Of a stretch of 41,834 bases of DNA, positions 1 to 41,834 are shown one piece after another. How positions within the stretch are numbered: position 1 is the stretch's first letter; every line of letters starts with the position of its first letter. Source of the stretch: an uncultured Verrucomicrobia subdivision 3 bacterium (GTDB taxonomy: Bacteria > Verrucomicrobiota > Verrucomicrobiia > Limisphaerales > UBA11358); contig CAIQWB010000086.1 in the NCBI GenBank assembly GCA_903875465.1, positions 1 through 41,834 on the forward strand, given 5' to 3'. The translations under genes were made by a program, and so were the position numbers. Below the pieces are notes generated by a model. The model had not been told where the DNA came from and did no database searches. It saw nothing but the letters and a program-made list of their open reading frames with translations.

Positions 1-1
1 G

Positions 2-256
2 GATTCGGCAATCCAGCAGCCAACGGCCCAAGCCAACCCGAATTCCACCGAAACCAGCGAGGAACCGGCTGGGATGTGTCAAGATGTTGGAGCAGAAACA
101 CTTTGGAAAAATCGCAGGTATACCCGCAGTGGTCTGGTGAGACTGCCGCTGCGCGCAGCGCGCATTCTTAAATGGGCAACTGCTTGGCAGCGGCTTGGGA
201 AGCCAATTTTTCAAAGCGTTTATGCCCAAGAGGTTGATGCAGACCGGCCGTTTTAA
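2..256 (+). CDS. Possible 3' end of an unidentified gene (partial)
   Basis: This frame is open from the window edge to a TAA and would give the last ~84 residues of a protein. The sequence is basic and aromatic near its end (motifs such as LWKNRRYTRSGLV) and matches no family I know. The other two plus frames are also open at the very start, so the frame choice is uncertain. It is convergent with eutC, 15 nt away. It could equally be non-coding; confidence is low. Confidence 0.2.
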   Translation, partial: DSAIQQPTAQANPNSTETSEEPAGMCQDVGAETLWKNRRYTRSGLVRLPLRAARILKWATAWQRLGKPIFQSVYAQEVDADRPF

Positions 257-271
257 TTTCGGAGTTCGGAT

Positions 272-1051
272 TTAATCATGGGACGGAGGCAGCATCGGGG
301 GACAAAAAGCCGGCGGCAACGAAGCGGGCTCATCCTTCAGTTGGACACCACTCAACTGGCGCTGGCGGGCCTCGGCCAGCAACTGCCGCAACTTGGCGGC
401 AGCCAGGCTGGGGGCGAGGCCGGCGGGTCGGATGTTGGAAAGACAATTCCGGTCGGCATCGGTCTTGCCGGGTCGTGGGTGGTAGGTGAAATACGCCCCC
501 AAACTGTCCGGAGAACCCAGGCCAGGGCGTTCGCCGAGCAGGATGAGGCTTAAGGTGGCATTTAAAAGGCCCCCGACTTCGTCCTGCACCGCCACGCGGG
601 CATTGGCGAGAATCACCAGGGGAGCGATTTGCCAGCCCGCCGCGAGCAGACTGGGTAACAAGTCGCTTAATACTGGCTGGGCCTGGCGTTGCAGCGCCAG
701 CGGCGACAACCCATCAGAAAGCAGGATCACCAGGTCCCAAGCGGGTTTGCCAGGAAGGCCGGCCAGCTTTTCCCGCGAGGGTTCACTGAGGCTCCGCCCC
801 AGCTCGGGACGCTGCAAATAGGTTCGGCGGTCAGGTGCCTTGGTACTCAGGATCATGGAGGGCAGGGGCAGGCTGGATAATTCATCGGCGAGGCTGGCCG
901 GGTCAAAGGGCGCATAAACTGCGTCGCGGGCCCGCGCCAGGTCGAGTTGGAAAGCCAGGCGGTCGCGGGTCGTCAGGCTGGCGCCGGCACGGCCCAGCGC
1001 AATCCGCGCGGTCGTAAACGCTCGCCATGGGCTGAGGGGATCCGGCGTCAT
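272..1051 (-). CDS. eutC: Ethanolamine ammonia-lyase small subunit EutC
   Basis: Light subunit (259 aa) of the adenosylcobalamin-dependent enzyme that splits ethanolamine into acetaldehyde and ammonia; with EutB it forms the B12-binding site. Recognisable EutC blocks are DLVILLSDGLSPLA (mid-protein), the ILANARVAVQDEVG segment and the C-terminal DADRNCLSNIRPAGL stretch. I start it at the ATG whose last bases overlap the eutB stop (ATGA), which gives MTPDPLSPWRAF. The frame is open 37 codons further upstream, but that part lies inside eutB. The protein is shorter than the ~295-aa enterobacterial form because it lacks the N-terminal extension, as in many non-enteric homologues. It is translationally coupled to eutB. 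Confidence 0.93.
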   Translation of the reverse strand: MTPDPLSPWRAFTTARIALGRAGASLTTRDRLAFQLDLARARDAVYAPFDPASLADELSSLPLPSMILSTKAPDRRTYLQRPELGRSLSEPSREKLAGLPGKPAWDLVILLSDGLSPLALQRQAQPVLSDLLPSLLAAGWQIAPLVILANARVAVQDEVGGLLNATLSLILLGERPGLGSPDSLGAYFTYHPRPGKTDADRNCLSNIRPAGLAPSLAAAKLRQLLAEARQRQLSGVQLKDEPASLPPAFCPPMLPPSHD

Positions 1052-2451
1052 GCTGCGGGCAGTGGGAGTTGTTCCAGGAAGCGCTGCGTGAGTTGCTCCA
1101 TCCGGGCGGGGCGGGTGGGCAGCCGGTTTTGGGAATCCAGAATGCCCATGCTGGCCAGCCATTGCGCAAACTCCGGCGCCGGCTGGAGGCCCAGCACCTG
1201 GCGCAGATAATGGCTGTCATGAAAGGAGGTGGACTGGTAATTCAGCATGATGTCGTCCGCCCCGGGGACGCCCATGATGAAATTGCAACCCGCCACCCCC
1301 AGCAAGGTGAGCAGGTTGTCCAGGTCATCCTGATCCGCTTCCGCATGACTCGTGGCGCAGACGTCGCATCCCATGGGCAGGCCGAGCAGTTTGCCGCAAA
1401 AATGATCTTCCAAACCCGCGCGGATGATTTGTTTGCCGTCATACAAATATTCCGGGCCGATGAAGCCCACCACTGTGTTGACCAGCAATGGCGAAAATTC
1501 CCGGGCCACCGCGTAAGCGCGCGCTTCCAGCGTTTGCTGATCGCAACCGTGATGAGCCGCGGCCGAGAGGCAGGAGCCCTGGCCCGTTTCGAAATACATG
1601 ACATTATCCCCCACGGTGCCCCGCCGGAGGGCCAGCGCCATTTCCCGCGCTTCCCGGAGGAGGGCGAGGTTGATGCCAAAACTCTGATTGGCGGCCTCGG
1701 TTCCCGCGATGGATTGGAAGACCAGGTCCACCGGTTCACCCCGGGCCATGCATTGCATGGTGGTGGTCACATGCGCGAGCACACACGATTGGGTGGGCAT
1801 GGCAAATTCCGTCCGCAACCGGTCCATCAGCCGTAACAGCTGGGCACAGGCTGCCGGATTATCGCTGGCCGGATTAATCCCGATGACCGCATCCCCGCAG
1901 CCATAGAGCAGGCCCTCCAGAATCGAGGCGGCAATTCCCTGCGGATCATCGGTGGGGTGGTTGGGTTGCAGGCGCACACTCAGGCGTCCGGGCAAGCCGA
2001 GGGTGTTGCGAAAGCGCGTCACCACCCGGATTTTGGCCGCGACCAGGATCAAGTCCTGATTGCTCATGAGCTTGCTCACGGCAGCCACCATCTCCGGGGT
2101 GAGCCCGCGGGCGACCCGGGTTAACAAGGCTCCATCCGTGGCATAATCGAGCAGCCAGTCGCGGAACCCACCCACCGTCAGCCCCGCCACGGGGGCAAAG
2201 GCGGTGCGGTCGTGCGTGTCCAGGATCAACCGGGTGACTTCATCCGCATCATAGGGCACGGCGGGTTCTTCCAAGCAGGCGGCGAGGGGCACCTCGGCCA
2301 GGCACATTTGGGCGGCCACCCGTTCCTCGGCGGAGCGGGCGGCGGTGCCCGCCAGTTGGTCGCCCGAACGCAGGGGCGAGGCCCGCCCCAGCAGCACGCG
2401 CAAACTGGGAAACGTGTAATGCAGGCCACTGGACTTGATGCCGTATTTCAT
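1048..2451 (-). CDS. eutB: Ethanolamine ammonia-lyase large subunit EutB
   Basis: Catalytic TIM-barrel subunit (467 aa; E. coli EutB is ~453) of ethanolamine ammonia-lyase. Family blocks visible include the N-terminal GLHYTFPSLRVLLGRASPLR, NPASDNPAACAQLLRLMD, the FETGQGSCLSAAAHHGCDQQ region and the C-terminal MGVPGADDIMLNYQSTSFHD. The start is set at MKYGIKSSGLHY; the frame remains open 60 codons upstream, but that part is Pro/Arg-rich and unlike EutB. It is followed by eutC with an ATGA overlap. No shell, reactivase (eutA), aldehyde dehydrogenase or transporter gene is adjacent within the window, so the two subunits form a minimal operon. I found no cobalamin-riboswitch B12 box upstream. Confidence 0.95.
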   Translation of the reverse strand: MKYGIKSSGLHYTFPSLRVLLGRASPLRSGDQLAGTAARSAEERVAAQMCLAEVPLAACLEEPAVPYDADEVTRLILDTHDRTAFAPVAGLTVGGFRDWLLDYATDGALLTRVARGLTPEMVAAVSKLMSNQDLILVAAKIRVVTRFRNTLGLPGRLSVRLQPNHPTDDPQGIAASILEGLLYGCGDAVIGINPASDNPAACAQLLRLMDRLRTEFAMPTQSCVLAHVTTTMQCMARGEPVDLVFQSIAGTEAANQSFGINLALLREAREMALALRRGTVGDNVMYFETGQGSCLSAAAHHGCDQQTLEARAYAVAREFSPLLVNTVVGFIGPEYLYDGKQIIRAGLEDHFCGKLLGLPMGCDVCATSHAEADQDDLDNLLTLLGVAGCNFIMGVPGADDIMLNYQSTSFHDSHYLRQVLGLQPAPEFAQWLASMGILDSQNRLPTRPARMEQLTQRFLEQLPLPAA

Positions 2452-2587
2452 CGTTTTGCCGACCGGAAAGTAAACGCCACGCCAGCCATTGCAAGGGGGA
2501 ACTTGACGCGCCAGCCATCCGCGCCGGTTGCTCTGGTGCCGCAGGCCGGGTGGAGGAGGCAAAAATTTAACTGACTGCCCGCCACCA

Positions 2588-2950
2588 CCTGGAGCGCGGC
2601 GTTCACGCCGCCTCAACCTCCAAATCGCCAAATCCCGTTAGATCTCCTTTCCACCACCGGCCGCGTCCCCGTCCCAGTCGCGTAGCGACTTCCCGATGGT
2701 AGCCGTGCGGCTTCAGCCCACGGCACCGGTTCCCAAGCCACCCTTTGCGTCGCGTAGCGAAGCCTGACTAGGGCACAAAGGGTTTATCCCGAACTCCGCA
2801 CCAGAACCGGGAGCGCGCCCGCCCCGGGCGCCGTTTTCCGTGCCCTCGCGGAAAACCTCAGACGCACTGAATCGCCCGCTGCCTGCGCTTACCGTCGCGC
2901 GACCAAATGGCTGGCGGCGCGGGTGCCTCCCGCGCCCCCCGGGGCGGGCG
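2588..2950. repeat. Cluster of short extragenic palindromes (REP-like block)
   Basis: This gene-free stretch is dense in small inverted repeats: a 6-bp stem with TTCA loop at 2596-2611; AGTCGC-GTA-GCGACT at 2676-2690; AGCCG-TG-CGGCT at 2701-2712; an 8-bp stem 2741-2748/2776-2783 enclosing TCGC-GTA-GCGA at 2751-2761; an 8-bp stem 2833-2840/2849-2856; and long arms 2816-2828/2938-2950. The 11-mer TCGCGTAGCGA occurs twice, 73 nt apart. No ORF here looks coding. The pattern resembles REP/BIME elements scattered in Verrucomicrobia genomes (inference). The next ~340 nt (2951-3290) are A/T-richer and show nothing I can name. Confidence 0.5.
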
Positions 2951-3292
2951 TTCTTCTCGACTTCGCATTTAACAGTGAAAATATTTTAAATTTGGGCCGA
3001 AAATAGTTCAATTTCAAGTGGGGCAAATAGCATGGCCAGCTATAATCGGGAATCATTTAACTGAACTTAAATGAAATTGCCGGTGAGGCTTAATGAATCG
3101 CACATTTTAAATTGATGCTGTTTGCATGAGGCCGCCGTCCCCTCTTATCTCTAACGGGTTGGCGGCGGGGTACACGGCACTGTGTGCCGCGTTAATATCC
3201 GGGGTCCTTGCGGGACGAGCAATTGACGCTTGAACCGGCCCCCAGCCGCCCGGCAAATGTTGCTCGTTGCTGGTAATTATTGCGCACCAATT

Positions 3293-3308
3293 TTACAAAA
3301 CCATGACA
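3293..3308 (+). promoter_or_regulatory. Direct-repeat box upstream of the kinase/regulator operon
   Basis: TTACA and TGACA half-sites lie exactly 11 bp apart (3293 and 3304), the spacing used by OmpR/PhoB-family regulators. The flanking sequence CAATTTTnCAAAAnCATGACAACT recurs almost identically upstream of the ankyrin gene (6532-6547). A -10-like GATAGT sits at 3318-3323. Either the adjacent regulator or PhoB could bind; binding is inference. Confidence 0.45.
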
Positions 3309-3381
3309 ACTAAACCTGATAGTCTGGCACACTTCGGAGTAATGAAAGCGACAAACATTCTGGGCCAACGACAAACTCCTC

Positions 3382-5862
3382 ATGGGTAACGGACCTGGCA
3401 TGGCAATTTTGATTCTATTGCTGATTTTTCTGGTGGCGCTGCTTTTGGGCCGGCGGCGGGGGTGGCAGCGTAGCGCCGACTTGCAATCGATCTACACCCG
3501 GTCGCGGGCGCTGTGCCTTCTCTATGCCATACTGATTCCGCTCATGGTGGTGGCGGCCCTTCAACGGCATGACCAGCCCCCCTTCGAAAAATTCTTTTCC
3601 CCAGGCTGCTTTACCCTGGTGTTCGGAATTTTCTTTTTTCAATTCTTGCAGGCGCGGCGTAAAATGCCGTCGCAGCCTGGTTTTACCGGAAAAGTCTTCG
3701 ATCGATCGACCCTCAGGCTGCTCGGCCAGGCTGCTTTCATTTTGTTGCCGGTGCTCGGGCTGGCCGGGTTTGGATTGTATTCACTGCGCCAGGACCGGCT
3801 GCTCGCAGAACAGGAAGCGCATGACGCCGGTCAAATTGTGTCCCGGCAACTGGCCCAGGCCATTGGCACACGAACCCCGGCCCATTGGCGCGATTACCGG
3901 GAAGCGAGTTTTGCACTCCATGCCAACCGGTCGGCCGATTTGGGGCTGTCAAGTTGGGCCGGCGGCGCACCCGCCGAAACCAACGCATGGCTTCGCATCC
4001 AGGCTTGGCAGCAGGCCAATCCGGAAATTGATTTGACCAATCTCCCCCCCGCCGATCCGAGCAGTTATGTGGAGACTCAGCCAGAAATGATGCCGCCGCA
4101 ACCACCTGAGTGGCTGGGGCAGTTAAATCCCGAACAACAAAAGCTTTGGCAGTGCGTGAAGCAGGCAGCATTCCAAGTGGATGATTTTTCCGCCGTGCAG
4201 TCTGCCATTCAAACGTTTATGGCCTCCCATCCCCCCAAAGGCGCGCGGGCGAATGCGGAGTATTTGCGGTTGCTGGCAAATATCCGCGGGATGACCGCTA
4301 CGGGGGCCGTGTCCCAAATTGCCGAATTCACCCGAACGCACTGGGGTGATTCAACGGAATCCACGGATGCCGGATTGCCGTTGGGGCAATTGGTTTGTTA
4401 TCAAGCCTTACATCGCCTGCCGGACGGGGCGGGGTTGCCGCCGAATTTCATCACCTTCCATACCATCGCTTGGATGATTCAATACCGTGCCTCAGTTTTT
4501 TCCCCCAGGCTGGTTGCAGAAGCGGAGCGGGTCGCGCGCGGCACCGCGTCGGAGCAATATGTGGCGACGTTGAAACACTGGTGCAATGCCAATAGTGCCG
4601 CGCGCATTGTATTGCAGGACTTTCGCGAACAACATCCCCCTGCCACTTGGACGAATGCACCGTTTTGGGTTGATTCCCGCATCGGAAAATATCTGCTGAT
4701 TTTGGGGGACCGGTGTTTGGCACCCACCAATTGGGTGGTCCCATCAGCACCGCGCTATCTTTACCTCATGCTGCCGCAGGTCGTGGTGGAAACAGCGCTT
4801 GGCGCCGCCGTGAAAGATTCGGAAATCTGGCTCCCGCCCTACGCGAAGATGGAATTTGATTTTGGTGATCAGCCCATCAGTTTGTCCCCCGGGCTCGCCG
4901 CCGACTGTGAAAACCGGGCTTTGCCGCTGCTCGGCCAGGCCGGCGGCATTTTAAAAGACCTTCCACTCAGCCAGCACGCATATCCATTTCGTATCCGGGT
5001 TTTATTAGCCAACCCGGAAATTCTGTACGCACGCCAGGCGCAGCGCAGTCGGGGGGTTGGCGCCCTGATTATCGCCTCGGCGCTCGCGGCGGTGATGGGC
5101 CTGTTCTCCGCCTGGCGTTCCTTTCGCCGTGAACAACGCCTCAACCAGCTGAAGACTGACTTTGTTTCCAGTGTTTCCCACGAGCTGCGTGCGCCCATTG
5201 CCTCCGTGCGGCTGATGGCGGAAAATCTGGCGGGTGATAAAATCCCGGAACCGGAAAAACAGCAGGAATACTTCCGCTTCATCGGCCAGGAATGCCGGCG
5301 GCTCTCGTCGCTGATTGAAAACGTGCTGGATTTTTCGCGCATTGAACAGGGCCGCAAACAATACGAATTTGAGCCCACCGAGCTGGTGTCGCTGACCCAG
5401 ACCACCGTCCAGTTAATGGCCCCCTACGCGGCGGAAAAAGGGGTGCGGTTGGAAATGCAATCAGCCTTGAGGAATCAAAAAATCGAAATGGCTGTGGATG
5501 GGCGCGCCCTGCAACAGGCGCTGATAAACCTGCTGGACAATGCCATCAAACATTCCGGCCAGGGCCAGACCGTTGCCATTGCCATCGAGTCCGGCAGCCA
5601 GGGCTGTTTCAATCTGTCGGTCAGCGACTGCGGTCCCGGTATTCCACAGGGGGAGCACGAGCGGATTTTTGAGCGGTTTTACCGGCTTGGCTCCGAATTG
5701 CGCCGGGAAACCCAGGGCATCGGCATTGGTTTAAGCATCGTGAAACATATCGTTGCCGCGCACGGCGGACGCGTGACGGTGGCCAGCGAACCCGGCCAGG
5801 GCTGCCGGTTTACCATCATCCTGCCCGCAAAACATAATCATGGAACGCATTTTGATCATTGA
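3382..5862 (+). CDS. Membrane sensor histidine kinase with a large extracytoplasmic domain
   Basis: Sensor kinase of 826 aa. The N-terminus carries three to four hydrophobic helices (residues ~7-25, 37-55, 65-85, 108-130). A ~420-residue extracytoplasmic region of no recognised family follows, then a last helix (GALIIASALAAVMGLFSAW) and a HisKA/HATPase core. The phosphoacceptor is H600 in SSVSHELRAPIAS. The N box is NLLDNAIKH (N720), the G1 box DCGPGIP, and the G2 region GIGIGLSIVKHI. The ORF overlaps the response-regulator gene downstream by 23 nt, so the pair is co-transcribed and probably coupled. The ATG at 3400 (MAILILLL) is an alternative start. The signal sensed is unknown. Confidence 0.88.
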   Translation: MGNGPGMAILILLLIFLVALLLGRRRGWQRSADLQSIYTRSRALCLLYAILIPLMVVAALQRHDQPPFEKFFSPGCFTLVFGIFFFQFLQARRKMPSQPGFTGKVFDRSTLRLLGQAAFILLPVLGLAGFGLYSLRQDRLLAEQEAHDAGQIVSRQLAQAIGTRTPAHWRDYREASFALHANRSADLGLSSWAGGAPAETNAWLRIQAWQQANPEIDLTNLPPADPSSYVETQPEMMPPQPPEWLGQLNPEQQKLWQCVKQAAFQVDDFSAVQSAIQTFMASHPPKGARANAEYLRLLANIRGMTATGAVSQIAEFTRTHWGDSTESTDAGLPLGQLVCYQALHRLPDGAGLPPNFITFHTIAWMIQYRASVFSPRLVAEAERVARGTASEQYVATLKHWCNANSAARIVLQDFREQHPPATWTNAPFWVDSRIGKYLLILGDRCLAPTNWVVPSAPRYLYLMLPQVVVETALGAAVKDSEIWLPPYAKMEFDFGDQPISLSPGLAADCENRALPLLGQAGGILKDLPLSQHAYPFRIRVLLANPEILYARQAQRSRGVGALIIASALAAVMGLFSAWRSFRREQRLNQLKTDFVSSVSHELRAPIASVRLMAENLAGDKIPEPEKQQEYFRFIGQECRRLSSLIENVLDFSRIEQGRKQYEFEPTELVSLTQTTVQLMAPYAAEKGVRLEMQSALRNQKIEMAVDGRALQQALINLLDNAIKHSGQGQTVAIAIESGSQGCFNLSVSDCGPGIPQGEHERIFERFYRLGSELRRETQGIGIGLSIVKHIVAAHGGRVTVASEPGQGCRFTIILPAKHNHGTHFDH

Positions 5863-6520
5863 GGACGAAGCGCCCATGCGCACCGCGTTGGCGGATCTGC
5901 TGACGGCGGAAGGCTACCGGACCCTGACCGCGGCTGATGGGGAGAGTGGGCTCAAGCGGGCCCTTGCCGAAAAACCCGACCTGATCCTGTTGGACGTGAT
6001 GATGCCCAAGCTCGACGGATTTGCGGTTTGCTCTGAGCTGCGCCGGCTGGCTCACGAAGTGCCGGTGATGCTGCTCACCGCCAAGGGCCAGATTGAAGAT
6101 CGCGTCCATGGGCTGGATGTGGGCGCGGATGATTATGTCATCAAACCGTTCAGCAGCGAAGAACTGCTCGCCCGGGTGCGTGCCCTGCTGCGGCGGGTCG
6201 AGCGGAAAGCCAGGGCCCTCACGCAGCTGAAATTGGGGGAAATTGAAATTGATCTGGCGCGGCAAATCGCCACGCGCGGCCGGCAGCCGGTTCACCTGAC
6301 CGCCAAGGAGTTTGCCATGTTGCGGCTCCTGGCCGAAGCCGCAGGCGAACCCGTTTCCCGCGAACGCTTTCTCGACGTGGTCTGGGGTTATGGGGCGTTC
6401 CCGACGACCCGCACGGTGGACAATCATATTGCCAGCCTGCGCGCCAAGCTCGAATCCGATCCGGATTCGCCGCGCTGGATCAAAACCGTGCATGGCGTGG
6501 GGTATAAACTTGAACCCTGA
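5840..6520 (+). CDS. OmpR/PhoB-family response regulator
   Basis: 226-aa DNA-binding response regulator and cognate partner of the upstream kinase. The receiver domain (1-118) has the acidic pair E8/D9, phosphoacceptor D52 (LILLDVMMPKLDG), T80 and K102 (IKPFSSEE). A winged-helix output domain (~130-226) ends in the typical TRTVDNHIASLRAKL and KTVHGVGYKLEP. The start codon lies inside the kinase gene. The operon carries an 11-bp-spaced direct-repeat box upstream of the kinase and a near-copy directly after this gene, upstream of the ankyrin gene, so autoregulation and control of that neighbour are plausible (inference). Confidence 0.93.
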   Translation: MERILIIEDEAPMRTALADLLTAEGYRTLTAADGESGLKRALAEKPDLILLDVMMPKLDGFAVCSELRRLAHEVPVMLLTAKGQIEDRVHGLDVGADDYVIKPFSSEELLARVRALLRRVERKARALTQLKLGEIEIDLARQIATRGRQPVHLTAKEFAMLRLLAEAAGEPVSRERFLDVVWGYGAFPTTRTVDNHIASLRAKLESDPDSPRWIKTVHGVGYKLEP

Positions 6521-6531
6521 GCCCGCCAATT

Positions 6532-6547
6532 TTGCAAAAGCATGACA
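6532..6547 (+). promoter_or_regulatory. Direct-repeat box upstream of the ankyrin-SLBB gene
   Basis: TTGCA (6532) and TGACA (6543) half-sites are 11 bp apart within a ~24-bp stretch nearly identical to that at 3287-3311. It lies 12 nt after the regulator stop codon and 42 nt before the ankyrin start. A TATAAA at 6581-6586 could be a -10 or simply A/T-rich leader. Confidence 0.45.
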
Positions 6548-6588
6548 ACTGGAGCCAGGCGGATTTGGCACCCTGAAATTATAAAAAT

Positions 6589-9108
6589 ATGAAACTGACA
6601 TCGGGCATTTTTATCATAGTGCTGTGGTCGCTGGTGGCGACTGCCCAGACGAACAACCTGACCGCGCTCCTGCAACAGGGTTTGTTCGAGGAACAAGCCA
6701 GTCGCAACCTGGACGCGGCCATCGCCAGTTACCAGTCGCTGGCCCGGCAGTATGACCAGGACCGGCAGCTCGCGGCCACGGCCGTATTCCGGCTTGGCGA
6801 ATGCTACCGCGCGCAGGGCAAGACCAACGAGGCCACCGCGCAATATCAGCGCATTCTCCACGAATTTTCGGACCAAGCCACCCTCGCGGCCTTGAGCCGG
6901 CAGAATCTGGCGGGGATGGGATTGATGGAAAAGGCATCCGGGGTGGCCGACACCGCCAGCTTGCCAATCAATTCATCTGCGGATACCAGTTCCGAGGAAG
7001 ATCAGGAAATTGCCCGGCTTAAACAGATGATCCAGAACAGCCCTGACCTCATCAACCGGGCCACCAGTGACAATGGCACACCGCTTTTCAGTGCCGCCCG
7101 CAAGGATCAATTGCGCGTGGCGGCGTTTTTGTTGGATCATGGAGCCGATATCAACGCGCCGGCGGGCACCCATGGGAAAATCTGGGACATTTGGACCCCA
7201 CTGGAAGCAGCCGCGGATTCCGGCCACAAAGCCATGACGGAACTGCTGTTGCGCCACGGTGCCGATGTGAACACAAAAGATGTCCTTGACGGCACGGCCT
7301 TGCACCAGGCTGCCTTGCATGGCTTTCAGTCGGTAATCGAAGTGCTTTTGGCCGGGCATGCCGATGTCAATGCCCTGAACATTTCCAGAACGACGCCTTT
7401 GTTTAATGCTGTTCAGAGCGGTAATGTCAATATCGTGAAGCTGCTGCTGGACGCCGGGGCCAACGCGAACCTTAAGGATGGCCAGGGACGAACGGTGCTG
7501 AATTACGCCATTGGAACATCGCCACAAATCATCCGGGCACTCTTGGTGGCGGGAGCAAATCCGAACACGGAGGATTCCGCAGGGCGGTCCCCGCTCAGTT
7601 ATGCAGTGGAAAGGAATACTTTAAACGTCGTAAAATTACTTCTCGACGCCAAAGCCGACGCCAACGGCGGACATAAGGACGCTCCTTTGTTAATTGCCAT
7701 TTATAAACACAACCCGGCGGCGGCCGAAATGCTGTTGCAGGCGGGTGCGGACCCTCATTCGAAATCAATGATTGATTGCCCGATGCAGTTTGGAAATGGA
7801 AATTATGCAAATGGCACATCCATCACCCCGTTATTCCTTGGCATCATCCATGGCCAGCTTCCCCTGGTGCAACTGCTGTTGAAATTCAAGGCCGACCCGG
7901 ATGATGCGCAAACGGATGGCCGGGCCGCAATTTTCAGTGCCCTGGGCAATCCGGACATTCTCAAGGCCTTGCTGGATGCCGGCGCCAAGGTGGATGTGGT
8001 GGATGAAACAGATACCAGCCACCCTGACGGGCCGTCGGGAAGCTTCCTATCACGGCTCAATCAAATGAATAATCCCGATCTTAAACGGACACCGCTTTTG
8101 TTTGCCACCGGCGAAAGCAACGTCGTGGCGGTCACGCAATTAATAAATCATGGCGCGAATCCCAATGCGACCGATGGTCGCGCGAATACGGCCCTGCATT
8201 ACGCGGCGATGTGGCTGGCGGACGATCAAGTATTTACGCAGTTGCTGAAGCACCAAGCCAATCCGAACTGGCGGAATATTGACGGCAAAACGCCCCTGGA
8301 TCTGGTCAAAGAGCGATTGGGGATATCCATCCACGGCAGCCGGTTCCTCAACCAGAACCAGTTTGGTGTGACCCAAGGCGAGGTTTCTCCCGCACAAATG
8401 AGTCAGGTCGAAAAATTGATCACCTTGCTGCGGCAGCATGGAGCGCTGGATAATTTGCCCGACTGGGACCGTATCACCATCCGCCGTCCTTCGACCAAAG
8501 CCTCGGTGATAATTTTTCAAAAAGGCACCAACGATTGGAACCATTTCACGTTGTTGGAATTGATTTATTCCGCAAATGAGCGGCTGGATCACTTCCCATT
8601 CCCCGATCTGGCCGGCCTGGTTATTGTGCGCCCGGCCTCGAACGGCCGGGAATTCCGGCGGATTCCGGTGAACCTGCTCAACTCGACCAATGGCGTGGAT
8701 TGTTCTCACGATCAGGCGCTGGAGTTTGGTGATGTGGTGGAAATCCCCGAACGCGAACATTCACTGGCCGAGGGCAATAGGTTTCTCAGCCGGGATGCGG
8801 CAATGACCATTCTGAATCATTTCCGCAACCAGACGAATGAGGCGAAATTAGTCGTGGCTAACCAGCCCGCCATCCAGCTTCCGTTGCAGCCGTTTTTTTG
8901 CGGCATTGGTGAAGTCCTGTCGCGCGGCACGGCCCTCGCCACCCTGACTTCCAGCAGCGATCTTTCGCGGGTAAAGGTCATGCGGCGCGATCCCATAACC
9001 AGGCAGACGGCGACCTGGATGGTTGATTGCCGCAACTTGAACAACCAAGGCACACCCGACCTTTGGCTCCGCAACGGTGATGTGATTGAGGTCCCGGAGA
9101 AACCCTAA
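6589..9108 (+). CDS. Secreted TPR-ankyrin-repeat protein with C-terminal SLBB-like domains
   Basis: 839-aa exported protein. It has a signal peptide (MKLTSGIFIIVLWSLVATAQ), a TPR-like segment (residues ~40-110, AIASYQSLARQYDQ and AVFRLGECYRAQGKTNEA), about eleven ankyrin repeats from ~164 to ~575 (e.g. DGTALHQAALHGF, GRTVLNYAI, LLLDAGANANLKD), then two beta-rich segments (~630-730 and ~755-839). These end in RNGDVIEVPEKP and EFGDVVEIPE, the closing strand typical of SLBB beta-grasp domains of polysaccharide-export-type proteins. Ankyrins bind protein partners; the partner is unknown. The gene directly follows the two-component pair and is preceded by the same box, suggesting it is a regulon member. 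It could be a periplasmic scaffold (inference). Confidence 0.82.
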   Translation: MKLTSGIFIIVLWSLVATAQTNNLTALLQQGLFEEQASRNLDAAIASYQSLARQYDQDRQLAATAVFRLGECYRAQGKTNEATAQYQRILHEFSDQATLAALSRQNLAGMGLMEKASGVADTASLPINSSADTSSEEDQEIARLKQMIQNSPDLINRATSDNGTPLFSAARKDQLRVAAFLLDHGADINAPAGTHGKIWDIWTPLEAAADSGHKAMTELLLRHGADVNTKDVLDGTALHQAALHGFQSVIEVLLAGHADVNALNISRTTPLFNAVQSGNVNIVKLLLDAGANANLKDGQGRTVLNYAIGTSPQIIRALLVAGANPNTEDSAGRSPLSYAVERNTLNVVKLLLDAKADANGGHKDAPLLIAIYKHNPAAAEMLLQAGADPHSKSMIDCPMQFGNGNYANGTSITPLFLGIIHGQLPLVQLLLKFKADPDDAQTDGRAAIFSALGNPDILKALLDAGAKVDVVDETDTSHPDGPSGSFLSRLNQMNNPDLKRTPLLFATGESNVVAVTQLINHGANPNATDGRANTALHYAAMWLADDQVFTQLLKHQANPNWRNIDGKTPLDLVKERLGISIHGSRFLNQNQFGVTQGEVSPAQMSQVEKLITLLRQHGALDNLPDWDRITIRRPSTKASVIIFQKGTNDWNHFTLLELIYSANERLDHFPFPDLAGLVIVRPASNGREFRRIPVNLLNSTNGVDCSHDQALEFGDVVEIPEREHSLAEGNRFLSRDAAMTILNHFRNQTNEAKLVVANQPAIQLPLQPFFCGIGEVLSRGTALATLTSSSDLSRVKVMRRDPITRQTATWMVDCRNLNNQGTPDLWLRNGDVIEVPEKP

Positions 9109-9295
9109 TTCTTCGATTTACCAAATCTAAAGTCAGAAAGAGTCCCCCATGACCAAGTGCCAGATCCAGACCTTGGCAAATCGCCAGTGCCCCCCTTTGG
9201 CCGGCGCCTACACAACTGCTTGTGACTTTCAAGTCTATTTTTAGAAAAAATCGCTCATTTCCGCACCGTCCGCACCCAAAATCGCTGTCAGCCAG

Positions 9296-9350
9296 ATCAC
9301 AAAATGACGAAAAACGGCCAATTTTATGATCTTTGCTGCTATTTTGTGAT
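9296..9350. terminator. Convergent inverted repeat, possible bidirectional terminator
   Basis: A perfect 10-bp inverted repeat (ATCACAAAAT at 9296-9305, ATTTTGTGAT at 9341-9350) with a 35-nt loop lies between the ends of the ankyrin gene (+) and an SPFH gene (-). A/T tracts follow on both sides. The long loop is unusual for an intrinsic terminator. The remaining sequence 9109-9295 shows no gene. Confidence 0.4.
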
Positions 9351-9374
9351 TTTCAAAAAATATTGAACTGGCGC

Positions 9375-10331
9375 TCAGGTTTTGACCGTCTTGGGTTCGG
9401 TGGTAGGTTGGGGGCTCCCGGCGAGGAGGGCTCCAAGGAGTTCCTGGTTGGGCGGCATCAAGGTGATGCGGCCGCCGCCGGAAATGATGTTTTGGACTTC
9501 AAGGACGTCGAACAAGGCGCGGCTGACGGTCGGATTCTCCGAGATTTCCTTCAGCGCTTCGCCGACGATGTGCGGACGCATGGCGGCGGCCTTGGCGAAT
9601 TCAATGGCGGCCCGGCGTTCGGCGGTGCTCGTGATAATGCTCACCTGGTTGGCCCCGGCCTGCTTGATGGCGGAGGTGACCTGGCGCAGGCGGTTGACGA
9701 CCTTGGCCTCGATCTGGCTGATCATGCCGGCATCGCGGAAGTGAACTTTGCGAATGTACACCGAGCCGAGCTGGTAACCCCATTCGTTGGACTTGGGCGA
9801 GACTTCGTCGCGCACGGTCTGGCTCATGGTGTGGCGGTTCTCCAGCATTTTATCCAGCGGCAGGTTGCTCAGGCAGCGGACCGTGGAATTGCTGACATTG
9901 GCGGCCAGGGAGCCGCGCGGATCGGCATTTTTGAAGAGGTAGGCGATGGGGTCGCTGATGAACATTTCGTACCAGATGCCAATGCCCATGGGGGCGCCTT
10001 CCTCGGAATTGACAGGCTGGCTGCGCAGGTATTCTTGATCCAGCCGCAGGTCGAGGTCATGGCACTGGCCGAGCCAGTTGACGATGAAGGCCTTCGGCCC
10101 CAGTTTGCCAGGCAGGAAGTGCAGGCCGGGTTCGTTGATCACAGCCACCACTTTGCCGAAGAGCATGTAAACCTTGCACCGGCTTTCATTGACGATGGTG
10201 TAGAGGCCCAGCGTCCGGGCGAGTCCCAGAACTAGTGGCACCAAGACACTACACGCGATAAAGGTGGCGACCACAGCGATGAAAAAGCCGCCGATGGGAC
10301 CGAGGGTGACATGGGGAAAGTCCGTATTCAT
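9375..10331 (-). CDS. SPFH/band-7 domain membrane protein (second of a pair)
   Basis: 318-aa protein of the stomatin/prohibitin/flotillin/HflK superfamily. It has one N-terminal transmembrane helix (GFFIAVVATFIACSVLVPLVLGLA), then a band-7 domain (VNESRCKVYMLFGKV, EPGLHFLPGKLGPK) and a helical region (~210-270, VVNRLRQVTSAIKQAG, AERRAAIEFAKAAAM) that normally builds rings or coiled coils. The C-terminal tail carries LMPPNQELLGALL. Its ATG overlaps the stop of the upstream SPFH gene (4 nt), so the two are coupled and probably form a hetero-oligomer, as HflK/HflC do. No protease partner is adjacent. Its role in membrane organisation or protein quality control is inferred from the family. Confidence 0.82.
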   Translation of the reverse strand: MNTDFPHVTLGPIGGFFIAVVATFIACSVLVPLVLGLARTLGLYTIVNESRCKVYMLFGKVVAVINEPGLHFLPGKLGPKAFIVNWLGQCHDLDLRLDQEYLRSQPVNSEEGAPMGIGIWYEMFISDPIAYLFKNADPRGSLAANVSNSTVRCLSNLPLDKMLENRHTMSQTVRDEVSPKSNEWGYQLGSVYIRKVHFRDAGMISQIEAKVVNRLRQVTSAIKQAGANQVSIITSTAERRAAIEFAKAAAMRPHIVGEALKEISENPTVSRALFDVLEVQNIISGGGRITLMPPNQELLGALLAGSPQPTTEPKTVKT

Positions 10332-11314
10332 TGTTTGGTCTCCAGGATGACGGTTTGCGCCTGGCTGTAGAGGGACAGCCGGACGTTGCGGACGTAGGTT
10401 TCCAGCGCGCCCGAACCGTGCTGGTTCAAATCCGCCAGTTGAGCGGTGAGCTGGCGCAGCGGTTCGACCTCGGCCTGGGCCTTGAGGGTTTCAATTTCCA
10501 CGGCGCGTTTGGATTGCTCGATTTTCTGGTCTGCCCCAGCCTGGGCCAGGCTGATGTCCGAGGACACCTGGTTGTGGGCCGTATTGATGGCGGCCAGCGC
10601 GGATTCCACTTCCGGCGGGGGATCAATGCCAGTAATCAGAGAGGCATCGAAGACAATGCCGTAACGGGCGGCGGAGGTGATGCATTCGCGGTCCATGCGC
10701 TCGTTCAATTCGCGCAGGTTTTTGCGGAGGTCGTTGATGGAAATGCCAATCACCGCGCTGGCGGCCACGACATCGCCCTCGGGCAAGGGGGTCTTGGGGG
10801 CTTCAAAATTGGCAATGCGCTCGCGCAGCACGGAAACGAAATACCCCATGACATGGGAGATGGGGCGTTTCACCCCAAACAAATAGGCGTACAAATTGCG
10901 TTCCGCGACCCGGTAGCGCAACTGGCCGGTCAAGCCGGTATTGAGCTGGTCCTTGGTGACGGCTTCGAGAATCTGGCCGGAATTGTTGGCGTCAGGATTT
11001 TCCGGGTCAAAGGCCATGCTGAGGGTTTGGGTGGCCACGGAGACCTTGTACACTTTCTCCCATGGCCATTTAAAATACGGCCCCCCCGGCGGAATGACCC
11101 GCACCTGGGGATAATTATAGCGGTCGCGCTCGTCATCCCGCAGCCCCTCGGAGATGGGGTCGTTCAAGGTGGTCTGGCCTTCGATACGGTCGGCCCGGCC
11201 AAAACTGGTTTTCACGGCGCGCTCATTTTGATCCACGGTATAAAGGCCGCCGGCGAGGTAACGGGTGAGAAACCAAATGACAAAGCCGATGATACAGCCA
11301 AAAAAAATACTCAT
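10328..11314 (-). CDS. SPFH/band-7 domain membrane protein (HflK-like)
   Basis: 328-aa paired SPFH protein. It has an N-terminal membrane helix (IFFGCIIGFVIWFLTRYLAGG), then the HflK-type entry YTVDQNERAVKTSFGRAD, a band-7 core (VRVIPPGGPYFKWPWEKVYK, GQLRYRVAERNLYAYLF) and a C-terminal coiled coil (QKIEQSKRAVEIETLKAQAE). It starts at ATG 11314, downstream of a dodecin gene and its terminator-like hairpin. It is coupled by a 4-nt overlap to the second SPFH gene. I do not name it hflK because the assignment to HflK versus other SPFH classes cannot be settled by eye. Confidence 0.85.
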   Translation of the reverse strand: MSIFFGCIIGFVIWFLTRYLAGGLYTVDQNERAVKTSFGRADRIEGQTTLNDPISEGLRDDERDRYNYPQVRVIPPGGPYFKWPWEKVYKVSVATQTLSMAFDPENPDANNSGQILEAVTKDQLNTGLTGQLRYRVAERNLYAYLFGVKRPISHVMGYFVSVLRERIANFEAPKTPLPEGDVVAASAVIGISINDLRKNLRELNERMDRECITSAARYGIVFDASLITGIDPPPEVESALAAINTAHNQVSSDISLAQAGADQKIEQSKRAVEIETLKAQAEVEPLRQLTAQLADLNQHGSGALETYVRNVRLSLYSQAQTVILETKQ

Positions 11315-11394
11315 AGGTTAAAGAGGGTTGCGCAGCAGGCGTGGAACGGTCATGGCTTGAGTGAACAACATTTTCGGGCGGTCGCAAGGAAAAT

Positions 11395-11428
11395 CCGGCG
11401 CAGACGTAAAACCGTCCCGCTGCGCCGG
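11395..11428 (-). terminator. Hairpin terminator after the dodecin gene
   Basis: A perfect 9-bp GC-rich stem (11395-11403/11420-11428, CCGGCGCAG and its complement) with a 16-nt loop lies ~30 nt past the dodecin stop. In the minus direction it is followed by ATTTTCC. It would separate the dodecin operon from the SPFH pair. Confidence 0.5.
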
Positions 11429-11459
11429 CAGACGTGATGCTGAGAACAACGAGGGCTGG

Positions 11460-11669
11460 CTAATCCTCCACGGCAAAACCGACTTTCACGGTTACCTGCC
11501 AATGATGGATTTTGCCTTTGATGAGGTTGCCCCGGGTCTCAACCACTTGAAACCAAGCCAGGTTTTTAATGGTTTTATGGGCGCGGTGAATGGCCATTTC
11601 CACGGCGGCTTCAATGGAGGTGGTGGAGGTGCCGGTGAGTTCGATGAGTTTGTAGACGGGATCTTTCAT
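11460..11669 (-). CDS. Dodecin family flavin-binding protein
   Basis: Small (69 aa) dodecin: twelve copies form a hollow shell that binds riboflavin/FMN or related flavins and buffers free flavin. The fold signature is clear: YKLIELTGTSTTSIEAAVE (strand 1 plus helix), AIHRAHKTIKNLAWFQVVE with the flavin-stacking tryptophan W39, and GKIHHWQVTVKVGF, which carries a glutamine (Q58) where dodecins contact the flavin ring. I start at MKDPVYK because this gives the family's usual length; the open frame upstream is spurious. It lies 41 nt after the alcohol-dehydrogenase stop in the same direction. Confidence 0.92.
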   Translation of the reverse strand: MKDPVYKLIELTGTSTTSIEAAVEMAIHRAHKTIKNLAWFQVVETRGNLIKGKIHHWQVTVKVGFAVED

Positions 11670-11710
11670 AGTTTTTAGGGAGGGGAAAATGGAGGTGGCC
11701 GCACGATCGC

Positions 11711-12694
11711 TTAAGGGATCAGAACAGCCGCCCCGGCAAAGCGTCCGGCCCGGAGGTCGGCCAGCGCTTGATTGGCTTGGGTTAAGGGATAAGTGGTGGT
11801 TTTGGTGGTGAGGTGAATATCCGGGACGAGGCGCAGGAAATCCAGGCCATCCTGCCGAGTAAGGTTGGCCACGGAAACCAACTGGCGTTCCTCCCAGAGC
11901 AAACGGTAGGGAAAGGTCGGCAGGTCGCTCATATGAATGCCCGCACACACGACCCGGCCGCCCTTGCGAACGGCGGAGAGAGCCAGGGGGACCAAATCTC
12001 CCACTGTGGCGAAAATGATGGCGGCATCCAGGGGTTCCGGGGGCAATTCATCGGACCCACCAGCCCAGACCGCGCCCAATTCGCGCGCAAAGTTCTGCGT
12101 GGCGACATCCCCGGGCCGGGTGAAGGCGAATACGGATCGCCCCTGCGAGCGGGCCACTTGGGCCAGAATGTGGGCGGCCGCGCCAAATCCATACAAACCC
12201 AGACGCTGGCCGGGGCCGGCCAGGCCAAGGGCCCGCCAGCCAATCAGGCCAGCGCAGAGCAGGGGAGCGAGCGAGACGTCAGTGCCATGGTCACCCAAGG
12301 GAAACGCAAACCGGGCATCCGCGACGGTGGCGGTGGCAAAGCCGCCGTTGCGGGTATAACCGGTGAAGAGCGGGTGGTCGCACAAGTTTTCGCGGCCCGC
12401 GCGGCAATAGGGGCAGACGCCACAGGTATGGCCGAGCCAGGGAATACCGACGCGCTGTCCTAATTCCAAGCTGGTGACATTGGGGCCGAGTGCATCAATG
12501 CGGCCGACGATTTCATGCCCGGGTATGATGGGCACTTGCGGATGCGGCAGTTCACCATCCACAACGTGCAAGTCCGTGCGGCAGACACCACAGGCAGTAA
12601 CTTGGACGCGGATCTGGCCCAGACCGGGTTCCGGCGTGGGCAGCTCGGTCCAGACCAAGGGACGGCGAAGTTGGTTCAGGACCATGGCGTTCAT
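11711..12694 (-). CDS. Zinc-dependent alcohol dehydrogenase (MDR family)
   Basis: 328-aa medium-chain dehydrogenase/reductase that should oxidise an alcohol or reduce an aldehyde with NAD(P). Catalytic zinc ligands are C38 (ACGVCRTD) and H60-E61 (PGHE), with a further cysteine in LLCAGLIGWRAL. The structural zinc lobe is C91, C94, C97 and C105 (CGVCPYCRAGRENLC). The nucleotide-binding fold has GLYGFGAAAHILAQVA. The start at MNAMVLNQL fits the family; a second ATG is three codons on. It sits 26 nt downstream of the nnr gene in a run of minus-strand genes (SDR, nnr, adh, dodecin) with a redox/cofactor flavour. Substrate unknown; it resembles the CAD/AdhA-like subgroup. Confidence 0.9.
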   Translation of the reverse strand: MNAMVLNQLRRPLVWTELPTPEPGLGQIRVQVTACGVCRTDLHVVDGELPHPQVPIIPGHEIVGRIDALGPNVTSLELGQRVGIPWLGHTCGVCPYCRAGRENLCDHPLFTGYTRNGGFATATVADARFAFPLGDHGTDVSLAPLLCAGLIGWRALGLAGPGQRLGLYGFGAAAHILAQVARSQGRSVFAFTRPGDVATQNFARELGAVWAGGSDELPPEPLDAAIIFATVGDLVPLALSAVRKGGRVVCAGIHMSDLPTFPYRLLWEERQLVSVANLTRQDGLDFLRLVPDIHLTTKTTTYPLTQANQALADLRAGRFAGAAVLIP

Positions 12695-12720
12695 ATCATT
12701 TCGGGGGGTAGGCAAACAGT

Positions 12721-14253
12721 TTAACTGCTGGCACCTGGGATGGTGGCTCCGGGGGGCGCGCCAACAGTCAATAACTGGCGAAAAACGCCGGGCAATAAGT
12801 CGGGCAGATCTTCGGCCAGCAGGCCGGGGCCGAATCCCAAGGCGGCCGCGCCGTGCAGCCACACGGCCGCAGCGGCGGCGAGGAAAGGATCCATACCCTG
12901 CGCCAGCAGACCGACAATTATGCCGCTGAGCACATCGCCGGAGCCAGCGGTGGCCAGGGTGGCGGGCGCATGGGCATTAATGATGGCCCGCCCATCGGGG
13001 GCGGCGATCACGGTGTCACTGCCTTTGAGGACGATCACGGCCCCGCTCTGGCGCGCGGCCGCCCGCGTGCGGTTGAGCTTGTCACCGGCAGGGTCAAACA
13101 AGCGGCGGAACTCACCATCGTGCGGCGTCATTACACACGGCCCGATAATGGCCCGGTTCAAGGCGGATGGATCATCCTGGAAGGAAGTGAGGGCATCCGC
13201 GTCCAGCACCGTGGGGCGGCGGGTGGCCAGCAGGGCGAGCACGCGGTGGCGGGTTTCTTCACCCACGCCTGCACCGGGGCCGATCAACCAGGCCGTGTAG
13301 CGGGGATCGGCCAGGAGGTTGGTGAAATCTTCCGGCCCGGCCAGGGGTTTGACCATGATGCTGGTCAGGCAGGCGGCGTAAACCGGCAGAGCCATGGCCT
13401 GAACCGCAATGGTAACCAGTCCGGCCCCGCTCCGGGCGGCGGCCCGGGCCGACATTCGGGCGGCGCCAGATGCGGGGTACCCACCGGAAATCAAGACATT
13501 CCCGCGGCTGTACTTATTGCCAGCGGCGGCCAGAGTGGGCAGCTGCGCCTGCCAGAGGCGGGGGCCATTCTCGAATGTATCCGGTTTAATCTGAGTCAGC
13601 ACGGTTTCGGGGGTGCCGATGTCCGCCACCACCACCACCCCGCACAAGTCGCGTGCGGGTAACAGTAAATGGCCGGGTTTCTTGCAAAAGAAAGTGACGG
13701 TCAGGGCGGCCGGCACAGCTCCGAGCACTTCGCCCGTATCACCCATAACCCCGCTGGGCACATCAATGGCGGCGATCGGCAGCTTTCGGCGGGCGATCTC
13801 CGCCAATATTTCCGCGGCTGCTCCGGTAAGCACCCGGTTGAGTCCCGCGCCGAAGAGCGCGTCCACCACCAGACGCGCGCCAGCCAGCACAGTGTTGCTT
13901 ACGGGCTCAATGAGGCCGCGCCACTGTTCAGCATGTTCACGGGCGGCACCGGTCAAGCGTTCCCTGGTTCCCAACAAGGCCAGTCGGACGGGCCAGCCAG
14001 CCTCGGCCAGGAGCCGGGCGACCACGAAGCCATCGCCGCCGTTGTTGCCCGGGCCGCACAGAACGGCTACGGGCAGGGTACTCCAGTGGCGTTTGATTTC
14101 GTTCGCCACGGCCTGGCCGGCATTGGCCATCAAAGCGTATTCGGGCACACCCGCCAGGACCGCCAGACGGTCTGCCTCGCCCATTTGATGCACGGTAAGC
14201 ACCGCACTGGAAGGCGTTAATGAGCTCAGGTGGGGAGGGAGGGGATGGTCCAT
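12721..14253 (-). CDS. nnr: Bifunctional NAD(P)H-hydrate epimerase / ADP-dependent dehydratase
   Basis: 510-aa fusion repairing damaged NAD(P)H hydrates. The N-terminal epimerase (YjeF_N, ~1-215) shows LCGPGNNGGDGFVVARLL and VDALFGAGL. The C-terminal dehydratase (~230-510) shows GNVLISGGYPASGAARMS, VLDADAL, MTPHDGEFRRLF and the nucleotide-binding AGSGDVLSGIIVGLLAQG. The epimerase interconverts R- and S-NAD(P)HX and the dehydratase restores NAD(P)H from the S form using ADP. The start is set at MDHPLPPHLSS, 5 nt after the SDR stop; the frame is open 16 codons further back. A second, stand-alone dehydratase is encoded at 24628-25467. Confidence 0.94.
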   Translation of the reverse strand: MDHPLPPHLSSLTPSSAVLTVHQMGEADRLAVLAGVPEYALMANAGQAVANEIKRHWSTLPVAVLCGPGNNGGDGFVVARLLAEAGWPVRLALLGTRERLTGAAREHAEQWRGLIEPVSNTVLAGARLVVDALFGAGLNRVLTGAAAEILAEIARRKLPIAAIDVPSGVMGDTGEVLGAVPAALTVTFFCKKPGHLLLPARDLCGVVVVADIGTPETVLTQIKPDTFENGPRLWQAQLPTLAAAGNKYSRGNVLISGGYPASGAARMSARAAARSGAGLVTIAVQAMALPVYAACLTSIMVKPLAGPEDFTNLLADPRYTAWLIGPGAGVGEETRHRVLALLATRRPTVLDADALTSFQDDPSALNRAIIGPCVMTPHDGEFRRLFDPAGDKLNRTRAAARQSGAVIVLKGSDTVIAAPDGRAIINAHAPATLATAGSGDVLSGIIVGLLAQGMDPFLAAAAAVWLHGAAALGFGPGLLAEDLPDLLPGVFRQLLTVGAPPGATIPGASS

Positions 14254-14258
14254 TGAAT

Positions 14259-15128
14259 TTATTTTCCGGGGAAATCCGCCCCGCGCGAAATGGTTTCCCA
14301 CGTGGAAAATTCCTTTTGCAGGGTGGCCAATTCGGCGGTGGCGCCTTCGAAGGCAGCATTACCCAACAACAGATGATGGGGCGGTTGGGGGGCATTGGCC
14401 GCCTGAAGGATGGCGCGGACGGCCCGCACTGGGTCACCGGGTTGATGGCCGGACTGGGCGCGCATTTCCTGGCGGGCAGCACCGGCCGTGGTGGCGTAAT
14501 CGGCTATTTGCACGGCGCTTTCATTGGCCGAACGTCCGGCCCAATCGGTGCGAAAACCGCTGGGTTCCACAACCATCACTTGAATGCCGAGGGGCTCGAC
14601 TTCCTGCCGCAATGCCTCGGACAGCCCTTCCACGGCAAATTTGGTGGCACTGTAATAACCGAGTGACGGGAAAGAACGGCGCCCCGCCAGGGAGGAGAAT
14701 TTAATGATGCAGCCGTGCCGCCGCTGGCGCATCCCCGGCAGCACACCCCGGATCATCCGGCCCAAGCCGAAGACGTTGATATCGAACATAAGACGCACCT
14801 GGTCATCCTCACTCTCTTCCACCGCGGCAAAATAGCCAATGCCCGCGTTGTTCACCAGCACATCAATGCGGCCAAATTTGGCCTCGGCCGCTTTAATCGC
14901 GGCATCAATTTGAGACTGAATGGTGACGTCCAGCGGGAGCACCAACGCTTCACCGAAGGCGGCCAAATCTTTAATTTGATCAGGCTTGCGGGCGGTTACA
15001 ACGGTGCGATAACCGAGTTGCAAGGCCTGCTGAGCCAGTTCACGGCCAAAGCCGGTCGAGCAGCCGGTGATGAGCCAAACGGGTTTTTCCAGAGCGGCCG
15101 GCAGGTGTGAGGGAGTGGTGGCAGTCAT
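14259..15128 (-). CDS. Short-chain dehydrogenase/reductase (classical SDR)
   Basis: 289-aa NAD(P)-dependent oxidoreductase. The Rossmann glycine motif is TGCSTGFG (21-28), with an arginine (R47) in the next strand suggesting NADP preference. NNAG is at 93-96, the catalytic serine lies in KFSSLAG (~145), and Y159/K163 form YSATK. The extra ~40 C-terminal residues and the GFGRELAQQAL start resemble the 'oxidoreductase, 17-beta-HSD-like' SDRs. It heads a minus-strand operon with nnr (5-nt gap) and the alcohol dehydrogenase. Substrate unknown. Confidence 0.92.
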   Translation of the reverse strand: MTATTPSHLPAALEKPVWLITGCSTGFGRELAQQALQLGYRTVVTARKPDQIKDLAAFGEALVLPLDVTIQSQIDAAIKAAEAKFGRIDVLVNNAGIGYFAAVEESEDDQVRLMFDINVFGLGRMIRGVLPGMRQRRHGCIIKFSSLAGRRSFPSLGYYSATKFAVEGLSEALRQEVEPLGIQVMVVEPSGFRTDWAGRSANESAVQIADYATTAGAARQEMRAQSGHQPGDPVRAVRAILQAANAPQPPHHLLLGNAAFEGATAELATLQKEFSTWETISRGADFPGK

Positions 15129-15229
15129 AAGGTAAATGAAGCTAGGGGGTTGGTGGGCAGTTGGGTATGGGGTGTTGTTCTGATGTCATTTGAAACCAAA
15201 TGGTCCAATACCCAGAATCCTGCGAAAAG

Positions 15230-15256
15230 GGGCTTTTAATTATTCATTAAAAGCCC
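15230..15256 (-). terminator. Intrinsic terminator after the PRC-barrel gene
   Basis: A perfect 11-bp stem (GGGCTTTTAAT at 15230-15240 paired with 15246-15256) with a 5-nt loop lies 25 nt past the PRC-barrel stop. In the minus direction it is followed by CCTTTTCG. It is a good stop signal between the PRC gene and the SDR operon. Confidence 0.65.
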
Positions 15257-15281
15257 ACAATGATCGTTTTGACCAGGCGGC

Positions 15282-16043
15282 TTATTCCTGGGCGACAAGT
15301 TCGTCCAGCCAATACCCCTTGCGATGGTAGTGGAGATACAACCCGGTCTCATATTCCCGGGTGAGCAGGGATTCGGCGGTGTATTCCGGGGATTGCTTGA
15401 CGGCCTCGCGCGAAAGTTTGACGAAGACCTTCGACTCGGTCCAGCTTACGCGTTCGATCCACTGGGGGGCGATGAGCACTTTTTTACCGGGCCACCAATT
15501 CTTTGTGCTCACGATGAGGTAGCGAATTGACCAGGTTACATCGTCAATAATGAAATCCTCGACGTGGCCAATTTCACCATCCGAGGCTTGCATATGGTGG
15601 CCGATCACGTCATGGGTGCTGCGCAGATGCGGATCCCAGGCTTTTTCGCCATGGGCGCGTTTGGCCCCATGGCTGCGTTCCCGCACGATGTAGGGGGATG
15701 AACCCCAGTTGTAAGGTCCGCCCCAGTAGGCCGGCCAGCCATAATATCCATAATAGTCATCCTCGAACTGACGGGAGACGGGCTTGTCGCTTTCCAAGGA
15801 CGGGCTGTTCTCAATTTGCTTTTTGGTCAGGTCAATTGCGATATGCCGGGCGGCTTGATTGACATCCCCCAGCGCATAAGGGGAGAGGAGCACCTGGCGG
15901 CTGTTCAGCCAGGAGCCGGTGTCGGCCACGAGGTAACGAATCGTCCAATAATGGTCGTCGAAGTAAAATTCCCGGACCTCGCCGATTTCTCCGTCCTGGC
16001 TGTTCAATTGGTAGCCCTTTAAAGTTTTGGCAGTACTTAACAT
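15282..16043 (-). CDS. Tandem PRC-barrel domain protein
   Basis: 253-aa cytoplasmic protein with two PRC-barrel copies: residues ~5-80 (LKGYQLNSQDGEIGEVREF, TIRYLVADTGSWL) and ~140-215 (VIGHHMQASDGEIGHVEDF, SIRYLIVSTKNWW). They are joined by a Tyr/Gly/Trp-rich linker (YYGYYGWPAYWGG). PRC-barrels occur in photosynthetic reaction-centre H subunits and RimM, and as stress-related stand-alone proteins; the single and tandem forms have no settled function. It has its own leader (the 359 nt upstream region) and terminator, so it appears to be a monocistronic gene. Confidence 0.85.
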   Translation of the reverse strand: MLSTAKTLKGYQLNSQDGEIGEVREFYFDDHYWTIRYLVADTGSWLNSRQVLLSPYALGDVNQAARHIAIDLTKKQIENSPSLESDKPVSRQFEDDYYGYYGWPAYWGGPYNWGSSPYIVRERSHGAKRAHGEKAWDPHLRSTHDVIGHHMQASDGEIGHVEDFIIDDVTWSIRYLIVSTKNWWPGKKVLIAPQWIERVSWTESKVFVKLSREAVKQSPEYTAESLLTREYETGLYLHYHRKGYWLDELVAQE

Positions 16044-16402
16044 GATTTTTGTTTTGTTTTGGTTGGTTTGAGTTCAGGCCGTCCGGCAGGTGGGGGGGTG
16101 ATTTTCTTTTGTCCCGCCAATGCCAGCGTGCCGAACTCCAAACTGCGCGCAAAGGAACTGACCGGCCATGGGGTAAAACCCTGACTGATGGTGCGAGGCG
16201 CAAACCGTGACCATGCTCCCGCCGGCCGATGGGAAAATCGCTTGAATTTTGCTGATGGTCCCAAATTCGCAGGCAGCACTAATCAAAAAAAGCCAAGCCA
16301 TTAACAATTTATGTGGAGCCCCGCCACCGTTATCAAACCATGCTGCTTACGTAACAAGCGGCCCGAGCCGCATAAAACCTGACAAGCAACCAAATCGTAC
16401 TT
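16044..16402. promoter_or_regulatory. Divergent intergenic region (PRC protein / cytochrome cluster)
   Basis: 359 nt without a credible gene between divergent genes, so it must hold both promoters. Visible elements are the palindrome TTACGTAA at 16347-16354 and a small hairpin GCGGC-CCGA-GCCGC at 16358-16371, 30-55 nt before the cytochrome start. No classical sigma54 or FNR site was found. The element assignments are tentative. Confidence 0.3.
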
Positions 16403-16732
16403 ATGAACTGCAAAACCAAAATTCTTACGCTGGCCGGCGTAGTCCTGGTGGCCGTGGTGGCCCAGGCCGATCCCAAGGAAACTTTTGAAAAAACCTGTGC
16501 CAAGTGCCATGGCACTGATGGCGCCGGCCAAACCAAGATGGGGCAAAAACTGGGCTGCCGTGATTATACGGACGCCAAAGTGCAAGCCACCCTGAAGGAT
16601 GATGAGGCTTTCAAGGCGCTGAAAGAAGGGTTGACCAATGCCGACGGCAAGGCGCTGATGAAGCCGATGGCCGATCTTAGCGATGACGATATCAAGGCGC
16701 TGGTCGCCTATGTGCGGACTTTCAAGAAATAA
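16403..16732 (+). CDS. Periplasmic monohaem cytochrome c
   Basis: 109-aa soluble class I cytochrome c. The signal peptide is MNCKTKILTLAGVVLVAVVAQA, followed by the haem attachment site CAKCH (in FEKTCAKCHGTDGAG). A later methionine in ALMKPMADLSDDDIKAL is the likely sixth ligand, and the usual C-terminal helix is LVAYVRTFKK. It should shuttle electrons in the periplasm, presumably to or from the membrane cytochromes encoded next. A strong hairpin follows it, so it may be transcribed at a higher level than, or separately from, the downstream genes. Confidence 0.9.
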   Translation: MNCKTKILTLAGVVLVAVVAQADPKETFEKTCAKCHGTDGAGQTKMGQKLGCRDYTDAKVQATLKDDEAFKALKEGLTNADGKALMKPMADLSDDDIKALVAYVRTFKK

Positions 16733-16742
16733 TTTGGTCAGA

Positions 16743-16779
16743 GCCACCGGCGAGGGTGACCTCCCACCTCGCCGGTGGC
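16743..16779 (+). terminator. Hairpin after the monohaem cytochrome gene
   Basis: A perfect 13-bp GC-rich stem (16743-16755/16767-16779) with an 11-nt loop begins 10 nt past the stop codon and is followed by GGCATTTTCC. It could be an intrinsic terminator with a weak U-tract, or an mRNA-stabilising stem within the operon. Confidence 0.55.
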
Positions 16780-16874
16780 GGCATTTTCCGCCTGGCATTT
16801 ATGGCCAGAAGGGAGGAGGTGGGGGCTGGCCAATAAAAATTTGGTTTTAAAAGTAATACTGGGTATTAAACATC

Positions 16875-18350
16875 ATGAGCACTGAGGACATGCCGGCGCG
16901 GCCGGGTTGGATTGCCGCTTTTCGCAATTGGATCAGCATCGCGGGAATGCTGGTCATCGTGGTGGGAATATTTTCCTTTCTGCTCCTGTTCGGGCTGGAC
17001 CTTATGGCCCACTTCTCGAATCCGTACGTGGGCATCCTGACCTACATGGTAACCCCGGGCGTGGGGGCGGGTGGAATTTTCCTACTGCTACTGGGCGCGT
17101 TTCTCGAACGCCGCCGGACGCCGGACAGGAAATTTTCCTCGGCGGTTAAAATTGATTTTGCCAGTCGCAAGGACCGGAAAACCCTGGGCGTTTTTATTTT
17201 ATGCGGGTTGGTTTTCATTCTGCTGTCGGCCGTGGGTAGCTATCAAACGTTTCATTTCACCGAATCTGTTCAGTTTTGCGGCGAGACTTGTCACACGGTG
17301 ATGGAACCGGAAAACGTAGCTTATCATAATGGTTCACACGCCCGGGTGGCCTGTGTGGAATGCCACATAGGCTCGGGCGCGACGTGGTTTGTCAAATCGA
17401 AGATGTCCGGCTCTTACCAGGTCTATTCCGTGTTTGCGAAGAAATATTCCCGGCCGATTCCCACGCCGGTGAAGAACTTGCGCCCAGCCCAGGACACCTG
17501 CGAGCAATGCCACTGGCCGAAAAAGTTCGTAGGCAATCTAGACCGTACTTACAATTATTTCCTGCCGGATGCCACCAATACGCCCTTTTCCGTCCGTTTG
17601 TTGTTAAAGGTGGGCGGGGCTGATCCTACGCACGGTCCAGTGGGCGGTATTCACTGGCACATGAGCGTGGCCAATAAAATTGAATATTTCGCAAGCGATG
17701 AAGGCCGCCAGAAAATTCCCTATATTCGGGCGACCGATGCGCAAGGGGTCGTCACGGAATACCGTGCCGGGAAGTTTACCAACACCGTCAGCGAAGCCCA
17801 GATGCGGCGGATGGATTGCATGGACTGCCACAACCGGCCCGCGCACAACTTTGTCTCCCCGGTTGACTCGGTAAACCTGGCCATTTCCATCGGGAAAATT
17901 GACCGCAGCATTCCCTGGATTAAAACCAATGCTGTGTGGGTGCTGGCCCAGCATTACACCAACTCCGACGAGGCATTGTCGGCCATCGCCACCAAACTGG
18001 CCGCCCGTTACCCGGGCGAACCCAAGATCCAGGGCGTGATTGGCGCCGTGCAGGAAATATACACCAACAACTTTTTCCCGGCCATGAACACCGACTGGCG
18101 TTCGCATCCGGCCAACCTGGGGCACAAAGATTGGCCGGGCTGTTTCCGCTGCCATGATGGCGAGCACAAATCGGCCGATGGCAAGAAGATTATCCGCGCC
18201 AATGACTGCACGACCTGCCACATCATCCTGGCCCAAGGTTCTGGTGCTGACCTGCTCAACCTGAGCGCGCAAGGCAAAAAATTTGTCCACCCCGGCGATG
18301 AAATTCCTGACGGTTATCTCTGCAGTGATTGCCACAACGGCGGCCCGTAG
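16875..18350 (+). CDS. NapC/NirT-type multihaem membrane cytochrome c (7 haem motifs)
   Basis: 491-aa membrane-anchored cytochrome. Three hydrophobic helices (residues ~17-42, 55-78, 104-124) precede the periplasmic haem domain. Haem sites in order are CGETCH (from C135, a CX3CH spacing), CVECH, CEQCH, CMDCH, CFRCH, CTTCH and CSDCH. The block after the first haem (VMEPENVAYHNGSHARVACVECH) is typical of the NapC/NirT/NrfH quinol-dehydrogenase superfamily, and RPIPTPVKNLRPAQDTCEQCHWP of its longer deltaproteobacterial-type members. It probably oxidises menaquinol or relays electrons from the pool to a periplasmic acceptor. It is followed 19 nt later by the 11-haem/cytochrome b fusion, likely its functional partner. 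Substrate unknown. Confidence 0.88.
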   Translation: MSTEDMPARPGWIAAFRNWISIAGMLVIVVGIFSFLLLFGLDLMAHFSNPYVGILTYMVTPGVGAGGIFLLLLGAFLERRRTPDRKFSSAVKIDFASRKDRKTLGVFILCGLVFILLSAVGSYQTFHFTESVQFCGETCHTVMEPENVAYHNGSHARVACVECHIGSGATWFVKSKMSGSYQVYSVFAKKYSRPIPTPVKNLRPAQDTCEQCHWPKKFVGNLDRTYNYFLPDATNTPFSVRLLLKVGGADPTHGPVGGIHWHMSVANKIEYFASDEGRQKIPYIRATDAQGVVTEYRAGKFTNTVSEAQMRRMDCMDCHNRPAHNFVSPVDSVNLAISIGKIDRSIPWIKTNAVWVLAQHYTNSDEALSAIATKLAARYPGEPKIQGVIGAVQEIYTNNFFPAMNTDWRSHPANLGHKDWPGCFRCHDGEHKSADGKKIIRANDCTTCHIILAQGSGADLLNLSAQGKKFVHPGDEIPDGYLCSDCHNGGP

Positions 18351-18369
18351 TTGTAGTTCCGACCAATTT

Positions 18370-20526
18370 GTGCAGTCAAAAACTCCACCCGCCGCGAGGC
18401 GGGTGGTCACTTCCACAATTATGCTGGCCATCCTCTGGTGGATGGGCCTCAGCGGCACAGCTGCGGAAACGGCGCCGCCCCCCCCGGCCTTTGCCAATCA
18501 AGACTGTCTGGATTGTCATCTGGACCCGACGACGACCCGCATGGTTAATGGGAAAAAAGTCGCCCTTTTATTTCCCACCAACCAGTTCCGCGTTTCGGTT
18601 CATGCCAAATTGAATTGCGTGGACTGTCATAATGGCATCAAGGATCTGGTGCATCCGAGCAAACTGCCTGCGCCCAATTGTGCGGGGTGCCATGTCCAGG
18701 AAGGCAAGGATTACACCGGCAGCATTCACGGGGTCAGTCATGCTATGGGCGCCTCGGGGGCGGCGAATTGCTGGGATTGCCATGGTTCGCATGGAATATT
18801 GTCCCCAAAAGATCCCGATTCCGCCACTTATAAGCTCAACCTGCCAGCCACCTGCGCGAAATGTCACAGTAATGCGGGGCTTTCCTCTGAATACCGAATG
18901 AAAAACCCGGATGCGGCGGCGCAGTATATGGACAGCGTGCACGGCTTTGCCCTGATAAAAATGGGGTTGATTGTTGCCCCTTCATGCAATGACTGTCATG
19001 GGGTGCATGACATCAAGCGGAGTGTGGACCGGGACGCCCCCATCAACCATGCCAACGTGGCCCGCACCTGTGGCAAATGCCATGTGAACATCGAGAAAAC
19101 TTACGACCAAAGCATCCACGGCCAATTGCTGGCCAAGGGCGACCCCCGCGCGCCCGTTTGCACCGATTGTCACACGCCGCATGACATCGTGACGCCGGAA
19201 CATGGGAATTTCAAGGTGGTCGCCGATGAGCGCTGCGGCAAGTGTCATGCGGACCGTCTGGAACACTACCGTGACACGTATCATGGCAAGGCCATGGCGC
19301 TGGGCAAACCGAACATCGCGCCGGAAGTGGCCGCCTGTTACGATTGCCATGGCCACCATGATGTGTTGCCGCCGGCCGATCCGCGGTCGCATCTTTCCAC
19401 CAACAACATTGTGGCCACCTGCCAGCAATGTCACCCGGGCGCAACGATTGGCTTTACGCAGTACCGGCCCCATGCGAATCCGCTGGATGGCAAAAACTAT
19501 CCCTTGCTGCACGCGGTGTTCCTGGGCATGACTTCGTTGCTGGTGGGCACGCTGCTGTTTTTTGGTGCACATACCGTGGCCTGGCTGGTTCGTGTGACGT
19601 TCCTTTACTGGCACGACTCCAAAAAATTCCGGGAGCAAAAAATAGCGGCGCAAACGGGCGGTGAATGGTTCACTCGTTTTGTCCCCTTTGAGCGGTTCCT
19701 CCATTTCCTGGTGGTAACCAGCTTTTTAACGCTGGTGGTAACTGGCATGCCACTGAAATTTTATTACACCGACTGGGCGAAAGTCATGTTCCACTTCGTG
19801 GGCGGCCCCGAAACCGCGCGGGCCTTTCACCGGCTAGGAGCGGTGGTAACCTTTTGTTATTTTGCTTTGCACTTGTCCTCCCTGGTTTACAAGGGCTTCC
19901 AAGGCCGCTTGCAAGCGTGCGATCCGGTCACCGGGAAGGTCAGTTTCAAGCGTCTGCTGGGCATTGTAGTCAGTCCGGACTGCATGATTCCCAACCTGCA
20001 AGACTGGCGTGATTTTGTTGCCCACAATAAATGGTTTTTTGGAAAAGGGCCCAAACCGGAGTTTGACCGCTGGACCTATTGGGAAAAGTTTGATTATTTC
20101 GCCGTATTCTGGGGCGTGGCCATCATCGGGTTCTCCGGTTTGATCATGTGGTTCCCGGTGGCGTTTACGCAATTCCTGCCGGGTTGGATCATCAACATCG
20201 CGCTGCTGGTGCATTCAGACGAGGCCCTGCTAGCGGCCGGTTTTATCTTCTCCATTCACTTTTTCAACACACACTTCCGCATTGAAAAATTCCCGATGGA
20301 CACGGTCATTTTTTCCGGCCGGATTTCCAAAAATGAAATGCTGCACGAACGCAAGCGGTGGTATGACCGCTTGCTGGCGACCGGTCGCCTGGACGACTAT
20401 CGCGTGCGGGACGAATGGCTGCGCTGGAAAATCATCGCCCGCACCTTTGGCTACCTGTTCTTTGGCCTGGGCATGGTCCTGTTGGTGCTGATCATTTATG
20501 CCATGACCACACGGTTGACTCATTGA
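18370..20526 (+). CDS. 11-haem cytochrome c fused to a cytochrome b domain (CbcL-like architecture)
   Basis: ~718-aa inner-membrane redox protein. The periplasmic N-terminal half holds eleven CXXCH sites (CLDCH, CVDCH, CAGCH, CWDCH, CAKCH, CNDCH, CGKCH, CTDCH, CGKCH, CYDCH, CQQCH). The C-terminal half has about six membrane helices with histidines placed as in hydrogenase/formate-dehydrogenase b-type cytochromes (RFLHFLVV, RAFHRLGAV, FALHLSS, HSDEALL, SIHFFNTHF). This c/b fusion matches the layout of Geobacter CbcL, which has nine c haems. I chose GTG 18370 because it gives a full signal peptide (n-region KTPPAARR, then a hydrophobic stretch ending GTAAETA). ATG 18421 is the alternative and would lose the basic n-region. 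It likely takes electrons from menaquinol across its own haem wire. Confidence 0.88.
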   Translation: MQSKTPPAARRVVTSTIMLAILWWMGLSGTAAETAPPPPAFANQDCLDCHLDPTTTRMVNGKKVALLFPTNQFRVSVHAKLNCVDCHNGIKDLVHPSKLPAPNCAGCHVQEGKDYTGSIHGVSHAMGASGAANCWDCHGSHGILSPKDPDSATYKLNLPATCAKCHSNAGLSSEYRMKNPDAAAQYMDSVHGFALIKMGLIVAPSCNDCHGVHDIKRSVDRDAPINHANVARTCGKCHVNIEKTYDQSIHGQLLAKGDPRAPVCTDCHTPHDIVTPEHGNFKVVADERCGKCHADRLEHYRDTYHGKAMALGKPNIAPEVAACYDCHGHHDVLPPADPRSHLSTNNIVATCQQCHPGATIGFTQYRPHANPLDGKNYPLLHAVFLGMTSLLVGTLLFFGAHTVAWLVRVTFLYWHDSKKFREQKIAAQTGGEWFTRFVPFERFLHFLVVTSFLTLVVTGMPLKFYYTDWAKVMFHFVGGPETARAFHRLGAVVTFCYFALHLSSLVYKGFQGRLQACDPVTGKVSFKRLLGIVVSPDCMIPNLQDWRDFVAHNKWFFGKGPKPEFDRWTYWEKFDYFAVFWGVAIIGFSGLIMWFPVAFTQFLPGWIINIALLVHSDEALLAAGFIFSIHFFNTHFRIEKFPMDTVIFSGRISKNEMLHERKRWYDRLLATGRLDDYRVRDEWLRWKIIARTFGYLFFGLGMVLLVLIIYAMTTRLTH
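18385..18406 (+). other. GCGA-tetraloop hairpin at the cytochrome gene junction
   Basis: A perfect 9-bp stem CCACCCGCC/GGCGGGTGG closes a GNRA-type GCGA loop, 35 nt after the NapC-like stop. No U-tract follows, so an RNA-stability or translation-control element is more likely than a terminator. It is intergenic if the next gene starts at 18421, and inside its first codons if it starts at 18370. Confidence 0.5.
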
Positions 20527-20636
20527 ACTTGGCAAAATGTGGCGGCGGACGAAAGAGTCTGCCGCCACAAGCCGGGGAAATCTTTGCCTGGGGAGGGCTT
20601 TGCGGCTCGCACCCCTGAACGCTAGTGCTTGCATCC

Positions 20637-21302
20637 ATGGCTGCTTCCGGCAATGATCGATGCAAGATGACACCTGCTTCAAATCCTGGGGGAAACAGCG
20701 CCAGACTTTCAATTGTATGGGAAGCTCTGCTGGTGTCCATGGCCGGCCTCGCCTTCGCCCTGCTGGCCAACCAAATCTCTCCGCGTGGACTCAGCCTCAC
20801 CCGTAATTATTTTCCGTCCACAGCAGCGGCTCCCGCCTTCGTTCGCGATGTGGGAGTTACAACTAACAACCAATCCATTTCGGAAAAGTTGGCCGGGCAG
20901 CTAAAGACCGCCGGTCTCCAACTCGCTCCCCGGGAACAAACTTACGCATGGTTTGCTGACCCCCGACGATTGGCAGGGAAAATAATTTTCGTGGATGCTC
21001 GCAATGAGACGGATTATCTTAAAGGCCATATTCCCGGCGCTTGGTTGTTTGATCCTTACCAACCGGAAAAATATTTCCCGACCGTCGTGCCTGTCTGCCA
21101 AAACGCGGAGGAAATTTTGGTGTACTGTCATGGCGGCGATTGTGACGACAGCCTCTCCGCCGCGACCTTGCTCAAGCAAGTGGGCATTCCCTTTGACAAG
21201 CTCCATGTTTATAGCGGGGGCATGGAGGAATGGCAGAAATCCGCCCACCCCGTGGAAGCTGGTCCACAAAACAGTGGGCAAATTAAACCAGGCGGCCCAT
21301 GA
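20637..21302 (+). CDS. Membrane-anchored rhodanese-like protein
   Basis: ~221-aa protein with one N-terminal membrane helix (SIVWEALLVSMAGLAFALLA) and a C-terminal rhodanese domain (~residues 95-205): FVDARNETDYLKGHIPGAWL, then the active-site loop YCHGGDCDDS with the catalytic cysteine position occupied, and VYSGGMEEWQKSAHPV. It is predicted to face the periplasm and to transfer sulfane sulfur or act as a sulfurtransferase-like thiol enzyme. It is coupled to the next gene by an ATGA overlap and lies 110 nt after the CbcL-like gene. The start is uncertain: ATG 20667 is an alternative. Function in the cluster is unknown. Confidence 0.85.
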   Translation: MAASGNDRCKMTPASNPGGNSARLSIVWEALLVSMAGLAFALLANQISPRGLSLTRNYFPSTAAAPAFVRDVGVTTNNQSISEKLAGQLKTAGLQLAPREQTYAWFADPRRLAGKIIFVDARNETDYLKGHIPGAWLFDPYQPEKYFPTVVPVCQNAEEILVYCHGGDCDDSLSAATLLKQVGIPFDKLHVYSGGMEEWQKSAHPVEAGPQNSGQIKPGGP

Positions 21303-21772
21303 CAGATGCTTGCCATCGCAGCGGAACTTGGAGCCGGACTTCAGTCACGATGTGCCGCTGGTTCCTGGGTGCGGCTTACCTCTACATGGGGGTTGTGAAA
21401 GCGCTGCACCCGGTGGAATTTCTCAAATTAATTCGGCAATACGATCTGCTCCATAATGCCACCGCCCTTGACTGCGTTGCCGCCTGGCTGCCCTGGTTTG
21501 AAATCGCCTGCGGTGTGTTTCTGCTCGCTGGTGTGACTGTGCGCGGGGCGGCCTTGGTCTCTCTGACCATGCTAATTCCCTTTACCACCGCAGTGCTGCA
21601 CCGGGCGCTGGCCATCAAATCACTGCTGGCCATTTCCTTTTGCGCGGTGAAATTCGACTGCGGATGCGGCACTGGCGAGGAATTCATCTGCCGCAAACTC
21701 GTGGAAAACGTGCTGCTGATCGCCATGTCCGCCTGGCTGCTGGCCAAACCGGTCCGTACTTACGCAGTTTGA
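21299..21772 (+). CDS. MauE/DoxX-like membrane protein
   Basis: 157-aa protein with four predicted helices (WFLGAAYLYMGVVKAL, AWLPWFEIACGVFLLAGV, GAALVSLTMLIPFTTAVL, LVENVLLIAMSAWLLA), typical of the DoxX/MauE fold. A cysteine cluster FDCGCGTGEEFIC lies between helices 3 and 4, as in MauE-type proteins. MauE supports disulfide formation in methylamine dehydrogenase and DoxX-type subunits pass electrons to quinone; either redox role is possible. It overlaps the rhodanese by 4 nt, so the two probably act together, perhaps in thiol/sulfur chemistry linked to the cytochromes (inference). Confidence 0.8.
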   Translation: MTDACHRSGTWSRTSVTMCRWFLGAAYLYMGVVKALHPVEFLKLIRQYDLLHNATALDCVAAWLPWFEIACGVFLLAGVTVRGAALVSLTMLIPFTTAVLHRALAIKSLLAISFCAVKFDCGCGTGEEFICRKLVENVLLIAMSAWLLAKPVRTYAV

Positions 21773-22009
21773 TTTTTCTTGGTCTTCCGCACCGCCTCCT
21801 TTATTTGGACCTAATTACGCATCCGGCAAGGCTTACCACCCAACCCTTCGTGCCATCTGGTTTATACGAAACCATGTAAAACTCCCGTAGAAAATTCCAG
21901 ACTGGCACTTTTGAGGTTCGATGCACCCGATTATTTAAGGTGGAGTTTGGCGCCGTTGAACCAGAATTATTTCCAGCCACTAATAGCCAAGGCCATTTTG
22001 ACATCGCGC

Positions 22010-22508
22010 TCATGTCCTGCTCACATCAGCGCGGATCTTGGTCAGCGCGATGAATAATCCCAGCGAAAATGCCAGGCAAATCAAGCCAAACCCCAGCAAT
22101 CTAACCACCGCCAATATGCGTGCGACCAGCAGAGTATCCGCCGGGTGCTGTGCCTCCACCCAATTGGGGAAGAAACTATGCCGGGTCACGGCAATTAAAA
22201 GGCACACAAAGAAAAATAACGCTGAACTACCCCCCCAGCAAACTGCCGAACCAAGCGAGCCAGCTGCGTAAAAACGAACCCATTGCCGAAATGAACCAAA
22301 GGCAAACTATCGACTCTAAAATCATCGCCCGGACATTTGCTGGTACTGGTTGAGGCGACTTTTCTGATGGCGAAAATGCCCAGTAACTCCAGCTTTCCGG
22401 CCAAATGACCATTAAGAAAAACAAAAAAGCCAAAGCCAGGTTGCCCATGCGCACCAACAAAATCATATTTCGCGTGTCGGCTGACATGCGCTGCCTAGGC
22501 ATTTCCAT
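22010..22508 (-). pseudogene. Frameshifted small four-helix membrane protein
   Basis: Two ORFs (22227-22508, 93 aa; 22010-22207, 65 aa) join into one ~165-aa protein if a single base is lost from a run of seven C (G on the coding strand) at 22230-22236: ...SLLGG continues as SSALFFFVCLLIAVTR. The fusion has four hydrophobic helices (NLALAFLFFLMVIWPE, SIVCLWFISAMGSFL, ALFFFVCLLIAV, RLLGFGLICLAFSLGLFIAL). It follows phoR (gap 127 nt). Family unknown. It may be a real frameshift, a phase-variable tract or a sequencing indel. The 237 nt between this gene and the MauE-like gene hold nothing I can support. Confidence 0.5.
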
Positions 22509-22635
22509 ACCGATAAATGTCGTGCTGGCGAAAGGTCATAAAATGATCTGGTTGCGCCAGCGGCTGAAAGCCAAACTGGGTATAAAGTCCGAGCTCATCC
22601 TGCGTGGCTGGCATAAAACCCAGCAATCACTGCGC

Positions 22636-23832
22636 TTACTCCGGCTCAATTGGCGTTGGCAATTTATTGCCTGCCGGCAGGGTGAAATAGAAAGTCGTAC
22701 CCTTGCCGACTTCGCTCGCTGCCCACACCTCGCCGCCGTGGCTTTGGATGATGTGTTTGACAATGGACAGGCCCAGGCCGGTTCCACCCTGGTCGCGGGA
22801 GCGTGCCTTATCCACCCGGTAAAAGCGTTCAAACACACGGTCCAGCGCCTCGTTGGGGATCCCCGGGCCATCGTCGTTTACGGACAATTCAATCATCCCA
22901 GAATCCGATTGGCGGCCGCCCACGGTGACGTGCCCCTGGGTGCGGCCATATTTGATGGCATTGTCCACTAGATTGGATAACACTTGGTCCACGCGATTCG
23001 CATCCACTTGGGCCAGAAGGGCTGGGACCTGGTTGGCCAGGGTGGTACCGCGGGCCTCGGCTTTGCCATGCAGATCCGTGAGTACTTTTTCGGCCAGTTG
23101 GTGCATGTCCACGGCGTGCAAATTCAATTTCATCCGGCCGGATTCCAGCGCTGAAATCGTCAGTAAATCTTGAATGAGCAGATCCAATCGCTGGGCGTTG
23201 CGTTCGATGATTTTGAGAAAGCGTTCGGCCACTTCGGGATTGTTGCGCGCCCCATCAAGCAGGGTTTCGACGTAGCCTTTGATCAGGGACAGTGGAGTGC
23301 GTAACTCATGACTCACATTAGCCACAAATTCCTCGCGGGTGCGCTCAAGTTGCTTCAGCCGGGTCAGATCGTGAAAGACCAGGATGGTGCCGTCGCGCCC
23401 GCCCGCGGAATTAAACACTGCGGCCGCATTCACGCGCAGCCAGTGTTCATTGAGGTCAGGCAACTTTAATTCATAATCAAATACCTGGCCATCGTTTTCG
23501 ACGCGCTGGACCAGCGCGTCTAGTTCGGGTACGCGGAGCGCCTCCAAAATGGTTTTTCCACGCAGTTCAGCCTTGAGCTGAAACAAGTGCTTAAAGGCGC
23601 GATTGGCGAGGTAAATGCGCTGGTTCCGGTCCAGCAATAGAAGTCCCTCCAGCATGGAATTGAAGAGCACCTGCTGCTGGGCGTTGGCATCCGTCAAGGT
23701 TTGCTGCTGCCGCCGCTGCAAATCCTCCAAGTCCAGTAAATGTTTGCGTTGCAACCGGCTGAGCAATTGCCGGTGCCGTAAGTGCAAGACCACGAGCGTG
23801 GCCAGTAGCAAAATGGCAAGTGCCGCCCACAT
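22636..23832 (-). CDS. phoR: Phosphate-regulon sensor histidine kinase PhoR
   Basis: 398-aa kinase with a single N-terminal helix (MWAALAILLLATLVVLHL), a coiled-coil stretch (~25-55), a PAS domain (~55-155, LFNSMLEGLLLLDRNQRIYL), then HisKA with H175 (FVANVSHELRTPLS) and HATPase_c (NLVDNAIKYG, DDGPGIP, GTGLGLSIVKHI, GKGTTFYFTLPAG). It lacks an extracytoplasmic sensor domain, as expected for PhoR, which reads the Pst/PhoU state. It starts 2 nt after the phoB stop. The assignment rests on architecture plus the nearby pst-phoU operon and Pho-box-like repeats. Confidence 0.88.
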   Translation of the reverse strand: MWAALAILLLATLVVLHLRHRQLLSRLQRKHLLDLEDLQRRQQQTLTDANAQQQVLFNSMLEGLLLLDRNQRIYLANRAFKHLFQLKAELRGKTILEALRVPELDALVQRVENDGQVFDYELKLPDLNEHWLRVNAAAVFNSAGGRDGTILVFHDLTRLKQLERTREEFVANVSHELRTPLSLIKGYVETLLDGARNNPEVAERFLKIIERNAQRLDLLIQDLLTISALESGRMKLNLHAVDMHQLAEKVLTDLHGKAEARGTTLANQVPALLAQVDANRVDQVLSNLVDNAIKYGRTQGHVTVGGRQSDSGMIELSVNDDGPGIPNEALDRVFERFYRVDKARSRDQGGTGLGLSIVKHIIQSHGGEVWAASEVGKGTTFYFTLPAGNKLPTPIEPE

Positions 23833-23834
23833 GT

Positions 23835-24515
23835 TTATTCAACGAAGCGGTACCCCACGCCCCGGACGGTGTCCAAATGCTTGGAGGCAGGTCCCAGCTT
23901 TTCCCGCAAGCGGCGCATATGGGTGTCCACGGTGCGGGTATCGATCAAACTGTCGTATTCCCAAACATCGCGCAGGAGTTGGTCCCGGGATTGGACCCGG
24001 CCGGCCCGCTGGGCAAGCACGGTAAGGAGCTTGAATTCGGTGGCGGTCAGGTCAAAGGGCTTTTCCCGCCAGCTGGCCAAATGGCGGGGCGTATCGATGG
24101 AGAGATCACCGAAACGCAATAAATTTTCCGGCAATTCACCAGCCTGGCCTCGGGCGAGCAGTTTTTTAATGCGCAAGAGGAGTTCGCGCGTGCTGAAGGG
24201 CTTGGTAAGATAGTCATCCGCGCCGAGTTCAAGCCCCAGCACCCGGTCGATTTCGGCGGCTTTGGCAGTGAGCATGATGATAGGGACCCGCGAGGTGCTG
24301 GCATCCAGGCGCAAGGTTTTGCAGATTTCAAAACCATCCATCTCCGGAAGCATCACATCCAGGACGATTAAATCGGGCACTTGGGAGCGAGCTTTTTTTA
24401 GCGCTTCCGCACCATCCGTGGCCGTGCTGACGGTGTAACCGGATTGTTTCAAATTGAATTCAATCAGTTCCACCGCTTCCGGTTCGTCATCCACCACCAA
24501 AATTCGCGGCTTCAT
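23835..24515 (-). CDS. phoB: Phosphate-regulon response regulator PhoB
   Basis: 226-aa OmpR-family regulator. The receiver domain has D9/D10, phosphoacceptor D53 (LIVLDVMLPEMDG), T83 and K105 (LTKPFSTRE). The winged-helix domain (~130-226) ends in DTRTVDTHMRRLREKL and DTVRGVGYRFVE. The start is set at MKPRILVVDDEPE; an AGGAGG lies only two bases before this ATG, an unusually close Shine-Dalgarno, and the frame stays open 12 codons further up to a TTG. phoR follows 2 nt downstream. Tandem 11-bp repeats 50-75 nt upstream suggest autoregulation by phosphorylated PhoB. Confidence 0.9.
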   Translation of the reverse strand: MKPRILVVDDEPEAVELIEFNLKQSGYTVSTATDGAEALKKARSQVPDLIVLDVMLPEMDGFEICKTLRLDASTSRVPIIMLTAKAAEIDRVLGLELGADDYLTKPFSTRELLLRIKKLLARGQAGELPENLLRFGDLSIDTPRHLASWREKPFDLTATEFKLLTVLAQRAGRVQSRDQLLRDVWEYDSLIDTRTVDTHMRRLREKLGPASKHLDTVRGVGYRFVE

Positions 24516-24563
24516 CACCTCCTGAATAACATGCGCAAAATCGTCACACAATTTCTATTTTGG

Positions 24564-24590
24564 TTACAATTTGGTGACGGTCTGGTTATT
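24564..24590 (-). promoter_or_regulatory. Pho-box-like tandem repeats upstream of phoB
   Basis: Plus-strand units TTACA (24564), TGACG (24575) and TTATT (24586) repeat every 11 bp; in the phoB direction this reads CGTCA-N6-TGTAA. The spacing and orientation match PhoB boxes, and the core is shared with the pstS upstream region. A -10-like TAGAAA follows. The site also lies 40-65 nt upstream of the divergent NAD(P)HX dehydratase gene. Confidence 0.6.
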
Positions 24591-24627
24591 CTGTTCTCAT
24601 CTGGGTGGTCACCCACTAAAATGAATC

Positions 24628-25467
24628 ATGAATGAACCGCTAAAAAACTGGATCAATCCGGTCGAATTTGCAGCTTTTCCGCCGGTCCGGCCGCGCGAAA
24701 CGCACAAAGGCTCCTTTGGCCACCTGATGGTGGTCGCGGGTAGCATGGGCTATCACGGGGCGGCTGTGCTGGCTGTCCATGGTGCTCAGCGCGCCCAGCC
24801 GGGCTTGGTTACCCTGCTGGCCCAGGAGTCGATTTATTACCCGGTGGCTTCGCATTTGCAATCCGCCATGGTCAATGTCTGGTCCTCTGATATTCATCGT
24901 TTCGACAAAGCCAGCGGCATCCTGATGGGACCTGGGCTGGCGTCGGCGGATATGAATGACGATGTGAAGTCCATTTTCCGTCGGTTGTGGCGTGATTCCC
25001 CCGTGCCCGTGGTGGTTGATGCCACGGCGCTTGGGTGGCTGGTGGCGCATTCCCTGGGCAAGCACGTGGTGCGGGTGGTAACGCCGCATCCCGGTGAGGC
25101 GGCCACACTGCTGCGCCAGTCCGTGGCGGACATTCAGGCGAATCGCGAACGGACCGTGCGTGAGATTTCTCAGCGTTTTGGCAACTGCTGGGTGGTACTC
25201 AAAGGCCACGAAACATTGGTGGGCCGGGCCGAAGGCGAGATTTACATCAATCCCACCGGCAATCCGCACTTGGCCCAAGGGGGCAGCGGGGATGTGCTGG
25301 CGGGATTTATCGCCGGTTTGCTTGCCCAGCCAGCCTTGCAAGCAGACCCCGGATTAGCCGTTCGCTATGCGGTTTGGCAGCATGGTCTGGCGGCCGATCA
25401 GTTGCAGCAGCGGCGCAAGAATTGGATTGTTGAGGATTTGGTCAATGAATTAGGCAATGTGCGCTGA
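24628..25467 (+). CDS. nnrD: Stand-alone ADP/ATP-dependent NAD(P)H-hydrate dehydratase
   Basis: 279-aa dehydratase of the ribokinase-like YjeF_C family, acting on S-NAD(P)HX. Visible motifs are THKGSFGHLMVVAGSMGYHG, VVDATAL, TPHPGEAATLL, VVLKGHETLVG and GGSGDVLAGFIAGLL (nucleotide binding and catalytic Asp). It has no epimerase domain, unlike the fusion at 12721-14253, so the genome encodes at least two dehydratases. It is divergent from phoB, with the Pho-box-like repeats between them. ATG 24628 is the natural start; translation as far as the FAAFPPVRP segment agrees with family N-termini. Confidence 0.9.
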   Translation: MNEPLKNWINPVEFAAFPPVRPRETHKGSFGHLMVVAGSMGYHGAAVLAVHGAQRAQPGLVTLLAQESIYYPVASHLQSAMVNVWSSDIHRFDKASGILMGPGLASADMNDDVKSIFRRLWRDSPVPVVVDATALGWLVAHSLGKHVVRVVTPHPGEAATLLRQSVADIQANRERTVREISQRFGNCWVVLKGHETLVGRAEGEIYINPTGNPHLAQGGSGDVLAGFIAGLLAQPALQADPGLAVRYAVWQHGLAADQLQQRRKNWIVEDLVNELGNVR

Positions 25468-25517
25468 ATTTGCTTTCGCCGCGCGCGGCTATTTGCTAAA
25501 AGCAGCGGGTGTTTAAG

Positions 25518-26468
25518 ATGTTTTGGTTCAGGTTCATCATGGCGTGGTGTGTTTGCGGACTCTGGCTGTCTGTGAATGCCGCTGATAATTTCTCGCTCGC
25601 GGATGGTTCCACGCTTTCGGGTGATATTGTCACGTTCAACGATGCCGGGGTTATCATCCGGCTGCCAGGGGACAAATATACCGACCGCATGCCGTGGACC
25701 AAATTCTCGCAGGAAGGGCTGCAACAATTGGGCCAGAATCCCAAGATCAAACCGTTGGTGGAGCCGTTTATGGAGTTGCCGCCCACCGAAAAAGTAAAAC
25801 GCACTGACACTGTGCAAATCAAGGAGGTCTCCCGGTTGGCCATTCCTGCGCATAAATCAGTAATCGGGGGACTGGCCTCCTCCTCGGTTGGGTTGTTTCT
25901 ATTATTCCTCATCTACGCAGCCAACCTCTATGCTGGTTTCGAGGTGGCGGCTTGCCGTGGGCGCCCTGTGGGCACGGTCATGGGGTTGTCAGCGGTTGTA
26001 CCCATCATTGGGCCCGCCATATTCTTCCTGATGCCCACCAATCAGGTTGCGCCCGTGGTTAACATAACCTCCACCGAGACTGAAGCTGCCGCCGCGATCG
26101 CGGTGGGCGGAGCCGGGGCTGGTAACACGGCGGAAGCACTTGCTGCCGCCGATATTCAAGTTGCCGCCGTGGCCGCCAATGCACCGGCGAGTGTGCCCAC
26201 ACAGACCTTCAAGCGCGGCCAGTTTACTTTCAACCGCCGGTTTTTTGAGACCAAATTTGCAGGATTTTTCAAGTTCCCCCGCAGCGAGGCCGATCAAAAA
26301 CTCGAATTGAGCGTTAAAACTCCGGCCGGCCTTCTGGTGGTGCAGCGGATCAGCCAATTGGGGCAGAATGAAGTGCATTTGGAAGTGCTTGATGGCGCTG
26401 GGCCCCAAGTAATTCAGGTGCCCTTTGGTGACATTCAAGAGATCAACCTCAAACCCGTTCCTGCTTGA
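25518..26468 (+). CDS. Exported hypothetical protein with two central membrane helices
   Basis: ~316-aa protein of no named family. A signal peptide (MFWFRFIMAWCVCGLWLSVNA) is followed by a small beta domain (ADNFSLADGSTLSGDIVTF, WTKFSQEGLQQL) of a kind common in Verrucomicrobia secreted proteins. Two helices (SSVGLFLLFLIYAANLYAGF, GLSAVVPIIGPAIFFLMP) follow, then an Ala-rich low-complexity linker (~185-235). The C-terminal globular domain is TFKRGQFTFNRRFFETKFAG through ...FGDIQEINLKP. The stop overlaps the TTG start of the adenylate kinase gene. Function unknown. Confidence 0.72.
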   Translation: MFWFRFIMAWCVCGLWLSVNAADNFSLADGSTLSGDIVTFNDAGVIIRLPGDKYTDRMPWTKFSQEGLQQLGQNPKIKPLVEPFMELPPTEKVKRTDTVQIKEVSRLAIPAHKSVIGGLASSSVGLFLLFLIYAANLYAGFEVAACRGRPVGTVMGLSAVVPIIGPAIFFLMPTNQVAPVVNITSTETEAAAAIAVGGAGAGNTAEALAAADIQVAAVAANAPASVPTQTFKRGQFTFNRRFFETKFAGFFKFPRSEADQKLELSVKTPAGLLVVQRISQLGQNEVHLEVLDGAGPQVIQVPFGDIQEINLKPVPA

Positions 26469-27046
26469 AATATCGCAGCATCCTCCTATTTGGCGCTCCC
26501 GGGGCGGGGAAGGGCACCCAGGGAAAAATTCTGGGGGTCATCCCGCATTTTTTCCATTGCGCCTGCGGCGATGTATTTCGCAGTTTGCGGACAGATACCC
26601 CGCTGGGAAAAGTGTTTGTTGAATATTCTAGTCGTGGGGAATTGGTACCGGACGGTCCTACCATTGAGTTGTGGAGTCAATTTATCAAGACTTCCATTCA
26701 AATCGGCAAATACAACCCCGAGCTGGACACCTTGGTTTTAGATGGGATTCCCCGCAACGTTGCCCAAGCGGAGATTTTGCGCGACGTGCTGGATGTCGTG
26801 GGGGTTTATTATCTCCATTGCAATAATTTTGAAAACCTGGTGAAACGAATTCAACGCCGTGCCCTCAAGGAGAACCGGCTAGACGATGCAAATTTGGAAG
26901 TCATCCGTCATCGCATCAAGACTTATGAGTCGGAGACCGCCCCTCTGCTCAAGCATTACGGTCTGAAACTTGTGCATGACATCGAAGCCGACCAGACGCC
27001 AGCCAAAGTGCTGGGGGACATTCTGCGCACGGCGGCGACGCGTTGA
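26465..27046 (+). CDS. adk: Adenylate kinase (nucleoside monophosphate kinase)
   Basis: 193-aa short-lid nucleotide kinase that interconverts AMP + ATP and 2 ADP. The P-loop is GAPGAGKGTQ. The NMP-binding region is CACGDVFRSLRTDTPLG and LVLDGIPRNVAQAE (normally DGFPR; here DGIPR), with a compact lid arginine region RIQRRALKENRLDD. The start is a TTG overlapping the upstream stop by 4 nt; the residues from MKYRSILLFG align with the family start. It may not be the housekeeping copy: the lid is minimal and the sequence divergent. Confidence 0.82.
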   Translation: MKYRSILLFGAPGAGKGTQGKILGVIPHFFHCACGDVFRSLRTDTPLGKVFVEYSSRGELVPDGPTIELWSQFIKTSIQIGKYNPELDTLVLDGIPRNVAQAEILRDVLDVVGVYYLHCNNFENLVKRIQRRALKENRLDDANLEVIRHRIKTYESETAPLLKHYGLKLVHDIEADQTPAKVLGDILRTAATR

Positions 27047-27214
27047 TAAATCGTTTTGGGTGAAGGCTTTAAGCGTGTCTGGCGTAATTTTTTAGAATTG
27101 TTTAAACTCAAATCCCCCTACGTTTCCGCTCAGCGCACCTTCGGGCTAGTTGGCTTGGCCTCACTCGCTCATCCCAAGACCAAAATATTCTTAATTTCAC
27201 AGCAGCTCTAAGCC

Positions 27215-28162
27215 ATGCCACCTTTAAAAACCATTTTCATGGGAACGGCGGATCTCTCCGGCACTACCCTGAGCGCCCTCCTGACTGAACCACAAATCGG
27301 CGTGGTTGCCGTGGTTACCCAGCCGGATAAACCCAAGGGCCGTAACTTGGAAGCGCAGCCCTCGTTGGTAAAGGTCTTAGGCCAGCAAGCCAATGTGCCA
27401 GTACTCCAGCCTCCCCGCGCTCGGGATCCGGAGTTTCTCGCCGCCTTGCGTCCTTACGAGCCGGACTTAATCGTCGTGGCTGCATACGGTCAAATACTGC
27501 CTGCGGCCATTTTGGAACTGCCCAAACACGGCTGCCTCAACGTTCACACCTCGCTCCTCCCCAAATACCGGGGTGCTGCCCCCATCCAATGGGCGATTGC
27601 GAATGGTGACACTGAAACCGGGGTCACCATCATGAAAATGGACATGGGCATGGATACTGGCCCCATCCTCGCGCAACGAGTCACGGGCATCACGCCTGAA
27701 GATGACGGCGCAAGCCTCCATGACCGGTTGGCGCTGTTGGGCGCGGAATTATTAATTGCCACCATCCCGGGCTATGTGGCTGGGGAAATTCTCCCGAAAC
27801 CACAACCCCTGATTGGGGCAACTCATGCCGCCAAGATTAAAAAGGAAGATGGCCAGGTGGATTGGTCCCAACCTGCCGGGATAATTTGGAATCGCTTCCG
27901 CGCGTTTACCCCCTGGCCGGGGGCCTTTACCTCTTGGACTGCCGGCACCAAAGTACATCGGTTAAAAATTTGGTCCGCCCAAGTCGTGGCAGGCAATGGT
28001 CAGCCCGGGGAAATTTTGCATGCCGGTCCGGATGGGATTGTGGTAGCCTGCGGAGCCGACGCATTGTGCATCTCGCAATTGCAACGCGAAGGCGGGCGAC
28101 GACTTGCCCCCCGGGAATTTCTGGCTGGGCATCCCTTACTGCCAGGGGAAAAACTTTGGTGA
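27215..28162 (+). CDS. fmt: Methionyl-tRNA formyltransferase
   Basis: 315-aa enzyme that formylates initiator Met-tRNA with 10-formyl-THF. The N-terminal catalytic domain shows FMGTADLSGTTL, VVTQPDKPKGR and NVHTSLLPKYRGAAPIQWA (catalytic Asn/His and the SLLP loop), with the catalytic Asp in MKMDMGMDTGPIL. The C-terminal tRNA-binding domain has WNRFRAFTPWPGAFT. Length is normal. It starts at ATG 27215 after a 168-nt spacer with no recognisable gene, and is convergent with phoU. The usual partner def is not adjacent. Confidence 0.96.
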   Translation: MPPLKTIFMGTADLSGTTLSALLTEPQIGVVAVVTQPDKPKGRNLEAQPSLVKVLGQQANVPVLQPPRARDPEFLAALRPYEPDLIVVAAYGQILPAAILELPKHGCLNVHTSLLPKYRGAAPIQWAIANGDTETGVTIMKMDMGMDTGPILAQRVTGITPEDDGASLHDRLALLGAELLIATIPGYVAGEILPKPQPLIGATHAAKIKKEDGQVDWSQPAGIIWNRFRAFTPWPGAFTSWTAGTKVHRLKIWSAQVVAGNGQPGEILHAGPDGIVVACGADALCISQLQREGGRRLAPREFLAGHPLLPGEKLW

Positions 28163-28193
28163 TTCAGGAGCTTGGCTCAATTTAGTTGGCGAG

Positions 28194-28868
28194 CTAATTC
28201 CCAAGAACCGGTCCTTTGGCTCCGGTGTGGCGGATATCCTGGGCTTCGCACAAATAAACCACATCCTCGGCCACGTTGGTGGCGTGGTCCGCAATCCGCT
28301 CCAAGCTTTTGGAGACCACCATCAAGTGCAGACAGCGGCCAACTGACTGAGGATCCTCGGCCATATGCTGAACGAGTATGCGATGGATTTCCTTATTGAG
28401 GGCGTCCACTTGCCGATCCCGGGGAATCAAAGCCCGGGCGGCGACGGAATCCTTTTGCACAAAGGCATCCAGTGACAGTTTAAGCATTTCCAGCGCCAGC
28501 CCCGCCAGCCGGGGAAGGTCCACTTGAAATTTCAAGGGTGGTTCCTGGGCCAGGTCACCAGCACGTTTCGCAATTTTACTCGCCTCATCCCCAATTCGTT
28601 CGAGATTTTGAGCGATTTTCATGGCCACGGTTACCAACCGCAAATCAGTGGCCAACGGCGCTTTGGTAAGCAGGTGAATTACTAATTCGTCAATTTCAAC
28701 CTCCAATTGGTCAATCAGCCGGTCGTCTTCCTTGACGGTCAAGGCCTGCTGATAGTCCCTTTGAACCAGTGCGGCCACCGCCCGGTTTACCGCCGTTTCG
28801 GCATAGCTGGCCATCCGCAGCAGTTTTTGCCGCAATGCATCCAAGCCCATTTCAAAGTGCAGGTCCAT
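28194..28868 (-). CDS. phoU: Phosphate transport system regulator PhoU
   Basis: 224-aa all-helical protein with two three-helix PhoU bundles. Metal/ligand motifs are visible: EDDRLIDQLEVEIDE and AQNLERIGDEASKIA in the first half; RDRQVDALNKEIHR and KSLERIADHATNVAED in the second. It mediates inhibition of PhoR kinase through the Pst transporter when phosphate is plentiful. It is the last gene of the pst operon. I use ATG 28868 (MDLHFEMGLDALRQ); an in-frame TTG at 28892 that overlaps the pstB stop is the alternative. Confidence 0.95.
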   Translation of the reverse strand: MDLHFEMGLDALRQKLLRMASYAETAVNRAVAALVQRDYQQALTVKEDDRLIDQLEVEIDELVIHLLTKAPLATDLRLVTVAMKIAQNLERIGDEASKIAKRAGDLAQEPPLKFQVDLPRLAGLALEMLKLSLDAFVQKDSVAARALIPRDRQVDALNKEIHRILVQHMAEDPQSVGRCLHLMVVSKSLERIADHATNVAEDVVYLCEAQDIRHTGAKGPVLGN

Positions 28869-28888
28869 AGTTGCTTGTTCCGCCGGGC

Positions 28889-29707
28889 TCAACCAAACCG
28901 GCCGGTCACATAATCCTCCGTCTGTTTGCGAGCCGGATTGGTGAAAATTTTGGTGGTGGCATCGTATTCCACCAGCTCACCCAGGTAGAAAAACGCGGTT
29001 TGATCTGAAATGCGCGCCGCCTGCTGCATGTTGTGCGTCACGATCACGATGGTGAAATTTTCCTTCAATTCCAAAATCAGCTCCTCCACCCGGGCGGTGG
29101 CAATCGGGTCCAGGGCGGATGCGGGTTCATCCATTAAGATGATTTCCGGTTTGATGGCAATGGCACGGGCAATGCAGAGGCGCTGCTGCTGGCCACCGGA
29201 CAATCCCAAAGCACTGGCGTGCAAACGGTCTTTCACTTCATCCCATAAAGCCGCTCCCCGCAAACTTTCCTCCACCGACGACTCCAGAGAGGATTTGTCC
29301 CGCATCCCGTGCAAACGCAAACCATAAGCCACATTTTCAAAAATTGATTTCGGAAACGGATTGGATTTTTGAAACACCATGCCCACCCGCTTGCGCAATT
29401 CGATGACATCTACATCGGCTCCATAAATGTCGTGGCCGCCGATTTTCACCGAACCTTCGATCCGAACGTTGTCAATCAGATCGTTCATCCGGTTCAGACA
29501 GCGGAGCAGGGTGGATTTCCCGCAACCGGAAGGGCCAATAAAGGCCGTCACCACCCGTTCACGTAGAGTCAGGGAGATGTTTTTCAGCGCTTTGGTGGCC
29601 CCATAGTAGAGTGCCAGGTTTTCGATGGTGATCAACGGCACGCCACGGGCCGCTGGTGCGGCGTTAACGTCCGTCAGCATCGTCGTTGGCAGGGAAATTT
29701 CCGGCAT
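28889..29707 (-). CDS. pstB: Phosphate ABC transporter ATP-binding protein PstB
   Basis: 272-aa ATPase driving high-affinity phosphate uptake. Walker [11 protein letters not shown]-loop [11 protein letters not shown] (the PstB-typical NPFP), signature LSGGQQQR, Walker [13 protein letters not shown] and the switch His in IVTHNMQQA are all intact. The start is at MPEISLPTT, 7 nt past the pstA stop; the open frame upstream lies in pstA. Confidence 0.97.
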
Positions 29708-29714
29708 AAATGGA

Positions 29715-30656
29715 TTAGTGTAACGAACGCAGGTTGCGCCGCATTTTCGAGCGCACGAAAATGGCGGCAAGGTTCAAGGCAAACGTCAGGATCAAAAGCA
29801 CCAGCACAGTCGCATATAAAATAGGCTGCGTCTGGTCAATATTTGGCGATTGTGTGGAAAGCACAAACACATGGTACCCCAAATCCATAAACTGGTCGGT
29901 CAGGTGCGTGGGCAAATCAGACATATAATATGCCACCCCAGTGAAAAGGATGGGGGCAACTTCACCGGCGGCCCGGCTCACGGCCAGGATGCCGCCCGTG
30001 AGGATGCCGGGAAGCGCTTGCGGCAGGACGATCTTGAAAATCGTTTTCAATTTGGTCGCCCCCAACGCCAGGCTGGCTTCCCGCAAGCCTGGCGGCACCG
30101 CCTTGAGGGCTTCTTCCGTGGCCACGATTACCACTGGCATGGTCATTACTGCCAGGGTTAGCGATGCCCAGATCAAAGATGGATGGCCCCACGCTTTTTC
30201 ACCGTTATTAAACAGGAGATCCAAGTTATGCCCCACGAAATTAATGAAAAAGCCCAAGCCAAACAGTCCAAAAACCACCGAGGGCACACCCGCCAGATTA
30301 TTCACGGCGATACGAATGATCCGGGTAGTCAGTGCGGTGTTGTGGGCGTATTCCGTCAAATAAACTGCGGTGATCACTCCCACTGGCAGCACAAAAATTG
30401 TCATTAAGACAACTCGAATGGTGGTACCCACGATCATGGGAAGAATTCCAGTCGTGGCGGGATCAAATACATCCTTCTTCGGAATGGTGGAGACAAAGCG
30501 CCAGGATAATCCCGGCCAGCCATGGACGACGATGTTCACCAGCACCACTCCCAGCAGGGCGACAATCAAATACGTTGCAAAGCCGGTGATGCCCGTGAAA
30601 AAGAAGGAACTGTAACGAAATTCCTTCGCCCGGAAATTCTTGGTGGCGGGTTGCAT
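29715..30656 (-). CDS. pstA: Phosphate ABC transporter permease PstA
   Basis: 313-aa inner-membrane permease with about six helices. The coupling EAA loop is [20 protein letters not shown], and the pore-lining segment [17 protein letters not shown] is typical of the family. The ATG shares a base with the pstC stop (TGATG). It forms the transmembrane channel together with PstC. Confidence 0.96.
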
Positions 30657-31837
30657 CAGGCCTTGCCCTCCAGGCGCTTTTTCAAGCGTTCCATCACCAT
30701 TTGGGCCGCCATGTTGGAAAGAAACGTCACCACAAACAGCAGGGAACCGATCAAAAATAAAATACGGTAATGATCTCCCCCGGCCACAACCTCCCCCATT
30801 TCAGCGGCAATAGTCGCCGTAATGGTCCGGGCCGAATCAAAGAGGTTCCAAGACATGATGCTAGCATTGCCGCTGGCCAATAGCACAATCATGGTTTCCC
30901 CCATGGCCCGGCCAAATCCCAGGACGATCGCCGCAAACACCCCGGGTATGGCGGCGGGCAGTACCACCTGCCAGGCGGCCTGCCAGCGGGAAGCCCCCAA
31001 GGCCAGGGCTGCTTGGGTGAAGCTGCGCGGCACACTGGTCAGCGCGTCCTCTGCAATGGAAAAAACCACTGGTATAATGGCAAAGCCCAGGCCAATTCCA
31101 GCCACAAACGCGTTTAGTCGGGATTCATACCCGAAAGTTTTTTGCAGCACCGTGGCAATCACGATCAGGGCAAAAAACCCCACCACGACGGAAGGTACCC
31201 CGGATAACAACTCAATGGCCGGTTTGATGACTTCCTTGAACTTGGGCCGCGCCAATTGCGATACGTAAATGGCCGCAGCCAGGGCTAGCGGCACCGCGAA
31301 GAGCAAGGCCACCACTGTGGCTTTGATGCTGCCCACGATTAGCGGCACGATATTGTATTTTTTGATGGTGGAGACGGGCTGCCAAATGAAGGACGGCTGT
31401 TCATAACCTGTCCATTTGTAGGGCAAAAACAAATAACGCCATTCAGTCGTATTTATCCGGGCATCTTTGTCATCAGGAGCTTCCTTGGCCGCATCTAGCT
31501 TGGTCTGCATAAGCAGGAGCTTGGTATCCCGGTCCATGCTTGCAAATTGTTCCGGGGTGAGTTCCAAGTAGGCTTGCAGGACCTCCGGCGGGGTTTTGTC
31601 CATGTCTGCCAGCGGGATTACTGTTTGGGTGGCCGCACTATTGATCTGCCCCAGCAGGAGCGGGACTGCCTCCCGGGTGACGAAGGCGAAAATTAAAAAA
31701 ACCATCACGATGGCCGTTAGCGAGACGAGAAAAATCAGCTTCTCGGCGACCCACTCTACCGGATGCCAGCTCTGACCGCGCTTGATACCAGTCCATACTT
31801 GCCGATCCGGTTTTGTCTGGTTGTTATTTTGGCTCAC
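30656..31837 (-). CDS. pstC: Phosphate ABC transporter permease PstC with an enlarged loop
   Basis: 393-aa permease, ~75 residues longer than E. coli PstC. After the first helix (LIFLVSLTAIVMVFLIFAF) there is a ~100-residue hydrophilic segment (about 60-160, with LELTPEQFASMDRDTK and INTTEWRYLFLPYKW) before the second helix (GSIKATVVALLFAVPLAL). This should face the periplasm and is the source of the extra length. The coupling loop is TQAALALGASRWQAAWQ, and ELLSGVPSVVVGFFAL is the conserved pore segment. It begins 57 nt after the pstS terminator-like stem. Confidence 0.95.
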   Translation of the reverse strand: MSQNNNQTKPDRQVWTGIKRGQSWHPVEWVAEKLIFLVSLTAIVMVFLIFAFVTREAVPLLLGQINSAATQTVIPLADMDKTPPEVLQAYLELTPEQFASMDRDTKLLLMQTKLDAAKEAPDDKDARINTTEWRYLFLPYKWTGYEQPSFIWQPVSTIKKYNIVPLIVGSIKATVVALLFAVPLALAAAIYVSQLARPKFKEVIKPAIELLSGVPSVVVGFFALIVIATVLQKTFGYESRLNAFVAGIGLGFAIIPVVFSIAEDALTSVPRSFTQAALALGASRWQAAWQVVLPAAIPGVFAAIVLGFGRAMGETMIVLLASGNASIMSWNLFDSARTITATIAAEMGEVVAGGDHYRILFLIGSLLFVVTFLSNMAAQMVMERLKKRLEGKA

Positions 31838-31907
31838 TTTTGATGTGGTGCGGGGGAAACGTTCACTTGCTGGTCAGACGTTTGGCCCGGTTAAATGGTA
31901 AGTTCTC

Positions 31908-31949
31908 AAAAATTACCGCAGGGCTTTAATGATTACTCCGGTAATTTTT
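31908..31949 (-). terminator. Terminator-like attenuator spanning the pstS stop codon
   Basis: A perfect 11-bp inverted repeat (AAAAATTACCG at 31908-31918, CGGTAATTTTT at 31939-31949) has a 20-nt loop that contains the pstS TAA (31926-31928). In the minus direction the stem ends in a run of five T. This is the layout of an intrinsic terminator placed between pstS and pstC, allowing partial read-through. Confidence 0.6.
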
Positions 31950-32780
31950 GGGCAGCGGATAATAGCCAACGTCTTTGACAATTTTCTGGCCATCATCACT
32001 GCGAATCCACTTCAGGTAGGCCCCGGCGTCGTCCTTGTCCAACGCGGGATTGACGTACACATAAAGGTAACGCCAAATGGGATAGGTTTGGTTTTCCACG
32101 TTTTCCTCCGTGGGTTCAATCGCCGGGGAAGCATCATCTTTTTTAACGTTAACATGCTTCACTCCGGTCCCAAAAGCCGCCCCGCCATAGCCAATGCCCC
32201 CCTTGTCTTTGCCCACCGCCTGAATAATTGCTGCTGTTCCAGGCATAGTTTGGGCGCTGGAAGCAAAGTCATTGCCTTTGAGCACATGTTCCTTGAAAAA
32301 CTCATAAGTTCCTGAGCTGTTTTCCCGGCTGTAAATGGTAATTGGGGCATTTGCACCGCCCACATCCTTCCAGTTTTTGATCTTGCCAGTGAAAATACCT
32401 TGTAATTGATCGAGTGTCAGTTCCTTCACGGGACAATCCTCGTTGACATAAACCGATAGGCCGTCCATGGCCACTTTGTACTCGGTCGGGAGTTTGCCAA
32501 AAGCTTTGATGCAATGGGCGATTTCCGCCGGCCTGGCTTTGCGGGAGGAATCGCACAAGTCTGTGGTTTGTGCCTGCAACGCGGCAAAACCGATGCCGGA
32601 TCCACCGCCCGTGACTTGAATTTTCACGTCGGCATGCTGATTCATATAGGTTTCCGCCCATTTTTGGGCCAAAATGACCAGTGTGTCGGAGCCTTTGACC
32701 GTAATTTGACCAGCCCGGGCAGTGATGAAAGCCCCTAAAATCAATCCAAACGTCAATATATGCAAAATATTTTTTTTCAT
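31926..32780 (-). CDS. pstS: Phosphate ABC transporter substrate-binding protein PstS
   Basis: 284-aa periplasmic phosphate-binding protein. Signal peptide MKKNILHILTFGLILGAFITARA; phosphate-binding loops TVKGSDTLVILAQKW, TGGGSGIGFAAL and the YSRENSSGTYEFFKEHVL segment (Ser/Thr contacts). I start at MKKN rather than the in-frame position 29 codons upstream because only MKKN gives a signal peptide. It is the first gene of the pst operon, with Pho-box-like repeats ~170-205 nt upstream, and a hairpin after it that should keep its mRNA in excess over pstCAB. Confidence 0.96.
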   Translation of the reverse strand: MKKNILHILTFGLILGAFITARAGQITVKGSDTLVILAQKWAETYMNQHADVKIQVTGGGSGIGFAALQAQTTDLCDSSRKARPAEIAHCIKAFGKLPTEYKVAMDGLSVYVNEDCPVKELTLDQLQGIFTGKIKNWKDVGGANAPITIYSRENSSGTYEFFKEHVLKGNDFASSAQTMPGTAAIIQAVGKDKGGIGYGGAAFGTGVKHVNVKKDDASPAIEPTEENVENQTYPIWRYLYVYVNPALDKDDAGAYLKWIRSDDGQKIVKDVGYYPLPKNYRSNH

Positions 32781-32947
32781 GTTGTCTCTAAAGAACCAAT
32801 TGCCCAAACAAACTACCAGGTATCGAGGTGGCAAGTCCATTTCCAGGCTGGCCCGACTTGACCGCAAGTCAGTTCTCCGCGCCGTTTATACCTTACTCAT
32901 TAACCAAGCACTTCCTGTGACCACACGGACATTTTGGCCATCCAGAG

Positions 32948-32985
32948 TTACAGGATGGCGACTTGATGGTTACAATCTGGTGACA
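32948..32985 (-). promoter_or_regulatory. Four tandem Pho-box-like half-sites upstream of pstS
   Basis: On the plus strand TTACA (32948), CGACT (32959), TTACA (32970) and TGACA (32981) recur every 11 bp, i.e. two adjacent 22-bp boxes. In the pstS direction the best pair reads TGTCA-N6-TGTAA. The same pair occurs upstream of phoB. PhoB binding is inferred from spacing, orientation and location; the leader to the pstS ATG is long (~165 nt) and shows no other gene. Confidence 0.6.
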
Positions 32986-33250
32986 AACGTTTCTTTTGCC
33001 TTATTGCCAAGTCTATTCGAATCGCCATATTGGGAATGGTCCGTGGGCGTTTTGCCGAATTATTGGAAAACTATCGAACCCTTGCAGTTTGAGTTCTGCC
33101 CAAGAATTCAATATCATCTGATTTTTGGTGAGCAATTGCACCCAGTATTTCCGACCGTGGCACGGGAGGTGCTGTGCTTCCGAATTGATTTTTTCCGGGC
33201 ATAATGTTGGCATAATAAAGTTTTGCTTTAATGTGCCGGGTAAAACAAAC

Positions 33251-33265
33251 ACTGGCCTGGCCAGT
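33251..33265 (+). promoter_or_regulatory. 15-bp perfect palindrome before the PepSY-like gene
   Basis: ACTGGCC-T-GGCCAGT is a perfect palindrome ending 15 nt before the ATG at 33280. Its position at the start of a gene suggests an operator or a 5'-UTR stem; there is no independent support. Confidence 0.35.
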
Positions 33266-33279
33266 AACCAAATAACAAC

Positions 33280-33786
33280 ATGATTCCTAAATTCAAAAAA
33301 ATGAGAACATGCGCTTTCGCCCTCGCCGTCATGGCTGGGTTCGCAGCATCGGCTTGGTGTGCAGATGAATCGGAGGATGCAGTTTCGCTAGCCATTGTGC
33401 CACCCAAGGTCAAGGCGACTCTGGCTAAATATGCCACTGAATCCGAGGTCAAAAAGGTTGTCAAAGGAGACCAGGATGGGACAAAAGTGTACGAATTCGA
33501 CATTGAACACGGCACCCACAAGTTTGAGCTGGCCATTTCCAAGAAGGGAAAATACATGGGCCAGGAGGAGGATGTGGAATTTTCCGCCTTCCCAGCAGCG
33601 GCGCAAAAGGCCCTGACTGCCCAATCGGCTGGTGCCAAAATGTCCGGCTTCGAAAAAGCGACGGATAAGCAGGGTAAAGTCACTTACGAAGCCACATTCC
33701 TCAAAGGTGGCAAACCTATTGAAGTAGCGGTGGATGCTGATGGCAAGGTCATAAGCACTGAAAATGTCACCGACGAAAAGGACTGA
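33280..33786 (+). CDS. Periplasmic PepSY-like (BLIP-like fold) protein
   Basis: 168-aa exported protein with a signal peptide (MRTCAFALAVMAGFAASAWC; ATG 33301 is an alternative start). Two tandem copies of a PepSY-like beta domain follow: VKATLAKYATESEVKKVVKG ... FELAISKKGKYM and AAQKALTAQSAGAKMSGFEK ... IEVAVDADGKVIS. Such proteins often sit beside two-component systems and are thought to bind peptides or modulate sensors or proteases, but no activity is established. Downstream come a hypothetical gene and a CusR/CusS-type pair in the same direction. Confidence 0.8.
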   Translation: MIPKFKKMRTCAFALAVMAGFAASAWCADESEDAVSLAIVPPKVKATLAKYATESEVKKVVKGDQDGTKVYEFDIEHGTHKFELAISKKGKYMGQEEDVEFSAFPAAAQKALTAQSAGAKMSGFEKATDKQGKVTYEATFLKGGKPIEVAVDADGKVISTENVTDEKD

Positions 33787-33806
33787 ACACAGGCAAATCT
33801 CCCGCT

Positions 33807-33831
33807 CCGCCGCCGGTCCAGCCGGTGGCGG
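33807..33831 (+). other. GC-rich hairpin after the PepSY-like gene
   Basis: A 10-bp stem with one G-U pair (33807-33816/33822-33831) and a 5-nt loop lies 20 nt past the stop and 10 nt before the next ATG. There is no U-tract, so it is more likely an mRNA 3'-end stabiliser or processing stem than a terminator. Confidence 0.45.
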
Positions 33832-33841
33832 GGCAATCGTC

Positions 33842-34432
33842 ATGAAAATTCAAACTAGTGCTCTACTGATCGGACTCCTGGTCCTCGCGGGAGCAATCGG
33901 GGTGTTGGTGCAGTCCCAGGCTCCAGTGCCACCAAGGTCCAGCGCAAGCCATGCTGCTACCTCCACCAACCGCCCAGTTTTGGCCGACACGGCCAACTCG
34001 GCGCCGCCGGCGGTTAAGGAAGCGGAGCTAGCCGCCGCCCCGGCGGTTAGCTTGGCCACCAAGGTGAATCTTTCCAAAAAGGCTAAAGCCAGCAAACCCG
34101 CCGCCAAAGCAAAGGAGCCAATCCAGGACCCGACTGCGCGGGCAGCGCTCAGTCTGGTGGGAATGGACCCGGAGGCCGAGGACTATTGGTATGGGGCCAT
34201 CAACGATCCCAAGCTCTCGGCGGAGGAACGGCAAGACTTGATTGAGGATTTAAATGAAGACGGCTTGTCTGACCCCAAGCATCCGGCGGCCGAGGATCTG
34301 CCACTGATTGTTAATCGCCTGCAATTAATCGAGGAAGCCGCACCTTACGCCATGGACCAGGTGAATGCGGAGGCCTTTCAGGAGGCCTACAAAGATCTGG
34401 TGGCCATGCTCAATGGTGAACCAGTGAAGTGA
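33842..34432 (+). CDS. Hypothetical secreted or membrane-anchored protein
   Basis: 196-aa protein. The N-terminal hydrophobic segment (SALLIGLLVLAGAIGVLV) is a signal anchor, followed by a Pro/Ala/Lys-rich linker (~25-95) and an acidic helical C-terminal domain (TARAALSLVGMDPEAEDYWY, LSAEERQDLIEDLNEDGL, FQEAYKDLVAML). I recognise no family. The ATG 33842 is chosen because it precedes the hydrophobic segment; the frame is open into the previous gene. It lies between the PepSY-like gene and a response regulator, 43 nt before the latter. Confidence 0.65.
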   Translation: MKIQTSALLIGLLVLAGAIGVLVQSQAPVPPRSSASHAATSTNRPVLADTANSAPPAVKEAELAAAPAVSLATKVNLSKKAKASKPAAKAKEPIQDPTARAALSLVGMDPEAEDYWYGAINDPKLSAEERQDLIEDLNEDGLSDPKHPAAEDLPLIVNRLQLIEEAAPYAMDQVNAEAFQEAYKDLVAMLNGEPVK

Positions 34433-34475
34433 TGAATTGCGTGCAAGCTCCGGCGGCATTCCGCTAAAATTCCTC

Positions 34476-35150
34476 ATGCGCGTGCTTTTGGTGGAAGATT
34501 CACCACGGTTGCAACAGTCCCTGGGCAAGGCACTGCGGCAATCCGGGTATGCCGTGGATATGAGCGGCGACGGCGAGAACGGCCTCTGGCTGGCGGAGAC
34601 CAATGAGTATGACGCGCTGATTTTGGACATCATGCTGCCCAAACTGGACGGACTTACCGTGTTGCGGCGCCTGCGTGGGCAAGGGCGGCAGACCCCTATT
34701 TTATTCCTCACCGCCCGGGACACAGTGGCCGACCGGGTGGTCGGCTTGCAAAGCGGCGCGGATGATTACTTGGTGAAACCCTTTGCCGTGCAGGAATTGC
34801 TGGCCCGGGTGCAGGTGCTTTGTCGTCGGTCCTACGCGGCGTGCAGCAACACCCTGGTGCTGGGGCCGGTGGTAATTGACCTGACGGCCCACACGGTCCG
34901 GCGGGCGGGTGAGGTGGTGGAGTTGACTGCCCGGGAATTCCGGTTGCTGGCATATATGGCATTGCGGCGCGACCAGGTTGTGACGCGCAGTGAAATCGAG
35001 ACGCACGTTTATAACGAAGCCACTGACCTTATGAGCAACGCTGTGGACTCGGCCATCTGTTCACTGCGTAAAAAGCTGGAGCCACCTGGCACTGCCCTTC
35101 TGATTCATACCAAACGGGGACTGGGATATACTTTGAAGGAGCCAGTGTGA
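34476..35150 (+). CDS. OmpR-family response regulator (CusR/QseB-like)
   Basis: 224-aa regulator. The receiver domain has E7/D8, phosphoacceptor D51 (ALILDIMLPKLDGL), T81 and a lysine in LVKPFAVQELLARV. The winged-helix output domain ends with SNAVDSAICSLRKKL and HTKRGLGYTLKEP. The start MRVLLVEDSPRL is the family start; the frame extends 13 codons further up. The stop overlaps the GTG start of the downstream kinase (GTGA), so the two are translationally coupled. Metal or envelope signals are typical for this subgroup; none is shown here. Confidence 0.9.
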   Translation: MRVLLVEDSPRLQQSLGKALRQSGYAVDMSGDGENGLWLAETNEYDALILDIMLPKLDGLTVLRRLRGQGRQTPILFLTARDTVADRVVGLQSGADDYLVKPFAVQELLARVQVLCRRSYAACSNTLVLGPVVIDLTAHTVRRAGEVVELTAREFRLLAYMALRRDQVVTRSEIETHVYNEATDLMSNAVDSAICSLRKKLEPPGTALLIHTKRGLGYTLKEPV

Positions 35151-35551
35151 AATCCATTCACCAGCAGCTCGTGCAATCGATTCTGGCGGGCTTTGGCCTC
35201 CTGCTGCTGGCTGGTGGCCTGGCGATATATTTCTTCACCCGCCTGGCGCTGCTCAGCGATTTTGACGCGGGACTGCGGACGAAAGCGCTCGCCGTCATGG
35301 CCCAAACGGAGCAAGGGGCAGCAGGTATTCAAGTAGAACTGCCGGACACGCTGTTTCCAGGTGGCAACGACCGGGTGTTTCCACAGTATTACGAACTTTG
35401 GCAAACCAATGGAATACGCTGCATGCGATCGGCTGCACTGGCAGAGGCGGACCTGCCTTTCGCGCCCAGACCTTTAAACACGCCGGTTTATTGGAATATT
35501 GACCTTCCCGACGATCGGGATGGCCGTGCCGTTGGCGTTTTTTTACTGTAA
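35147..35551 (+). CDS. Sensor histidine kinase, N-terminal part (before frameshift)
   Basis: 134-aa ORF starting at a GTG that overlaps the regulator stop. It has the first membrane helix (ILAGFGLLLLAGGLAIYFF) and most of the periplasmic sensor domain (FDAGLRTKALAVMAQTEQ, PQYYELWQTNGIRCMR), typical of CusS/TctE-type kinases. It ends two codons after a TTT-TTA pair. The missing second helix, HAMP and kinase core are encoded in the -1 frame immediately downstream (FTVKTEEGDKQAKEPMPFLL...). Either the gene is broken, the sequence has a homopolymer indel, or a -1 frameshift at 35539-35545 makes the full ~463-aa protein. Confidence 0.7.
   Translation: MKSIHQQLVQSILAGFGLLLLAGGLAIYFFTRLALLSDFDAGLRTKALAVMAQTEQGAAGIQVELPDTLFPGGNDRVFPQYYELWQTNGIRCMRSAALAEADLPFAPRPLNTPVYWNIDLPDDRDGRAVGVFLL
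35539..35545 (+). other. Possible -1 slippery heptamer U_UUU_UUA in the kinase gene
   Basis: The reading frame runs GTT-TTT-TTA-CTG-TAA, so T_TTT_TTA fits the X_XXY_YYZ slippery pattern exactly. A -1 shift here enters the frame of the rest of the kinase. The zero-frame stop is 1 codon after the heptamer. An AGGAGGGGG tract follows at 35558-35566; I see no convincing downstream stem. Confidence 0.4.
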
Positions 35552-35586
35552 AGACTGAGGAGGGGGACAAGCAAGCCAAGGAGCCC

Positions 35587-36537
35587 ATGCCATTTTTACT
35601 CGTCGTGGCAGATGACCGGCATAATTTGGATGTCACGCTGGGCACCTTGGCCACGGTGCTGCTTGGCGTGGGGTTGCTCACCACTTTGATGACGGTGCCG
35701 CTAGTACGACTATCCCTGCGCCAGGGAAATGCGCCGCTGGAGGAAATGGCCCAACGGGCGTCCACAATCACGGTCGATTCCCTGGAAGCGCACTTTCCGG
35801 TGGCGTCCTTGCCGGCGGAACTCCAGCCAATTGCCATGCGACTGAATGATTTGCTAGTCCGTTTGAAGTCGGCCTTTGAGCGGGAGCGGCGGTTTAGTGC
35901 AGACCTGGCGCATGAGTTGCGCACGCCACTGGCTGAATTGCGTTCGCAGGCGGAGGTAGAACTCGCCTGGCCGGAAGATGGGGACAAAGCCCGGCAACAG
36001 GACACCCTCAATATCGCGCTGCATATGGAAGCTATTTTAACAAGATTGCTGGAACTGGCTCGCTGTGAAAATGGTCAAATGCCATTGCACTTGGAGCCAA
36101 TTCTGCTGGCCAGTCTCATTGACGAGGTGTGGCGAGAGCTGGCCGAGCGGGCAAGCCAAAGGCAGATCACAATCCATTTTGAGATTCCACCCGGAACCGT
36201 GATACAGACGGACCGAACGCTGTTACGCTCCATTTTATTCAATCTGCTGGCAAATATGGTGGAATATTCGCAAACGCCCGGCCAGGGATTCATTCAATGG
36301 GACGCAGCCGAGGAGGCGTTGAGCATCAGCAATTCCGTTTTTGATTTGATTCCGGCAGATATAACGCATCTATTTGAGCGGCTCTGGCGCAAGGATCCGT
36401 CCCGAACCGGCGGGGTGCATTGTGGTTTAGGTTTGGCGGTAAGCCGGGCGCTGGCAAAGACCCTGGGCGCCAGTTTGCAGGCGTCTTTAGGGGAGGACGG
36501 CGTATTAACCTTGGTCTTGCGGTGGGAGCTAAATTAA
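35587..36537 (+). CDS. Sensor histidine kinase, C-terminal part (after frameshift)
   Basis: 316-aa ORF from the first internal ATG, although the coding frame runs back to the frameshift point. It contains the second membrane helix (LATVLLGVGLLTTLMTVPLV), a HAMP-like stretch (NAPLEEMAQRASTI), HisKA with the phosphoacceptor His in SADLAHELRTPLAE, and HATPase_c with the N box NLLANMVEYS. A degenerate G1 region (ISNSVFDLIPADI) and GLGLAVSRALAKTLG follow, as in a known subgroup that also has LFERLWRKD. As a separate protein it would lack the sensor. The partner regulator is directly upstream. Confidence 0.75.
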   Translation: MPFLLVVADDRHNLDVTLGTLATVLLGVGLLTTLMTVPLVRLSLRQGNAPLEEMAQRASTITVDSLEAHFPVASLPAELQPIAMRLNDLLVRLKSAFERERRFSADLAHELRTPLAELRSQAEVELAWPEDGDKARQQDTLNIALHMEAILTRLLELARCENGQMPLHLEPILLASLIDEVWRELAERASQRQITIHFEIPPGTVIQTDRTLLRSILFNLLANMVEYSQTPGQGFIQWDAAEEALSISNSVFDLIPADITHLFERLWRKDPSRTGGVHCGLGLAVSRALAKTLGASLQASLGEDGVLTLVLRWELN

Positions 36538-36575
36538 TCTCGATTGAGAAATGCCGCCAATGGGGAAACGTTCAA

Positions 36576-36633
36576 ATTAAAGGGAGGGGAGCGGTAAATA
36601 ATGCTTTTGAATTTTTGGCTCCCTCCATTTAAT
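36576..36633. other. Imperfect 16-bp inverted repeat upstream of plsY
   Basis: Arms 36576-36592 and 36618-36633 pair over ~16 bp with one mismatch and one bulged G, enclosing a 25-nt loop. The repeat lies between the kinase stop and the plsY GTG (8 nt before it). It may end the upstream transcript or fold over the plsY ribosome-binding region. Confidence 0.4.
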
Positions 36634-36641
36634 CTGTAACC

Positions 36642-37280
36642 GTGCCAATTGTCACCTGCGGAATCACATTGTTCACTGCGTATTTACTGGGCTCACTGCC
36701 CACGGGGTACCTTGTCGGGCGGGTCAAGGGCGTGGACATCCGCACGGTGGGCAGCAAAAACATGGGGGCGACGAATGTTTTTCGCACCGTGGGGAAGGCA
36801 CTGGGAATTTTCGTCCTGCTGGTGGATGCTTTAAAAGGCTGGCTGGCCGTGGCGGTGCTCGCGCCATTTATTGGCCATGCGGTAACCCCGCAAAGCGCAC
36901 TTGGCTGGCTGCCGGTCGTGGGCGGCATTGGTGCGATTCTGGGGCACAATTATACGTGCTGGCTGCAATTCAAAGGCGGCAAAGGCATTGCCACCTCGGC
37001 CGGGGTGTTCGTGGCCCTCGTGCCTGGCGCTTTGTTAGTTGCCTTGGTGGTTTGGATTATCCTATTTGCCGCGACCCGTTATGTTTCGGTCGCCTCGATT
37101 GCGGCTGCCGCGACTCTGCCGGTGGCGGCTTGGTTAACGACACATGACCTGGGCTTGACGGTCGTGACCCTGGTGATGGGTGCCCTGGCGATTTACAAAC
37201 ACAAAAAGAATATCGAGCGGCTGCGGGCGGGTACGGAAAATCGGATTGAGTTTGGCAAGAAAAAGGGATTGACACCATGA
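36642..37280 (+). CDS. plsY: Acyl-phosphate:glycerol-3-phosphate acyltransferase PlsY
   Basis: 212-aa integral membrane enzyme that transfers the acyl group from acyl-phosphate to glycerol-3-phosphate, the first acylation step of phospholipid synthesis. Motif 1 is AYLLGSLPTGYLVGR plus GSKNMGATNVFR; motif 2 is LGHNYTCWLQFKGGKGIAT; motif 3 lies near the C-terminus (IYKHKKNIERLRAGTEN). It starts at GTG 36642. The stop overlaps gpsA by 4 nt, placing the two consecutive steps in one operon. Confidence 0.95.
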   Translation: MPIVTCGITLFTAYLLGSLPTGYLVGRVKGVDIRTVGSKNMGATNVFRTVGKALGIFVLLVDALKGWLAVAVLAPFIGHAVTPQSALGWLPVVGGIGAILGHNYTCWLQFKGGKGIATSAGVFVALVPGALLVALVVWIILFAATRYVSVASIAAAATLPVAAWLTTHDLGLTVVTLVMGALAIYKHKKNIERLRAGTENRIEFGKKKGLTP

Positions 37281-38257
37281 AGGTAGCGGTTTTGGGTGCG
37301 GGTGCCTGGGGAACCGCCCTGGCGCGGGTGCTGCAAACTGGCGGTCAGGACGTGACGCTTTGGGGGCACGCCCCCGCGCACTTGGAAGAAATGCGCCGGA
37401 CGCGGCGAAATGAACGGTATCTGTCGGGGATTGAACTGCCGTTGGATTTGCAATATGCCACGGACTTGCCAGCGGCCCTGGCCGGCGCGGATTGGGTGGT
37501 GGTGGCGGTGCCCTCCAAAGCCTTGCGCGCCGTTACCAGCCTGCTGGGAGATTTTTCTGGCGGGGTGGTTAGCGTGACCAAAGGCATTGAACATCACACC
37601 GGACTCACCATGTGTGGGGTGCTGGCCGAGACTGCTCCCCGGGCAAGGCGCGCGGCACTCTCGGGGCCATCATTTGCCGTGGAAGTAGCGCGCGGAATTC
37701 CCACGGCAATTGTGGCGGCCAGCGCGGACCCGGCCACGGCGAAAGCGGTGCAACTTTTGTTTCACCGGCCTGCTTTTCGCGTTTATACCAGCCAAGATCT
37801 GGCGGGAGTGGAATTGGGCGGGGCGCTAAAAAATGTCATAGCGATCGCGGCCGGCATTTGCGATGGGCTGGGTTTTGGCGACAATTCCAAAGCGGCCCTA
37901 GTCACGCGGGCGCTGGCCGAAATGCGCCGGCTGGGCGTGGCGGCGGGGGCGCAGGCGGAAACGTTTTCCGGACTCAGCGGGCTAGGCGACCTCATGGTCA
38001 CCTGCTTCTCCAAGCTGAGCCGCAACCGGGGCTTTGGCGAGCGGGTTGGCCGCGGCGAAGGCATTCCGGCGATTATTGCCAGCATGACTGCCGTTGCCGA
38101 AGGCTACCCCACGGCCCGTTCAGCGGCGGAATTGTCGAGGAAACTGGGCGTGGAAGCGCCGATTGTCGAAGAGGTTCACGCGATGCTTTATCTCGGCAAA
38201 AACCCGGGCCAGGCGTTGCAGGATTTGATAACGCGGGTTTCCAAGGCCGAAGATTAA
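37277..38257 (+). CDS. gpsA: NAD(P)-dependent glycerol-3-phosphate dehydrogenase GpsA
   Basis: 326-aa enzyme producing sn-glycerol-3-phosphate from dihydroxyacetone phosphate, the substrate of PlsY. The Rossmann motif is VLGAGAWGTAL. Catalytic and substrate segments are ALSGPSFAVEVARGIPTA and GVELGGALKNVIAIAAGI (active-site Lys), with SGLSGLGDLMVTC downstream. Length is normal. It is coupled to plsY by an ATGA overlap and convergent with thrH. Confidence 0.96.
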   Translation: MKVAVLGAGAWGTALARVLQTGGQDVTLWGHAPAHLEEMRRTRRNERYLSGIELPLDLQYATDLPAALAGADWVVVAVPSKALRAVTSLLGDFSGGVVSVTKGIEHHTGLTMCGVLAETAPRARRAALSGPSFAVEVARGIPTAIVAASADPATAKAVQLLFHRPAFRVYTSQDLAGVELGGALKNVIAIAAGICDGLGFGDNSKAALVTRALAEMRRLGVAAGAQAETFSGLSGLGDLMVTCFSKLSRNRGFGERVGRGEGIPAIIASMTAVAEGYPTARSAAELSRKLGVEAPIVEEVHAMLYLGKNPGQALQDLITRVSKAED

Positions 38258-38264
38258 ACTGGGC

Positions 38265-38870
38265 TTAGCACAGCGCAGTCTTGATCAAGGCGGCCAGTTC
38301 TTCATAAGTATGCACCGCCTGGAATTGAGGGAACTGGGCAATCACCATGGGCGGAGCGTGAAACAGAAAACCGGCATCAGCTTCGATGAGCATGGCTGTA
38401 TCATTGAATGAATCTCCGGCGGCGACCACTCGATAATTTAACGATTTTAGGGCGGCCACGGCTTTCTTCTTTTGATCCGGTACGCGCAGTTTATAATCAG
38501 TGATGCGGTCATCGACCACCACGAGTTTGTGACAGAAGAGGGACGGCCAGTTAAGCTGGCGGATCAGTGGGACGGCGAATTGTTCAAAGGTGTCCGAGAG
38601 AATGATCACCTGGGTGGTAGCGCGCAGATCATCCAAAAAAGCTTTTGCTCCGTCCAGTAATGGAAGGGTGCCAATAACGTTCTGGATATCGGAAAGCTTG
38701 ACGCCGTGCTGGTCCAGAATGGCAATCCGGTAGCGCATTAGTTTGTCATAATCCGGCTCGTCGCGCGTGGTTCGGCGCAATTCCGGGATACCGGTCTTGT
38801 CCGCCACGGCGATCCAGATTTCCGGCGTCAACACGCCTTCCATGTCCAAAGTGACAATTGATTGTTTCAC
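38265..38870 (-). CDS. thrH: ThrH-type phosphoserine phosphatase / homoserine phosphotransferase
   Basis: ~201-aa HAD-superfamily enzyme closely resembling Pseudomonas ThrH, which hydrolyses phosphoserine and can transfer the phosphate to homoserine. The nucleophile motif is LDMEGVLTPEIWIA (DxEG, the ThrH variant of DxDG). Further matches are TTRDEPDYDKLMRYR, VIILSDTFEQF, YRVVAAGDSFNDTAML and GFLFHAPPMVIAQFPQFQAV HTYEEL. I use the GTG giving MKQSIVTLDMEG because it fits the family start; the frame runs 24 codons further up to an ATG at 38942. It is convergent with gpsA, 7 nt apart. Confidence 0.9.
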   Translation of the reverse strand: MKQSIVTLDMEGVLTPEIWIAVADKTGIPELRRTTRDEPDYDKLMRYRIAILDQHGVKLSDIQNVIGTLPLLDGAKAFLDDLRATTQVIILSDTFEQFAVPLIRQLNWPSLFCHKLVVVDDRITDYKLRVPDQKKKAVAALKSLNYRVVAAGDSFNDTAMLIEADAGFLFHAPPMVIAQFPQFQAVHTYEELAALIKTALC

Positions 38871-39055
38871 GGGCGGGAGTTTTCCAAAATGCCAGCTGGA
38901 TGTCGAGTGGTTCGCAACAAATTGCCATTGTTTGCCGATCATTTACTGCTTGCCAATAAAATGGGATTCAGGATAAATGAGGCTGTTCCCCCAATTATAG
39001 CGAGGCAATCAAACTGGTGCTTCAACTAAAATACATAAAAAAAGATCCCATTACT

Positions 39056-39793
39056 ATGAAAACCAAACTTCTTTTCGCGGCCGTGGCCATGCTGGCCGGC
39101 TCCTTGCTTGCCGACACCACGCCTGGCGACGAAATCACTAACGCCGTCACGGCCCTGTCCGGCAAATCCAGTTATAGCTGGAAATCCACGGTGGTGGTGC
39201 CCGAGGGCAGTCAGTTCAAACCCGGTCCCACGGAGGGCAAGACCGAGAAAGATGGTTATACTGATGTCAGTCTCAGCATGCGCGGCAACACCATGGAATT
39301 TGTCAGCAAAGGCGACAAAGCCGCAGTGAACTCCCCGGACAACGGCTGGCAGTCACTGTCGGATCTCGAAGGTGACCAAGGGCCGGGCCGCTTCATGGCA
39401 ATGATGGTGCGTAACTTCAAGTCGCCGACGTCGCAGGCTGCCGATCTCGCCAGTAGTGCGACTTCACTCACCAAGACGGAAGGAGTTATTTCCGGAGATA
39501 TGACTGAGGCGGGCGCGAAAACGCTCCTCACCTTTCGTCCCCGGGGTGGTTCAGGCGACGGCCCGGAAGTCAGTGGAGCCAAGGGATCCGTGAAATTCTG
39601 GATCGCGGATGGTGCGTTGACCAAATATGAATTCAAGGTCGCCGGCAAAGTGAGCTTTAATGGCAATGACCGCGATATTGATCGCGACACCACCGTGGAA
39701 ATTTCCAATGTGGGCGTCACCAAGGTTACGGTGCCGGCTGAGGCATTTAAAATCCTGGAACCCAAACCGGCGGCGGATGCCACGACCAAATAA
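39056..39793 (+). CDS. Secreted hypothetical protein, lipoprotein-carrier-like beta fold possible
   Basis: 245-aa protein with a signal peptide (MKTKLLFAAVAMLAGSLLA). A mostly beta sequence follows, ending in SVKFWIADGALTKYEFKVAG and RDTTVEISNVGVTKVTVPAE. This strand pattern is reminiscent of LolA/LppX-type carriers but too weak to assign. The ATG 39056 (MKTK) is preferred over the frame opening at 39017 because it begins the signal peptide. It lies 32 nt before the GH172-like gene in the same direction and may share its transcript. Confidence 0.65.
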   Translation: MKTKLLFAAVAMLAGSLLADTTPGDEITNAVTALSGKSSYSWKSTVVVPEGSQFKPGPTEGKTEKDGYTDVSLSMRGNTMEFVSKGDKAAVNSPDNGWQSLSDLEGDQGPGRFMAMMVRNFKSPTSQAADLASSATSLTKTEGVISGDMTEAGAKTLLTFRPRGGSGDGPEVSGAKGSVKFWIADGALTKYEFKVAGKVSFNGNDRDIDRDTTVEISNVGVTKVTVPAEAFKILEPKPAADATTK

Positions 39794-39825
39794 TAGCCTA
39801 AACCGGCCTCCCTTAGCTTATTGCC

Positions 39826-41016
39826 ATGATCCCAAATTTGAAGCAGCTCCGGCTGGGTGCTTGGGGGGCCGGAATGCTTTTTGCCAGCGTGGTGATGGGG
39901 TGGGCCCAACCCGCCCAACCGATTGCCTTTGACGGACTGAACACTGACTTGGGCAATTTGTTCCGCGTATCGGCTGCCGAAACCCGTTCCATCAGCCCGG
40001 AAAATTTAACTGGCGAAAAGGGTGGGGGAGGCCAATCCACCAATGGTCCCGCCCGGGGGGCTGCCCGGGAGCTAGGCCAGGGCTGGAAACTTTCACCTTA
40101 TGTCCGGATTAGCGCCCATAAGACCTTTACCATGGCAGACATCACCGGACCCGGCGCGATCCAGCAAATGTGGCTGACGCCAAGTCCGTTGGAAAAAACC
40201 CGCTGGATGATCCTGCGGATTTATTGGGACGACGAAACTTCCCCCTCGGTCGAGTGTCCGTTGGGGGACTTTTTCGCCTGCGGTTGGGGACGGTACTGCG
40301 CGATCCATTCCCTGCCGGTTTGTGTGAATCCCGGCAGTGCCTTTAATTGCTACTGGCAGATGCCTTTTCGCAAGAAATGCCGGGTCACGTTGGAAAACCT
40401 GGATGACAACGACATGACGATTTACTACCAGATTAATTACACCCTCACCACGGTGCCAGTGGATGCGGCGTATTTTCATGCGCAATTTCGCCGGGAAAAT
40501 CCGCTGAAAACCAAGGGCGCTTATACGATTTTAGATGGCGTGCGGGGACAGGGGCAATATGTGGGGACTTATCTGGCCTGGGGTGTGCACAGCCGGGGTT
40601 GGTGGGGCGAGGGCGAAGTAAAATTTTTTCTGGATGGCGACAACACCTTTCCCACGATTTGCGGCACGGGCACGGAGGATTATTTTTGCGGATCCTATGA
40701 TTTTGACACCCAGGGTTCTGACGGCCGGCCGCATTACACGGAATTTTCCTCGCCTTACACGGGCATGCCGCAAGTGATCCAGCCAGATGGACATTATGAA
40801 TCGCAAACCCGGTTTGGGCTGTATCGCTGGCATATTACCGACCCGGTGCGATTCAAAAAGGACTTGAAAGTCACCATTCAGGCGCTGGGCTGGCAAACTG
40901 GTGGCCGGTATTTGGCATTGCAAGACGACATTGCCTCGATGGCCTTTTGGTATCAAACCGAACCGCACCAAGCCTTTCCGCCACTACCCAGCCGCGATGA
41001 CTTGGACTGGCACTAA
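39826..41016 (+). CDS. Secreted GH172 / DUF2961 family glycosidase-like protein
   Basis: 396-aa exported protein of the DUF2961 family, which includes GH172 enzymes that act on fructofuranosides or arabinofuranosides. Signal peptide near MLFASVVMGWAQ. Family signatures are GPGAIQQMWLT, LRIYWDDETSPSVECPLGDF, LENLDDNDMTIYYQINYT and the CGTGTEDYFCGSYDF block, in which E284 sits at a conserved acidic, probably catalytic, position. Length agrees with the family. The substrate cannot be read from sequence; plant or microbial arabinose/fructose polymers are plausible. It is convergent with the broken esterase. Confidence 0.87.
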   Translation: MIPNLKQLRLGAWGAGMLFASVVMGWAQPAQPIAFDGLNTDLGNLFRVSAAETRSISPENLTGEKGGGGQSTNGPARGAARELGQGWKLSPYVRISAHKTFTMADITGPGAIQQMWLTPSPLEKTRWMILRIYWDDETSPSVECPLGDFFACGWGRYCAIHSLPVCVNPGSAFNCYWQMPFRKKCRVTLENLDDNDMTIYYQINYTLTTVPVDAAYFHAQFRRENPLKTKGAYTILDGVRGQGQYVGTYLAWGVHSRGWWGEGEVKFFLDGDNTFPTICGTGTEDYFCGSYDFDTQGSDGRPHYTEFSSPYTGMPQVIQPDGHYESQTRFGLYRWHITDPVRFKKDLKVTIQALGWQTGGRYLALQDDIASMAFWYQTEPHQAFPPLPSRDDLDWH

Positions 41017-41037
41017 AAGGACCGCTTGCCAAAAAAC

Positions 41038-41582
41038 TCACGGGCGAACGGCTCGGTAAAAATTGGCGGCACTGGAGACATTTTGGTCGATATAATTGGT
41101 CAGCCCGAACGGATTCAGCACAAAGGTTGCCAGAACCGTCCAGGGGCCTGCCGGGGTCAGTGCGCGCTCCAGCGAATGCGTGGTTCCGGCAATCCCCGTG
41201 ATGGTTAGATTTACACTGTTCATGGAAGTTGCCAATGCCGACAGTTGCGGCGGTGGAAGCGTGGTGCGCACCGACTCAGCAAATGCTTTTCCCAAGGCCT
41301 GCTGTCCCGCAGTATCAAAATGCAATCCGGAACTTGAATAGGGAGTAACGGTCGAGAATTGGGGGCCGTCAATATCCAGCATAAAGACATTGGATTTGGC
41401 CAACATGCCCGCCGCGTAATTCTGGCTGGCGCGCAAGTTGAGATAATTTGCGTAAGCACCGTCCGTCGGGAGGGAATAATAAGTTTGCTGGGCGGAAACC
41501 CGACTAAAGAAAAATGGCAGATTTGAGCCGTAAGGCCGGTTGGTGGCAAACTTCAAACGTATCCGTATAGCTAACCCCGGCT
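41038..41582 (-). pseudogene. C-terminal remnant of an SGNH/sialate-acetylesterase-like gene
   Basis: The frame encodes ~180 residues: a segment typical of sialate O-acetylesterase/SGNH hydrolases (SNLPFFFSRVSAQQTYYSLP, and the catalytic-His block GLHFDTAGQQALGKAFAESV). A C-terminal Fn3-like tail (LTITGIAGTTHSLERAL ... AANFYRAVRP) of the kind used in exported proteins follows. The N-terminal half with the GDSL serine is absent: the frame meets a stop at 41581-41583 and transposon-like sequence follows. The gene thus appears truncated by the IS66-type element next to it. Confidence 0.65.
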
Positions 41583-41834
41583 AGGCAGGCGGTGAGCTGG
41601 CTGCCAGAGTGTGGTGATGCGAACCTCATTACCTCTCCGCAAACATTTAACACGGCAACAGCGGGAAAAAATCATGGTCGCCTGGCGGGCGACTCCGTTG
41701 CCGGATAAAGCATACGCAGCCCAGGCGGGCGTGGGCGTTTCCACGCTGCATGCGTGGCGTCGGAAGACGGCCATCCGGCCCCTTGATCCCCGCCCCGCGT
41801 TTGTGGCCGTGCCCAATTTATTGGCGGCGGTGCC
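41557..41834 (+). mobile_element. Edge of an IS66-family insertion element (right part outside window)
   Basis: The left boundary lies somewhere between 41557 and 41617, where the esterase reading frame is lost and the transposase gene begins. I could not identify the terminal inverted repeat or the 8-bp target duplication; the other end is beyond the window. Confidence 0.45.
41618..41834 (+). CDS. IS66-family small transposase protein TnpA (partial)
   Basis: The first 72 codons of an IS66 Orf1/TnpA-like protein, cut by the window end. The N-terminal helix-turn-helix is LTRQQREKIMVAWRATPLP then AAQAGVGVSTLHAWRRK, followed by RPAFVAVPNLLAAV, where IS66 TnpA proteins usually have a hydrophobic strand such as FVELPV. 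It is an accessory DNA-binding protein of the transposition machinery; tnpB and tnpC would follow downstream. A GTGGTG precedes the ATG. Confidence 0.7.

Follow-up and report, generated by a model that had tools for sequence, protein, structure and literature searches.

A 24-letter box that stands, almost unchanged, before a histidine kinase/response regulator pair and again before the gene that follows them raises the question of which protein reads it and which genes it controls. The box was traced through the window (the whole stretch of 41,834 nucleotides analysed here, from an uncultured Verrucomicrobia subdivision 3 bacterium), through the remainder of its genome and through related genomes.

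Two copies of a box around a two-component system

The box, CAATTTTnCAAAAnCATGACAACT, was found twice on the + strand of the window (Table 1), both copies matching without mismatches the pattern proposed in the first-pass annotation, whose 24-letter sites are thus real, with starts (3287 and 6526) placed one base early. As had also been described, the half-sites TTACA/TTGCA and TGACA start 11 bp apart. The pattern gave no match in 100 shuffles of the sequence, and in the 5,317,305 bases of the own genome (153 contigs, 96% complete) exactly two sites were detected for the 18-base core with up to two mismatches, against one for the backwards control. Under a position model built from relatives only, box 2 scored 27.5 bits and box 1 26.8 bits, while the third-ranked site reached 13.9; the genome scan called for by the annotation therefore returned two good matches in 5.3 Mb, both at this locus. 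The shuffles and this ranking rule out a chance origin. A dispersed repeat was ruled out as well, since the genome holds two copies, their likeness (87%) spans about 30 bases, and the information just upstream of the box is close to zero.

Table 1. Features of the locus, with positions counted from the first nucleotide of the window.
Feature	Position	Strand	Description
Box 1, candidate operator	3288..3311	+	CAATTTTACAAAACCATGACAACT; 11-bp direct repeat TTACAA / TGACAA, upstream of the kinase-regulator pair
Predicted -10, kinase-regulator promoter	3328..3333	+	CACACT; start site predicted near 3340
Histidine kinase, 826 aa	3382..5862	+	N-terminal helices, fast-evolving sensor, HisKA (PF00512) and HATPase_c (PF02518)
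Response regulator, 226 aa	5840..6520	+	OmpR/PhoB family, Response_reg and Trans_reg_C; proposed binder of the box
Box 2, candidate operator	6527..6550	+	CAATTTTGCAAAAGCATGACAACT; upstream of the TPR-ankyrin target gene
Predicted -10, target gene	6569..6574	+	CACCCT; very short leader, with the start site predicted near 6581
Proposed target gene, encoding a TPR/ankyrin-repeat protein of 839 aa	6589..9108	+	Pfam ankyrin, TPR

The predicted model of the kinase had a mean pLDDT of 80.4, and its core matched solved kinases in fold searches whose rows mainly cover that core. For the N-terminal part no Pfam family was detected above the cut-off, and the signal of the kinase was not found; a look-up of the sequence in GTDB contigs gave seven loci matching in the kinase core, a list from which near relatives were possibly left out. 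The regulator carries both domains of the OmpR/PhoB family (PF00072, E 7.8e-32; PF00486, E 2.4e-27) and is 73-84% identical to 13 aligned orthologues. The third gene had been labelled ankyrin-SLBB: Pfam supported the ankyrin part, together with TPR, and gave no support for SLBB. The ankyrin fold was recovered with a Z of 34.5 in a fold search covering the ankyrin part only, the N-terminus looks like a signal peptide when judged by eye, and the C-terminal 222 residues matched no Pfam family at E<=5 and no PDB-chain sequence at E<=1. A distance-matrix test of sensor/target co-variation across 13 loci found none (partial correlation -0.03, permutation p 0.59). The regulator alignment (A2) was made without L073, L081 and L084 (read-out starts too long) and L065 and L070 (cut), the kinase alignment (A3) without L083, and the target alignment (A4) without L077, L080 and L084.

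The box in orthologous loci and across genomes

Orthologous loci carry the motif too, so that neither of the two objections foreseen in the annotation, absence from such loci and a dispersed repeat, holds. With up to four mismatches allowed, 19 of the 20 fetched relatives have a box before the kinase, and box 2 was detected in 15 of the 16 whose corresponding stretch was readable; four loci that end or break before box 2 (L065, L070, L082, L083) were not scored as misses. When both strands of the 21 loci, window included, were searched with up to two mismatches, all 30 matches fell at one of the two positions, and the box recurs at both in several families of the order. The gene order in G048 and G280 is target-kinase-regulator, with the box seen before the target only; G048 has three target-like genes, each preceded by a box (L174 7114; L175 795 and 2265).

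The consensus of 36 sites, GATTTTRCAAAAnCRTGACAAnT, contains the direct repeat TTRCAA/TGACAA with an 11-bp period, the arrangement expected of an OmpR/PhoB-family operator, and T6, C9, A10 and TGACA (17-21) are invariant. These sites were picked at up to four mismatches, the six with three or four being kept only where TGACA or TGACAA was present. Model R1 was built from 30 of the 34 relatives' sites (L077, both sites of L079, and L081 were left out), and the scoring matrix for the locus and held-out scans from all 34.

A strong box (E<=0.003) was detected in 20 of the 23 near-relative genomes with an orthologue of the kinase or regulator and in none of the 36 without (Fisher p 6e-13; n = 59), a count that is partly circular because sites from most of these genomes went into the model. 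The sequences being related, no count in this analysis represents independent events. In 18 of the 20 the strong box lay at the locus itself; G043 and G051 had a strong match outside it, and the three genomes lacking a strong box (G041, G047, G048) had weaker matches only. The regulator and the N-terminal part of the target gene were present in the identical 21 of the 59 genomes. The loose pattern (up to two mismatches) occurred in at least 55 of the 59, mostly as scattered single sites among the matches listed. In a class-wide sample under strict filters, a strong box turned up in 7 of the 17 regulator-bearing genomes (in G043, outside the locus), compared with 2 of the 269 lacking the regulator. 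These two (G090 and G151) had a match without a regulator orthologue at the threshold and without a -10 element, and about one match in 286 genomes is expected by chance at E<=0.003.

Eleven further regulator loci of the class-wide sample served as a held-out test. The box was at the expected place in eight, and none was found in G253, G258 or G216; all 13 matrix matches above 13 bits preceded either the aligned kinase or the aligned target, eight of them with a -10 element. Beyond the two positions, the only convincing extra site was G043:C8:70713 (L172 position 1213), where a box is accompanied, by eye, by a -10 element at offset 42; no obvious gene was seen just downstream. G051:C80:6881 was rejected as a regulon site, as it falls inside a reading frame resembling a transporter, has no -10 element recognisable by eye and looks like chance. 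Partial matches were seen in G010:C222, G011:C89 and G026:C210.

Promoter architecture and the candidate reader of the box

A YAnnnT hexamer begins 41-43 bases from the start of the box in 34 of the 36 sites, against a background of 47 in 2,500 site-offsets, which places the centre of the box near -40.5, a class II activator position; class II boxes have been described as centred at -41.5 (PMC10936776). Among these 34 sites the best -35 match at 16-18 bp spacing was 3/6, and 19 of the -10 elements begin with C. A site near -41, a set distance to the -10 element and a poor -35 are the marks of a class II activator-dependent promoter, here with predicted start sites.

The box is thus very probably an operator of the regulator encoded between its two copies, which would activate its own operon and one target. 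The suggestion in the annotation that this regulator controls both units gains support from the co-occurrence, the recurrence of the box at both positions among orthologues and the fixed -10 distance. The repeat and its place, its conservation and near-confinement to the locus, its association with the regulator and the spacing to the -10 element are computed properties of the sequences, and from sequence we infer binding of the regulator, a role of phosphorylation and an activating effect. OmpR/PhoB regulators are described as occupying direct repeats as tandem dimers (PMC4832192). The stimulated kinase would phosphorylate the response regulator, whose tandem dimer would occupy both half-sites of each box, with TTRCAA contacted by one subunit and TGACAA, 11 bp or one turn away, by the other. 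With the box centred near -40.5, a weak -10 element close behind it and no proper -35, the regulator would recruit RNA polymerase in the manner of a class II activator. It would thereby activate the kinase-regulator operon, a positive autoregulation, and also the adjacent TPR-ankyrin gene, apparently the regulator's main and often only target. The box runs in the other direction from the Pho-type boxes before phoB in the clade; this reversed polarity was counted against the operator reading, as it complicates how a tandem dimer would contact RNA polymerase.

That the regulator binds the box and instead represses both promoters (negative autoregulation) is unlikely. The box overlaps the presumed seat of sigma region 4, which is compatible with repression too; however, the poor -35 and the C-starting -10 elements make the promoters look unable to work unaided, and the distance from box to -10, fixed within one base either way, is as expected for activation.

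Recognition by PhoB, with the locus belonging to the phosphate regulon or cross-regulated by it, was considered because of the half-sites themselves, and was judged highly unlikely. Box 1 reads TGTCATGGTTTTGTAA on the minus strand (3293-3308), with one mismatch to TGTCA-N6-TGTCA; in this orientation, TGTCA-N6-TGTAA, its half-sites are those of the Pho-type box that precedes pstS elsewhere in the window. Box 2 reads TGTCA-N6-TGCAA on that strand, with two mismatches, and was not among the five Pho-type pattern matches. Both boxes have TGTCA-type half-sites 11 bp apart, as in a Pho operator. The regulator is also 43% identical to the PhoB of the window, with a TRTVDxH..LR recognition-helix pattern common to both, and the PhoB equivalog model TIGR02154 (NCBIfam) separates the two little, giving 200.8 for the regulator and 244.4 for the PhoB-like protein, both below the cut-off of 296.2. 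Yet the presence of the box does not follow PhoB and the phosphate genes: a PhoB-like gene was detected in 56 of the 59 genomes, whereas strong boxes were confined to genomes with the other two-component system (0/36 without it), which leaves the proposed PhoB cross-talk unsupported. In addition, G031 (69% complete) has the box and no PhoB match, and the pst and phoB boxes were absent from the seven own-genome matches of the relatives' model.

The boxes also point the opposite way relative to their genes, as had been noted at first reading, the pstS box (32970-32985) reading toward pstS, and their conserved bases beyond the half-sites differ from those of Pho-type boxes. The Pho box of E. coli is bound by a response regulator (PMC4415409). 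In the clade studied here, TGTCA-type units stand before phoB, spaced regularly relative to YAnnnT. A strand-checked scan of 30 phoB loci gave 24 with a box at up to two mismatches, three with weaker ones only and three without a phoB start; in 21 of the 24, YAnnnT lay at offset 40/41, 51 or 62, the window's own phoB being among the other three. By the same count, the centre of the pair lies near -43.5 at phoB and near -40.5 in the studied box, which, in contrast to the Pho box, has the opposite polarity toward its gene and different conserved flanks, and is linked to another regulator.

Reading of the box as a promoter element by an alternative sigma factor, rather than by the regulator, would explain the set distance to a -10-like hexamer, and nTGACA resembles a -35, though at 19-21 bp spacing; this spacing is too long, and together with the 11-bp direct repeat and the co-occurrence with the regulator it makes the idea very improbable. 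Finally, a short leader peptide beginning at ATGACAACT and coupling translation to the downstream gene was rejected as hardly credible: in the window, frames begun at the box ATG stop in overlap with the kinase and target starts, and 34 of the 36 sites have A or G at position 16, but conservation of the frame is lacking (7 to more than 31 codons before the first stop), the peptides further down seem unrelated when judged by eye, and L077 and L081 have CTG instead while retaining TGACA.

Likeness to known systems and a possible closed circuit

SARP regulators are not known to carry a receiver domain. Like the box studied here, those with OmpR-type DNA-binding domains such as AfsR use two 11-bp direct repeats beside a suboptimal promoter, with the afs box centred at -29.5 rather than near -40.5 (PMC10936776). 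For response regulators of Desulfovibrio vulgaris, motifs were likewise derived by comparing related species in the sequences that precede target orthologues, and some regulators mapped to a single target locus, with binding measured (PMC3333781); the present box is known from sequence and concerns an OmpR/PhoB-type regulator and a TPR-ankyrin protein as its proposed target. Searches of open PMC text found no paper joining Verrucomicrobia, response regulator, binding site and ankyrin, nor one joining Verrucomicrobia, two-component system and SLBB.

The kind of system is ordinary; what is new is the operator, the near-single target and the reversed polarity. Tentatively, kinase, regulator and one TPR-ankyrin protein that makes up nearly the whole regulon may form a closed three-gene circuit, with activation at a class II position, PhoB-type half-sites in reversed polarity and a target that may feed back on the fast-evolving sensor, a feedback for which the co-variation test gave no support. 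If so, an OmpR/PhoB tandem dimer would face RNA polymerase in the direction opposite to PhoB within the same cells. PhoB and this regulator in one cell would offer a natural pair for the insulation of OmpR/PhoB regulators with near-identical half-sites, and the same pair bears on whether an operator can function in reversed polarity. For a two-component system in a poorly studied bacterial order, the analysis supplies a putative operator, a promoter architecture and a probable target.

The paired box and its gene context

The first-pass annotation had placed a near-identical box before a kinase-regulator pair and again before the neighbouring gene, which encodes a TPR-ankyrin protein (the target); its pattern matched the window exactly at both places. 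Its half-sites, T-T-R-C-A-A and T-G-A-C-A-A, form a direct repeat with a period of 11 bp; among the 27 families of local direct repeats in the window, the two boxes make up one (30 bases, 87%). The genome scan proposed in the same annotation, run on the 5.3 Mb and 153 contigs of the own genome, gave no further site with up to two mismatches in the 18-base core. Under a position model built from relatives' sites only, the window's two sites ranked first in that genome, about 13 bits over the next, which is a held-out test because the model was made without them.

The highest NCBIfam scores were to PnpS/PhoR-like kinases and to RpaB/MtrA/PhoB-like regulators, the best 25 being under the cut-off for each protein. 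Structure prediction gave a kinase core of high confidence and, in the target, a long array of ankyrin repeats; searches gave no assignment for the kinase sensor and the target C-terminus. EutC and EutB, just upstream, are transcribed away from the kinase, and the second of the two multihaem cytochromes has a cytochrome b561-like match slightly under the Pfam cut-off. The gene content suggests a Verrucomicrobiota-like bacterium as host.

Coordinates of features in the window and of boxes in genome G048
Feature	Position	Strand	Remark
EutC and EutB (ethanolamine ammonia-lyase small and large subunits)	272-2631	minus
Box 1	3288-3311	+	before kinase
Histidine kinase	3382-5862	+	after box 1
Response regulator, OmpR/PhoB-type	5840-6520	+	after kinase, before box 2
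Box 2	6527-6550	+	before target
TPR-ankyrin protein (target)	6589-9108	+	after box 2
Two multihaem cytochrome c-type proteins	16875-20526
PhoR/PhoB-like pair and pstS-pstC-pstA-pstB-phoU-like run	22636-24551 and 28194-32867	minus
Pho-type box upstream of phoB	24562-24579		reads toward phoB
Pho-type box upstream of pstS	32968-32985		reads toward pstS
G048 box before target-like gene	L174, 7114
G048 boxes before target-like genes	L175, 795 and 2265

Conservation of the box in relatives

Relatives of the kinase sensor were found in 21 of 59 genomes, the own genome among them, and 20 relatives' loci were fetched, making 21 with the window. At these orthologous loci the box was present on the kinase side in 19 of the 20 relatives (the exception being locus L077) and on the target side in 15 of 16 readable stretches (the exception being L081), a count that leaves out L065, L070, L082 and L083, whose stretch could not be read. 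All 30 matches with up to two mismatches, on both strands of the 21 loci, fell at the two expected positions; six more sites with three or four mismatches were kept on condition of TGACA. The consensus from the 36 sites was GATTTTRCAAAAnCRTGACAAnT, with T6, C9, A10 and TGACA (17-21) invariant in all of them, and information fell to about zero upstream of the aligned boxes.

At position 14 (window 3301 and 6540), 16 of the 20 sites on the kinase side have C and 10 of the 16 on the target side have G, a small difference, consistent across species, and the two promoters are perhaps tuned differently. Among 13 loci, the sensor and the target (mean pairwise identity 32% and 43%) were much more variable than the regulator and the kinase core (76% and 69%).

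Predicted promoter geometry and polarity

The strongest downstream feature common to the kinase-side and target-side groups was YAnnnT, which starts at an offset of 41-43 bases, counted from the box's first column, in 34 of 36 sites, against a background of 47 in 2500 site-offsets elsewhere; one of the two misses (L078) was interrupted by a contig end. Taking YAnnnT as the -10, with its first base at -12, puts the box centre at about -40.5. At a spacing of 16-18 bp the predicted promoters lacked a good -35 (maximum 3/6 matches among 34). On the kinase side, columns 29-35 and 55-60 (window 3316-3322 and 3342-3347), lying between box and -10 and directly past the predicted start, were additionally conserved, though less strongly. 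In some relatives, among them L066, L067 and L069, the ATG/GTG within the box (corresponding window stretch 6541-6591) shares the reading frame of the target, so that automatic gene callers may start the target inside its own putative operator.

Upstream regions of the clade's phoB served as control, and 21 of 24 loci carried YAnnnT at offset 40/41, 51 or 62, the window's own phoB being one of the three not fitting. These offsets step by 11, matching TGTCA-type units directed toward phoB; tandem units of this type with an 11-bp period are frequent upstream of phoB in the clade (L141-L170). Since these units, counted likewise, read toward the gene, the reversed orientation relative to Pho boxes described in the first pass holds, with near-identical half-sites of opposite polarity and pair centres that differ by about 3 bp (-40.5 for the box versus about -43.5 for phoB). 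Polarity may be a functional difference between the two systems.

Co-occurrence and proposed regulation

Of the 59 genomes, 20 had a strong box (model E<=0.003). All 20 belong to the 23 genomes with a kinase match (E<=1e-3) or a regulator orthologue (E<=1e-85), and the other 36 had no strong box (Fisher p 6e-13), a count that is partly circular because most of those genomes had contributed to the training of the model. Besides the own genome, the held-out test was a class-wide sample of 286 genomes, own included, with the regulator in 17 and a strong box in nine: 7/17 with the regulator and 2/269 without. Eleven class-wide regulator loci new to the analysis were read with the matrix; the box stood at the expected place in eight, and the 13 matches above 13 bits all preceded the aligned kinase or target, eight of them with a -10. 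The loose pattern (up to two mismatches) appeared in at least 55 of 59 genomes, mainly as lone scattered sites, and a backwards control also matched many, so only strong matches carry weight. Genomes G043 and G051 had a strong match outside the locus; the one in G043 (L172 position 1213, G043:C8:70713), with a -10 at offset 42 and no obvious gene just downstream, possibly belongs to a small RNA or an unannotated gene.

In G048 and G280 the order was target-kinase-regulator and the box was found before the target only. G048 has two copies of the kinase-regulator pair, and its three fetched target-like genes each carried a box 53-86 bases upstream of the aligned start; a fourth had a weaker match (E 0.32) 68 bases upstream, and a fifth had no box among the matches listed. 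Because these genes have their own boxes, the box is tied to the target family and not to one DNA stretch. No box was found at the loci of G216, G253 and G258, with a more distant regulator (62-66% identity), but the relation to identity is not clean: G041 (73%) had one weak site, and G139 and G248 (67%) had two.

The target N-terminal part and the regulator occurred in the identical 21 of 59 genomes. A PhoB-like gene was present in 56 of the 59, and the first-pass option that PhoB cross-talks with the locus is not supported: the system is unlike a Pho regulon member in that box presence does not follow PhoB. The other option was control of both units by the adjacent regulator. Passages of published accounts describe OmpR/PhoB regulators as tandem head-to-tail dimers on direct repeats (PMC4832192; PMC4415409), PhoB sites as overlapping the -35 (PMC3348028), the pho box as strictly spaced from the core promoter (PMC10294691) and class II activators as centred near -41.5 (PMC10936776); no publication on this box system was found in open PMC text. 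The box repeat, its position, near-confinement and co-occurrence were read from sequence, and they suggest a system that works like others of the OmpR/PhoB family, to which the regulator belongs, and unlike the Pho regulon; in this system the adjacent regulator would bind the boxes and, once bound, would activate both promoters.
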